Assembly (NCBI RefSeq): GCF_017349295.1
Contig: NZ_JAFMPK010000016.1
Location: forward strand, 1-47,909
Source of the DNA: Myceligenerans salitolerans
GTDB lineage: Bacteria; Actinomycetota; Actinomycetes; Actinomycetales; Cellulomonadaceae
Reading direction: 5' to 3'
Length of the DNA: 47,909 nucleotides
In this document: positions 1-47,909 of the stretch, piece by piece
How the letters are laid out: the number at the start of each line of letters is the position of its first letter
Position numbering within the stretch: position 1 is the first letter of the stretch
The notes under the pieces: model-generated
The model's input: only the letters and a program-made list of their open reading frames with translations
The model's database searches: none
Told to the model about the DNA's origin: nothing
Program-made: the position numbers and the translations under genes

Positions 1-1815
1 GCCCGCCGGCCCGCCCCGCTGGAGGGCCGCCGCTACACCCCGGCCCGCCCGGCCCCGGGCCGGCCGGAGGTCCGGCAGCGCTGGCTGATCGGCGTCACCG
101 CCGTGATCGTGCTGGTGTTCGTCGCCCGGCTCGTCCAGGTACAGGTGATCCAGGGGCCGGCGCTGGCGGCGGACGCCCAGGCGTCACGCCTGGCGACCGC
201 CGTCACGCCCGCGCACCGCGGGGACATCACCGATGCGGACGGTGTCGTGCTGGCCACCTCCGTGGACCGCTACACGGTCATCGCCGACCCGGTCGCCATC
301 AAGGAGTTCCGGGGGCACGGCCGTGTCGACTCGCGTGGCGAGGCCGTGCAGGACGGCGCGCTCGGCGTGGCCCAGCTCCTGGGCCCGGTCCTGAACATCC
401 CCGACGCCGAGCTCGCCGCCGAACTGGTCGGTGATTCCCGGTACGTGGTCCTGGCCAAGGACGTGGTGCCCCGTGCCCAGCGGGCGATCGCGGAACTCGG
501 GCTGCGTGCCTACGTCCGCACGGACCTGGTCAGCAAGCGCACCTACCCTGCGGGCACCGTGGGGGCGGGACTGCTCGGCTTCGTCGACGGCGAGCAGACG
601 GGCCAGGCCGGTATCGAGGCCGCGTACGACGACCTGCTGGCGGGCACACCCGGCTCGGAGACCTACGAGCGCTCGCGCGACGGCCTGCGCATCCCGGCGG
701 CGGAACAGGAGCGGACGCCGGCCGTGCCGGGGGACGACGTGCGCCTGACCCTCGTGCACGACGTGCAGTGGAAGGCGCAGGACGCCGTCGACCAGGCGGT
801 CCGTGACACGGGTGCCGCGTACGGGATCGCCGTCGTGCAGGACGTGCGGACCGGCGAGGTGGTCGCGCTCGCCGACTCCGGCGCCCCCGACCCGAACGAC
901 CGTTCCACCGCAGCCGTGGCCGAACCGTCCAAGGCGGTCACCGCGGTGTTCGAGCCGGGTTCCACCGGCAAGGTCATCACGATGGCGGCCGCGCTGGAGA
1001 CCGGCGCCTGGACGCCGGAATCGCAGTTCACGGTGCCGTACCGGTGGACCGCGCCGTCGGGCCAGACGTTCACCGACTCCCACGAGCACGCCGTCGAACG
1101 CCTGACGCTGACCGGCGTGCTCGCGGAGTCCTCGAACGTGGGAACCGTCATGGTGGGGGAGAAGATCCCGCTCCAGACGCGCCAGGACTACCTGACGAAG
1201 TTCGGGTTCGGCAGGCCGACCGGGCTCGGCCTGCCGGGGGAGTCGGCCGGGCTCATGCCGCCCGACGACGTCGAGCAGTGGGACCTGCGCACACGGGACA
1301 CCGTGCTGTTCGGCCAGGGCGTCGCCGTGAACGCGATCCAGGCGACCAGCGTCTTCTCGACCGTCGCGAACGGCGGCATCCACACGCCGCCCACGCTCCT
1401 GGCCGGCACGACCGACGAGGAGGGGCAGGAGACACCTGCCCCGCGGCCGGACGGGGAGCGGGTCATCTCCACGGACACGGCCGACACGCTCCTGCACATG
1501 ATGGAGGCCGTCACCGACGAGGACGGCACCGCGGTGGACGCCAACGTGCCCGGCTACCGGGTGGCGGGCAAGACCGGTACCGCGCAGATGTGGCTCGAGA
1601 ACGGGCAGCAGACGTACATGGCCTCGTTCGTGGGCGTGGCACCCGCCGACGACCCCCGCTACACCGTCGGCGTCTTCCTCCGCTCGCCGCAGAGCAGCAT
1701 CTACGGCGGTGACGTCGCCGCGCCCGTGTTCAGCGACGTCATGGGCTTCACCCTGCAGACGATGGACGTACCGCCGAGCGACGAGAAGTACCGGCCCCTG
1801 AAGACGACGTGGTGA
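1..1815 (+). CDS. ftsI: Peptidoglycan transpeptidase FtsI / class B PBP (5' partial)
   Basis: Septal DD-transpeptidase that crosslinks new peptidoglycan with FtsW. The reading frame is open from base 1, so the start lies outside the window; the Met at 103 is inside the transmembrane segment and is not the start. A basic stretch ending QRW precedes one membrane helix (about codons 28-46), then a PBP dimerisation domain and a transpeptidase domain. The three penicillin-binding motifs are visible: STGK (961-972, nucleophile Ser), SSN (1129-1137) and KTG (1570-1578). No PASTA domains follow, as expected for division PBPs. It is first in the visible dcw cluster, where murE follows. Function is clear from motifs and context; only the N-terminus is missing. 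Confidence 0.95.
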   Translation, partial: ARRPAPLEGRRYTPARPAPGRPEVRQRWLIGVTAVIVLVFVARLVQVQVIQGPALAADAQASRLATAVTPAHRGDITDADGVVLATSVDRYTVIADPVAIKEFRGHGRVDSRGEAVQDGALGVAQLLGPVLNIPDAELAAELVGDSRYVVLAKDVVPRAQRAIAELGLRAYVRTDLVSKRTYPAGTVGAGLLGFVDGEQTGQAGIEAAYDDLLAGTPGSETYERSRDGLRIPAAEQERTPAVPGDDVRLTLVHDVQWKAQDAVDQAVRDTGAAYGIAVVQDVRTGEVVALADSGAPDPNDRSTAAVAEPSKAVTAVFEPGSTGKVITMAAALETGAWTPESQFTVPYRWTAPSGQTFTDSHEHAVERLTLTGVLAESSNVGTVMVGEKIPLQTRQDYLTKFGFGRPTGLGLPGESAGLMPPDDVEQWDLRTRDTVLFGQGVAVNAIQATSVFSTVANGGIHTPPTLLAGTTDEEGQETPAPRPDGERVISTDTADTLLHMMEAVTDEDGTAVDANVPGYRVAGKTGTAQMWLENGQQTYMASFVGVAPADDPRYTVGVFLRSPQSSIYGGDVAAPVFSDVMGFTLQTMDVPPSDEKYRPLKTTW

Positions 1816-1880
1816 GTCGCGGTGCGCCGCGGACGGGCCGGCCCCACACCGCCGCGTACGGCAGGCATGCCCGCAGACGG

Positions 1881-1893
1881 TAGGTTCTACCCC
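1881..1893 (+). promoter_or_regulatory. Putative leaderless promoter -10 of murE
   Basis: TAGGTT at 1881-1886 is followed by exactly 7 nt and then GTG at 1894. This puts the expected transcription start at or next to the GTG, the arrangement of a leaderless gene. It supports GTG 1894 over the upstream ATG at 1867, which would place the -10 inside the gene. Inference from spacing only. Confidence 0.5.
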
Positions 1894-3578
<1,685 letters not shown>

Positions 3579-3582
<4 letters not shown>

Positions 3583-5054
3583 TCGAGCTGACTGCGGCGC
3601 AGGTCGCCGCAGCCACCGGGGGAACGCTGCACGGGGACGCGGACGTGACGGTGACCGGACCGGTGGTCACCGATTCGCGCAAGGCGGGGCCCGGGGCGCT
3701 CTTCGTCGCCTGGCAGGGCGAGACCGCGGACGGCCACGACTTCGTCCCGGCCGCGGTGGCGGCCGGCGCCGTCGTCGTGCTGGCCGCGCGCGAGCTGCCC
3801 GGCGCGGGGGTACCCGTCGTCGTGGCGGCGGACCCGCAGCGCGCGCTGGGAGACCTGGCGCGCCACGTGCTGGCACGGGTCCGCGAGGAGAACACGGACC
3901 TGCGGGTGGTGGCGGTGACCGGCTCGGTGGGCAAGACCACCACGAAGGATCTGCTCGGTGCGCTGCTGCGGCCCGAGGGCGCCACGATCGTGCCCGCCGG
4001 GTCGCTGAACAACGAGGTCGGGCTCCCGATGACGGTGCTGGAGGTCACGCCCGCCACGCGGTTCCTCGTGCTGGAGATGGGTGCCGACGCGCCGCGCAAC
4101 ATCGAGTACCTCACGTCGATCGCTCCGCCCGAGGTGGGTGTCGTGCTGGCCGTGGGCGCCGCGCACGTCGGCAAGTTCGGCGGCGTCGAGGCGATCGCGC
4201 GGACCAAGGGGGAGATGGCCGAGGGCACGCGGCCGGGCGGGACCGTCGTGCTCAACGCCGACGACATGCGTGTCGCCGCGATGGCCGACCGGGTCGACCG
4301 CGCCGCGGGGACGGGCGTCGTCACCTTCGGCACGATCCCGGCGGCGGACGTCCGCGCCCAGGACGTGACGATCGGGCCGGACGGCCGCCCGTCGTTCGTG
4401 CTGCGGGTGCGCCCGTCCGTGACCGGGGCCGCCGCGCCGGTGGAGACGCCGGTGTCGCTGGCCCTGGTGGGCGAGCACCACGTGTCCAACGCGCTCGCGG
4501 CGGCCACGGTCGCGCTGCGTCTCGGTCTCGACCCGGCGGTGATCGCCGGGCGGCTCGCCGAGGCGGGCCCGGCGAGCCCGCACCGCATGGCCGTGACCGA
4601 GCGGCCCGACGGCGTCACGGTGATCGACGACGCCTACAACGCCAACCCCGACTCCATGCGCGCGGGGCTCAAGGCTCTGGCGATCATGGCCGGGCGCGAG
4701 CGGCGGTCCGTCGCGGTGCTCGGCGAGATGCTGGAGCTGGGCGACGACTCACGGGTCGCGCACCACGACGTCGGCCTGCTGGCCGTCCGGCTCAACATCA
4801 AGCTCCTCGTCGTGGTCGGCGAGGGGGCTTACCACATTCACGAGGGAGCTACCCAGGAGGGTTCCTGGGGGGAGGAGACGGTGTTCGTGCCGGACATCGA
4901 AGCGGCGGCGCACTACCTGGACCGCGAGCTGCGCTCGCGTGACGTGGTGCTCGTCAAGTCGTCACTCGGGGCCGGGCTCTGGCGCCTCGGCGATCACCTC
5001 GCCGGTACCGGCGAGAAGATCGTGGCGCGGTCCGGGCAGGAGGCCACCCGGTGA
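3579..5054 (+). CDS. murF: UDP-MurNAc-tripeptide--D-Ala-D-Ala ligase MurF
   Basis: Adds D-Ala-D-Ala to complete the UDP-MurNAc-pentapeptide in the cytoplasm. The ATG at 3579 overlaps the murE stop (ATGA) and follows GAGGGAG, giving 491 aa that start [15 protein letters not shown], typical of MurF. The ATP-binding loop GSVGKTT begins at residue 115. The NNEVGLP stretch and the [11 protein letters not shown] motif near residue 350 are characteristic of MurF. The longer open frame from 3435 only runs through the murE tail. It overlaps mraY by 4 nt (GTGA), so translational coupling is likely. Confidence 0.96.
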
Positions 5055-6133
5055 TCGCGATCCTCGTCAGCGCGGCCGTCGCGCTGGTGGTGTCCCTGTT
5101 CGGCACGCCGCTGTTCATCCGCTTCCTCATCCACAAGAACTACGGCCAGTTCGTGCGGCAGGACGGACCGACCGCGCACTTCACCAAGCGCGGCACGCCC
5201 CAGATGGGCGGCGTGGTGATCATCGTCGGCACGCTCGTCGGGTTCGCGGTGTCGATGCTGGTCAGCCAGCGCCTGCCGAGCATCTCGGCGTTGCTGTGCC
5301 TGTACCTCATGGTGGGCCTCGGCTTCATCGGGTTCCTCGACGACTTCACCAAGATCCGCAAGCAGCGATCCCTCGGCCTGACGGCACGTGCCAAGCTGAT
5401 CGGTCAGGGGTTCATCGGCATCTCGTTCGCGGTGCTCGCGCTCGGCTTCCCGAACGAGAACTCCCGCACGCCGGCGTCCACCAAGATCTCCTTCCTGCGC
5501 GACACGAACATCGACCTCGCGTTCTTCGGCGCGACCGTGGGCCTCATCCTCTTCGTGATCTGGGCGAACCTGCTGGTCGCGGCGTGGTCCAACGCCGTCA
5601 ACATCACCGACGGCCTCGACGGTCTCGCCACCGGCGCCTCGCTCATCACGTTCGGCGCCTACGTCCTGGTCGGCGTGTGGCAGCTCAACCAGTCCTGCCA
5701 GCGCTTCGCCGCCGCGGGCCCGAGCTGCTACGAGGTGCGCGACCCGCAGGACCTCGCGATCATCGCCGCCGCCATCATGGGCGCCTGTTTCGGCTTCCTG
5801 TGGTGGAACGCGAACCCCGCGAAGATCTTCATGGGGGACACGGGGTCGCTCGCCCTCGGCGGCGCGTTCGCCGGCCTGTCGATCCTGTCCCGGACCGAGC
5901 TTCTCGCGGTGATCATCGGCGGCCTGTTCGTCATCATCGTGGCGTCGGTCCCGATCCAGATCGGGTCCCTCAAGCTGACCGGGAAGCGCGCCTTCAAGAT
6001 GGCGCCGCTGCACCACCACTTCGAGCTGTCCGGGTGGGGCGAGGTGACCATCGTCATCCGGTTCTGGCTCATCGCCGGACTCTTCGCCGCGCTCGGTATG
6101 GGCATCTTCTACGCCGAATGGGTGGTGTCGTGA
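5051..6133 (+). CDS. mraY: Phospho-MurNAc-pentapeptide transferase MraY
   Basis: Integral membrane enzyme that transfers phospho-MurNAc-pentapeptide to undecaprenyl phosphate, forming lipid I. At 360 aa it has the family's usual length and many hydrophobic helices. Recognisable signatures are the Mg-binding [12 protein letters not shown], the loop [10 protein letters not shown] and the HHHFELSGW histidine motif near the C-terminus. The start is the GTG at 5051, overlapping the murF stop. The stop overlaps the GTG of murD, continuing the chain of 4-nt overlaps. Confidence 0.97.
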
Positions 6134-7809
6134 CGCCGGAGCCGGTGTCGTCGGAGGCGGGAGGGCCGTCACCGTCCGGTGCGGGCCGCCCGGTCGTCGA
6201 ACCGGACGTGCCGCTGGCGCGCGCACGCGTCGTCGTCGCCGGGTACGGCGTCACCGGCCGCGCCGTGGCGGCCGTCCTGCGGGGCCGCGCCGCGAGTGTC
6301 GTCACGGTCGACGCCCGGTCCGACGACGCCGACGTCCGCCTCCCCGCCCCGGCCGCCACCGGTCCCGCCGCCCCGTCGGCGACCACGCCGCCGTCCGCGG
6401 TGCAGGCGCCGTCACCCGGCACGACGGCGCGGTCGCAGCCCGGCGAGGTCGTGGCGCAGCTGGTGGCCGGGGCCGACCTGGTCGTGGCCTCGCCCGGGTG
6501 GCCGCCGTCGTCGCCGCTGCTCGTCGCGGCTCGCGCGGCCGGGGTGCCCGTGTGGAGCGAGATCGAGCTGGCGTGGCGGCTGCGGGTGGACCGGGCGCCG
6601 TCGGGCCGCAGTCCGGCGGCCGGACGGGGGGACGCCCGGCTCGGCCCGGCGCCGTGGCTCGCCGTCACCGGGACGAACGGCAAGACCACCACGGTCGAGA
6701 TGCTGGACTCGATCCTGCGGGCCGCCGGGCTGCGGTCCGCGGCGGTCGGGAACGTGGGACGCCCGCTGATCGAGGCCGCGCTGGACCCCGCTCTCGACGT
6801 GCTCGCGGTGGAGCTGTCCAGCTTCCAGCTGCACCACACCCACACGATGGCGGCCGAGGCCGCCGCCGTGCTCAACATCGCGCCCGACCACCTCGACTGG
6901 CACGGCTCCCTCGACGCGTACGCAGCCGCCAAGGGCCGCGTCTACGAGCGCGTCCAGGTCGCCTGCGTGTACAACCGGGCCGACCCGCGCACCGAGGAGC
7001 TGGTCCGTGCGGCCGACGTCGCCGAGGGCGCGCGCGCCGTCGGGTTCGCCGCCGGTGCGCCCGGCCCGGGTGACGTGGGCCTCGTGGAGGACGTGCTCGT
7101 CGACCGCGCCTTCCATCTCCCCGCCGGCGACCCGGCCCGGCACGGCTCCGCCGCGGAGCTCGGCACGCTCGCCGACCTCGAGCACCTCGCCGGCGGCGGC
7201 GTCCCGCCCGCGCACGTGGTCGCGAACGCCCTCGCCGCGGCCGCTCTGGCACGCGCCCACGGTGTCCCGGCCACCGCCGTGCGGGACGGCCTGCGCGCCT
7301 TCACACCCGGCGACCACCGGATCCAGCCCGTGGCCCGGATCGGCGACGTCGCGTACGTGAACGACTCCAAGGCGACCAACGCGCACGCCGCCGCGGCCTC
7401 GCTCGCCGGGTTCCCGCACGGCACCGTCGTGTGGGTGGCCGGGGGGCTGGCCAAGGGCGCCGACTTCGACGAGCTCGTCGCCACCCGTGCGGACCGGCTC
7501 CGGGCGGCGGTCGTCATCGGGGCCGACGCCGAGCCCCTCTCGGGCGCGCTGGAGCGACACGCGTCCGAGATCCCCGTGGTGCGGATCGATCCCGGAGACA
7601 CTGGGACCGTGATGCGGCGGGCCGTGGCCGCCGCCCGAGGCCTGGCCCGGGCGGGGGACACGGTGCTCCTGGCCCCCGCCGGCGCGTCGATGGACCAGTT
7701 CGCCTCCTACGCGGAGCGCGGCGCGGCGTTCGCCGCCGCGGTGCGCCAGGAGATCGAGCGGGACGACGCTCGCGGCGGCGCGGACCACGGGGCCGGGGAT
7801 CGTCACTGA
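6130..7809 (+). CDS. murD: UDP-MurNAc-L-Ala--D-Glu ligase MurD
   Basis: Cytoplasmic ligase that adds D-glutamate to UDP-MurNAc-L-Ala. The GTG at 6130 overlaps the mraY stop. The N-terminal Rossmann-like domain begins around [14 protein letters not shown]; the ATP loop GTNGKTT starts at residue 181; the C-terminal domain has NDSKATN and AGGLAKG. At 559 aa it is longer than usual (about 440-500). The excess is a Pro/Ala/Thr-rich insertion in the first domain (about 6340-6440) and an extended N-terminus. The insertion is low-complexity and probably a disordered loop. A 15-nt gap separates it from ftsW. Confidence 0.95.
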
Positions 7810-7824
7810 CGAAGCGAGGGGAGC

Positions 7825-9057
7825 ATGGCGACGACGTCGGCCGGGCGCACGCGTGGCGAGCGCGAGTGGCTGGGCCAGTGGAACAACGCCGTGACGAGCT
7901 ACTTCCTGCTCGTCGGCGCCACCGGTCTGCTCACCGTCATCGGGCTCGTCATGGTGCTGTCCAGTTCCGCGGTCACGTCGATCGCGGACGGCGACTCCCC
8001 GTACCGGGACTTCGTCACCCAGGCGCAGTACGCGCTCATGGGCCTGCCGGTGATGGCCGCCGCCACGCGCGTGCCCGTGCGCTGGTACAAGCGGCTCGCG
8101 CTGCCCGCCCTGCTGGCCGCCGTCGCCCTGCTGCTCCTCGTGATCTTCCTCGGCGAGATCCGTAACGGCCAGCAGAACTGGCTCGTCGTCGGGCCGGTCA
8201 GCTTCCAGCCGTCCGAGCTCGCGAAGCTGGCCCTCGCGCTCTGGCTCGGCACCGTCCTCGGGCGCAAGCAGGCGCTGCTGGGCTCCTGGTCGCACGCGAT
8301 CATGCCCGCGGTACCGGGCGCCGCCGTCGTCCTCGGGCTGGTCCTGGCCGGAGGGGACGTCGGGACGGCGATCGTCATCGGCCTGCTCGTCGCCGGCGCC
8401 TTCATCGTGGCCGGCGTACCCGCCGGGCTCCTGGGGCTCGGCGCGGCGGTGGCCGCCGTCGTCGGCTACGTGTTCGTGGTGCTCCAGGAGAGCCAGGACC
8501 GGCTGCAGCGCATCCTGGCCACCTACGGCGCCGACTGCGACGTGTCGAGCGAGTGCTACCAGTCGCTGCACGGACTGTTCGGCCTCGGCACGGGCGGGCT
8601 GTGGGGCGTCGGTCTCGGCGCCAGCCGGGAGAAGTGGTCCTACCTGCCCGAGGCGCACAACGACTTCATCTTCGCTGTGATCGGCGAGGAGCTGGGCCTG
8701 CTCGGCACACTGCTCGTGCTGGGCCTCTTCGCGGTCCTCGGGCTCGCGATGAGCCGGATCGTGCGACGCCACCCCGACCCGTTCGTCAAGGTCACGACGG
8801 CGGCCGTGGCGTGCTGGATCGTGGGCCAGGGACTGGTGAACATCGGGGTGGTGATCGGGCTCCTGCCGGTGATCGGCGTGCCGCTGCCCCTGGTGTCCGC
8901 GGGCGGGTCCGCCCTCATCACGACGATGGGGGCACTCGGGATGGTGATCTCGTTCGCGCGGACCGAGCCCGGGGCTTCGGAGGCGCTCGCCGCACGCGGT
9001 AGCGTCGTCCGCAGGTCGCTGGCCGTGCTCGGCACAGCGGCGAGAAGGAGACGATGA
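7825..9057 (+). CDS. ftsW: Lipid II polymerase FtsW (SEDS family)
   Basis: SEDS-family glycosyltransferase that polymerises lipid II at the septum with FtsI. At 410 aa it has about ten hydrophobic segments and the conserved GVPLPLVSAGGSAL near the C-terminus. A hydrophilic, Arg-rich cytoplasmic start (GRTRGEREW) and a short basic C-terminal tail flank the membrane part. The ATG follows GAGGGGAG with good spacing. It lies between murD and murG as in other Actinobacteria. It could be RodA by sequence alone, but the dcw position indicates FtsW. Confidence 0.94.
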   Translation: MATTSAGRTRGEREWLGQWNNAVTSYFLLVGATGLLTVIGLVMVLSSSAVTSIADGDSPYRDFVTQAQYALMGLPVMAAATRVPVRWYKRLALPALLAAVALLLLVIFLGEIRNGQQNWLVVGPVSFQPSELAKLALALWLGTVLGRKQALLGSWSHAIMPAVPGAAVVLGLVLAGGDVGTAIVIGLLVAGAFIVAGVPAGLLGLGAAVAAVVGYVFVVLQESQDRLQRILATYGADCDVSSECYQSLHGLFGLGTGGLWGVGLGASREKWSYLPEAHNDFIFAVIGEELGLLGTLLVLGLFAVLGLAMSRIVRRHPDPFVKVTTAAVACWIVGQGLVNIGVVIGLLPVIGVPLPLVSAGGSALITTMGALGMVISFARTEPGASEALAARGSVVRRSLAVLGTAARRRR

Positions 9058-9072
9058 CGAGGTGGAACTGAG

Positions 9073-10203
9073 TTGACCCAGACAAACGTCCGGTCGGTGG
9101 TGCTCGCCGGTGGCGGGACCGCAGGACACGTGAACCCCCTGCTCGCCGTGGCGGACGAGATCCGCCGCCGCGAGCCCGAGGCCCGGCTGCTCGCCCTGGG
9201 CACCGCGACCGGCCTGGAGGCGGAACTGGTCCCCTCCCGCGGGTACGAGCTGCGGCACGTGCCGCGGGTGCCCCTGCCCCGCAAGCCCTCGACCGATCTC
9301 TTCGCGCTGCCCGGCCGGCTGCGCGAGGCCGTGCGCGCGGCCGAGGCCGCCATCGAGGAGATCGACGCCCAGGCGGTGGTCGGGTTCGGCGGCTACGTGT
9401 CGACCCCCGCCTACCTCGCCGCCCGCCGCAAGGACGTCCCCGTGGTCGTCCACGAGCAGAACGCGCGTCCCGGTCTCGCCAACAAGCTCGGCTCCCGCTG
9501 GGCCGCGCGGGTCGGCCTGACGTTCCCCGGGACCGCGCTCAAGGGCGGTGTCCTGACCGGCCTGCCGCTGCGCGCCGAGATCGCCCGCCTCGTCGACGAG
9601 CGCGCGGCCGACGCCGCCGGGACCCGCGCCCGCGCCGCCGCCGCCCTCGGCCTCGACCCGGCACGGCCCACCCTGGTCGTGACCGGAGGCTCCCTCGGCG
9701 CCCTCAGCCTCAACCGCGCCGTCGGCGGCGCCGCGCGGGCCATCACGGCCACCGGCGCCCAGGTGCTCCACCTGACCGGCAAGGAGAAGGACGGGCCCGT
9801 GCGCGAGATCGCCACCGCGCTGCCCGGCGAGTCCGCGGCCCGCTACCAGGTGCGCGACTACCTCGCCGAGATGCAGCTCGCGCTCGCCGTCGCCGACGTC
9901 GTGGTGTGCCGCGCGGGCGCCGGCACGGTGAGCGAACTGGCCGCCCTCGGTATCCCCGCCGTCTACGTGCCGCTGCCGATCGGCAACGGCGAGCAGCGCC
10001 TCAACGCCGCTCCCGTCGTCCAGGCCGGCGGCGGGCTTCTCGTGGACGACGCCGACCTCACCCCGGACTGGGTGGCCGGCACGATCCCCGCCCTCCTCGG
10101 CGACCCCGAGCGGCTCGGCGTCATGGCGAAGGGCGCGGCGACCGCCGGCGTGCGCGACGGCGCCGCCCGGGTCGTCGACCTCGTCGCGGAGGCGATCGCG
10201 TGA
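9073..10203 (+). CDS. murG: Lipid II synthase MurG (GlcNAc transferase)
   Basis: Peripheral membrane glycosyltransferase that adds GlcNAc to lipid I to make lipid II. It begins at TTG 9073, preceded by GAGGTGG at 9059-9065, just after the ftsW stop. The N-terminal glycine-rich loop AGGGTAGHVNP and the C-terminal UDP-GlcNAc site (CRAGAGTVSELAALGIPAVYVP) are GT28 hallmarks. At 376 aa the length is normal. The stop overlaps the GTG of murC. Confidence 0.96.
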   Translation: MTQTNVRSVVLAGGGTAGHVNPLLAVADEIRRREPEARLLALGTATGLEAELVPSRGYELRHVPRVPLPRKPSTDLFALPGRLREAVRAAEAAIEEIDAQAVVGFGGYVSTPAYLAARRKDVPVVVHEQNARPGLANKLGSRWAARVGLTFPGTALKGGVLTGLPLRAEIARLVDERAADAAGTRARAAAALGLDPARPTLVVTGGSLGALSLNRAVGGAARAITATGAQVLHLTGKEKDGPVREIATALPGESAARYQVRDYLAEMQLALAVADVVVCRAGAGTVSELAALGIPAVYVPLPIGNGEQRLNAAPVVQAGGGLLVDDADLTPDWVAGTIPALLGDPERLGVMAKGAATAGVRDGAARVVDLVAEAIA

Positions 10204-11666
10204 CCCACGCCGTCGCCGACCTCGGCCGCGTGCACATGATCGGCATCGGCGGTGCCGGCATGTCCGTCATCGCGCACCTGCTGCACGCCCGTGGCGTACC
10301 GGTGCGCGGATCCGACGGCGCGGACTCCGCCGCCGTCGCCCGGCTGCGCGCGGCGGGCGTCCCGGTCTGGGTGGGACACGACGCCACGCACGTCACCGGT
10401 GAGGACGGCGACGGCAACGGGCCGGCGGACACCGTCGTCGTCTCCAGCGCGGTGCGTGAGAGCAATCCGGAGCTCGCCGCCGCCCGTGCCGCCGGGCTGC
10501 CGGTACTGCACCGCTCCGAGGCGCTCGCGGCCCTGATGGCCGGCGGGCGGGGGGTGGCCGTGGCCGGCGCCGCGGGCAAGACCACGACGTCGGCCATGCT
10601 CGCCGCCGTGCTGCGGGAGGCCGGGGCCGACCCGTCGTACGCGATCGGCAGCACCGTGCGCACGGCCGACGGCGAGACGCCCGGTGGGCATCTCGGCTCG
10701 TCGGACATCCTCGTGGCCGAGGCGGACGAGTCCGACGGCTCCTTCCTCAACTACGAGCCGGTCGTCTCGGTCGTCACGAACGTCGAGCCGGACCACCTCG
10801 ACCACTGGGGTACGGCCGAGGCCATCCACGCGGCGTTCGTCGAGTTCGCGGGCCGGCTCGCACCGGGCGGGACGCTGGTCGCGTGCGCCGACGACGACGG
10901 CTCGCGGGCGGTCGCGCGGGAAGTGGCCGAGGCCGGTGGCCGGGTCGTCACCTACGGCAGGTCCGACGACGCCGCGGTGCGGGTCGGCGACCTGGTCACC
11001 GGTGCGGACGGCTCGACCGCGTCCCTGCACGGCGCGCTGCTCGGCCCCGAGCCGCTCACCCTGCGGCTGACGGTGCCCGGCCGGCACAACGTGCTCAACG
11101 CCACGGCGGCCGTCGTCGCCGCCGTGCTGCTGGGCGTGGCCCCGGCCGAGGCCGTCGCCGCGGCCCGGGCCTTCGTCGGTACCGGCCGGAGGTTCGAGCC
11201 GAAGGGCGAGGCGGGCGGGGTGCGTGTGGTCGACGACTACGCGCACCATCCCACGAAGGTGGCCGCGCTCCTGGAGGCCGCGCGGACGGTGGCCGCGCCC
11301 GGACGGGTGCTGGTGCTCTTCCAGCCGCACCTGTACTCGCGTACCCGGGACTTCGCGGCCGACTTCGCCAGGGTGCTCTCCCTGGCGGACGAGGTCGTCG
11401 TCACCGGTGTGTACGCGGCGCGCGAGGACCCGGACCCGGCGGTGGGCCCGCAGACCGTCACCGGGCTCATGTCACGGGCCACCGCGCACGCGGTGGACGA
11501 CATGCACGAGGCGGCGCGCGTGGTGGCGGATCTGGCCCGGCCGGGCGATCTGGTGCTCACCGTCGGCGCGGGGGACGTCACGATCCTCGGGCCGGAGATC
11601 CTGGCCCGGCTCACCGAGCGCGCCGCGGCCGGGCAGCTGCGTGCCGTGGGAAGCCCGCGCGGATGA
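10200..11666 (+). CDS. murC: UDP-MurNAc--L-Ala ligase MurC
   Basis: Adds the first amino acid, L-alanine, to UDP-MurNAc. The GTG at 10200 overlaps the murG stop; the longer upstream frame belongs to no conserved sequence. Domains are in order: the N-terminal GIGGAGMS dinucleotide-type loop, the ATP loop GAAGKTT from residue 123, a central domain with EADESDGSF, and the C-terminal DDYAHHPTK motif. At 488 aa the length is normal. Its stop is part of an ATGA that provides the probable ftsQ start. Confidence 0.96.
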   Translation: MTHAVADLGRVHMIGIGGAGMSVIAHLLHARGVPVRGSDGADSAAVARLRAAGVPVWVGHDATHVTGEDGDGNGPADTVVVSSAVRESNPELAAARAAGLPVLHRSEALAALMAGGRGVAVAGAAGKTTTSAMLAAVLREAGADPSYAIGSTVRTADGETPGGHLGSSDILVAEADESDGSFLNYEPVVSVVTNVEPDHLDHWGTAEAIHAAFVEFAGRLAPGGTLVACADDDGSRAVAREVAEAGGRVVTYGRSDDAAVRVGDLVTGADGSTASLHGALLGPEPLTLRLTVPGRHNVLNATAAVVAAVLLGVAPAEAVAAARAFVGTGRRFEPKGEAGGVRVVDDYAHHPTKVAALLEAARTVAAPGRVLVLFQPHLYSRTRDFAADFARVLSLADEVVVTGVYAAREDPDPAVGPQTVTGLMSRATAHAVDDMHEAARVVADLARPGDLVLTVGAGDVTILGPEILARLTERAAAGQLRAVGSPRG

Positions 11667-12652
11667 GACCGCCGCAACCGCCGACGAAGGGCGCAGCGCA
11701 GGGTGGGGGCCGAGGGACGAGGCGCGCGCCCGGAGCGGAGCACGAGGAGTCGGTGGGCAGGGGGCAACCGCCGACGAAGGGCGCAGCGCAGGGTGGGGGC
11801 CGAGGGACGAGGCGCGCGCCCGGAGCGGAGCACGAGGAGCGGGCCGCGTCCGCGCGGCCCGCCGACGGCCCGGGCGTGGTGGCGGACCGGTCTGCTTCCT
11901 CGACGGGACCGGTGAGCATGGTCGACCGGCTCGCCGAGCGTGACGCGGAGCGCAGGGCGATGGCGCGCACGCGCTTCTGGCGCGGCGCCGCCTGGGCGGT
12001 GGGGGGCGCCGCGGTGGCCGTGGCGGTGGGCTGGCTGGCCTTCTTCTCGCCGCTCCTGGCGCTCGACCCGGCGCGGGTGACGGTCTCGGGCGAGGGGACG
12101 ACGATCGACGTCGGCGAGGTTCGCGACGAGATCGTTCCGGAGCGGGGTGTGCCGCTGCCCCGGCTGGACACCGTGGCGCTGCGGGAGCGGGTCCTGGGGC
12201 TGAGCGGTGTCAAGGACGTGCGGATCATGCGCGACTGGCCGCGGGGGCTGACCGTGGAGCTCACGTCGCGCGAGCCGGTGGTCGCGGTGCCGGACGGCGG
12301 TGCGTACGCGCTGCTCGACGAGGACGCCGTGCGCGTCGGGACGGTGGCGTCGCCGACGGACGTGCCGGTGGTCAGCGCGCCGCTGTCGGACGACGCCCGT
12401 TCACGGGCCGCGCTGTTCGCCGCGCTGGACGTCATGGCGGCGTTGCCGCCGGGCCTCGCCGGCAAGGTCGCGTCCGTCACGGCCGACACGCAGGACGACG
12501 TCCGTACCCGGCTCGACGACGGTACGGCGGTGGTGTGGGGGAGCGGCGACCGGCTGGAGCTGAAGGCGCGTGTCGTGACCACTCTGCGCAAGGCGGAGCC
12601 GGACGCGCGCGTGATCGACGTCTCGTCGCCGGACCTTCCGGTCACTCGCTGA
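11663..12652 (+). CDS. ftsQ: Cell division protein FtsQ (DivIB) with duplicated N-terminal tail
   Basis: Bitopic division protein linking cytoplasmic and periplasmic divisome parts. From ATG 11663 (ATGA overlap with murC) it is 329 aa: a cytoplasmic tail of about 104 residues, one membrane helix (about 105-129), a POTRA domain opening with the LDPARVTVSG stretch, and a FtsQ/DivIB domain. The tail contains two identical 25-residue blocks starting QPPTKGAAQGGG, encoded by the 76-bp repeat described separately. An alternative start at ATG 11918 would give 244 aa and leave both repeats non-coding. The overlap with murC and the open frame through both repeats favour 11663, but this is not settled. 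Family identity is secure from position and topology. Confidence 0.85.
   Translation: MRPPQPPTKGAAQGGGRGTRRAPGAEHEESVGRGQPPTKGAAQGGGRGTRRAPGAEHEERAASARPADGPGVVADRSASSTGPVSMVDRLAERDAERRAMARTRFWRGAAWAVGGAAVAVAVGWLAFFSPLLALDPARVTVSGEGTTIDVGEVRDEIVPERGVPLPRLDTVALRERVLGLSGVKDVRIMRDWPRGLTVELTSREPVVAVPDGGAYALLDEDAVRVGTVASPTDVPVVSAPLSDDARSRAALFAALDVMAALPPGLAGKVASVTADTQDDVRTRLDDGTAVVWGSGDRLELKARVVTTLRKAEPDARVIDVSSPDLPVTR
11674..11839 (+). repeat. Two identical 76-bp direct repeats, members of a dispersed repeat family
   Basis: Copies at 11674-11749 and 11764-11839 are identical over 76 bp and are separated by 14 bp, giving a 90-bp period that preserves frame. The core begins GACGAAGGGCG and is purine-rich on this strand. 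A related element lies inverted at 20237-20305, between rluD and dnaE. No terminal inverted repeats or internal hairpin were apparent, so it does not look like an insertion sequence. Confidence 0.92.
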
Positions 12653-12708
12653 GCTCTCCCCGCGGCGACGTGGGGCCGGCGGAATCACATCGGTGTCATT
12701 CGAGCGTG

Positions 12709-12735
12709 CATCGTGGCGCGACACGCGCGACGATG
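12709..12735 (+). terminator. Stem-loop after ftsQ, possible terminator or attenuator
   Basis: Arms of 12 nt pair with one G-G mismatch around a 3-nt loop, followed by TTCTT. The hairpin lies 57 nt after the ftsQ stop and just before a promoter-like sequence for ftsZ. It could uncouple ftsZ from the mur operon. The loop contains GACAC, the core that WhiA binds in Streptomyces; relevance here is unknown. Confidence 0.45.
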
Positions 12736-12738
12736 TTC

Positions 12739-12767
12739 TTGGACCGGCAGTGGTACGCACATACCGT
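12739..12767 (+). promoter_or_regulatory. Candidate ftsZ promoter
   Basis: TTGGAC (12739-12744), 17 nt, then TACCGT (12762-12767). Transcription would start near 12775, giving a leader of about 100 nt before the ftsZ GTG. A dedicated ftsZ promoter upstream of the gene is common in Actinobacteria. Not tested. Confidence 0.4.
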
Positions 12768-12873
12768 CGGAGTCAGCAGCAACGTGACATAACACTAACC
12801 CTCTACCTTAACCTGAGACTTTCTCGGGGACCAGGGGGCGAGGTCGCAAGGACCCGGATCGAAAGGCGACGAC

Positions 12874-14205
12874 GTGGCAACTCCGCAGAACTACCTGGCA
12901 GTGATCAAGGTGGTCGGTATCGGTGGCGGTGGTGTGAACGCCGTCAACCGCATGATCGAGGTCGGCCTCAAGGGCGTCGAGTTCATCGCGATCAACACCG
13001 ACGCACAGGCGCTCCTCATGTCCGATGCCGACGTCAAGCTCGACGTCGGTCGCGAGCTCACCCGCGGTCTGGGCGCCGGCGCCGATCCCGAGGTGGGCAA
13101 GAAGGCGGCCGAGGACCACGCCGAGGAGATCGAGGACGTGCTGCGCGGTGCGGACATGGTCTTCGTCACGGCCGGTGAGGGCGGTGGCACGGGCACGGGT
13201 GGCGCGCCCGTGGTGGCCCGCATCGCGCGGTCGCTCGGCGCCCTGACGGTCGGTGTCGTGACCCGTCCCTTCACCTTCGAGGGGCGCCGCCGCGCCGTCC
13301 AGGCCGATCAGGGCATCGAGAACCTGCGCGACGAGGTCGACACGCTGATCGTCATCCCGAACGACCGGCTGCTGTCGATGTCCGACCGCAACGTGTCCGC
13401 GATCTCCGCCTTCCACTCGGCCGACCAGGTGCTGCACTCCGGCGTCCAGGGCATCACCGACCTCATCACCACGCCGGGCCTGATCAACCTCGACTTCGCC
13501 GACGTGAAGTCGGTCATGCAGGGCGCCGGGTCCGCGCTCATGGGCATCGGTTCGGCCCGCGGCGAGGACCGGGCCGTGCAGGCCGCCGAGCTGGCGATCT
13601 CCTCGCCGCTGCTGGAGGCGTCGATCGACGGAGCCCACGGCGTGCTGCTCTCGATCCAGGGCGGCAGCGACCTTGGGCTGTTCGAGGTGCACGAGGCCGC
13701 GCGCCTGGTGCAGGAGGCCGCGCACCCGGAGGCGAACATCATCTTCGGTACGGTCATCGACGACGCCCTGGGCGACGAGGTGCGGGTCACCGTCATCGCC
13801 GCCGGGTTCGACGGTGGTGTCCCGCAGCAGCGCAAGGACTCCGGCGCGCTCGGCACCGTGGCCGGCGGGCGTTCGTCCGCCCCTGCCACGGCGCAGGTCC
13901 CGGCCGTCACGTCCGACGCCGCCCGCCGGGCGCCGGACCCCGTGCCGGCGCCGCCCGGCGACGACCGGCCCGCGTCGTTCCCGCCCGCCGCGGTGACCAC
14001 GCTGCCCCACGTCGTGACGGACGACGGCGGGGACGACGTGCCGGAGAGCCTGGACGAGCCCGCCGTGGTGGTCTCACCCTCTTTCGACCGGCGCGACGCC
14101 GAGGGCGCGCCGGTCGGTGGGTCGCGGGTCGAGGTCCCGCCGCTGTTCGACGAGTCCTCGCGCCGCACGGTCGACGAGCTCGACGTGCCGGACTTCCTGA
14201 AGTGA
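12874..14205 (+). CDS. ftsZ: Cell division GTPase FtsZ
   Basis: Tubulin homologue that forms the cytokinetic ring. The GTG at 12874 follows GAAAGGCG. The GTP-binding T1 loop GIGGGGVNA is near residue 16 and the tubulin signature [12 protein letters not shown] begins at residue 101. The T7 loop is visible as [12 protein letters not shown] variable Pro/Asp-rich linker (about 320-425) leads to the conserved tail [10 protein letters not shown], which binds SepF and FtsW in Actinobacteria. At 443 aa the length is normal. It is separated from ftsQ by 221 nt carrying its own promoter-like elements. Confidence 0.98.
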
Positions 14206-14227
14206 CCCGGTGACCCGGACCGCCTCG

Positions 14228-14240
14228 TAGGCTCCCGTCC
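14228..14240 (+). promoter_or_regulatory. Putative leaderless -10 of pgeF
   Basis: TAGGCT at 14228-14233 followed by 7 nt and ATG 14241. No ribosome binding site is seen. Confidence 0.45.
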
Positions 14241-15032
14241 ATGACCGCGGACACCGGCATCGGCACGATCCCCGTCGACCTCGGCGCGGGGGTCCGTGCG
14301 TTCTTCACCACGGCGTCCGGCGGAGTCTCCCCCGAGCCGTGGGCGAGGCCGGGGGGATCCGGGCTCAACCTCGGACTCAACGTGTCCGACGACGCGGGAC
14401 GCGTCCGGAGGAACCGCGCCCTGGTCGGCGCGCTCCTGGGCGGGCTCCCGCTGGCGTTCGCCACCCAGGTGCACTCGGCCCGGGCGATACCGCTCGGCCC
14501 CGAGGAGCACGCGCGGTGGCGCACCGACACCGCCCCCGACACGGCGGGTGAGGGCGATGCGCTCGTGACGGCCGAGCGAGGTCTGGGGCTCGGCGTCCTG
14601 GTCGCGGACTGCGTGCCTGTCCTGCTCGCCGATCCCGGTGCGGGCGTGGTCGGCGTCGCGCACGCGGGACGCAAGGGCACCGCCGCCGGCGTGGTGCTGC
14701 GCGCACTGGGATCCATGGCCGAGCGTGGCGCCCGGCCGGACCGGACACGTGCCGTGGTGGGGCCCGCGGTGTGCGGGCGCTGCTACGAGGTGCCCGAGGA
14801 ACTTCGTGACGAGGTCGCCGCCGTGGTGCCCGGTGCCTTCGCCGAGACGGCCTGGGGGACGCCGTCGCTCGACCTGCCCGCTGCCGTCGGCGCCCAGCTG
14901 TCCGGGGCCGGCGTCGACGTGACACGCGTCGAGCGCTGCACGCTCGAGGACGAGGAGTTCTTCTCCCACCGGCGCGCGACCGCTCGCGGCACCACCACGG
15001 GCCGGCAGGCGGGCATCGTCGCCCTGGTCTGA
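14241..15032 (+). CDS. pgeF: Peptidoglycan editing factor / multicopper-oxidase-like purine nucleosidase (YfiH, DUF152)
   Basis: Laccase-domain protein of the YfiH family. Family members act on purine nucleosides, and the E. coli protein corrects wrong amino acids in muropeptide precursors. The metal-ligand pattern is present: VHSA, ADCVP and AHAGRKG (His-Cys-His), plus VVGPAVCGRCYEV. At 263 aa the length is normal. The gene directly follows ftsZ, as usual in Actinobacteria. The yggS gene that normally comes next is absent. Confidence 0.9.
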   Translation: MTADTGIGTIPVDLGAGVRAFFTTASGGVSPEPWARPGGSGLNLGLNVSDDAGRVRRNRALVGALLGGLPLAFATQVHSARAIPLGPEEHARWRTDTAPDTAGEGDALVTAERGLGLGVLVADCVPVLLADPGAGVVGVAHAGRKGTAAGVVLRALGSMAERGARPDRTRAVVGPAVCGRCYEVPEELRDEVAAVVPGAFAETAWGTPSLDLPAAVGAQLSGAGVDVTRVERCTLEDEEFFSHRRATARGTTTGRQAGIVALV

Positions 15033-15077
15033 TCGGCCGGCGGGGCAGTGTCAGCCACCCCGGCTACCGTTCGAGCC

Positions 15078-15104
15078 ATGACCTGCGGAAGCACAGCCAT
15101 GTAA
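15078..15104 (+). other. Possible 8-codon leaderless mini-ORF
   Basis: TACCGT (15065-15070) lies 7 nt before an ATG that opens an 8-codon frame reading MTCGSTAM and ending in TAA. The layout matches the leaderless starts elsewhere in the window. It may be the remaining start region of a lost yggS, a leader peptide, or chance. Evidence is weak. Confidence 0.25.
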
Positions 15105-15125
15105 TTTCACTGGGCATGTGTTGAA

Positions 15126-15142
15126 CAACTTTGGCAAAGTTG
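15126..15142. promoter_or_regulatory. Perfect 17-bp palindrome upstream of sepF
   Basis: CAACTTTG-G-CAAAGTTG, 8-bp arms with a 1-nt centre. The centre is too small for an RNA loop without opening pairs, so a dimeric protein site is more likely than a terminator. The AT-richness stands out in this genome. Confidence 0.55.
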
Positions 15143-15187
15143 GTCACGGCACGGCGTGTCGCGCTTCGGTGTCGGAACGCGCCAGGC

Positions 15188-15218
15188 TACTTTTGTCAAG
15201 CCGCACGAGTCGTGCGGC
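15188..15218 (+). promoter_or_regulatory. sepF promoter candidate with 19-bp palindrome at the start site
   Basis: TTCGGT (15165-15170), 17 nt, TACTTT (15188-15193) could form a promoter. A perfect palindrome GCCGCACGA-G-TCGTGCGGC (15200-15218) begins about where transcription would start, a typical position for a repressor operator. sepF translation starts 63 nt later. Inference from sequence geometry. Confidence 0.4.
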
Positions 15219-15281
15219 CACACGCAGGCAGACCGGATAGCGGAGAAGGAACTCGCAAGAGGGCGACGAACGGAGAGAGCG

Positions 15282-15755
15282 ATGGCCGGAGCGCTTCGAA
15301 AGACCATGCTGTATCTGGGCCTCGCCGACGAGCAGGGCGAGCGGGACGCGTACTACGACGAGTACGAGGACGTGGAGGAGACCGTGCAGGACCACCGACA
15401 CGCCCAGGTGACGCCGCTGCACCCGGACGGTGCGCCCGGCGACGTCCCGCTGTCCACGTCGGAGCTGCGCCGGATCACCACCGTGCACCCGCGCTCGTAC
15501 AACGACGCGCGGATGATCGGTGAGGCGTTCCGTTCGGGCACCCCGGTGATCATGAACCTCACCGACATGGACGACGCCGACGCCAAGCGTCTGGTCGACT
15601 TCTCGGCCGGTCTGATCTTCGGGCTGCACGGCTCCATCGACCGCGTGACCAACAAGGTCTTCCTGCTGTCGCCGGAGCACGTGGAGATCGCGGGCGAGGA
15701 GCACGTGGCCCAGCCGCCCGCCACGAGCAAGGGCGGTTTCTACAACCAGAGCTGA
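15282..15755 (+). CDS. sepF: Cell division protein SepF
   Basis: Membrane-tethering partner of FtsZ; the only recognisable Z-ring anchor in this cluster, which lacks ftsA. The ATG at 15282 follows GGAGAGAG and gives 157 aa. The N-terminal amphipathic stretch [14 protein letters not shown] is the expected membrane-binding helix. A Tyr/Asp/Glu-rich linker and a globular SepF domain (from about residue 55) with the [16 protein letters not shown] core follow. A longer open frame from 15156 would run through the upstream palindrome and is not supported. Confidence 0.95.
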
Positions 15756-15878
15756 CGACCTCTCCGCGGGTCCTCTCCCTCCGGTCGAGCGCGCCGGGCA
15801 TCCTTCGCGAGGCCCGGCGCGCTCGGTGCGTCCGGGAGTCGTCCGGCGCGCTGGTACCGCATCGTGGTGCCCGTCGCG

Positions 15879-15890
15879 TAGGTTGGTCTC
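15879..15890 (+). promoter_or_regulatory. Putative leaderless -10 of yggT
   Basis: TAGGTT at 15879-15884, 6 nt, then GTG 15891. Confidence 0.45.
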
Positions 15891-16190
15891 GTGGCTCTGT
15901 TCTGGGGAATCATCGACTTCGCGTTGTTCGCGTTCCTGCTCCTCCTCATCGGGCGGCTGATCTTCGACTGGGTGCAGTACTTCGCCCGCGACTGGCGGCC
16001 GTCCGGCGTGGTGCTCGTGATCGCCGAGGCGATCTACACCGTGACCGATCCGCCCCTGCGGGTCCTGCGGCGGGTCATCCCTCCGCTGCGGCTGGGCTCC
16101 GTGCAGTTGGACCTTGCTTTCATGGTGCTCTTTTTTCTGGTGGTTATTGCCCAGTCGATCGTGCGGAACCTCGCGGCGGCAACGATGTGA
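15891..16190 (+). CDS. YggT family membrane protein
   Basis: Small integral membrane protein of 99 aa with two hydrophobic segments (about residues 4-27 and 73-93) around a cytoplasmic loop containing TDPPLRVLRRVIPPLR, the YggT family core. Its molecular role is unknown; it is almost always found between sepF and divIVA in Gram-positive dcw clusters, and an envelope function is assumed. The GTG start is set by the leaderless -10. Confidence 0.9.
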   Translation: MALFWGIIDFALFAFLLLLIGRLIFDWVQYFARDWRPSGVVLVIAEAIYTVTDPPLRVLRRVIPPLRLGSVQLDLAFMVLFFLVVIAQSIVRNLAAATM

Positions 16191-16206
16191 GTGTGACCCT
16201 CGTCAT

Positions 16207-16221
16207 GCGACGATCCGTCGC
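16207..16221. promoter_or_regulatory. Small inverted repeat between yggT and divIVA
   Basis: GCGACG-ATC-CGTCGC, 6-bp arms and 3-nt loop, 17 nt after the yggT stop. It could be a weak terminator or a protein site. Further on, TAACGT at 16278-16283 could serve as a -10 for divIVA. Low confidence in both. Confidence 0.3.
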
Positions 16222-16376
16222 GGTGTGATGAATTCGTGACCGGACGCGGTCCTGGTGCCCAGCCCGGTAACAATCCGCTAACGTGGGAACCCGGCGGACG
16301 TGCCGGCAGCCACCATGACCGGTGAGCGCGGGTGTCCGGCGAGCAATTCCGGCTTCAAGGCATTGAGGTGACATGC

Positions 16377-17015
16377 ATGGCACTGCTGACGGCTGAGGAC
16401 ATCCTCAACAAGAAGTTCTCTGCAACAAAGTTCCGTGAAGGGTATGACGTCGAGGAAGTTGACGACTTCCTCGACGAGGTCGTACGGACCCTCACGTCCG
16501 TCCAGGAGGAGAACGAAGGGCTGCACTCCAAGCTGGCGGCTGCCGAGCGACGCATCGCGGAGCTGTCCCGCGGCGAGGGCGCCGTCCAGCGCCAGGCGGC
16601 GCCCGCACCGGCTGCCGCGCCCGTCGCGGCGCCGATGGGCGGCCCGCAGGGGGCCCCGGAGCCGGAGAACGCCACGGGCATGCTCCAGCTCGCCCAGAAG
16701 CTGCACGACGACTACGTGCGCTCCGGACAGGAGGAGGGCGACCGGCTCATCAGCGAGGCGAAGGCCGAGGGGGCTCGCATCGTGCGCGATGCCGAGGAGA
16801 CGAGCCACCGCACGCTCTCGCAGCTCGAGCAGGAGCGGTCGCTGCTGGAGCGCAAGATCGACGAGCTCCGCCTGTTCGAGCGGGACTACCGCACGCGTCT
16901 GAAGAGCTTCCTGCAGAACCTGCTCGGCGACCTCGACGCCCGGGGCTCGGCCCTGCCGCAGGGGCGCGGGGGCCAGCAGCAGGGTCGTCCCGCGGAGATG
17001 GCGCAGGGGCTCTGA
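16377..17015 (+). CDS. divIVA: Polar growth and septum protein DivIVA / Wag31
   Basis: Coiled-coil scaffold that marks negatively curved membrane and, in Actinobacteria, directs tip growth. The ATG at 16377 follows GAGGTGAC. The conserved N-terminal domain reads MALLTAEDILNKKF...FREGYDVEEVDDFLDEV. A Pro/Ala-rich linker (about 80-105) separates it from a long C-terminal coiled coil ending in a Gly/Gln-rich tail. At 212 aa it is in the family range. The upstream extension to 16332 lacks homology and is not used. Confidence 0.96.
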   Translation: MALLTAEDILNKKFSATKFREGYDVEEVDDFLDEVVRTLTSVQEENEGLHSKLAAAERRIAELSRGEGAVQRQAAPAPAAAPVAAPMGGPQGAPEPENATGMLQLAQKLHDDYVRSGQEEGDRLISEAKAEGARIVRDAEETSHRTLSQLEQERSLLERKIDELRLFERDYRTRLKSFLQNLLGDLDARGSALPQGRGGQQQGRPAEMAQGL

Positions 17016-17233
17016 GGCCCGAAGCGGGCGACCGGTCTTGGCCGGTCACCGCGGTCGCAAGGGCGCCGAGCGCCGGCCCCGGAGAACGACCTCATTGCCA
17101 CCGGCGCGCGGCGGCACCGACAACGGCCCGTGCAGCGAGAATTCGTCGTCAGTTCGGCGAGTCCCGTTGTGCGGGCCGCTTGTTGTGCCTACGCTACTCG
17201 GACTTGACCCGGGGCGGCCGTGAAGGGGATCCC

Positions 17234-17695
17234 ATGACCAAGCTTTCGACGACGACGCGCACCGCGCTGAAGCAGTCGTTTCCCAACCTTGCCAAAGATG
17301 TGAAGAAGTTCCCGGTGCGTGAGGGCGAGGAGCCGTGGACGCTGGGCGAGGTGGAAGAGCTCGCGGCCCTTCTGCTCGAGGACCGGGAGCGCCTGGAGGG
17401 CGAGCTGCGGGCGGCCGACGCCGAGCTCAGCGACCTCCTGCGCAACTCCGGCGACGGCGCGGGCGACGACCAGGCGGACTACGGCTCCAGTGCGCTCGAG
17501 CGCGAGCAGGAGCTCACGCTGGTCAACAACATGCGCGATCTGCTGGAGCAGACGGAGCACGCCATCGAGCGGATCTCGGCGGGGACGTACGGTATCTGCG
17601 AGGTCACCGGTCTGCCGATCGGCAAGGCGCGACTCCAGGCGTTTCCGCGTGCCACTCTGTCGGTGGAGGCAAAGGCCCGCGAAGAGCGCCGGTAA
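17234..17695 (+). CDS. TraR/DksA family protein with degenerate zinc finger
   Basis: Probable RNA polymerase secondary-channel type regulator of the DksA/TraR family, 153 aa from ATG 17234 behind AAGGGGA. An N-terminal part leads to an acidic coiled-coil hairpin (about 45-105) and the C-terminal finger region GTYGICEVTGLPIGKARL. Normal members bind zinc with four cysteines. Here only C122 remains; the other positions are T125, S143 and A146, so zinc binding as usual is impossible. Zinc-less relatives exist in other bacteria. It sits after divIVA with its own 218-nt upstream region. Function in this organism is not known. Confidence 0.85.
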   Translation: MTKLSTTTRTALKQSFPNLAKDVKKFPVREGEEPWTLGEVEELAALLLEDRERLEGELRAADAELSDLLRNSGDGAGDDQADYGSSALEREQELTLVNNMRDLLEQTEHAIERISAGTYGICEVTGLPIGKARLQAFPRATLSVEAKAREERR

Positions 17696-17839
17696 GCAGC
17701 ACCGCAACCGCGCTCCCGGGCATTTCTGGGGGCAATATCAAAGTGGTGATGTCGGGGTTGTCGGTGTTGCAGGGGCATTGTCCTGGTGTTCTATCCGGAA
17801 ATGTCGCGTTCATGCGTCGAGTGGATCTTCGCGTTCCGA

Positions 17840-17868
17840 TTGACAGGGTGAATTTCTCGGAAGATGCT
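17840..17868 (+). promoter_or_regulatory. Candidate promoter of the secreted repeat protein gene
   Basis: TTGACA (17840-17845, a perfect -35), 17 nt, then GATGCT (17863-17868). Transcription would start near 17875, at the first arm of the hairpin described next. The region 17696-17945 is distinctly less GC-rich than its surroundings. Confidence 0.5.
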
Positions 17869-17872
17869 CATG

Positions 17873-17914
17873 GCGATGAATCACACGCGTGTCATTCACG
17901 GTGTGATTCATCGC
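17873..17914 (+). promoter_or_regulatory. 14-bp perfect inverted repeat in the mRNA leader
   Basis: Arms 17873-17886 and 17901-17914 pair perfectly over 14 bp; the 14-nt loop can add four more pairs (CGTG/CACG). TTTT follows directly, so it could act as an attenuator. As it lies at the predicted transcript start it could instead be an operator or a 5' stabilising hairpin. The start codon is 31 nt further on, after GAGGAG. Confidence 0.6.
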
Positions 17915-17945
17915 TTTTCATCCGACGCTATTTCGAGGAGACACA

Positions 17946-18323
17946 ATGATGCGAGGATTCCGTGCGGCAGGACGCGCAGCTGCGGCCGTGGTGATGGCGG
18001 CGGGTCTGGTGGGCGCGGCCGCGACGGGCGCGAGCGCGTCGGTCACGACGGCCGAGGGCCCGGGCGACGGCAGCCTCAACGTGCTGAACAACGTCTGCAT
18101 CGCGCCGTGGTACTGGGAGGGTCCGGGCAACGTCAGCAACACCGGCAACCTGACCGACTACATCGCCTGCAACGGTGCGCCGGCCGAGATGGGCGGCGAC
18201 GGCTCGATCAACATCCTGAACAACGTCTGCGCCCTGCCGTGGCACTGGGACGGCCCGCTGAACCTGCTCGCCACGGGCAACGTGACCCAGTACAACGCCT
18301 GCAACGCCCCGGCCGGTTCCTGA
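17946..18323 (+). CDS. Small secreted protein with two tandem ~41-residue repeats
   Basis: 125 aa with a Sec signal peptide (Arg-rich start, Ala/Val-rich core, likely cut after ATGASA near residue 31). The mature part is two copies of one unit (about residues 40-82 and 84-125) sharing the pattern GDGS-N-LNNVC--PW-W-GP-N---TGN-T-Y-ACN--PA. Each unit has two cysteines and several Trp/Tyr and Asn residues. I do not recognise the family with certainty. Chaplins and rodlins of Streptomyces are similarly small, secreted and Gly/Asn-rich, but their diagnostic motifs are not evident. GAGGAG precedes ATG 17946 (ATG 17949 is also possible). It is monocistronic, with its own promoter and terminator. A surface or matrix role is a guess. 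Confidence 0.8.
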   Translation: MMRGFRAAGRAAAAVVMAAGLVGAAATGASASVTTAEGPGDGSLNVLNNVCIAPWYWEGPGNVSNTGNLTDYIACNGAPAEMGGDGSINILNNVCALPWHWDGPLNLLATGNVTQYNACNAPAGS

Positions 18324-18411
18324 CCGAGGTGCTGTAGTCCGCGGCACGCGTTCGTAGACCACCGGCGCATATCCTCCCAGCCGCCGCATGGTGAGCGACG
18401 GTGCCGCATCT

Positions 18412-18450
18412 GGTGAGGCCCTTTCCCGGAATCCGGGAAAGGGCCTCACC
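18412..18450. terminator. Strong palindromic terminator
   Basis: A perfect 19-bp inverted repeat with a 1-nt centre (18412-18430 / 18432-18450), 89 nt after the secreted protein gene and followed by GTCTTTCG. It isolates that gene from lspA. The stem sequence is symmetric, so it could work on both strands. Confidence 0.8.
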
Positions 18451-18571
18451 GTCTTTCGTGGGTGCTTCCCCGCACCGTTCCCGGCGCACGGGACCGCCTG
18501 CCGAGGACGGTCCGGGCGGGGCCGCCTCCGGCAGACGTGCCCCGCGTCCGTCGCATGGGAGACTTTGCCTG

Positions 18572-19207
18572 ATGTCTACTCCCGCAGAACCTTCCGCCGC
18601 CGCCGACGGCGAGACGGACGCCCCGGCCACGCCCGTGTCGTCGGGCAGCCGTGTCCTGGTCACCTGGACCGGTGTGCTCGCGGCCGTCGTACTCGTCGCC
18701 GACCAGCTCACCAAGTGGTGGGCGGAGTCGGCCCTCGTCGAGGGCGGGGAACCGATCCCCGTGATCGGCGAGCTCATCCAGTTCCGTCTCGTCTACAACC
18801 CGGGTGCCGCGCTGTCGATCGCCACGGGTATGACGTGGGTCCTCACGATCATCGTGGTGGTCGTGGTGATCGCGATCCTGCGGCTGATACGCAGGCTCGG
18901 CTCCCGAGGCTGGGCGGTGTCGCTCGGTCTGCTGCTCGGGGGCGCGGTCGGCAACCTCGTCGACCGCCTGCTGCGCGAGCCCGGTTTCGCCCGCGGCCAC
19001 GTGGTCGACTTCATCGACTACGCCGGATTCTTCGTGGGCAACGTGGCAGACATCGCGATCGTGGTCGCGGCCGTCTGGATCGCGATCCTCTCACTCCTCG
19101 GCATCGGGGTCGACGGGCGCCGGGAGGGCGAGGCGCGGCACACGGCGTCGTCGGAAAGCAACGACACGTCGTCCGGGAGCCCGGACGACGTCGCCGGGGC
19201 CGCGTGA
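18572..19207 (+). CDS. lspA: Prolipoprotein signal peptidase LspA
   Basis: Membrane aspartyl peptidase that cleaves lipoprotein signal peptides after lipidation. From ATG 18572 it is 211 aa with a hydrophilic 35-residue start, four hydrophobic segments and a Ser/Asp-rich tail. Active-site blocks are visible: [17 protein letters not shown] (first Asp) and GNVADI (second Asp). The stop overlaps the rluD start (TGATG). The upstream frame to 18401 runs through the terminator and is excluded. At least two likely substrates lie in the window (the Rieske protein and the trypsin-like protease). Confidence 0.95.
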
Positions 19208-20142
19208 TGCCGCTGCGGACGCTGCCCGTCCCCGACGGTCTCGACGGCGACCGGGTCGACGCCGCGCTCGCGCGCATGCTCGGCCTGTCCCGGACGCGCG
19301 CCGCCGAACTCGCCGCGTCCGGCGCCGTGCGGCTGGACGGACGCGAGGTCGGCAAGTCGGACCGGGTCCTGGCCGGGTCGGCCCTCGAGGTCGACGTTCC
19401 CGACGAGCGTGGCGGCGGTCGTCACGAGGTGGATCCCGTGCCGGTCGAGGGCATGGACATCGTGCACGACGACGACGACATCGTCGTGATCGACAAGCCC
19501 GTCGGAGTGGCCGCCCACCCGTCACCCGGCTGGACCGGGCCTACGGTGGTCGGGGCGCTGGCCGCGGCCGGCTACCGGATCTCCACCTCAGGTGCGCCCG
19601 AACGGCAGGGCATCGTGCACCGGCTCGACGTCGGGACGTCCGGCCTGATGGTCGTCGCGAAGTCCGAGCTCGCGTACTCGGCGCTGAAGCGCGCGTTCAA
19701 GGAACGCACGGTGGAGAAGGTCTACCACGCGCTCGCGCAGGGGCATCCCGACCCGACGTCCGGCACCATCGACGCCCCGATCGGGCGGCACCCGAGCGCG
19801 GACTGGAAGTTCGCGGTCACGGCCGACGGCAAGCCGTCGGTGACGCACTACGAGACGCTCGAGATGCTGCCGGCCGCGTCACTCGTCGAGGTTCACCTGG
19901 AGACCGGACGCACACATCAGATCCGTGTGCACTTCGCCGCCCTGCGGCACCCTCTCGTCGGGGACCTGACCTATGGCGCCGATCCCGTGCTCGCGACACG
20001 GGCGGGCATCACGCGGCAGTGGCTGCACGCGGTACGCCTCGGGTTCGACCACCCCGGAACGGGGGAGTGGCTGGAGGTCGCCTCGGACTACCCCGCGGAC
20101 CTCGCGACAGCGCTGGACACGATCGGCGGGCACTACCGCTGA
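19207..20142 (+). CDS. rluD: RluD-family pseudouridine synthase
   Basis: RNA pseudouridine synthase acting on large-subunit rRNA in the RluA/RluD family. It has an N-terminal S4 domain (about residues 13-75) and a catalytic domain with the [12 protein letters not shown] motif carrying the catalytic Asp, then [10 protein letters not shown]. The ATG overlaps the lspA stop; the lspA-rluD pairing is widely conserved. At 311 aa the length is typical. Exact target uridines cannot be read from sequence. Confidence 0.93.
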
Positions 20143-20193
20143 GGCGGTGATGGCGCAGGTCGTACCAGTGGTGCGGGACATCCGCCCGGTGCG

Positions 20194-20305
20194 CTGCGCG
20201 TCGCCCTTCGTCACTGAGGATGTTGCCGCGCCATTTCCTCGGGCTGTGCTTCGGGCGGGTGCCTCGTTCCTCGGCTCCGACCCTGCGCGTCGCCCTTCGT
20301 CACTG
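20194..20305 (-). repeat. Inverted copies of the dispersed repeat between rluD and dnaE
   Basis: On the - strand, 20304-20237 aligns along its length with the 76-bp repeats at the start of ftsQ, beginning GTGACGAAGGGCG. A partial copy shares 23 identical bases at 20194-20216 (against 20283-20305). The full copy ends 15 bp before the dnaE -10 box. This stretch between rluD and dnaE has no gene. Confidence 0.8.
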
Positions 20306-20319
20306 TCGGTGGCCCCGCA

Positions 20320-20331
20320 TAGGATCGGCCC
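20320..20331 (+). promoter_or_regulatory. Putative leaderless -10 of dnaE
   Basis: TAGGAT at 20320-20325, 6 nt, ATG 20332. Any -35 region would fall in the dispersed repeat. Confidence 0.5.
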
Positions 20332-23300
20332 ATGCCCACCGCGACTGCTCCTTCCCCGGCCTCGAAGAGCGAGGACTTCGTCCACCTGCACGTCCACACG
20401 GAGTTCTCCATGCTGGACGGCGCGGCGCGGATCGGGGACCTCATGGACGAGGTCGGGCGGCAGGGTCAGAAGGCCATCGCCACCACGGACCACGGGTACC
20501 TGTTCGGCGCGCACGAGTTCTGGGCACAGGCCGAGAAGAAGGGCATCAAGCCCATCATCGGCGTCGAGGCCTACGTGACGCCGGGCACCAGCCGGTTCGA
20601 CCAGACGCGTGTCCGGTACGGCGAGGCGGGCCAGGAGTCCGACGACGTGTCGGCGCGCGGCGCCTACACGCACATGACGCTGCTGAGCAAGAACAACACC
20701 GGCATGCACAACCTGTTCCGCGCCTCGTCGCTGGCGTCGATCGAGGGGCAGATGGGCAAGTGGCCGCGGATGGACCGGGAGCTCCTGGAGCGCTACTCCG
20801 AAGGGCTCATCGCGACCACGGGCTGTCCGTCGGGCGAGATCCAGGTGCGCCTCCGGCTCGGGCAGTGGGACGAGGCCGTCCGCCAGGCCGGTGAGCTGCA
20901 GGAGATTTTCGGCAAGGAGAACTACTACGTCGAGCTCATGGACCACGGGCTCGAGATCGAGACCCGCGTGACCAAGCAGCTCCTGGAGCTGGCCGAGCAC
21001 ATCGGCGCGCCACTGGTCGCCACGAACGACCTGCACTACGTCCGCGAGGACGACGCCACCAGCCAGGAGGCACTGCTCGCCATCAACTCGGGGTCCACGC
21101 TGGACGACCCCAACCGGTTCAAGTTCGACGGCACCGGCTACTACGTGAAGTCGGCCGCCGAGATGCGGCGGATCTTCAAGGAGATCCCCGAGGCGTGCGA
21201 CAACACGCTGCTCATCGCCGAGCAGTGCGAGGTGTCCTTCGACACGAGCGCGAACTACATGCCGCGCTTCCCGGTGCCCGACGGGGAGGACGAGATCTCC
21301 TGGTTCGTCAAGGAGGTCGAGAAGGGCCTGCACCGCCGGTACCCGGCCGGAATCCCGGACGCCGTGCGCAAGCAGGCCGAGTACGAGACCGACGTCATCG
21401 TCCAGATGGGCTTCCCGGGATACTTCCTCGTGGTCGCCGACTTCATCAACTGGTCCAAGGAACAGGGCATCCGCGTGGGGCCCGGCCGCGGTTCCGCGGC
21501 GGGCTCGATGGTCGCCTACGTCATGGGCATCACCGAGCTCGACCCGCTGGAGCACGGCCTGATCTTCGAGCGGTTCCTCAACCCCGAGCGTGTGTCCATG
21601 CCCGACGTCGACGTGGACTTCGACGAGCGCCGGCGCGGGGAGGCCATCCAGTACGTCACCGAGAAGTACGGCGACGACCGCGTGGCGATGATCGTCACCT
21701 ACGGCACCATCAAGGCCAAGCAGGCGCTCAAGGACTCCGCCCGGCTGCTCGGCTTCCCCTTCGCGATGGGGGAGAAGCTCACCAAGGCGATGCCACCCGC
21801 CGTGATGGGCAAGGACATCCCGCTGTCCGGCATCTTCGACCCCAAGCACGACCGGTACGCCGAGGCGTCCGAGTTCCGGCAGTTGCACGACACCGATCCC
21901 GAGGCGCAGCGGGTCGTCGAACTCGCGCGCGGCATCGAGGGCCTGAAGCGGCAGTGGGGCGTGCACGCGGCCGGCGTGATCATGTCGAGCGACCCGCTGA
22001 TCGACATCATCCCGATCATGAAGCGCCTGCAGGACGGCGCGATCATCACGCAGTTCGACTACCCGACGTCCGAGGGCCTCGGCCTCATCAAGATGGACTT
22101 CCTGGGCCTGCGCAACCTCACGATCCTCGACGACGCCCTCGAGAACATCGTGATGAACGGCAAGGACCCGGTCGACATCGAGAACGTCGGGCTCGACGAC
22201 AAACCCACCTACGAACTGCTCGCCAGCGGCAACACGCTCGGTGTCTTCCAGCTCGACGGCGGTGCGATGCGCTCCCTGCTGCGGCAGATGCGCCCGGACA
22301 ACTTCGAGGACGTCTCCGCCGTCATCGCCCTGTACCGGCCCGGGCCGATGGGCATGAACTCGCACGTCAACTACGCGCTGCGAAAGAACGGGCAGCAGAA
22401 GATCGAGGCGATCCACCCCGAGGTGGTCGAACCCTTCGCCGAGATCCTCGACGAGACCTACGGCCTGATCGTCTACCAGGAGCAGGTGCAGCGCGCCGCC
22501 CAGATCATGGCCGGGTACTCCCTCGGCCAGGCCGACCTGCTGCGTCGCGCGATGGGCAAGAAGAAGCCCGAGGTACTGGCCAAGGAGTTCGTGAACTTCG
22601 AGAAAGGTGCCAAGGAGAAGGGATACAGCGACGGGGCGATCAAGGCGGTCTGGGACACGCTGGTCCCGTTCGCCGGGTACGCGTTCAACAAGGCGCACTC
22701 CGCCGGCTACGGCCTCGTCGCGTACTGGACCGCCTACCTCAAGGCGAACTACCCGGCCGAGTACATGGCCGCCCTCCTGCAGTCCGTGGGGGACAACAAG
22801 GACAAGATGGCGCTCTACCTCAACGAGTGCCGTCGCATGGGCATCACGGTGCTCCCGCCCGACGTCAACGACTCCGCCGTGAAGTTCACGGCCGTCGGGG
22901 GCGACATCCGCTTCGGCCTCACGGGAGTGCGGAACGTCGGCAAGAACGTGGTCGACGCGATCGTGGCCGCCCGCGAGGAGCGCGGCGCCTACACCTCGTT
23001 CACCGACTTCCTGGACAAGGTTCCCGCCGTGGTCTGCAACAAGCGCACCATCGAGTCGCTCGTCAAGGCCGGCGCCTTCGACTCCCTCGGACACACGCGG
23101 CGCTCGCTGCTCGTGGTGCACGAGCAGGCGGTCGACTCGGTCATCAGTGTGAAGCGCAAGGAGGCGGAGGGGCAGTTCGACCTGTTCGCCGACCTGGGCG
23201 CCGGCGACACCGGTGACGACGGCGGGATGAGCTTCGCGGTGGAGGTGCCGGACCTGCCGGACTGGGAGAAGAAGCAGAAGCTCGCTTTCGAGCGGGAGAT

Positions 23301-23898
23301 GCTCGGCCTGTACGTGAGCGACCATCCGCTGTCCGGCCTGGACCACGTGCTGTCCCGGGCCTCGGACACGTCGGTCGCCTCGCTGCTCGGTGACGGCGAA
23401 CGGCCGGAGAACTCCGTGGTGACGGTCGCCGGCCTCCTCACGTCGGTCCAGCGCAAGATGAGCAAGAACGGCAACCCGTGGGCGGCGGTCACTCTCGAGG
23501 ACCTCGAAGGTGCGGTCGAGGTGATGTTCTTCGGGGAGACCTACCTGGCCTACTCGACGGTGCTCGCGGAGGACCAGGTGGTGGTGCTGCGCGGGAAGGT
23601 GCGCAAACGTGACGACCAGGTCTCGCTGCAGGCGATGGAGGTCGCGCTGCCCGACATCACCGTGGGTGCGGACTCCCCGCTCGGGGTGACCGTGCCGCAC
23701 ACCCGCGCGGTCGAGCCGGTGATGGTGCGCCTGCGCGAGGTCCTGGCCGACCATCCCGGCTCGGCCGAGGTGCATGTCGCGGTGGAGGAGCCGGGCAAGC
23801 GGACGGTCGTACGCGCCGCCGACTCCCTCCGCGTCGAGAAGACGCCGGCACTCTTCGGCGACCTCAAGGCCCTGCTCGGGCAGAGCTGTCTGTCATGA
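20332..23898 (+). CDS. dnaE: DNA polymerase III alpha subunit DnaE1
   Basis: Replicative polymerase, 1188 aa. The N-terminal PHP domain begins HLHVHTEFSMLDGAA, with an intact histidine pattern consistent with the PHP exonuclease of actinobacterial DnaE1. The polymerase domain carries GPGRGSAAGS and the catalytic PDVDVDFDERRR. A helix-hairpin-helix region is followed by an OB fold (VTVAGLLTSVQRKMSKNG). Length and PHP domain indicate the replicative DnaE1 rather than the mutasome DnaE2. The start is fixed by the leaderless -10, and the stop overlaps the next gene (ATGA). Confidence 0.97.
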   Translation: MPTATAPSPASKSEDFVHLHVHTEFSMLDGAARIGDLMDEVGRQGQKAIATTDHGYLFGAHEFWAQAEKKGIKPIIGVEAYVTPGTSRFDQTRVRYGEAGQESDDVSARGAYTHMTLLSKNNTGMHNLFRASSLASIEGQMGKWPRMDRELLERYSEGLIATTGCPSGEIQVRLRLGQWDEAVRQAGELQEIFGKENYYVELMDHGLEIETRVTKQLLELAEHIGAPLVATNDLHYVREDDATSQEALLAINSGSTLDDPNRFKFDGTGYYVKSAAEMRRIFKEIPEACDNTLLIAEQCEVSFDTSANYMPRFPVPDGEDEISWFVKEVEKGLHRRYPAGIPDAVRKQAEYETDVIVQMGFPGYFLVVADFINWSKEQGIRVGPGRGSAAGSMVAYVMGITELDPLEHGLIFERFLNPERVSMPDVDVDFDERRRGEAIQYVTEKYGDDRVAMIVTYGTIKAKQALKDSARLLGFPFAMGEKLTKAMPPAVMGKDIPLSGIFDPKHDRYAEASEFRQLHDTDPEAQRVVELARGIEGLKRQWGVHAAGVIMSSDPLIDIIPIMKRLQDGAIITQFDYPTSEGLGLIKMDFLGLRNLTILDDALENIVMNGKDPVDIENVGLDDKPTYELLASGNTLGVFQLDGGAMRSLLRQMRPDNFEDVSAVIALYRPGPMGMNSHVNYALRKNGQQKIEAIHPEVVEPFAEILDETYGLIVYQEQVQRAAQIMAGYSLGQADLLRRAMGKKKPEVLAKEFVNFEKGAKEKGYSDGAIKAVWDTLVPFAGYAFNKAHSAGYGLVAYWTAYLKANYPAEYMAALLQSVGDNKDKMALYLNECRRMGITVLPPDVNDSAVKFTAVGGDIRFGLTGVRNVGKNVVDAIVAAREERGAYTSFTDFLDKVPAVVCNKRTIESLVKAGAFDSLGHTRRSLLVVHEQAVDSVISVKRKEAEGQFDLFADLGAGDTGDDGGMSFAVEVPDLPDWEKKQKLAFEREMLGLYVSDHPLSGLDHVLSRASDTSVASLLGDGERPENSVVTVAGLLTSVQRKMSKNGNPWAAVTLEDLEGAVEVMFFGETYLAYSTVLAEDQVVVLRGKVRKRDDQVSLQAMEVALPDITVGADSPLGVTVPHTRAVEPVMVRLREVLADHPGSAEVHVAVEEPGKRTVVRAADSLRVEKTPALFGDLKALLGQSCLS

Positions 23899-24713
23899 GC
23901 GATCGGGCGCCGGTGCGAGAGGACGGGAACGGGATGACCGACGCCGTGGTGACGCAGGCCATGCCGGACGGCGAACAGGCAGCCGGGTCGGACCCTGCCG
24001 CCGAGGGCGGACGGGCGACAGGAGGCGAACCGGTGGCCGGGGGCGCACCGCCGACAGAGGGCGCACCGCCGACAGGGAACGAACCGGTGGCCGGGAACGA
24101 ACGGGTGGCCGACGCCGTCGTGCCCAACGACCGCTACGACGAGGACGACCATCCACGCTTCGCCCTCGTTCCCGCGGCCTACGTGCTGCTGCGGCGCCAG
24201 GCGCCCCGCGATCCCTGGACGGGCGGCACGGGCCGCCGGGGCCTGCCTCCGGGCCCCGGCGCGCCGGGTTCCGACGAGGTTCTGCTCCAGCTGCGGCAGA
24301 ACACCGGCTATCGCGACGGCTTCTGGGCCTGTGCGGCGGCGGGGCACGTCGAGGAGGGGGAGTCGGTCGTCGAGGCGGCCGTCCGCGAGGCGGCCGAGGA
24401 ACTCGGCGTCACCGTGGACCCGGCGGACCTGCGGCCGGTGACGGTGCTGCACCGCGGCGAACCGGGTGGGCCCGCCGTCGAGCAGAGGGTGGACTTCTTC
24501 TTCGAGACCACCCGGTGGCAGGGCACGCCGCGGATCCTCGAGCCGGAGAAGACCGCTGACCTCGCGTGGGTGCCGCTCGCCGAGCCGCCGGTCTCGCTCG
24601 TGCCGCACGAGGCCGTCGTGCTCGACGCCGTCCGTGTCCGTGACGCCGGAGGCCGTGACGTGCCGCCTCTCATGACTCTCGGGTTCTCCGACGGCCGGGG
24701 AGGCGCGGCGTGA
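23895..24713 (+). CDS. NUDIX hydrolase with long low-complexity N-terminus
   Basis: Hydrolase of nucleoside diphosphate-linked substrates. A full NUDIX box starts at residue 150 (GHVEEGE, then REAAEELGV). The first ~75 residues are Gly/Pro/Ala/Glu-rich with short repeats (EPVAG, GAPPT) and probably disordered. The ATG overlaps the dnaE stop, so it is translated with the polymerase, which might suggest nucleotide sanitation, but the substrate cannot be predicted. If translation begins later, for example at ATG 23934, the core is unaffected. Confidence 0.88.
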   Translation: MSDRAPVREDGNGMTDAVVTQAMPDGEQAAGSDPAAEGGRATGGEPVAGGAPPTEGAPPTGNEPVAGNERVADAVVPNDRYDEDDHPRFALVPAAYVLLRRQAPRDPWTGGTGRRGLPPGPGAPGSDEVLLQLRQNTGYRDGFWACAAAGHVEEGESVVEAAVREAAEELGVTVDPADLRPVTVLHRGEPGGPAVEQRVDFFFETTRWQGTPRILEPEKTADLAWVPLAEPPVSLVPHEAVVLDAVRVRDAGGRDVPPLMTLGFSDGRGGAA

Positions 24714-25114
24714 TCCGCCTCAATCCGGAACAGCTCGTGTTCGTCACCGAGCGGCATCTGGCCACGCTCACGACGCTGCGGGAGGACGGCACGCCGCACG
24801 TGGTTCCCGTGGCGTTCACCTGGGACGCGACGGGCGGAGTCGCCCGCATCACGGCGAACCGCGGCTCGGTCAAGACCCGCAACGCGCGAGGGTATCCCCC
24901 CGGCGGAACCGTCCCCAGGGCGGCGGTGTGCCAGGTGGACGGAGGCCGCTGGATCACCCTGGAGGGCCGGATCGAGGTGAGCGAGGACCCGGACGAGATC
25001 GCGACCGCCGTCGAGCGGTACGCGAGGCGGTATCGCACCCTGGGGCCGAACCCGCAGCGCGTCGTGCTGCGCCTGGTCCCGGACAAGGTCATGGCGAGCA
25101 CCTACATGGCGTGA
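24710..25114 (+). CDS. F420-dependent PPOX-class oxidoreductase
   Basis: 134-aa split beta-barrel flavin/F420-binding protein of the pyridoxamine 5'-phosphate oxidase-like superfamily, with HLATLTTLREDGTPHVVPVAF at the N-terminus and a central KTRNAR stretch. Such actinobacterial proteins often reduce substrates with F420H2, but the substrate is unknown. The GTG at 24710 overlaps the NUDIX stop. It ends the dnaE operon and converges with the two-component genes. Confidence 0.85.
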   Translation: MIRLNPEQLVFVTERHLATLTTLREDGTPHVVPVAFTWDATGGVARITANRGSVKTRNARGYPPGGTVPRAAVCQVDGGRWITLEGRIEVSEDPDEIATAVERYARRYRTLGPNPQRVVLRLVPDKVMASTYMA

Positions 25115-25135
25115 CCGTGTCGGCGCCTCACCGCG

Positions 25136-25152
25136 GCCCGTCGTCCACGGGC
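25136..25152. terminator. Short stem-loop between convergent genes
   Basis: GCCCGT-CGTCC-ACGGGC lies between the PPOX gene and the response regulator gene, which converge. No T-tract is present. Confidence 0.35.
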
Positions 25153-25172
25153 GCGGCCCTGCCGGACCGGCG

Positions 25173-25775
25173 TCAGATCCAGCCCTCCTCCCAGGCCCGC
25201 CGGGCCGCCGCGTGCCGCGTGGCGACCCCGAGCTTGGTCATCGCGGCCGAGAGGTAGTTGCGGACCGTGCCCGGGGCGAGGTGCACGGCGGCGGCGATCT
25301 CGCTCACCGGAGCGCCCGAGCGTGCCGCCCGGAGGACCTCGATCTCGCGGTCGGTGAGGGGGCACTCGTTCTCGGTGAGAGCCGACGCCGCGATCTCCGG
25401 GTCGACGTAGCGACGGCCGGCCGCCACGTCGCGGATGATCTCCGCGAGCCGCGCCGCGGGGGTGGACTTGGGAACGAAGGCGCGAACCCCTGCGGCCAGC
25501 GCCCGGCGCAGCACGGCGGGACGCGCATGACGGGTGACCAGTACGCAGTGGGTGGGCAGGGTGGCGCGGATCTGTTCGGCCGCGTGCAGACCGTCGGCCG
25601 GCGGCATCTCCAGGTCGAGGACGGCGATGTCGGGCCGGTGCGCCACGGCGAGCCGCACGGCGTCGGTGGTGGTGGCGGCCTGGGCGACGACCGCGAGGTC
25701 GTCCTCCAGGTCGAGCAGGGTGCCCAGCGCTCCCCGGAGCATCTCCTCGTCGTCGGCCAGCAGCAGCCGGATCAC
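25173..25775 (-). CDS. NarL/LuxR-type response regulator
   Basis: 200-aa regulator. The receiver domain has the acidic pocket (D8, D9), the phosphorylation site D54 in VLDLEM, T79-like Thr (VLVTRHA) and K103 region (VPKST). The C-terminal LuxR helix-turn-helix spans about 135-195 (LTDREIEVLRAARSGAPVSEIA). The GTG start overlaps the stop of the kinase gene (GTGA), so the two form one unit with the kinase first. Its DNA target is probably the inverted-repeat region 27066-27092. Confidence 0.94.
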   Translation of the reverse strand: MIRLLLADDEEMLRGALGTLLDLEDDLAVVAQAATTTDAVRLAVAHRPDIAVLDLEMPPADGLHAAEQIRATLPTHCVLVTRHARPAVLRRALAAGVRAFVPKSTPAARLAEIIRDVAAGRRYVDPEIAASALTENECPLTDREIEVLRAARSGAPVSEIAAAVHLAPGTVRNYLSAAMTKLGVATRHAAARRAWEEGWI

Positions 25776-27013
25776 GGGGCGCCCACCGTCGCGGTGACGA
25801 CGAACCTGTCGCCGGCGCTCTCCCAGCTGAGCCGCCCGTCGACGGCCGCGAGCCGTTCCGCGAGCGAGGCCAGTCCGCTGCCGCCTCCGGGCGCCGCCAC
25901 GTCGTCCCGCGCCGTGCCGGTCGCGCCGGTAGCGTCCACGGAGGCGTCGGCCGCCGGTTCGGCGCCGTCCGGACGTGCCCCGTCGTTGGTGATGCGGAGC
26001 CGGGCACCGGCACCGGCACCGGCCAGCTCGATCGCGGCGTGCCGCGCGGTGCTGTGGCGCAGGATGTTCGTGGTCGCCTCGCGGACCACGAGGCCCAGCA
26101 GCGCCCGCCCGGCGTCGTGCAGCCCGGCGGTGGCCGAGGGATCGGCGTCGACCCTGGCCTCGACGCCCGCCGAGGCCAGGACGCGGGACACGTTCGCCAG
26201 CTCGCCCTCCAACGTGGTGCGCCGGTAACCCTGTACCAGGGCACGGGTCTCGCGCAACGCGTCCCCCGCGAGCTCCTGCACCTCACGCATCGTGTCGGCC
26301 GCCCGGCGCGGGTCGTCCCGCGCCAGCCGTGCGGCCAGCTCGCTCTTCAGGGCGATGACCTGCAGATGATGACCCTGCACGTCGTGGAGCTCGCCCGCGA
26401 ACCGCAGCCGTTCGTCCGCGACGGCCAGCTCGCCCGCCAGGTGACGCGCGTCGTCCAGGCGTTCCGCCACCTGCCAGGCATGCAGCATCCCGAGCGTCGT
26501 CGGCCCGAAGGCGGCCACCATGAGCAACGGCATCCAGGCCGCGTGCCCGGTGTCGGGTTCGCCCGTGGCGAGGGCGACCGCCGCACCGGTGAGCGGCAGC
26601 ACGACGGCCGCACCGCCGAGCGTCAGCCACGCGCGGCGTGCCGGCAGGAACATGGCGAGCGCGGACACCGTCGCCGCGGGAGCGAGGGACCAGAGCCCGA
26701 GGTTGCCCGCCGCGAGCGGTACCGCTCCGGCGACCACGCCGCTCGCCGCGGCACCGCCGGTCAGCGCCATCGACGGCGTCCGGGACCGCAGCCGCAGCGC
26801 GACCAGGAGCCCGCACGCGACGATCGTGCCGCCCGTCGCCACGGCGGTGACCGCTCGGACGGCGCCCGCGACCTCGGGGTCCAGCACCCAGTCGCCCACG
26901 ACCAGCCCGAGCACGCACGCCACCGTGCCTGCCAGCCCCCACCACACGTTGCGGCGGAACGCTGCCAGACCGCGTCCGCCCTCGTCCCGGACGGCCGGTG
27001 CCACGGTGCCCAT
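25772..27013 (-). CDS. Sensor histidine kinase (NarL/DesK type)
   Basis: 413 aa. Five or six membrane helices (about 23-175) with almost no extracellular domain suggest sensing within or at the membrane. A HisKA_3 dimerisation domain has the phosphoacceptor in GELHDVQGHHLQ (H210). The HATPase domain has an N-box (EATTNILRHS) and GSGLASLAERL. The start chosen is ATG 27013, 6 nt after CACAAT, a plausible leaderless -10; the longer frame to 27322 lies over the divergent promoter. It is the partner of the adjacent regulator and divergent from a polytopic membrane protein gene. Confidence 0.92.
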   Translation of the reverse strand: MGTVAPAVRDEGGRGLAAFRRNVWWGLAGTVACVLGLVVGDWVLDPEVAGAVRAVTAVATGGTIVACGLLVALRLRSRTPSMALTGGAAASGVVAGAVPLAAGNLGLWSLAPAATVSALAMFLPARRAWLTLGGAAVVLPLTGAAVALATGEPDTGHAAWMPLLMVAAFGPTTLGMLHAWQVAERLDDARHLAGELAVADERLRFAGELHDVQGHHLQVIALKSELAARLARDDPRRAADTMREVQELAGDALRETRALVQGYRRTTLEGELANVSRVLASAGVEARVDADPSATAGLHDAGRALLGLVVREATTNILRHSTARHAAIELAGAGAGARLRITNDGARPDGAEPAADASVDATGATGTARDDVAAPGGGSGLASLAERLAAVDGRLSWESAGDRFVVTATVGAP

Positions 27014-27065
27014 GGCGCCATTGTGGCAGCGCAGCGGCCGACCCGGGGTGCGCGTCGCCGGGTCA

Positions 27066-27092
27066 TGACATCTGTCACGCGGGGTCGTGACA
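27066..27092. promoter_or_regulatory. Nested inverted repeats in the divergent promoter region
   Basis: TGACA-TC-TGTCA (27066-27077) overlaps TGTCACG-6 nt-CGTGACA (27073-27092), giving three TGTCA half-sites. The position between kinase and membrane protein genes fits an operator for the adjacent response regulator. Inference. Confidence 0.5.
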
Positions 27093-27196
27093 CCTGCGGG
27101 CCGGCGCGTGGCGTCCGGCACTACGGACGCCACGCGGCGCGCGGCAGCGTGGTTCCGGAGGCGGCGGCACGTCGCCCACGACCGGAGGAGGCGGAC

Positions 27197-28096
27197 ATGA
27201 CGACGGACGAAGCGGTGCGGCCGGAGGCGCGAAGCGGGCCGGAGACGGCGACGGCGTCCACGGCGTACGACGGCGCGGCGCGGGCGGGCAGGTGGCGAGC
27301 CGCCGGGCGGTTCCTGCTCCACCTGGGCGAGATGGTCGCGGCCATGCTGGCGGGCATGCTCGTGTTCGGCGGGCTAAGGGACTGGTCCGTCGCCGCGCTC
27401 GGCCTCACCGGACTTTTGGAACGGCCGGATCTGGACGCGGTGGCGATGGTGCTGGACATGGTCGTGGCGATGACGCTGTGGATGCGCGTGCGCCGACACG
27501 GCCGGGCGGCGATCGTCGAGATGAACGCCGCGATGGCGGCACCCTTCGCGGTGCTGCTGCCGCTGTACTGGACGGGCCGTGTCGGGCAGGACGACCTCAT
27601 GGTCTGGGGCCACGCGCTCATGGTCCCGGCGATGGCCGCGGCGATGCTCCTGCGGCCGGCCGAGTACGCGGGGCCGGGTCACGTCCGCCACGGGCCGGAC
27701 CTGTCCTGGCTCGCCCGGCGCTGGCCGATCGCCCTGGCGCTGGCCCTGTTCGTCCTGACGATCGCCGACGGTTCCGACCGGTTCCCGGTGTGGATCGTCC
27801 TCGGGGTCGCCCTCGTCTACCCGGTGGTCGGAGTGCTGCGGCGGGCCATCCGCGGGCGTTCCATGGTGGTGCTGCAGGCGGCCGGGCTGGCCGTGTTCGC
27901 CGGGATCACGACGGCGGCCGCCGTCGTCGACCCCGTGACGGGATCGTTCGTCGTCGCCGCCGGCCTTGTCGGCCACGCGGTGTGGGACGCGTTCCATCAC
28001 CGGGCCGGCGCCGTCGTCTGGCGGTGGTACGCCGAGGCGTGCGTGGTCTACGACCTCCTGCTCGCGGCCGCGGTCGTCGCGGCGGCCGTGGGTTGA
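27197..28096 (+). CDS. Polytopic membrane protein of unknown function
   Basis: 299 aa from ATG 27197 behind GGAGGAGG. A hydrophilic N-terminus (about 33 residues) is followed by eight or nine hydrophobic segments. Short Arg-rich loops and a few His-containing stretches ([28 protein letters not shown]) lie between helices. I recognise no family. It is divergent from a histidine kinase and regulator and is the obvious candidate for their target gene. Confidence 0.75.
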
Positions 28097-28109
28097 CCGC
28101 AGGACACGC

Positions 28110-28385
28110 TCAGCCGACGACCGCGCTCGTCTCGCCGCCGGGGCCCCGTACCGTCACGCGGTCCCCGCGGGCGAGCCGGCGGCCCCGGCGGGTCTCCTCC
28201 TCGCCGTTGACCAGCACGTCGCCGGCGGTGACGAGCTCACGGGCCTGCGCACCGTCCTCGGCGAGGTTCGCCAGCTTGAGGAACTGCCCGAGCCGGATCG
28301 ACTCGTCCCGGATCGGCACACGGTCGGGTCCGGAGAGGGCACCGGGCTGCGGGTCGCGGATCTTCACACCTCCATCATCGCGCAT
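28110..28385 (-). CDS. Small S4-domain RNA-binding protein
   Basis: 91 aa if started at ATG 28385, or 85 aa from GTG 28367. The core is one S4 fold: [43 protein letters not shown]. It resembles YbcJ/RqcP-like single S4 proteins that bind rRNA or stalled ribosomes; which of these is not decidable. Neither start has a convincing ribosome binding site at normal spacing. It is divergent from hisD; the 138 bp between them hold the hisD promoter. Confidence 0.82.
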
Positions 28386-28510
28386 CCGGCACCGGCCCGA
28401 ACCTCGTGCCACCGCCGGCCAGCTCGGCGGGCCGCCGGCGGGACGGCGCGGCGCTCGCCGGGAACCCGTCCACGGCGCGGCCACGACCACCGCCGCGCAC
28501 CCACCGAAAC

Positions 28511-28523
28511 TAGAATGAGCGCC
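28511..28523 (+). promoter_or_regulatory. Putative leaderless -10 of hisD
   Basis: TAGAAT at 28511-28516, 7 nt, GTG 28524. An ATG at 28515 overlaps the -10 itself and is therefore less likely as the start. Confidence 0.5.
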
Positions 28524-29861
28524 GTGATCCAGCGCATCGACCTGACCGGGCGGGACCTGAACACCCCCGCCGCACGTCGCGACCTGCTCGCCACCCTGCC
28601 CCGCGCCGAGATGCGCGTGGACGACGCGGCGCGCGCCGTCGAACCCGTGCTGCATCAGGTGCGCGACGGCGGTGCCGCCGCGCTGCGCGATCTCGCCGAG
28701 CGGTTCGACGGCGTCCGCCCGGAGCACCTGCGGGTCCCGCCCGAGGCGCTCTCGGGAGCCCTCGACTCGCTCGCCGCGGACGTCCGCGCCGGGCTGGCCG
28801 AGGCGATCCGCCGGGTGCGGGAGGTGCACGCCGCGCAGGTCCCGGCCGAACGGGTCACGGAACCGGCTCCCGGCGCCGTCGTCCGGCAGCGGTACGTACC
28901 CGTGCGTCGTGTCGGCCTCTACGCCCCCGGCGGCCTCGCCGTCTACCCGTCCAGCGTCGTCATGAACGTCGTCGCGGCGCAGACCGCCGGCGTACCCGGA
29001 ATCGCTCTGGCATCCCCGCCGCAGAAGGACCACGGCGGGCTTCCGCACCCGACCATCCTGGCCGCGTGCGCGCTGCTCGGCGTCGACGAGGTGTACGCCG
29101 TCGGCGGTGCCCAGGCCGTGGCGATGTTCGCCTACGGCGCCGCGGGCACGGAGCCGCAGGACGGCGAGACGCTGTGCGAGCCGGTCGACGTCATCACCGG
29201 CCCCGGCAACGTCTACGTCGCCGCGGCCAAGCGCCTGGTGCGGGGCATCGTCGGGATCGACGCCGAGGCCGGGCCCACCGAGATCGCCGTCCTCGCCGAC
29301 GACACCGCCGACGCCGCGCACGTCGCGCTCGACCTGGTCAGCCAGGCCGAGCACGACCCCATGGCCGCCTCCGTCCTCGTCACCGACTCGGTGGCGCTCG
29401 CCGACGCCGTGAGCGACCAGCTGACGGTCCGTGCCGACGCCACCAAGCACAGCCTGCGGGTGACCACTGCCCTGGGCGGCCCGCAGTCGGCGATCGTGCT
29501 CGTGGACGACGTCGAGGCGGGGCTCGCCGTCGTCGACGCGTACGGCGCGGAGCACCTGGAGATCCAGACGGCCGGTGCCGCGGCGCTCGCCGGCCGCGTG
29601 CGCAACGCGGGCGCGATCTTCGTGGGGCCGTGGTCGCCCGTGTCGCTGGGGGACTACCTGGCCGGCTCCAACCACGTGCTGCCCACGGGTGGTACCGCGC
29701 GGTTCGCGAGCGCGCTCGGTGTGCACTCGTTCCTGAAGCCGGTCCAGGTGATCGAGTACACGCGGGATGCGCTGGAGCAGGTCGCCGGGCACATCACGGC
29801 GATCGCGGACGACGAGGACCTCCCGGCGCACGGCGAGGCGGTGCGCGGACGGTTCGCCTGA
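28524..29861 (+). CDS. hisD: Histidinol dehydrogenase HisD
   Basis: Zinc enzyme doing the last two NAD-linked oxidations of histidine synthesis. 445 aa from GTG 28524 (448 from ATG 28515). Family motifs are [51 protein letters not shown] and the [14 protein letters not shown] zinc/active-site region. In most Actinobacteria hisC follows directly; here hisC lies 7.6 kb downstream. The last codons and stop are duplicated in tandem just beyond the gene. Confidence 0.97.
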
Positions 29862-29920
29862 CGCCGGCCCGGGAGGCGGTGCGCGGGCGGTTCGCCTGAC
29901 CCCGGCCCCGGAGGCGGTGA
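29835..29920 (+). repeat. 38-bp tandem repeat spanning the hisD stop codon
   Basis: Units begin at 29835, 29873 and 29911 (third partial). The second unit repeats the codons for the C-terminal EAVRGRFA and the stop in non-coding sequence, with few mismatches. The rest of 29862-30090 holds no gene; it contains the operator and promoter described next. Confidence 0.88.
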
Positions 29921-30039
29921 CGGCGAAGGACGCCACCTCCGGGACCCGGTCTGCCCGGCGGGTCATCGGCCACGGACACGGGCCGAAAGTTCGACGCGGA
30001 AGTATCGGATTTCTAATCGATTCCCCGGCCTGGGTGGAT

Positions 30040-30059
30040 CGATAACGTTTTCGTAGGCT
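30040..30059 (+). promoter_or_regulatory. LacI-type operator overlapping the esterase promoter
   Basis: CGATAACGTTTTCG (30040-30053) is a near-perfect palindrome about a central CG, the form of LacI-family operators. The -10 TAGGCT (30054-30059) abuts it, so a bound repressor would block polymerase. The start codon is at 30091, after GAAGGAGA. No LacI-family gene lies in the window. Confidence 0.55.
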
Positions 30060-30090
30060 GCGGCGGTATCCCGATCGAAGGAGATCCGCA

Positions 30091-31806
30091 ATGCATATCG
30101 CACGATCACCACAGGCGTCCGCGCGATCGCCACGGGCGTCCGTGCGGGGCGCGACGTCGTCCCGGTCCCCGAGACGGCGGCGGTCACGCCGCCATCGCTG
30201 GGTCGCTCCCTGGGCCGCCCTCTCGCTCGTCGCGGCCGGCGGCGTGACCGCCCTGACCGCGACCGCCGCGAGTGCCGCGGAAGGGTGCTCCGTCGAGTAC
30301 ACCGTCGTCAACGAGTGGCAGGGCGGCTACCAGGCCGACGTGACCGTGACCAACCTGGGCGACCCCGTCTCCTCGTGGGAGGTGGCCTGGGAGTTCGGGT
30401 CGGGACAGGGCATCTCGCAGGCCTGGAACGCGCAGGTGACGCAGAGCGGGTCGCAGGTCGCCGCGAGCAACGTGGGCTGGAACGGAAGCCTCGGGACCGG
30501 CGGGTCCGCGAACTTCGGATTCATCGGTTCCGGGCCGAGCGCGCCGGCGCCCGGCAGCTTCACGATGAACGGCGTCACGTGCACCGGCGACGTCGGAAGC
30601 GAGCCGACCCCGACCGATCCCGGCCCGACTCCCACCGATCCGGACCCCACACCGACGGACCCGGGCCCCGGGCCGGGTCCCGGGGGCGAGTTCGACGGCG
30701 CCGACTGCGACGTCTCCGGCAGCGGTCCGGGAGCCGACCCGCGGCTGCCCGACCCGTTCCTGTCGGTGGACGGCACCCGGATCACCACGGCGTCGGACTG
30801 GCGCTGCCGCCGGGCGGAGATCAAGAAGCTCGCCGAGAACACGGTCTACGGCGCCAAACCCGGTCGGCCCGACAGCGTGACGGGCACGGTCACGGGGTCG
30901 AACATCACGGTGAACGTCTCGGACCAGGGCCGGACCACCAGTTTCTCGGCGAGCGTCGAGACGCCCGGCGGCAGCGGACCGTTCCCCGCGGTCTTCGTGT
31001 ACGGCGGTTTCGGAGGCGACACGGCGACGATCCTGAACTCGGGTGCCGCGGTGATCCGGTACGACCCGCTGGTCGTGGGGCAGGAGGGCACGTCGCGCGG
31101 CAACAAGGCCGGCGCCTTCTACGACCTCTACGGGTCCAACAGCAGTACGGGTCTGCTCGTGGCGTGGGGCTGGGGCGTCAGCCGCATCATCGACGTGATC
31201 GAGGCCGGCGGTGGCGGCGTGCTCGATCCCGACTCTTTCGGTGTGACCGGCTGCTCGCGCTACGGCAAGGGCGCGTTCGTGGCGGGCGCGTTCGACCAGC
31301 GCATCGATCTGACGATGCCGGTCGAGTCCGGTGCGGGCGGAGCGCCGATCCTGCGTGGGCTCGCCCAGGAGTCCGGCGCCCAGTCACCCGGCAGCGCCTA
31401 CGGTGAGCAGCCCTGGCTCGGGGACGCGTTCGGGAACTACCAGAACAACGTGTCCGGACTACCGGTGGACACGCACCAGGTGATCGGCATGATCGCACCT
31501 CGTGGCCTGTTCCTCATGGAGAACCCGCACATCGACTGGCTCGGCGCGGGGTCCGGAGCGACGGCGGCGCTCGCGGGCCGGGAGATCTACCGGGCGCTGG
31601 GCGCGGAGGGGAACATCTCCTACGTCTCCAACGTCTCGGACGGCAACCACTGCGCGAACCGGTCCGAGTGGGTCCAGCCGATGCGGCAGCACATCCAGGC
31701 GTCGCTGTTCGACGCCGGTCAGGGTCCGGGCGACTTCCGGGTCTCACCGAACCGGCCGGGTGACCTCGACCGGTGGCGGAACTGGACGACACCGTCGCTC
31801 GGCTGA
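30091..31806 (+). CDS. Secreted CBM2 - CE15 4-O-methylglucuronoyl methylesterase
   Basis: 571 aa. A long Arg-rich start precedes a signal peptide likely cut near residue 63. A cellulose-binding CBM2 (about 65-168) with conserved Trp and two Cys, then a Pro/Thr/Asp linker (about 170-195), then a CE15 domain (about 200-560). CE15 enzymes split ester bonds between glucuronoxylan and lignin. The nucleophile motif is GCSRYGKG (S389). E412 (PVESGAGG) and H520 (GNHCAN) complete the expected triad, and the spacing matches characterised glucuronoyl esterases as I recall them. ATG follows GAAGGAGA. Predicted regulation is by a LacI-type repressor through the overlapping operator. Confidence 0.93.
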   Translation: MHIARSPQASARSPRASVRGATSSRSPRRRRSRRHRWVAPWAALSLVAAGGVTALTATAASAAEGCSVEYTVVNEWQGGYQADVTVTNLGDPVSSWEVAWEFGSGQGISQAWNAQVTQSGSQVAASNVGWNGSLGTGGSANFGFIGSGPSAPAPGSFTMNGVTCTGDVGSEPTPTDPGPTPTDPDPTPTDPGPGPGPGGEFDGADCDVSGSGPGADPRLPDPFLSVDGTRITTASDWRCRRAEIKKLAENTVYGAKPGRPDSVTGTVTGSNITVNVSDQGRTTSFSASVETPGGSGPFPAVFVYGGFGGDTATILNSGAAVIRYDPLVVGQEGTSRGNKAGAFYDLYGSNSSTGLLVAWGWGVSRIIDVIEAGGGGVLDPDSFGVTGCSRYGKGAFVAGAFDQRIDLTMPVESGAGGAPILRGLAQESGAQSPGSAYGEQPWLGDAFGNYQNNVSGLPVDTHQVIGMIAPRGLFLMENPHIDWLGAGSGATAALAGREIYRALGAEGNISYVSNVSDGNHCANRSEWVQPMRQHIQASLFDAGQGPGDFRVSPNRPGDLDRWRNWTTPSLG

Positions 31807-31900
31807 GCGGTTCCGCGCGGGGGCTGTGCGGTGGGCCGAGCGGTTGCGCCGGACGGTTCGGTGGTGGGCCGAGCGGTCGCGCACGGCACGGTTGGCGTTG
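31802..31900 (+). repeat. 33-bp imperfect tandem repeat at the esterase stop codon
   Basis: Three units begin GCYGAGCGGT at 31802, 31835 and 31868. The first contains the stop codon. This opens a 371-bp gene-free stretch (31807-32177) that otherwise holds one strong hairpin and the chitinase leader. Confidence 0.7.
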
Positions 31901-31949
31901 CGGGTGAGTGGTGCCGCACGGGTCCGGCCGGTGTCGGGCGGATCGCTCT

Positions 31950-31972
31950 GCCCGGCCGGTGTCCGGCCGGGC
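31950..31972. terminator. GC-rich hairpin terminator after the esterase gene
   Basis: Perfect 10-bp stem with a 3-nt loop (GCCCGGCCGG-TGT-CCGGCCGGGC). No T-tract, as is common in high-GC genomes. It separates the esterase and chitinase genes. Confidence 0.6.
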
Positions 31973-32177
31973 GGGCCCCCGGCCCGGTCCGGCTGCCAGA
32001 GGTGGCGTCGCGCCAGGAGGGTCTGCCTGGAAGACGTGTCTCCTCCGGTGGCCGGACCGGGGCCGGACAGGGCCGCGATCCTGTGGGATTCCCTCATGTC
32101 CGTGCGGGGCGAACTTGCTAGCGTCCTGAACAAATGGTCGCTCCGGCAGGCAGGCGGCCCGGACGTAGAAGGGCCAG

Positions 32178-33518
32178 GTGGTCGTCGTGAGATCCCGTCG
32201 TTCCCCACTCCTCGTAGCAGCCTTCATGGCCGCCGCACTCGCCACGGGAGCCGTCGTCGTCCCCGGCCTCGTGGTGCCGGCGTCCGCGGCGGAGTGCACG
32301 GCGGCGTCCTGGGCGGAGGGGACGAGCTACGCCGTCGGCGACCAGGTCACCTACGAAAGTCGCACCTACACCGCGCGGATCGCCCACACCGCCCACGTGG
32401 GCGCGGGCTGGAACCCGGCGGACACACCGACGCTCTGGACGGATGACGGCGCCTGCGACGCCGGCCCGGAACCCACGCCCAGCGAGCCGGAGCCGACGCC
32501 GTCCGATCCCGGGCCCACGCCCAGCGAGCCGGAGCCGACGCCCAGCAACGACCCGCCCGCGACGGAATGCGGTGTGCAGGGGCGGCCCGACGGCAAGGTC
32601 CTGCAGGGCTACTGGGAGAACTGGGACGGGGCGTCGAACGGGGTGCACCCGGGCATGGGCTGGATCCCGATCGACGATCCCCGCATCTCCGACCACGGGT
32701 ACAACGTGGCGATGCTCGCGTTTCCCGTCATTCTCCCGGACGGCACCGCGCTGTGGGAGGACGGCATGGACAGCGGCGTGGACGTGCCGAGCCCGCAGGA
32801 GATGTGCGCGGCGAAGGAGGACGGCACCCGGCTGCTGCTGTCGATCGGCGGGGCGACGGCCAGCATCGACCTGACCAGTGAGGCCGTGGCCGACCGGTTC
32901 GTCGAGACCATCGTGCCGATCCTGCGCGACAACCACTTCGACGGGATCGACATCGACATCGAGGCCGGACTGGTCGGCAGCGGCGACATCGACACACCTT
33001 CCACGCAGCAGGCCAACCTGATCCGCATCATCGACGGGGTGCTCGCGCGGATGCCGGCCGGCTTCGGTCTCACGATGGCGCCGGAGACGGCCTACGTCAC
33101 CGGTGGGAGCGTCGTCTACGGCGGGATCTGGGGCGCATACCTGCCGATCATCAAGCGGTACGTGGACAACGGCAGGCTCTGGTGGCTGAACATGCAGTAC
33201 TACAACGGCGAGATGTACGACTGCGACGGCAACGGCTATGCCGCCGGCACCGTGGCGGGCTTCGTGGCGCAGACGGACTGTCTCGCCGAGGGGCTCGAGA
33301 TCCAGGGCACCACGATCCGGCTGCCGTACGACATGCAGGTTCCCGGCCTGCCCGCGCAGCAGGGCGCGGGCGGCGGGTACATGCCGCCGTCGCTGGTGAG
33401 CCAGGCGTACTCGTCGTACGACGGACGGCTCAAGGGGCTGATGACCTGGTCGATCAACTGGGACGGGTCACGTGGCTGGACGTTCGGCGACAACGTCAGG
33501 GCGCTGCAGGGGCGGTGA
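32178..33518 (+). CDS. Secreted GH18 chitinase with CBM5/12
   Basis: 446 aa. A signal peptide (about 1-38, ending PASAAE) is followed by a CBM5/12 chitin-binding module (about 40-92: SWAEGTSYAVGDQVTYESRTY, ending LWTDDG), a (E/D)PTPS linker (about 95-130) and a GH18 domain with the catalytic DGIDIDIE (E262 as acid). The substrate is probably chitin, cleaved by the substrate-assisted GH18 mechanism. Start is GTG 32178 or 32187; AGGTGG at 32176 suits the latter. It has its own leader with no operator like that of the esterase. Confidence 0.94.
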   Translation: MVVVRSRRSPLLVAAFMAAALATGAVVVPGLVVPASAAECTAASWAEGTSYAVGDQVTYESRTYTARIAHTAHVGAGWNPADTPTLWTDDGACDAGPEPTPSEPEPTPSDPGPTPSEPEPTPSNDPPATECGVQGRPDGKVLQGYWENWDGASNGVHPGMGWIPIDDPRISDHGYNVAMLAFPVILPDGTALWEDGMDSGVDVPSPQEMCAAKEDGTRLLLSIGGATASIDLTSEAVADRFVETIVPILRDNHFDGIDIDIEAGLVGSGDIDTPSTQQANLIRIIDGVLARMPAGFGLTMAPETAYVTGGSVVYGGIWGAYLPIIKRYVDNGRLWWLNMQYYNGEMYDCDGNGYAAGTVAGFVAQTDCLAEGLEIQGTTIRLPYDMQVPGLPAQQGAGGGYMPPSLVSQAYSSYDGRLKGLMTWSINWDGSRGWTFGDNVRALQGR

Positions 33519-33526
33519 GGCCGGTG

Positions 33527-33570
33527 CGAGGCCTGGCGGAGCCGCGACCTGGCGGAGCCGCACGGCCTCG
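33527..33570. terminator. Possible bidirectional terminator with 16-bp direct repeat
   Basis: CGAGGCC (33527-33533) can pair with GGCCTCG (33564-33570). Inside, a 14-bp sequence starting CCTGGCGGAG is repeated at 33532 and 33548. The chitinase and recQ genes converge here. Confidence 0.4.
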
Positions 33571-33572
33571 GG

Positions 33573-36275
33573 TCAGCGGATCCCCAGGACGAACGGCAGC
33601 ACCCGTGCGGCACCTGCCTGACGCAGCAGCCGCGCCGCGACCGTGAGCGTCCACCCGGAATCCGTGTAGTCGTCGACCAGGAGCACCGTCCGTCCCGGCA
33701 GGCCGCGCAACGCCGGCTCGCCGAGCTGCAGTTCGAGGCGGCGGGCGACGCCGGCGAGCCGCATCGCCGAGTTCACGTCGTGCCGGCCGCTCGCCTCGTG
33801 CGCCGCGGCCGGCCCGACCGCGCCGATCATGGGTACGCCGAGGTAGGCAGCCAGCCCGGTGGCCAGGTGGTACGAGAGCTGTGGTCGCGCCATCGAGCGC
33901 ACACCCACCACCCCCTCCACCAGGAGACGGCCCCGCCCCGGGTCGTCGGCTCCGTCGGTCCCGGGAGAGACGCCCTGGGCCCCGCCTGCCGTGCTCTCGC
34001 CGTCCGCCGGTCCGGGCTCCTCCCGCAGCTCGTGCCAGTCGTCCAGCACGCGCGCCGCGGCGCGGCGCAGCGGTACCGGCAGCTCACCGTCGGACGCGCC
34101 CGGAGCGAAGAGCTCCCGGAGGGGCCCCGACCAGCCCAGTCCGTCGAGGCGAGCGATGGCGCGCCCGGTCTCGGCCTGCTCCTCGGCGGGAATCTTTCCG
34201 CGCAGGTCGAGCCCGAGGGTCGACAGACCGCTGGGCCACATGCGGCGGGCCTCCAGCGTCGTGCCGGGCCGGTCCATCTCGGTGCGTGCCTCGGTGACGG
34301 CCTCGGGGTCGGGCGCGTCGGGCAGGTCCACGCCACCGCATCGGTCGCAGCGCCCACAGGTCCAGCCCGGCACCAGAGCCGGGTCGTCCAGCTGGGCCCG
34401 TAGGTACGCCATCCGGCAGCCCGGTGTGGCGACGTAGTCGACCATCGCCTGCTGTTCGGCGCTCCGGGTCGCGGCGACTCGCTCGTAGCGCTCCCGGTCG
34501 TAGGCCCACTCCCGGCCCGTGGCCTCCCAGCCGCCCTTGACCCGGCGCACCGCGCCGTCGACGTCGAGGACCTTGAGCATCGTCTCCAGGCGGGACCGCT
34601 TGAGATCGACATGTGTCTCCAGCGCGGCGGTCGACAACGGCGTCCCGCTCCGCCGTAGCGCCTCCAGCGTCGCACGCACCTGCGGCTCGGCGGGGAACGC
34701 CTGTGCGCCGAACCAGTCCCAGATCGCCTTGTCCTCGTGACCCGGCAGGAGGACCACCACCGCCTGGTCGACGCCACGGCCGGCGCGACCCACCTGCTGG
34801 TAGTACGCGATCGGGGACGAGGGTGCGCCGAGATGGACGACGAACGCCAGGTCGGGCTTGTCGAACCCCATGCCCAGGGCCGATGTGGCGACGAGTGCCT
34901 TGACGCGGTTCTCCTGGAGATCGGCCTCGAGCTGCTCGCGCTCGGCGGGCTCCGTGCGTCCGGTGTACGCGGCCACCGCCAGCCCGGCCGTGCGGAGCTG
35001 GTCGGCCACCTGTTCCGCCGCCGACACGGTCAGGCAGTACACGATGCCCGAGCCCTCGACGTCCTGCAGCGTCTGCGCGAGCCAGGCCACCCGGGTCGGC
35101 TGATCACCGAGCTCCAGGACCGCCAGGTGCAGCGACTCCCGGTCCAGCTCGCCCCGCAGCACGAGCACGTCCTCCCGCGATGTCGCCGTGCCCCCGCTCT
35201 CTCCGCCCGCGATGGCGGCACCTCCGGCGACGCCCAGCTGCTCGGCGACGTCGTCGGTGACGCGCTGGTTCGCGGTGGCCGTGGTGGCGAGCACCGGGAT
35301 ACCGGACGGCAGGTCCGCCAGGAGCGTCCGGATACGCCGGTAGTCCGGACGGAAGTCGTGTCCCCAGTCGGAGATGCAGTGCGCCTCGTCGATGACCACC
35401 AGACCGGCGTCGGCGGCCAGCCGGGGCAGGACGTCGTCGCGGAACGCCGGGTTGTTCAGCCGTTCCGGTGAGCACAGCAGGACGTCCACGGTGCCGGCCG
35501 CGATCTCGGCGTGGACCTGGTCCCACTCGGTCACGTTGGAGGAATTGATCGTGACCGCACGGATCCCCGCTCGCTCGGCGGCCGCCACCTGGTCGCGCAT
35601 GAGCGCCAGCAGCGGCGAGACGATCACCGTGGGGCCGGATCCCCGTGCTCGCAGCAGCTTCGTCGCCACGAAGTACACGGCCGACTTTCCCCAGCCCGTG
35701 CGCTGGACGACCAGGGCTCGCCGGTGGAACGCGGCCAACGCCTCGATCGCGCGCCACTGGTCCTCCCGCAGCGCGGCGTCGTCGCGCCCGACGAGCGCCC
35801 GCAGCGCGGCTTCCGCCTCGTCCCGCAGGTCATCGCCCGGCGACGCCGCGACCGGCTCCGTACGCTGCGGATGCTCGCCGCGTACGGCGGTCGCCTCGTG
35901 CTGCCGTTCCTCGGCCCGCGGCTCCTCGCCCGGCAGATCCTCGCCCGGCGGGTCCGCACCCGGCGTCGTCTCGCCCGGCGGCTCCGCGAGTGCCGGCGCT
36001 CCGCCCTCCGACGGATACCCCGCCCCGGGCACCGAAGTGGCGCGCGGCACCCCGGCCGCGCCCGCGGCGGTGTCGGCGCCGGTCGCGAGGGACCCGGCCG
36101 ACCTGCCCGCCTCGTCGAGCATCCCGCGCAGCATCCGCAGCCGGGCCGCCTGTGCCTCGGGAGTGTTCCGCGCCGACGGCGGCAGCGCGGGTTCGCCGAG
36201 GTCGACGAGCACGGCGTCGTCGTCCGGCGGTTCCTCCACGGCGAACGGAAGGTCTGCGAAGGGATCGTTGGTCAC
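33573..36275 (-). CDS. RecQ-like DNA helicase fused to a phosphoribosyltransferase domain
   Basis: 900 aa from GTG 36275, 7 nt after a TACGAT -10. Parts in order: an acidic, low-complexity region (about 1-150); a RecQ helicase core with TGWGKS (motif I), DEAHCISDWGHDFRPDY (II) and YYQQVGRAGR (VI); a four-Cys zinc region (GCRMAYL, then CGRCDRCGG); and a C-terminal domain with LLVDDYTDSGWT, the PRPP-binding motif of type I phosphoribosyltransferases. It probably unwinds DNA in repair; the role of the last domain is unknown. The fusion is seen in other Actinobacteria. A second frame of 10 more residues to ATG 36305 is possible. Confidence 0.9.
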   Translation of the reverse strand: MTNDPFADLPFAVEEPPDDDAVLVDLGEPALPPSARNTPEAQAARLRMLRGMLDEAGRSAGSLATGADTAAGAAGVPRATSVPGAGYPSEGGAPALAEPPGETTPGADPPGEDLPGEEPRAEERQHEATAVRGEHPQRTEPVAASPGDDLRDEAEAALRALVGRDDAALREDQWRAIEALAAFHRRALVVQRTGWGKSAVYFVATKLLRARGSGPTVIVSPLLALMRDQVAAAERAGIRAVTINSSNVTEWDQVHAEIAAGTVDVLLCSPERLNNPAFRDDVLPRLAADAGLVVIDEAHCISDWGHDFRPDYRRIRTLLADLPSGIPVLATTATANQRVTDDVAEQLGVAGGAAIAGGESGGTATSREDVLVLRGELDRESLHLAVLELGDQPTRVAWLAQTLQDVEGSGIVYCLTVSAAEQVADQLRTAGLAVAAYTGRTEPAEREQLEADLQENRVKALVATSALGMGFDKPDLAFVVHLGAPSSPIAYYQQVGRAGRGVDQAVVVLLPGHEDKAIWDWFGAQAFPAEPQVRATLEALRRSGTPLSTAALETHVDLKRSRLETMLKVLDVDGAVRRVKGGWEATGREWAYDRERYERVAATRSAEQQAMVDYVATPGCRMAYLRAQLDDPALVPGWTCGRCDRCGGVDLPDAPDPEAVTEARTEMDRPGTTLEARRMWPSGLSTLGLDLRGKIPAEEQAETGRAIARLDGLGWSGPLRELFAPGASDGELPVPLRRAAARVLDDWHELREEPGPADGESTAGGAQGVSPGTDGADDPGRGRLLVEGVVGVRSMARPQLSYHLATGLAAYLGVPMIGAVGPAAAHEASGRHDVNSAMRLAGVARRLELQLGEPALRGLPGRTVLLVDDYTDSGWTLTVAARLLRQAGAARVLPFVLGIR

Positions 36276-36288
36276 GCTGTCGATCGTA
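36276..36288 (-). promoter_or_regulatory. Putative leaderless -10 of the recQ-like gene
   Basis: On the - strand TACGAT (36288-36283) is followed by 7 nt and GTG 36275. Confidence 0.4.
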
Positions 36289-36356
36289 GGGGTGGCCACC
36301 GACACACGTGCGACTTCCTCGCAGAGGCTGTGGAAAACCGGGCCGCCCCGCGGCGC

Positions 36357-36785
36357 CTACGACGGCCCGCGCTCGCGCCGGAGCGCCATCGCCGAGCCCA
36401 CCACCGCCGTCACGTCCGCCATCGCCGCGACGACCTCCGCCGTACCGGCGAACTCGAACGGCGACAGCACGCCGAAGAACCCGACCGTGGCCGACAGCAG
36501 GTACGCCGTCAAGGTCAGCAGCCCGAACCCGATCCCGCCCAGGAGCGGAAGCCGGTGACGCCAGACGATGATCGCCGCGGTGAGGACGATGCCTCCTACG
36601 GCGTTCAGCAGGAAGAGCGGGCCCACGACGTCGATGTCCCGGTATCCCTGGAACCACAGGACGAGATGGACCAGCGCGGACGCGAACACACCGGCGGCAC
36701 CGAACCCTCGCCACACGGCCGCGACCGGCGCTCCGTCCTGGTCCATGGCTGGCGTGTCCTGCGGTGACGGGTCCATGATCGACAT
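36357..36785 (-). CDS. Small four-helix membrane protein
   Basis: 142 aa from ATG 36785 (or 36776). Four hydrophobic segments: GFGAAGVFASALVHLVLWF, PLFLLNAVGGIVLTAAIIVW, IGFGLLTLTAYLLSATVGFF and a last one near EVVAAMADVTAVVGSAMAL. No family recognised. It is divergent from the Rieske gene across about 78 bp; the two might share regulation or work together in an electron-transfer reaction, but that is only suggested by position. Confidence 0.75.
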   Translation of the reverse strand: MSIMDPSPQDTPAMDQDGAPVAAVWRGFGAAGVFASALVHLVLWFQGYRDIDVVGPLFLLNAVGGIVLTAAIIVWRHRLPLLGGIGFGLLTLTAYLLSATVGFFGVLSPFEFAGTAEVVAAMADVTAVVGSAMALRRERGPS

Positions 36786-36863
36786 GTTGCCGAACGTGGC
36801 CCCGCTTGGCCAGGGGCGTGTCCGGACGACGGCCAACCGCCCAGGACGATGCCGGAGGCGCTC

Positions 36864-37385
36864 GTGACGCACACCCGACCGGGACGCTCGCAGGCTCCCG
36901 CTGCCGACGCCCTCGCCGCCGTTCGCGCCCTGTCCGCGCCCGCGTCGTCGTCCGCGACGGACGAGGACCCGACCCGCCGCGAGATCCTTCGGGGAGCGGG
37001 CGCGGTCTGCGGCGCTCTGGCGGGCGGCATCGCGCTCGCGGCCTGCTCCGGAGGCGGGCGGCAGCAGCCCGGTACCGGTCCGGTCGCGCCCGGTCTCGTC
37101 GTCGTCCCGCTCGGCGACGTACCGGTCGGCGGTGCCGTGTCCGCGACGATCGACGGCCAGGAGGTCCTCGTCACCCGGCCCGCCGAGGACGAGGTCCATG
37201 CCTTCAGCGCGACCTGTACCCACCAGGGCTGCACGGTCGGCCCGGGTGAGGGCGACCTCGTGTGCCCGTGTCACGCGTCACGCTACGCGCTCACCGACGC
37301 GGCGGTCCTCGCCGGCCCGGCGCCCGATCCGCTGCCGGAGATCGCCGTCACGGTCGACGGCGACGACGTGGTGACCGCCTCGTAG
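36864..37385 (+). CDS. Tat-exported Rieske [2Fe-2S] lipoprotein
   Basis: 173 aa from GTG 36864, which has GGAGG at ideal spacing (ATG 36849 is the alternative). Twin arginines (TRREILRG) precede a hydrophobic stretch ending LAAC (C61), so export by Tat and lipid anchoring are both predicted. The Rieske fold carries C118-x-H120 and C134-x-x-H137 as iron ligands and C123/C136 as a probable disulfide, as in cytochrome bc-type Rieske proteins. It is too short for a bc1 subunit and no cytochrome genes are near. The electron partner is unknown. Confidence 0.9.
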
Positions 37386-37451
37386 GAAGGCCGCGAGCCG
37401 GCGCCGCGCCCGCTGGACGGACTTCGGCGCGGTCGTGTCGGACCTCTTCCG

Positions 37452-37463
37452 TAGACTGGCCGC
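37452..37463 (+). promoter_or_regulatory. Putative leaderless -10 of hisC
   Basis: TAGACT at 37452-37457, 6 nt, GTG 37464. A promoter here would let the distal his genes be expressed independently of hisD. Confidence 0.5.
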
Positions 37464-38675
37464 GTGACCGCATCCCGCACCGAGACCCGGTCGGCCGCTG
37501 CCGCCGCGCCCGACGGAACCGCCCCGTTCGGGGGCCTGCCGATCCGGCCCGAGCTCGCGCACGAGCAGCCGTACGGCGCCCCGCAGCTCGACGTCCCGGT
37601 GCTGCTCAACGTGAACGAGAACCCGTACGCTCCGGCGCCCGAGGTCGTCGCGACGATCGCCCACGAGGTCGCCCGCGCCGCCGCCTCGCTCAACCGCTAC
37701 CCGGACCGGGACTTCGCCGCCCTGCGGGCGGACCTGGCCGACTACCTCACCCTGGAGTCCGGCGTCCCGACGGGACCGTCCTCGATCTGGGCGGCCAACG
37801 GCTCCAACGAGGTGATGCTCCACCTGCTCCAGGCGTTCGGCGGGCCCGGGCGCACCGCGCTGTCCTTCGCGCCCACCTACTCCATGTATCCGGAGTACGC
37901 CAGGGACACCCACACCCGCTGGGTCACCGCGCGCCGCGAGGACGACTTCACCGTCGACCCGGCGAGGGCCGCCACCGCGATCGCCGAGCATCGCCCGTCC
38001 GTCGTCCTGCTGGCCAGCCCCAACAACCCGACGGGTACGGCGCTGCCGCCGAGCACCGTCGAGGCGATCCTGGACGCCGCGTCCGCCACCGACCCGGACA
38101 CTCCTGCGGTGGTGGTCGTGGACGAGGCCTACGCCGAGTTCCGCCGCTCCGGGACGCCCAGCGCGGTCAGTCTGCTCGCGGACCACCCCAACCTGGCGGT
38201 CACCCGGACGATGTCGAAGGCGTTCGCCCTCGCCGGTGCGCGCGTCGGCTACCTCGCCGCGCAACCGCACCTCGTCGACGCGCTGCGCGTGGTCCGCCTC
38301 CCGTACCACCTGTCCGCCGTGACACAGGCGGTCGCTCGCGCGGCACTGCGGCACCGCGACGCGCTCATGGCGCAGATCGACGGCCTGCGCGGGGAACGGG
38401 ACCGACTCGTCGCCTGGCTCCGCGAGCAGCGCACGCCCGGTGGTGCCCCGTTCCGCGTGGCCGATTCCGACGCCAACTTCGTCCTCTTCGGTACCTTCAC
38501 CGACCGCCACGCCGTCTGGCAGGGCCTCCTGGACCGGGGTGTGCTGATCCGCGAGACCGGCCCGGAAGGCTGGTTGCGCGTGTCCGTCGGCACGCCGGAG
38601 GAGAACGCCACGTTCCGCGACGCCCTCACCGACGTGATCCGCACCCTTCCGCACGTGACCCAGGAGACCGCATGA
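37464..38675 (+). CDS. hisC: Histidinol-phosphate aminotransferase HisC
   Basis: PLP-dependent fold-type I aminotransferase converting imidazole-acetol phosphate to histidinol phosphate. 403 aa. N-terminal [28 protein letters not shown] and the PLP lysine in [15 protein letters not shown] are present. The hydrophilic start (about 30 residues) is common in actinobacterial HisC. It begins the second his segment, with hisB overlapping by 4 nt (ATGA). Confidence 0.96.
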
Positions 38676-39331
38676 TGCCCGCCGAACCGTCACCACAGGG
38701 TGCTCCGGCCTCCGCGCCCGGTCAGGCCCCGGCCGCACGTTCCGCCCGCATCGAGCGGGCCACCTCCGAGTCGAAGGTCACCGTCGAGGTGAACCTCGAC
38801 GGTGCGGGCCGCACCGACATCGCCACGGGCGTGCCCTTCTACGACCACATGCTCACCGCCCTCGGCAAGCACTCCTTGATCGACCTGACCGTCCACGCGG
38901 CCGGTGACACCCACATCGACGCGCACCACACCGTCGAGGACGTGGCGATCTGTCTCGGGCAGGCGCTGCGCCAGGCGCTCGGGGACAAGCAGGGCATCGC
39001 CCGCTACGGCGACGCCACGGTGCCTCTCGACGAGGCGCTCGCACTGGCCGTGGTCGACGTCTCCGGCCGCCCGTACCTCGTGCACGACGGCGAACCCGCC
39101 GGGCAGGAGTACCACCTGATCGGCGGCCATTTCACGGGTAGTCTCACCCGTCACGTCCTGGAGTCGGTGGCGCACCACGCGCACATCACGCTGCACGTGC
39201 GCGTGCTCGCCGGCCGCGACCCCCACCACATCGTCGAAGCCCAGTTCAAGGCCCTGGCGCGTGCCCTGCGCGCCGCCGTCGCGCGTGACCCGCGCGTCGA
39301 GGGCGTCCCGTCCACGAAGGGTGCGCTGTAA
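38672..39331 (+). CDS. hisB: Imidazoleglycerol-phosphate dehydratase HisB
   Basis: Metal-dependent dehydratase, monofunctional, 219 aa. Two metal-binding repeats [12 protein letters not shown] and [11 protein letters not shown] carry the conserved His/Glu ligands; [13 protein letters not shown] and [11 protein letters not shown] are also typical. ATG 38672 overlaps the hisC stop (ATG 38675 is equally possible). A Pro/Ala-rich stretch of about 25 residues before the core is not conserved. Confidence 0.96.
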
Positions 39332-39336
39332 CGTCC

Positions 39337-39942
39337 ATGACCGACACACCCCGTCCCGCCGGCGGCTCCGGCGAGAACGAACCGGAGTTCCCCGACATCC
39401 CTGACGACCTGAGCTCGCTCGGGGATCTCGGCGTCGAGGTCCCGGACGACCTGTCAGGCCTCACCCAGAACTCGTCGGTGCCTGACCTGGCGGTGCTCAT
39501 CACCCAGATCGCGGGCGCCGAACCGCTCGCCGCGGCCGCGTCCCTGGCCGGGCTGGACCTCGACGCGGTACCCACCGAGGTCGGGGCGCTCGCCGTGCTG
39601 CGCGATCCGTCCGGGAGCGGGCCCGATGACGCGGCGGCGGCACTGTCGCAGGTGGTGCGCGGAGTTCCCCTGGTCCAGGTCACGCGCAAGGGGGAGCAAC
39701 TCACGTGCGTACGGTGGACCGACGGTGAGCGCGGCGACGAGATCTCCCCGGCGCTGCTGCTCGGCGGGGCCCCGCAGACCGTCGAGGACGTGCTGACCGG
39801 CTATGCGAAGGTGGCGGACCTCGAGGGCGTCGTGGCCTCCGGTGAGATCGGCAGGCTGAAGGCGATGCGCATGCTGAGCTCCGCCGCGCGCAAGGCCCGT
39901 AGGGCGAGCCGGGGCAAGCCCGGCACGAAGGACGGCGCCTGA
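39337..39942 (+). CDS. Conserved hypothetical protein within the his operon
   Basis: 201 aa, starting 5 nt after hisB and overlapping hisH (TGATG). The first ~45 residues are acidic ([23 protein letters not shown]). The rest looks like a small globular alpha/beta domain, with [21 protein letters not shown], and ends in a basic tail ([10 protein letters not shown]). No catalytic motif is recognised. The position between hisB and hisH suggests a histidine or regulatory link, with no direct evidence. Confidence 0.8.
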
Positions 39943-40601
39943 TGGCCTCGCGCGTCGTCGTCCTCGACTACGGCTTCGGCAACGTCCGGTCCGCCACCCG
40001 CGCGCTGGAGCGCGTGGGCGCGGACGTGACGCTCACCGCGGACCGGACGGCCGCCCAGGAGGCGGACGGCCTGGTCGTGCCCGGCGTCGGCGCGTTCGGC
40101 GCGTGCATGGCCGGACTCCGCGGGGTGCGGGGTCACGAGGTGGTCAGCCGCCGTATCGCAGGCGGCCGCCCCGTCCTGGGGATCTGCGTCGGCATGCAGA
40201 TCCTGTTCGACGCCGGCGTGGAGCACGGGGAGCGTGCCGACGGCATGGGGGAGTGGGCCGGGACCGTCGAGCGGCTCGACGCCCCCGTCGTACCGCACAT
40301 GGGCTGGGCACCGGTCGAGGCGCCCGGGGGGTCGCGATTGTTCGACGGCGTCGGTGACGAACGCTTCTACTTCGTGCACTCGTACGCCGCGCAGAGCTTC
40401 ACCCAGGGCCACGACGCGCACGCCGACCCACGGTTCCGCCCGCCCCTGGTCACCTGGTCGCATGCCGGCACACCTGAGCACGGCACCCGGTTCGTCGCCG
40501 CCGTGGAGGACGGTCCCCTGTCCGCGACGCAGTTCCACCCGGAGAAGTCCGGTGACGCCGGCGCCCGGCTGCTGGAGAACTGGGTCCGCGGGCTCGGCTG
40601 A
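39942..40601 (+). CDS. hisH: Imidazole glycerol phosphate synthase glutaminase subunit HisH
   Basis: Class I glutamine amidotransferase that supplies ammonia to HisF. 219 aa. Starts with [13 protein letters not shown]; the nucleophile elbow is GICVGMQ; the His-Glu pair is in QFHPEKSG. Start ATG overlaps the preceding stop. hisF is not in the window, although HisF is its required partner, so hisF must lie elsewhere. Confidence 0.96.
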
Positions 40602-40719
40602 CCCCGTGACCGGTTTCATGTCCGACGACGGCGCCCATGGCGTCCTCCCGGAGGCGACGGGCCTCGTCCGGGACGACCACGGACCGCCGTCGTGCACCAT
40701 CGACAGACAGAGGAAATCC

Positions 40720-41460
40720 ATGACCGACCGACTGGTCCTGCTGCCCGCCGTCGACGTCGCGGACGGCCAGGCCGTCCGCCTCGTGCAGGGTGAGGCCGGC
40801 TCCGAGACCTCCTACGGCGACCCGCTCTCCGCGGCGCTGGACTGGCAGAGCGGAGGAGCGGAGTGGGTCCACCTCGTGGACCTCGACGCGGCCTTCGGGC
40901 GAGGGTCGAACGCGGAGCTGCTGGCCGACGTCGTCGGCCGGCTGGACGTCCAGGTCGAGCTCTCGGGTGGGATCCGCGACGACGCCTCGCTCGAGCGGGC
41001 GCTCGCGACCGGGGCGCGCCGCGTCAACCTCGGTACGGCGGCACTGGAGGATCCGGCCTGGACGGCAAAGGTCATCGCGGAGCACGGCGACCGGGTCGCC
41101 GTCGGGCTGGACGTACGCGGGACGACCCTCGCGGCGCGCGGCTGGACCCGCGAGGGCGGTGACCTGTACGAGGTGCTCGGGCGACTCGACGAGGCGGGCT
41201 GCGCGCGCTACGTCGTCACGGACGTGACCAAGGACGGTACGCTCCGCGGCCCGAACCTGGACCTGCTGGCCGACGTCGCCGGGCGGACGTCCGCGCACGT
41301 CGTGGCGTCAGGCGGGATCTCGTCCCTGGACGACCTGCGGGCACTGCGGTCCCTGCGGACGCCCGGGGGAAGGTCGGTCGAGGGCGCCGTCGTGGGCAAG
41401 GCGCTGTACGCGGGAGCCTTCACCCTGCCCGAGGCGCTGGACGTGGCGGGCCGGCCGTGA
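40720..41460 (+). CDS. priA: Bifunctional HisA/TrpF isomerase PriA
   Basis: (beta/alpha)8 isomerase acting on ProFAR, and in Actinobacteria often also on phosphoribosyl anthranilate. 246 aa from ATG 40720 behind [23 protein letters not shown] holds the first catalytic Asp; [14 protein letters not shown] holds the second; [11 protein letters not shown] is a phosphate-binding loop. Bifunctionality is inferred from the taxon, as no trpF is visible. The 118-bp gap from hisH holds no other gene. It overlaps the next gene by 4 nt. Confidence 0.93.
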
Positions 41461-42206
41461 CGGGGGGCCGCTCGATCCAGCCCACCAGCCAGTTCGCGGG
41501 CGACGACGGCTCGGCCGATGCGGAACTGACCCGCCTTCTGGCCGGGCACTCCACGGGCACGGTCCCGCTGGTGGACGTCGTGGCGCGACTCGGCGTCACC
41601 CGGGTGCTCGTGCCGGTCCTGGCCGAGCTCGCCGTCGGGGAGGACGTCACCGGCCCGGGCGGCCGGACGCTGCACGTGGACAAGGAGGCCTCGTCGGGCG
41701 TGGTGGCCCTCGAGGCGCCCGACGGCCGCCGGGCGCTGCCGGTGTTCACGTCGGTGGCGGCGATGTCGGCGTGGCGCACGGATGCCCGGCCGGTTCCGGT
41801 CGAGGCCACGCGGGCCGCGCTGTCCGCGGTGAACGAGGACTGGTCGCTGCTGGTCGTCGATCCCGGTGGGCCGGTGACCGTGCAGGTGCCGCGACCCGCC
41901 GTCTGGGCGCTGGCGCAGGGGGAGCGCTGGCGTCCCGCGCTCGAGGCCACCGAGGACGGGCTTCGGGTGGAACGCGAGGTCGCGGAGGCCGTGACGGTGG
42001 CGGCGGCACCCGTACGGCACGTCGTCCGCGCGCATGCGGAGCCGGGCCGCAAGGCCGAGGTGGCCGTCGTCCTGGCGCTCGACCCCGGTCTCGACCGGGC
42101 CGGGCTGGACACCGTGCTGGGGCAGGTCAACGCGAGGCTCGGCGCCTCCGACGTGATCTCCCGGCGGGTCGACTCGCTGGAGCTTCGTATCGGTGCGGCG
42201 CGTTAG
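41457..42206 (+). CDS. SseB-like protein
   Basis: 249 aa from GTG 41457, overlapping priA. The N-terminal half (about 20-125) matches the SseB fold: VLVPVLAEL, then [19 protein letters not shown], then a VDP stretch. The C-terminal half ([23 protein letters not shown]) resembles the C-terminal domain of actinobacterial SseB-like proteins. This gene commonly follows priA in Actinobacteria. Biochemical role unknown. Confidence 0.85.
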
Positions 42207-42263
42207 CCCGGCGCCACCCGGTCACCGTCCGCCGGGTCCGGCGGGCGTTCGCGCGATCGAGCG

Positions 42264-43004
42264 CTAGGAGGCCTCGCACGTGGCGACGTTCTCGAACGCC
42301 GTGGCGTCGGCGAGCAGGTCCCGCACGGTGGAGATCGGGACCAGCAGACTGTCGTCGTCGGCGGTCTTCGCGTAGACCACGCCGATCACGCGTCCCTGGT
42401 CGTCCAGCGCCGCCGAGCCCGACGAGCCCGGCTCGACCTTGGCGTCCGTCACGAGGACCTCGCCGAGGTTGGCGTTCAGGGGATCGCGCGTCGAGCCGAT
42501 CACGCGTCCCGCGGAGATGGTGAGCTCGCCGCCGGACGGATAACCGACGATCGTCACGTCGTCGCCCTGCCGCGGATCGGTCTCCGCGAGCACGGGGTAG
42601 GAGGGCAGCGCGTCCCGGGTGCGGACGATCGCCAGGTCGGCGAGCGCGGCGGTGGCAGCGGTGCCGACGTCGATGTCGCGGCCGTCGTAGGTGCTGACCT
42701 GCAGGTTGTCGCTGTCCGCGACCACGTGCTTGTTCGTGATCAGGGTGTACTCGTCGACGGCGAACCCGGACCCGGTCGACAGCTCGTCGCAGCCCACGTT
42801 CCGTACGCGCACCGCCATCCGCTGCACGGCGTCGAACCCGTCGGGCGAGATCGTCTCGCTGCCCTCGGCCGGTTCCAGGTCGGACACACGCGACGGCACG
42901 ATCTCGTTCGGCACGGGCTCCGGCAGCGCGGGCAGCACCCCGCAGCCCGACCCTGCCAGGGCGACGAGGGCGGCGAGCGCGGCCAGGCGGCCGCCGCGCC
43001 TCAC
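42264..43004 (-). CDS. Trypsin-like serine protease, probable lipoprotein
   Basis: 246 aa from GTG 43004, overlapping the upstream gene (GTGA). A signal peptide ends GSGC (C21), a fair but not perfect lipobox. Trypsin-like catalytic residues are in TNKHVV (H93), ADLAIV (D123) and EPGSSGSA (S195). No PDZ domain. Probably an extracytoplasmic S1C-type protease at the membrane; quality control or signalling are possible roles. It is last of a three-gene - strand operon. Confidence 0.88.
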   Translation of the reverse strand: MRRGGRLAALAALVALAGSGCGVLPALPEPVPNEIVPSRVSDLEPAEGSETISPDGFDAVQRMAVRVRNVGCDELSTGSGFAVDEYTLITNKHVVADSDNLQVSTYDGRDIDVGTAATAALADLAIVRTRDALPSYPVLAETDPRQGDDVTIVGYPSGGELTISAGRVIGSTRDPLNANLGEVLVTDAKVEPGSSGSAALDDQGRVIGVVYAKTADDDSLLVPISTVRDLLADATAFENVATCEAS

Positions 43005-43585
43005 GACGCGAGCTCCTGCTGCAGCGCGTCGTTGGCGTCACCGGCCTTGTCGCACAGCTCGCCCACCTGGTTCTTGAAGCGCGTCAGGTCGGCGGCGTCG
43101 TAGGCGTCGGCGTCCTCGAGGTAGCCGATGAGCTGCTCCTGGGCGTCGACGCACTGACCGAGGGCGACGGCGACCTTCGCCGCTGCCTCGCTCACCCGCG
43201 CCTGGTAGTCGAGATGCTGACGTGACGCCACGTTCTCGTCACCGAGCTGCGCCTTCTCGTTGGCGAGCTCGCTGATCCTGCCGGTGGCGGTGGCGAGCTG
43301 GTCGCGGGCGGCGGCCAGCTCCGCGTTCACGCCGTCGAGCTGTCGGCCCAGCGCCGCGGCCTCGGCGGCGTGGTCGCGCGCCTCGCCCTCCCATTCCTGC
43401 GCGGTGCGCTGCCACTGCGTGGTGGTCACCCAGAGATAGCCGGCCAGCACGAGCGTCAGGATCAGTGCCGCGGCGAGCCAGGGCGAGGCACCGGCGCGAC
43501 GCCGGCCGGGTCCGGGCGGTGGGAGCGGCGCGGGTGGCGCGCCGTACCCGTCGGGCGGCGGTGGGGCGGGGGGAGTCGTGGTCAT
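43001..43585 (-). CDS. Bitopic membrane protein with extracellular coiled coil
   Basis: 194 aa. Pro/Gly-rich cytoplasmic start, one membrane helix (about 34-56: SPWLAAALILTLVLAGYLWV), then a coiled coil rich in Glu/Ala/Gln (about 58-125) and a C-terminal part with two Cys (ALGQCVDAQEQL, VGELCDKAGD). No family recognised. Translation is coupled to the protease gene, so the two products may act together at the outer membrane face. Confidence 0.8.
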   Translation of the reverse strand: MTTTPPAPPPPDGYGAPPAPLPPPGPGRRRAGASPWLAAALILTLVLAGYLWVTTTQWQRTAQEWEGEARDHAAEAAALGRQLDGVNAELAAARDQLATATGRISELANEKAQLGDENVASRQHLDYQARVSEAAAKVAVALGQCVDAQEQLIGYLEDADAYDAADLTRFKNQVGELCDKAGDANDALQQELAS

Positions 43586-43645
43586 GGGCCTACTTCGGTC
43601 GCGGAGGGGTCAGCAGGGTGGTGCTGGAACGGGCCGCGTCGTCAG

Positions 43646-43996
43646 TCAGACGACGGAGCCGGTGTACTTCTCGCCGGGGCCTTCCCCCGGCTCGTCGGGG
43701 ATCACGGAGGCCTCCCGGAACGCCAGCTGGAGCGAGCGCAGGCCGTCGCGCAGCGAACGGGCGTGCTGGTTGCCGATGTCCGGGGCCGACGCCGTCACCA
43801 GCGCGGCCAGCGCCGTGATGAGCTTGCGGGCCTCGTCCAGATCCAGGTGGTCGCTCGAGTCGTCCCCCTCGGCGAGCCCGCACTTCACCGCCGCGGCACT
43901 CATCAGGTGTACCGCGGCGGTCGTGATGACCTCGACGGCCGCGACGTCGGCGATGTCGCGGACGGCGGCGCCCGCGTCGTTCTCGCTGGTGCTCAT
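43646..43996 (-). CDS. DUF1844 family protein
   Basis: 116 aa. The core [16 protein letters not shown] followed by [17 protein letters not shown] matches the DUF1844 pattern. Function unknown; the family is often encoded beside infC, here divergent from it. It ends in GEKYTGSVV. No strong ribosome binding site; AAAGAT lies 7 nt before the ATG. Confidence 0.8.
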
Positions 43997-44370
43997 GGGC
44001 CTTATCTTTTCATCCGTGGGACGGTACGTTCGCCACGGGTGTGGTCGCCGCCGACGCCTCGGGCGGGACGGGACGCCGGCCGGCGCGCCGTGAGCCGCGT
44101 GTCACAGGCGCCGGGGTGGGAGCGGTCGTGGCGTGCGTGCTAGTCTGGTCGCCGACCAACCTGGAGACTTGTGCTCCGGGTGCATCAAGTGGATCCCATC
44201 CCACCCGAGTCGCCACCGAGCGCCGAGCGCCGACAGTGTCCGGGTCCTGGTCGGGCAGTCGCGTCCGTGAGGCGTTCGGCTCGCTCACCGATGATGGCCT
44301 CCGCTGGTGCTCAGGGCGGGGGCCCTTCTCGTTCCTGGTGGTCCACCTGCAACTTCCTAGGAGCATCACC
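43997..44370 (+). promoter_or_regulatory. infC leader region with promoter candidate
   Basis: This 374-bp stretch has no gene I can support. TAGTCT at 44141-44146 is a good -10; transcription from about 44153 would give a leader of about 218 nt before infC, with GC-rich segments able to fold (for example around 44310-44340). Leaders of infC-rpmI-rplT operons are often bound by L20 or IF3 for autoregulation; whether this one is cannot be read from sequence. Confidence 0.45.
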
Positions 44371-45315
44371 ATCAGCGAGCCTCGCATCAACGACCGGATC
44401 CGTGTTCCCGAGGTCCGGCTCATCGGCCCGGGCGGGGAGCAGGTCGGCGTAGTTGCCACGGCAGTCGCCCTGAAGCTTGCCCAGGACGCTGACCTCGACC
44501 TCGTCGAGGTCGCCCCGAACAGCCGGCCGCCTGTCGCCAAGCTCATGGACTTCGGCAAGTTCAAGTACGAGTCCGACATGAAGGCGCGTGAGGCGCGGCG
44601 GAACCAGACGAACACGATCCTCAAGGAGATCCGGTTCCGTCTGAAGATCGACCCGCACGACTACGCCACCAAGAAGGGCCACGTGGAGCGGTTCCTCTCG
44701 GCCGGTGACAAGGTCAAGGTCATGATCATGTTCCGCGGCCGCGAGCAGTCCCGCCCGGAGATGGGCCGGCGGCTGCTCGAGCGGCTGGCGGACGACGTCG
44801 CGGAGCTCGGCTTCGTCGAGTCCATGCCGAAGCAGGACGGCCGCAACATGACGATGGTCATCGGCCCGGTCAAGAAGAAGGCCGAGGCGGCGAAGGCCGA
44901 GCGTCCCGCCAAGCAGCGTGGGCACGAGAAGCTGAGCAAGTCCCAGGCGCGCCGTGCGGCCGAGGCGGCAGCGGCTGCCGACACGGGGTCCGCCGACACG
45001 GGGTCCGCCGACGAGGAGACGCCGAAGGCGGCAGCGACCCCGGCGACCCCGGCGCCGTCCGAGGCAGCTCCGGTGGCGGACACCGCGAAGGCCGCGCCGC
45101 GCCCGCGCACGACACCCGCGTCCAGGCCCGCGACGTCGAAGCCGGCGACCGCGCCCCGGCCCGCCGCGGCGCCGAAGCCGGCTGCCGCACCGAAGCCGGC
45201 CGCGGCGCCCAAGCCGGCTGCCGCACCGAAGCCGGTGGCGGCGCCCAAGCCGGTGGCCAAGCCCTCCGCTCCCAAGCCGGCGGCACCCAAGCCGCGCGGG
45301 CCGCGCAAGGGCTGA
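44371..45315 (+). CDS. infC: Translation initiation factor IF-3 with ATC start and long tail
   Basis: Binds the 30S subunit and ensures start codon fidelity. The conserved start [19 protein letters not shown] begins at an ATC codon (44371), 7 nt after AGGAG (44359-44363). No ATG/GTG/TTG fits between the leader and the conserved start. Rare initiation codons such as AUU/AUC are the known basis of IF3 self-repression. N-domain (about 1-75) and C-domain (80-170, with [18 protein letters not shown]) are complete. A further ~120 residues are Ala/Pro/Lys-rich with repeated PKPAAA, far beyond the usual ~180-200 aa. Confidence 0.9.
45166..45258 (+). repeat. 18-bp minisatellite in infC tail
   Basis: About five units of 18 bp encode repeated [12 protein letters not shown]; alternate units are most alike, giving a 36-bp super-period. 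In-frame changes in copy number would vary tail length. Confidence 0.85.
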
Positions 45316-45355
45316 CCGACAACCACAGACCACCCTGACACCGGGACCGCCTCAT

Positions 45356-45382
45356 CGGGCCCGGTACGCAGTGCCGGGCCCG
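45356..45382 (+). promoter_or_regulatory. Stem-loop between infC and rpmI
   Basis: CGGGCCCGG and CCGGGCCCG pair over 9 bp around a 9-nt loop, 35 nt before rpmI. It lacks a T-tract. It may be a processing or partial termination site that adjusts ribosomal protein expression relative to IF3. Confidence 0.5.
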
Positions 45383-45416
45383 GCGGGTCCGGCTGACATG
45401 AGGAGAGACGGCAGTC

Positions 45417-45611
45417 ATGCCGAAGAACAAGACGCACTCCGGTGCCAAGAAGCGGTTCCGGATCACCGGCAGCGGCAGGGTCATGCGCGAGCAGGCGATG
45501 CGCCGCCACTACGCCGAGCACAAGCCGACCACGCGTACCCGTCGCCTGGCGATGGACCAGCCGGTCTCCCAGGCCGACGTCAAGAAGATCAAGAAGCTGC
45601 TCGGCAAGTGA
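45417..45611 (+). CDS. rpmI: Ribosomal protein bL35
   Basis: 64-aa basic 50S protein, [20 protein letters not shown] at the start. Normal length. AGGAGAG lies about 11 nt before the ATG. Standard middle gene of infC-rpmI-rplT. Confidence 0.98.
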
Positions 45612-45680
45612 TCCGGCCGGCGCCGTGAGACGCGGCGCCCGAGGACCCACTTCCAGCCCGAAGGACACAAGGAGCATCAC

Positions 45681-46064
45681 GTGGCACGCGTGAAGCGGGC
45701 GGTCAACGCCCAGAAGAAGCGTCGTACGACCCTCGAGCGGGCCAGCGGTTACCGTGGCCAGCGCTCGCGCCTCTACCGCAAGGCGAAGGAGCAGGTCACC
45801 CACTCGCTGGTCTACAGCTACCGCGACCGGAAGGCGCGCAAGGGCGACTTCCGCAAGCTGTGGATCCAGCGCATCAACGCCGCATCCCGCGCACAGGGTC
45901 TCACCTACAACCGCCTCATCCAGGGTCTGAAGGCCGCTGGTGTCGAGGTCGACCGCCGCATGCTCGCCGAGCTCGCGGTGAACGACGTGGCCGCGTTCAA
46001 CGCGCTCGTCCAGGTCGCGAAGGACGCCCTCCCGGCGGACGTCAACGCCCCGGCCGCGGCCTGA
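45681..46064 (+). CDS. rplT: Ribosomal protein bL20
   Basis: 127-aa 50S assembly protein, starting [15 protein letters not shown], with [20 protein letters not shown] in the globular domain. GTG start behind AAGGAG. L20 often represses its own operon by binding the leader mRNA. Confidence 0.98.
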
Positions 46065-46114
46065 GGTTGACGAGGAACCACCCGGACGCCCGGACGGCGC
46101 CCAGCACCCTTGAC

Positions 46115-46969
46115 GTGACGCTCGCCAATCCGCGGGCGGACCGGGTCAGGCAGGTGCGGGCCCTGTCCGGGCGTTCGGCGCGCTCGCGCCACGGCCTGTT
46201 CCTCGTCGAAGGGCCGCAGGGCGTGCGTGAGGCGGTGCGGTGGACGGCCGCCGGAACCGTGCGCGACGTCTACCTGACGCCCGCCGCGGCCGAGCGGTAT
46301 CCCGAGATCGTGGACGCGGCGCGGGACAACGCCGCAGGGCAGCCCGCGCACACCGGGATTGCGGCCGCGACGCTCCGGCTCCACGTCGCGACACCGGAGG
46401 TGCTCGAGGCGATGAGCCAGGACGCGCAGGGCGTGCTGGCGGTGCTGCGTACCCGTCCCGCCGAACTCGATGCCGAGCTGCCCGGGGCCCGGCTGGTCGC
46501 GGTCCTGTGCAACGTCCGCGACCCGGGCAACGCCGGGACGGTGATCCGGGCCGCCGACGCCGCCGGCGCCGGCGGCGTCGTCCTCGCCGGCGAGAGCGTC
46601 GACCTCTACAACCCCAAGGTCGTGCGGGCGACGGCGGGTTCGCTCTTCCACCTGCCCGTCGTGACCGGGCGTGTGCTGGCCGACGTCGTCGCGCGGCTCC
46701 ACGAGGCCGGGTTCCAGGTGCTCGCCGCCGACGGTGGTGGCGAGCACGATCTGGACGACCTGCAGGACACCGCCGGTCGGCGGGGTACGCCCGATCTGGC
46801 GTCTCCCACCGCGTGGCTGTTCGGCAACGAGGCGTGGGGGCTGCTCCCGGCGGACCGTGCGCTGGCGGACGCCGTCGTGCGCGTGCCGATCCGGGGCCGG
46901 GCGGAGTCGCTCAACCTGGCGACCGCCGCCGCGGTCTGCCTCTACGCGAGCAGCCGCGCGCAACGCTGA
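46115..46969 (+). CDS. SpoU/TrmH-family RNA 2'-O-methyltransferase
   Basis: SAM-dependent SPOUT-fold methyltransferase, probably on rRNA. An N-terminal substrate-binding domain (SRHGLFLVEGPQGVREA) is followed by the knotted catalytic domain with NVRDPGNAGTVIRAADAAGA, LFGNEAWGL and VRVPIRGRAESLNLATA. GTG 46115 gives 284 aa; TTG 46067 would add 16 residues. Neither has a clear ribosome binding site. The position after rplT is conserved in many bacteria. Confidence 0.92.
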   Translation: MTLANPRADRVRQVRALSGRSARSRHGLFLVEGPQGVREAVRWTAAGTVRDVYLTPAAAERYPEIVDAARDNAAGQPAHTGIAAATLRLHVATPEVLEAMSQDAQGVLAVLRTRPAELDAELPGARLVAVLCNVRDPGNAGTVIRAADAAGAGGVVLAGESVDLYNPKVVRATAGSLFHLPVVTGRVLADVVARLHEAGFQVLAADGGGEHDLDDLQDTAGRRGTPDLASPTAWLFGNEAWGLLPADRALADAVVRVPIRGRAESLNLATAAAVCLYASSRAQR

Positions 46970-47059
46970 CGTCTTCGCCTCCCGGCGTCGCCACCGTTCG
47001 GGCCGCTCGCCGAGGCGCGTCCTCGCCACCGGGGCCTGGCGGCCGCCACCACCCGCCGA

Positions 47060-47071
47060 TAGCGTGGCCGT
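47060..47071 (+). promoter_or_regulatory. Putative leaderless -10 of the GerW-like gene
   Basis: TAGCGT at 47060-47065, 6 nt, ATG 47072. Confidence 0.45.
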
Positions 47072-47446
47072 ATGAGATACGTCCCGGATCTGAGCCGTCT
47101 CGTCGACGCGGCGGCCGAGCAGTTCGGCGTGCGGCAGGTCTTCGGTGACGCGTACGAGCGTGACGGGAAGATGGTGATACCGGTCGCGCGCATCCGGAAC
47201 AGCGCAGGCGCCGGTGGCGGCGGCGGCTCCGAGGGGCAGGACGCCGCCCGCGACGGCGGGGGCGGGGGCGTCGGTTTCGGCCGCAGCGGCGAGCCGGCGG
47301 GCGTCTTCGAGGTGGACGGCGACGGAGCCCGCTGGGTTCCGGCCGTGGACGTCGGCCGGATCGTCCTGGGTGGCCAGGTCACCGTGGTCGCCATCGCCGT
47401 CGCGGTGTGCTGGGCGGTGTCGCGTCGCCGGTCCCGCGACGGGTGA
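47072..47446 (+). CDS. GerW/YtfJ family protein
   Basis: 124 aa. The pattern AAEQFGVRQVFGDAYERDGKMVIPVARI, a Gly-rich middle (two Gly runs) and EPAGVFEVDGDGARWVPAVD matches the YtfJ/GerW family, first known from spore germination in Bacillus but widespread in non-sporulating Actinobacteria. A C-terminal hydrophobic segment (about 98-116) followed by Arg residues suggests a tail anchor. Role in this organism is unknown. Confidence 0.85.
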   Translation: MRYVPDLSRLVDAAAEQFGVRQVFGDAYERDGKMVIPVARIRNSAGAGGGGGSEGQDAARDGGGGGVGFGRSGEPAGVFEVDGDGARWVPAVDVGRIVLGGQVTVVAIAVAVCWAVSRRRSRDG

Positions 47447-47476
47447 AAGCGCTACCGGTTCCCGTCGGTGGCCGCC

Positions 47477-47488
47477 TAGGATCGCCGG
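47477..47488 (+). promoter_or_regulatory. Putative leaderless -10 of the 2'-5' RNA ligase-like gene
   Basis: TAGGAT at 47477-47482, 6 nt, GTG 47489. Confidence 0.45.
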
Positions 47489-47909
47489 GTGCGCTTGTTC
47501 ACGGCGGTGTTCCCGCCCGAGGCTGTCCTTGACCATCTCGACCTCGCCGTCCACGGCGTGACCAGCACCGGCGCGTCCCCACGGTGGGTGCCGCGAGAGA
47601 ACAGGCACATCACGCTCGCTTTCTACGCGGACGTACCCGAGGGGGCCGTGGACGAACTGTCCGAGGAACTCGCCGTCGTCGCCGCCAAGCACGGTCCGCT
47701 CGACCTCGGCCTGCGTGGTGCCGGCTCGTTCGGGGGCAGGGTGCTGTGGGTCGGGGTCGACGGTGACCTGGGTCCGCTGCGCGAACTCGCGCAGGACTGC
47801 CTCGCGGCGTCGCCGCGCGAGGTGCCCGAGGACGTCAAGCCGCATCGCCCGCACCTCACGATCGCGCGGGCACGGGCCGGGCAGGTGCGCCCGCCGCGCG
47901 GCCGTGACC
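47489..47909 (+). CDS. 2'-5' RNA ligase / cyclic phosphodiesterase-like protein (3' partial)
   Basis: The frame from GTG 47489 is open to the window end (140 codons). It begins VRLFTAVFPPEAVLDHLD and has both H-x-T motifs of the 2H phosphoesterase family: HITL (H40) and HLTI near codon 131. Such proteins (ThpR family) open 2',3'-cyclic phosphates in RNA. The C-terminus is outside the window. Confidence 0.88.
   Translation, partial: MRLFTAVFPPEAVLDHLDLAVHGVTSTGASPRWVPRENRHITLAFYADVPEGAVDELSEELAVVAAKHGPLDLGLRGAGSFGGRVLWVGVDGDLGPLRELAQDCLAASPREVPEDVKPHRPHLTIARARAGQVRPPRGRD

Follow-up and report, generated by a model that had tools for sequence, protein, structure and literature searches.

The stretch of DNA analysed here, a window of 47,909 nucleotides from Myceligenerans salitolerans, carries copies of a dispersed repeat family that forms a covarying hairpin, sits mostly at stop codons, occurs in tandem units and is patchily present among congeners, and that has a locus-specific outermost stem, formed by complementary flanks on the two sides of the core. 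On balance we consider it probable that this is a non-autonomous mobile hairpin targeted to stop codons, and that its second arm is either formed or altered so as to match the host gene. We infer that the element actively transposes, that a host enzyme or an unrecognised one would move it, and that the second arm would be generated or corrected against the first. An earlier note on this DNA had listed a miniature mobile element among the possible identities of the repeat, and of these it fits best with the dispersed copies, the congener sites at which the element is undetected and the identical cores at unrelated loci. No observation spoke for the nucleoid or replication-linked motif that the note had also listed.

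The hairpin family and its copies in the window

The core of 68-71 nt folds into one long hairpin with a conserved apical loop (GAGGNACGA) and short, symmetric, purine-rich internal loops, and the repeat unit mostly measures 87-93 nt. Among 20 copies of the M. salitolerans genome, 18 of 25 pairs had changes on both sides, and 89.7% of the cells were paired, a share that fell to 73.9% for shuffles and to no more than 46% when the pairing was slid. Double changes that keep the pairing were also seen by eye between orthologous copies, at columns 31-53 and 32-52 for tad and at columns 27-57 and 31-53 for rpsI; one covariation measure applied to an eight-row orthologue alignment was not above shuffles (308 of 500). 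Alignment A4 was fitted to the structure and is thus biased towards it, and no conclusion leans on it. The terminal stem has a shared inner portion (TGAGCC/GGCTCA in several genera) and an outer one that varies by locus. The earlier statement that no terminal inverted repeats or hairpin were seen does not hold for the family, which is a long covarying hairpin with locus-specific arms at both ends.

Many further genomic copies had been predicted, and indeed a covariance-model scan of the 4.58-Mb genome returned 37 matches at E<=0.01, some of them partial. Nine other genomes of the bacterial family hold from 13 to at least 78 matches each, all per-genome figures being lower bounds obtained with strict filters and with up to the best 78 candidates scored per genome. 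R1 matches were found in at least 17 of 37 genomes of the bacterial family, and the R2 search had no match outside the order among 396 genomes drawn from the phylum, the best 11 candidates per genome being scored. The family is one of a single actinobacterial order, with the Promicromonosporaceae group densest in copies. Letter-identical cores occur at unrelated loci and also across different genera, in a comparison of all the loci collected, which included 38 from a search with at least that many matches. The last unit of tandem arrays is sometimes partial, and alternating orientation was not seen inside the arrays examined. The members of one copy pair (L240) lie 0.5 kb apart, with a cold-shock-protein-like open reading frame (named by eye) between them.

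Literature searches in open-licence PMC articles did not return a description of this hairpin family. A known RNA family was not supported as an identity, as Rfam gave no match in the window at the gathering score and five weak matches in six loci of the same genome, none of which overlaps an element. One pattern searched against viral contigs and one query against phages had no match, nor did the second query against plasmids; a short match of the first query to a Bosea plasmid was taken as unrelated.

The copies in the window (Table 1) are atypical of the family, two lying in frame in ftsQ and one antisense before dnaE. The identical 76-bp pair described earlier is present at 11674-11749 and 11764-11839, and its 90-bp spacing corresponds to 30 codons, which places the second copy in frame with the first; the outer stem of the second copy is the weaker of the two, judged by eye. 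The start of ftsQ overlaps the stop codon of murC (ATGA), and the NCBIfam FtsQ model matches the open reading frame with E 6.5e-33 and 114 bits, under the curated cut-off of 353. Both the diverged minus-strand copy, recovered at about 20304-20236 with 83% identity over 66 nt (BLAST E 1.8e-13 against its own genome), and the exact 22-nt partial match were likewise confirmed, as was the assignment of two copies to ftsQ and of the third to the interval between rluD, which ends at 20142, and dnaE. The third copy is antisense to both of these genes, and in congeners this locus has kept only a fragment comparable to the partial copy. Compared with shuffles, the ftsQ copy has a predicted fold of moderate strength (z -2.34), and that of the rluD-dnaE copy is indistinguishable from them (z -0.62); the latter is an older, poorly paired copy. 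The shared start GACGAAGGGCG is weak evidence on its own, with 7 matches in the window (one mismatch allowed) for 3.83 expected.

Table 1. Element copies and neighbouring genes in the window (positions on the 47,909-nucleotide stretch).
Feature	Position	Strand	Evidence
Element copy 1, core hairpin in ftsQ	11682..11749	+	covariance-model match 11675-11756, 73.5 bits; member of identical 76-nt pair
Copy 1 outer stem, left arm CAACCGC	11675..11681	+	pairs with right arm in predicted fold
Copy 1 outer stem, right arm TCGGTGG	11750..11756	+	predicted fold
Element copy 2, core, tandem	11772..11839	+	covariance-model match 11765-11845, 58.2 bits
ftsQ	11663..12652	+	open reading frame; both copies translated in N-terminal region
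Element copy 3, core, between rluD and dnaE	20235..20302	-	covariance-model match 20228-20309, 79.8 bits, E 5.2e-17
Partial copy, first 22 nt	20194..20215	-	100% over 22 nt
dnaE, downstream neighbour of copy 3	20332..23898	+	NCBIfam DNA polymerase III alpha

Stop codons and arms matched to the host gene

In 42 of 65 first-of-array copies the stop codon of a coding frame lies within 6 nt of the element start, compared to 21 of 1074 control positions; the 65 were picked from 130 rows, among which were weak matches, inner units and copies listed more than once, and the 23 copies that fall outside this distance include the two entries from the window. With a stop codon at the element start, the last codons of the gene form one arm of the hairpin. 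We refer to these codons, with or without the stop, as X where they stand 5' of the core, and to their reverse complement 3' of the core as rcX.

Across 54 copies, which take in tandem units and are thus not independent, 5.24 of 7 flank pairs were complementary, as compared to 2.31 in all mismatched pairings, and none of 2000 permutations was as good. In genome G029 the 31 first units entered (of 40 loci, after leaving out three duplicates and six unparsed ones) gave 4.58 of 5 pairs versus 3.79 when mismatched (0 of 5000 permutations), and 48 of 60 loci from named organisms, with four dropped as orthologues and eight not entered, gave 4.48 of 5 versus 2.85 (0 of 5000). Exchanging flanks between loci thus destroys the complementarity, which indicates that the arms are specific to each locus. 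Among these 48 loci there are 79 positions at which X differs from the common TCGCC, and rcX follows X at 59 of them, retaining the common base at 13 and having another base at 7. At three loci of one genome the 71-nt core is identical letter for letter and X differs from each to the next, with a matching rcX and a further X in every case. This downstream copy of X, a candidate target-site duplication, was perfect in 16 of 27 cases by script, with two further misparsed ones recognised by eye, and in most Promicromonospora loci examined the end comes close to a fixed TAGAGCC instead.

The match has exceptions. The arm is imperfect in 12 of the 31 first units of G029, seven of which keep the common GGCGA, and inner units of arrays (e.g., at L289 and L276) have arms without a match, so that templating may not occur at every insertion. 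Furthermore, as cores are identical across different genera, core identity is no strict clock, and rcX may have co-adapted slowly.

Congener sites were compared for ten loci of the M. salitolerans genome, an eleventh (L089) having returned no congener locus. R1 detects the element at 7 of 30 such sites (E<=1e-6). At 18 of the 23 undetected sites the reverse complement of the last 6 nt of the gene is missing within 110 nt, and at the other five it is still present. The gene for a sugar-binding protein carries two units in M. salitolerans, and both element and rcX are missing in all three congeners; insertion into a pre-existing palindrome is therefore unsupported at this locus. Remnants were recognised by eye in at least one congener at the transaldolase, RraA-like, phosphoglycerate mutase and rpsI sites, and further ones at rluD-dnaE and possibly at ftsQ. 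Since several undetected sites hold such remnants, many of the differences among congeners are losses rather than fresh insertions, and clean empty sites are not claimed for these other loci.

Origin of the matched arm

In the mechanism that we propose, the mobile part would be the core of ~68-71 nt, which would insert mostly at a stop codon and in sense orientation, so that X comes to form the 5' side of the terminal stem. Its 3' side is rcX, after which several genera have a spacer and then X once more. The gene thereby keeps its C-terminus and a stop codon. One possible source of the match between rcX and X is snap-back synthesis, in which the 3' end of the hairpin would be extended on the adjacent X; the match might also result from strand switching that corrects the arm at a later time, or from selection acting on the hairpin in the mRNA. 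In the window, this process would have left two tandem units in frame in ftsQ, where they are translated, and one older, poorly paired copy upstream of dnaE.

The most specific version of this scheme, that the element personalises itself for each host gene through snap-back synthesis along the adjoining coding strand at the stop codon, writing an inverted copy of the last codons, is one we put forward tentatively and hold to be possible at best. Were it true, every copy would be closed by a host-specific stem with the gene end and its stop preserved, and the ~90-nt unit would, in circular form, be a closed rod whose two ends are loops. The gene-matched arm points either to an insertion that makes an inverted copy of its target or to selection favouring closure on the stop codon, and either cause would be informative about the spread of elements for which no transposase is known and about mRNA 3' ends in high-GC actinomycetes.

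The alternative that best withstands the data is a functional hairpin of the 3' untranslated RNA, e.g. a stabiliser of the mRNA or modulator of translation termination, whose structure is under selection, in which rcX must close on the stop and spread is slow and incidental. The pair-keeping double changes between orthologous copies would agree with this, as would the location of the element, which among the matches listed is the same for groEL in three genera and for rpsI in two, in the latter case downstream of the stop codon and ahead of a terminator-like hairpin; moreover, ribosomes are reported to stall at REP hairpins that lie no more than 15 nt from a stop codon (PMC12306157). However, patchiness at the level of both family genomes and congener sites, tandem arrays and identical cores at unrelated genes are at odds with it, and so are the in-frame copies of ftsQ and the antisense one, which leaves it as a rather unlikely explanation.

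Reverse transcription of a small structured RNA into gene ends could account for a transcript-like hairpin in sense orientation, for tandem multimers and for the fact that several host genes (rpsI, groEL, rplK; named by eye) are of usually strongly expressed kinds. But RVT_1 (PF00078) was detected in only 2 of 19 carrier genomes, and the six that have at least 15 copies outside the own genus all gave a negative result, so that this origin is unsupported and, in our view, very improbable. We give equally little credit to a MIRU-like element at translation-coupling sites, where a start overlaps the stop and coupling is restored by a small ORF of the element itself. The position at TGA, the tandem units and the co-orientation with the gene are as expected for such an element, but as A, G or T precedes TGA in only 6 of 47 TGA-stop loci, there is no DTGA overlap in the other 41 (by eye), and the R2 result confines matches to the order, within the candidates scored. 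MIRUs are described in PMC12548453 as apparently mobile units that insert at start codons with a -4-nt coupling.

Even less probable are elements of the REP/BIME type that depend for their movement on a REP-associated Y1 tyrosine transposase: the palindromes near gene 3' ends and their frequent arrays would suit them, but the arrays examined lack alternating orientation, and Y1_Tnp (PF01797) was found in none of 19 carriers, although the same search was positive in two other genomes and in 5 of 14 control genomes, a result that largely refutes this origin. Ordinary minisatellite or gene-conversion debris without mobility of its own would explain the tandem arrays, whose last unit may be partial, and the remnants resembling deletion products but not the dispersal over unrelated genes, the left boundary at the stop codon or the locus-matched arms, and has hardly any probability left. 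Recombination, of which the repeat might be a by-product according to the earlier note, can account for the tandem units but for neither the dispersal nor the arms fitted to the locus.

Comparison with known systems

Returning to the proposed mobile hairpin with an adjusted arm, its resemblance to REP/BIME with their RAYT lies in short palindromic repeats, many of them near gene 3' ends and often arrayed. In contrast to these, the present unit is mostly 87-93 nt long, Y1_Tnp was not found in the 19 carriers, the terminal arms match the host gene, and 42 of 65 copies begin at the stop codon itself. REP sequences are described in PMC3733652 as palindromes of 20-40 bp with a GTAG or CGTC tag; the core found here is longer, and the tags were not found by eye.

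The elements also share features with the MIRU of mycobacteria, as both are small, mobile-looking, often tandem units that are co-oriented at gene junctions. They differ from MIRU by the missing start/stop overlap in 41 of 47 loci, by a strong covarying hairpin and by the absence of R2 matches outside the order (best 11 candidates per genome in 396 genomes of the phylum). ERIC/IRU, Correia, RUP and similar MITE-like palindromes are likewise non-coding, non-autonomous and folded into long imperfect hairpins, but their terminal inverted repeats are fixed and they come with short duplications (TA, for example), whereas the terminal arm found here varies with the locus in its outer part. Rickettsia palindromic elements are able to sit in frame inside genes, as do the ftsQ copies; in the present family most of the copies tested are at stop codons, in-frame cases being few among the copies looked at. 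Small interspersed palindromes are common in bacteria and normally bring terminal arms of their own, whereas here the terminal arm is complementary to whichever gene hosts the copy.

A hairpin with a locus-specific outer stem

The repeat family of the window, in which an earlier note had seen neither terminal inverted repeats nor a hairpin, is a hairpin by both covariation and folding. When 20 copies from the Myceligenerans salitolerans genome were aligned without structural fitting, both partners had changed in 18 of 25 pairs, and cells were paired in 89.7% of cases versus 73.9% in shuffles (none of 500 reached the observed value) and 30-46% with slid partners. From the outside inward, the structure consists of an outer stem, an internal loop, GGGC/GCCC, a purine loop, GC/GC, a further purine loop and an 11-pair stem with one frequent mismatch, closed by the 9-nt loop GAGGNACGA. 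Some pairs also change on both sides among orthologous copies, at columns 31-53 and 32-52 for tad and at columns 27-57 and 31-53 for rpsI; over eight orthologue rows, four of five covariation measures lay above nearly all shuffles and one did not. Folding z-scores ranged from -3.8 to -6.5 in one set (four copies) and from -3.0 to -5.0 for three M. salitolerans copies in a second, in which the window copies, at -2.34 (ftsQ) and only -0.62 (rluD-dnaE), were thus weaker than the family.

The flanks adjoining the core vary between copies, yet they pair within each copy (AACGGC...GCCGTT; CTGACG...CGTCAG; GTCGACTGAGCC...GGCTCAGTCGAC; GTCGTCTGAGACC...GGTCTCAGACGAC). In a set of 54 copies that includes tandem units, pairing involves 5.24 of 7 bases, compared with 2.31 of 7 once the flanks of different copies are combined; none of 2000 permutations attained the observed pairing. 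The same holds for 31 first units of G029, a high-copy genome of the same family (4.58 versus 3.79 of 5 paired), and for 48 loci of named organisms (4.48 versus 2.85 of 5), with 0 of 5000 permutations reaching the observed value in either case. In these 48 loci the upstream arm differs from the common TCGCC at 79 positions; the downstream arm tracks it at 59 of them, retains the common base at 13 and carries another at 7. The partner is present at 156 of the 161 positions with the common base upstream. However, the outer arm is imperfect in 12 of the 31 G029 units, seven of which keep the common GGCGA, and the inner units of arrays (e.g., L289 and L276) show no match to the sequence preceding them.

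Placement at stop codons and in arrays

A stop codon that closes an upstream frame 60 or more codons long, its third positions coding-like, lies within 6 nt of the element start in 42 of 65 first-of-array copies, versus 21 of 1074 random positions in the same loci. The 5′ arm is then formed by the last codons of the host gene (X) and the 3′ arm by their reverse complement (rcX). Judged by eye from their translations, the host genes include rpsI, transaldolase, phosphoglycerate mutase, methionine aminopeptidase and a sugar-binding protein in M. salitolerans, and isocitrate lyase, groEL and rplK elsewhere; the host stop is TAG at L132 and TAA at L243 (by eye). At rpsI the element follows the stop codon and precedes a terminator-like hairpin, and is therefore probably transcribed together with the gene. 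In a gcvP-like gene (L064) it falls, by eye, within the final codons and itself provides a new stop. Off the pattern are the ftsQ pair, the dnaE copy, several Myceligenerans copies starting CGACG and an array of 93-bp units without stop codon in Antribacter gilvus (L287). The element occupies the same stop codon of groEL in three genera outside the family (L124, L131, L140), its arm being GGGCTTC/GAAGCCC or a near variant. A weak match (27.9 bits) with the apical hairpin motif lies directly 3′ of an apparent tRNA 3′ end (L107, ~1501-1581).

Array units, mostly 87-93 bp long, run from the core through rcX and a short spacer (in G029 often rich in A) to a closing sequence that adjoins the next core or native downstream sequence. 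In G029 the closing sequence copies X, perfectly in 16 of 27 cases by script, with two more misparsed. For most of the Promicromonospora loci listed, the closing sequence is near a fixed TAGAGCC, with rcX still often following X, so the inverted match, rather than the direct repeat of X, is the more constant feature. N runs within or beside arrays of a draft assembly (L069, L068, L062, L077) suggest that tandem units are likely undercounted. Short units with the outer stem and without the inner hairpin, adjoining or in tandem with full units (L136 from ~1501, L272, L262), are probable internal-deletion derivatives.

Copies in the window and in related genomes

All four copies described earlier are present in the window (Table). 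The rluD-dnaE copy shows far more similarity than chance would give (BLAST E 1.8e-13 against its own genome; covariance-model E 5.2e-17), and the placement of the plus-strand pair in ftsQ was confirmed, the units being translated in frame with 30 codons per 90 bp. The ftsQ start codon overlaps the murC stop; NCBIfam assigns MurC, an RluA-family enzyme and DnaE, and also FtsQ with a score below that model's cut-off.

Coordinates of features in the window
Feature	Positions	Strand	Description
ftsQ copy 1	11674-11749	+	76 bp, identical to copy 2
ftsQ copy 2	11764-11839	+	76 bp
rluD-dnaE copy	near 20304-20236	-	diverged
Partial copy	20194-20215		22-nt fragment
Small ORF	17946-18323	+	125 aa, apparent signal peptide, two similar ~44-aa repeats; looks like a small secreted protein
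Repeats of the ORF	18046-18174 / 18178-18306	+	74% DNA identity
Tandem repeats	45137-45262	+	18-bp units

The expectation of many more copies was borne out by 37 covariance-model matches (E<=0.01) in the M. salitolerans assembly (4.58 Mb, 49 contigs, of which the window is one). At this threshold 19 of 59 genomes matched, 17 of them among the 37 of the family, with 37, 14, 13 and 22 matches per genome in the genus and at least 78 in G029; of 22 genomes of the order outside the family, two matched, both weakly. In a larger sample of the order, 23 of 396 genomes matched at E<=1e-4, three other families included, and a second covariance-model search of the phylum matched two of 396, both of this order and one being M. 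salitolerans itself. Among the matches listed in a pattern scan of named genomes were Antribacter, Promicromonospora, Isoptericola, Cellulosimicrobium, Myceligenerans, Xylanimicrobium and one Arthrobacter. Viral contigs gave no match with the pattern of that scan, phages none (one query) and plasmids no convincing one (two queries).

Two of the congeners, G001 and G003, have loci (L091/L268, L109/L297, L092/L247) identical to records of Myceligenerans pegani and M. indicum over 2689 to 3082 bases. Ten copies were compared with 30 congener sites, and the covariance model detects the element at seven of these (three at tad, two at rpsI and one at each of two other loci). At the other 23, the reverse complement of the last 6 nt of the gene is absent within 110 nt in 18 and present in five. 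The sugar-binding-protein gene has two 90-bp units in M. salitolerans, and in three congeners GGC runs directly to TGA without rcX. Remnant-like sequence (by eye) in at least one congener at transaldolase, RraA-like, phosphoglycerate mutase and rpsI (G003) indicates that the patchiness is in part loss. At the rluD-dnaE site all that remains in the congeners is roughly the first 22 nt. No intact copy was found in ftsQ of the three congeners compared; the end of the second unit resembles the sequence of one of them, where an older element may possibly have decayed.

Possible mobility and templating, and known palindromes

The earlier suggestion of a miniature mobile element gains some ground: patchy sites, letter-identical cores at unrelated insertion sites (three G029 loci, and pairs across genera) and tandem growth lead us to lean slightly towards a mobile, stop-codon-targeted element. 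Set beside these three observations, a purely functional RNA seems improbable. Known helpers of short palindromes were sought in the 19 carrier genomes, Y1 transposase being found in none and reverse transcriptase in two.

That rcX is templated on insertion is a tentative proposal. The 3′ end of the hairpin would be extended on the neighboring coding strand, or a later strand switch would correct the arm to match; alternatively, selection on the mRNA, for a hairpin that closes on the stop codon, could give rise to the matched arm. Three different X, each matched, occur at the three loci that share an identical core, which favors templating, but identical cores across genera imply that the core is slow or homogenized, which weakens the argument.

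We found no published description of this element in the open-licence literature. Among named kinds, REP/BIME, MIRU, ERIC-like MITEs and the Rickettsia palindromic elements come closest, and we call it a variant among such small interspersed palindromes; proof of templating would make it a new kind.
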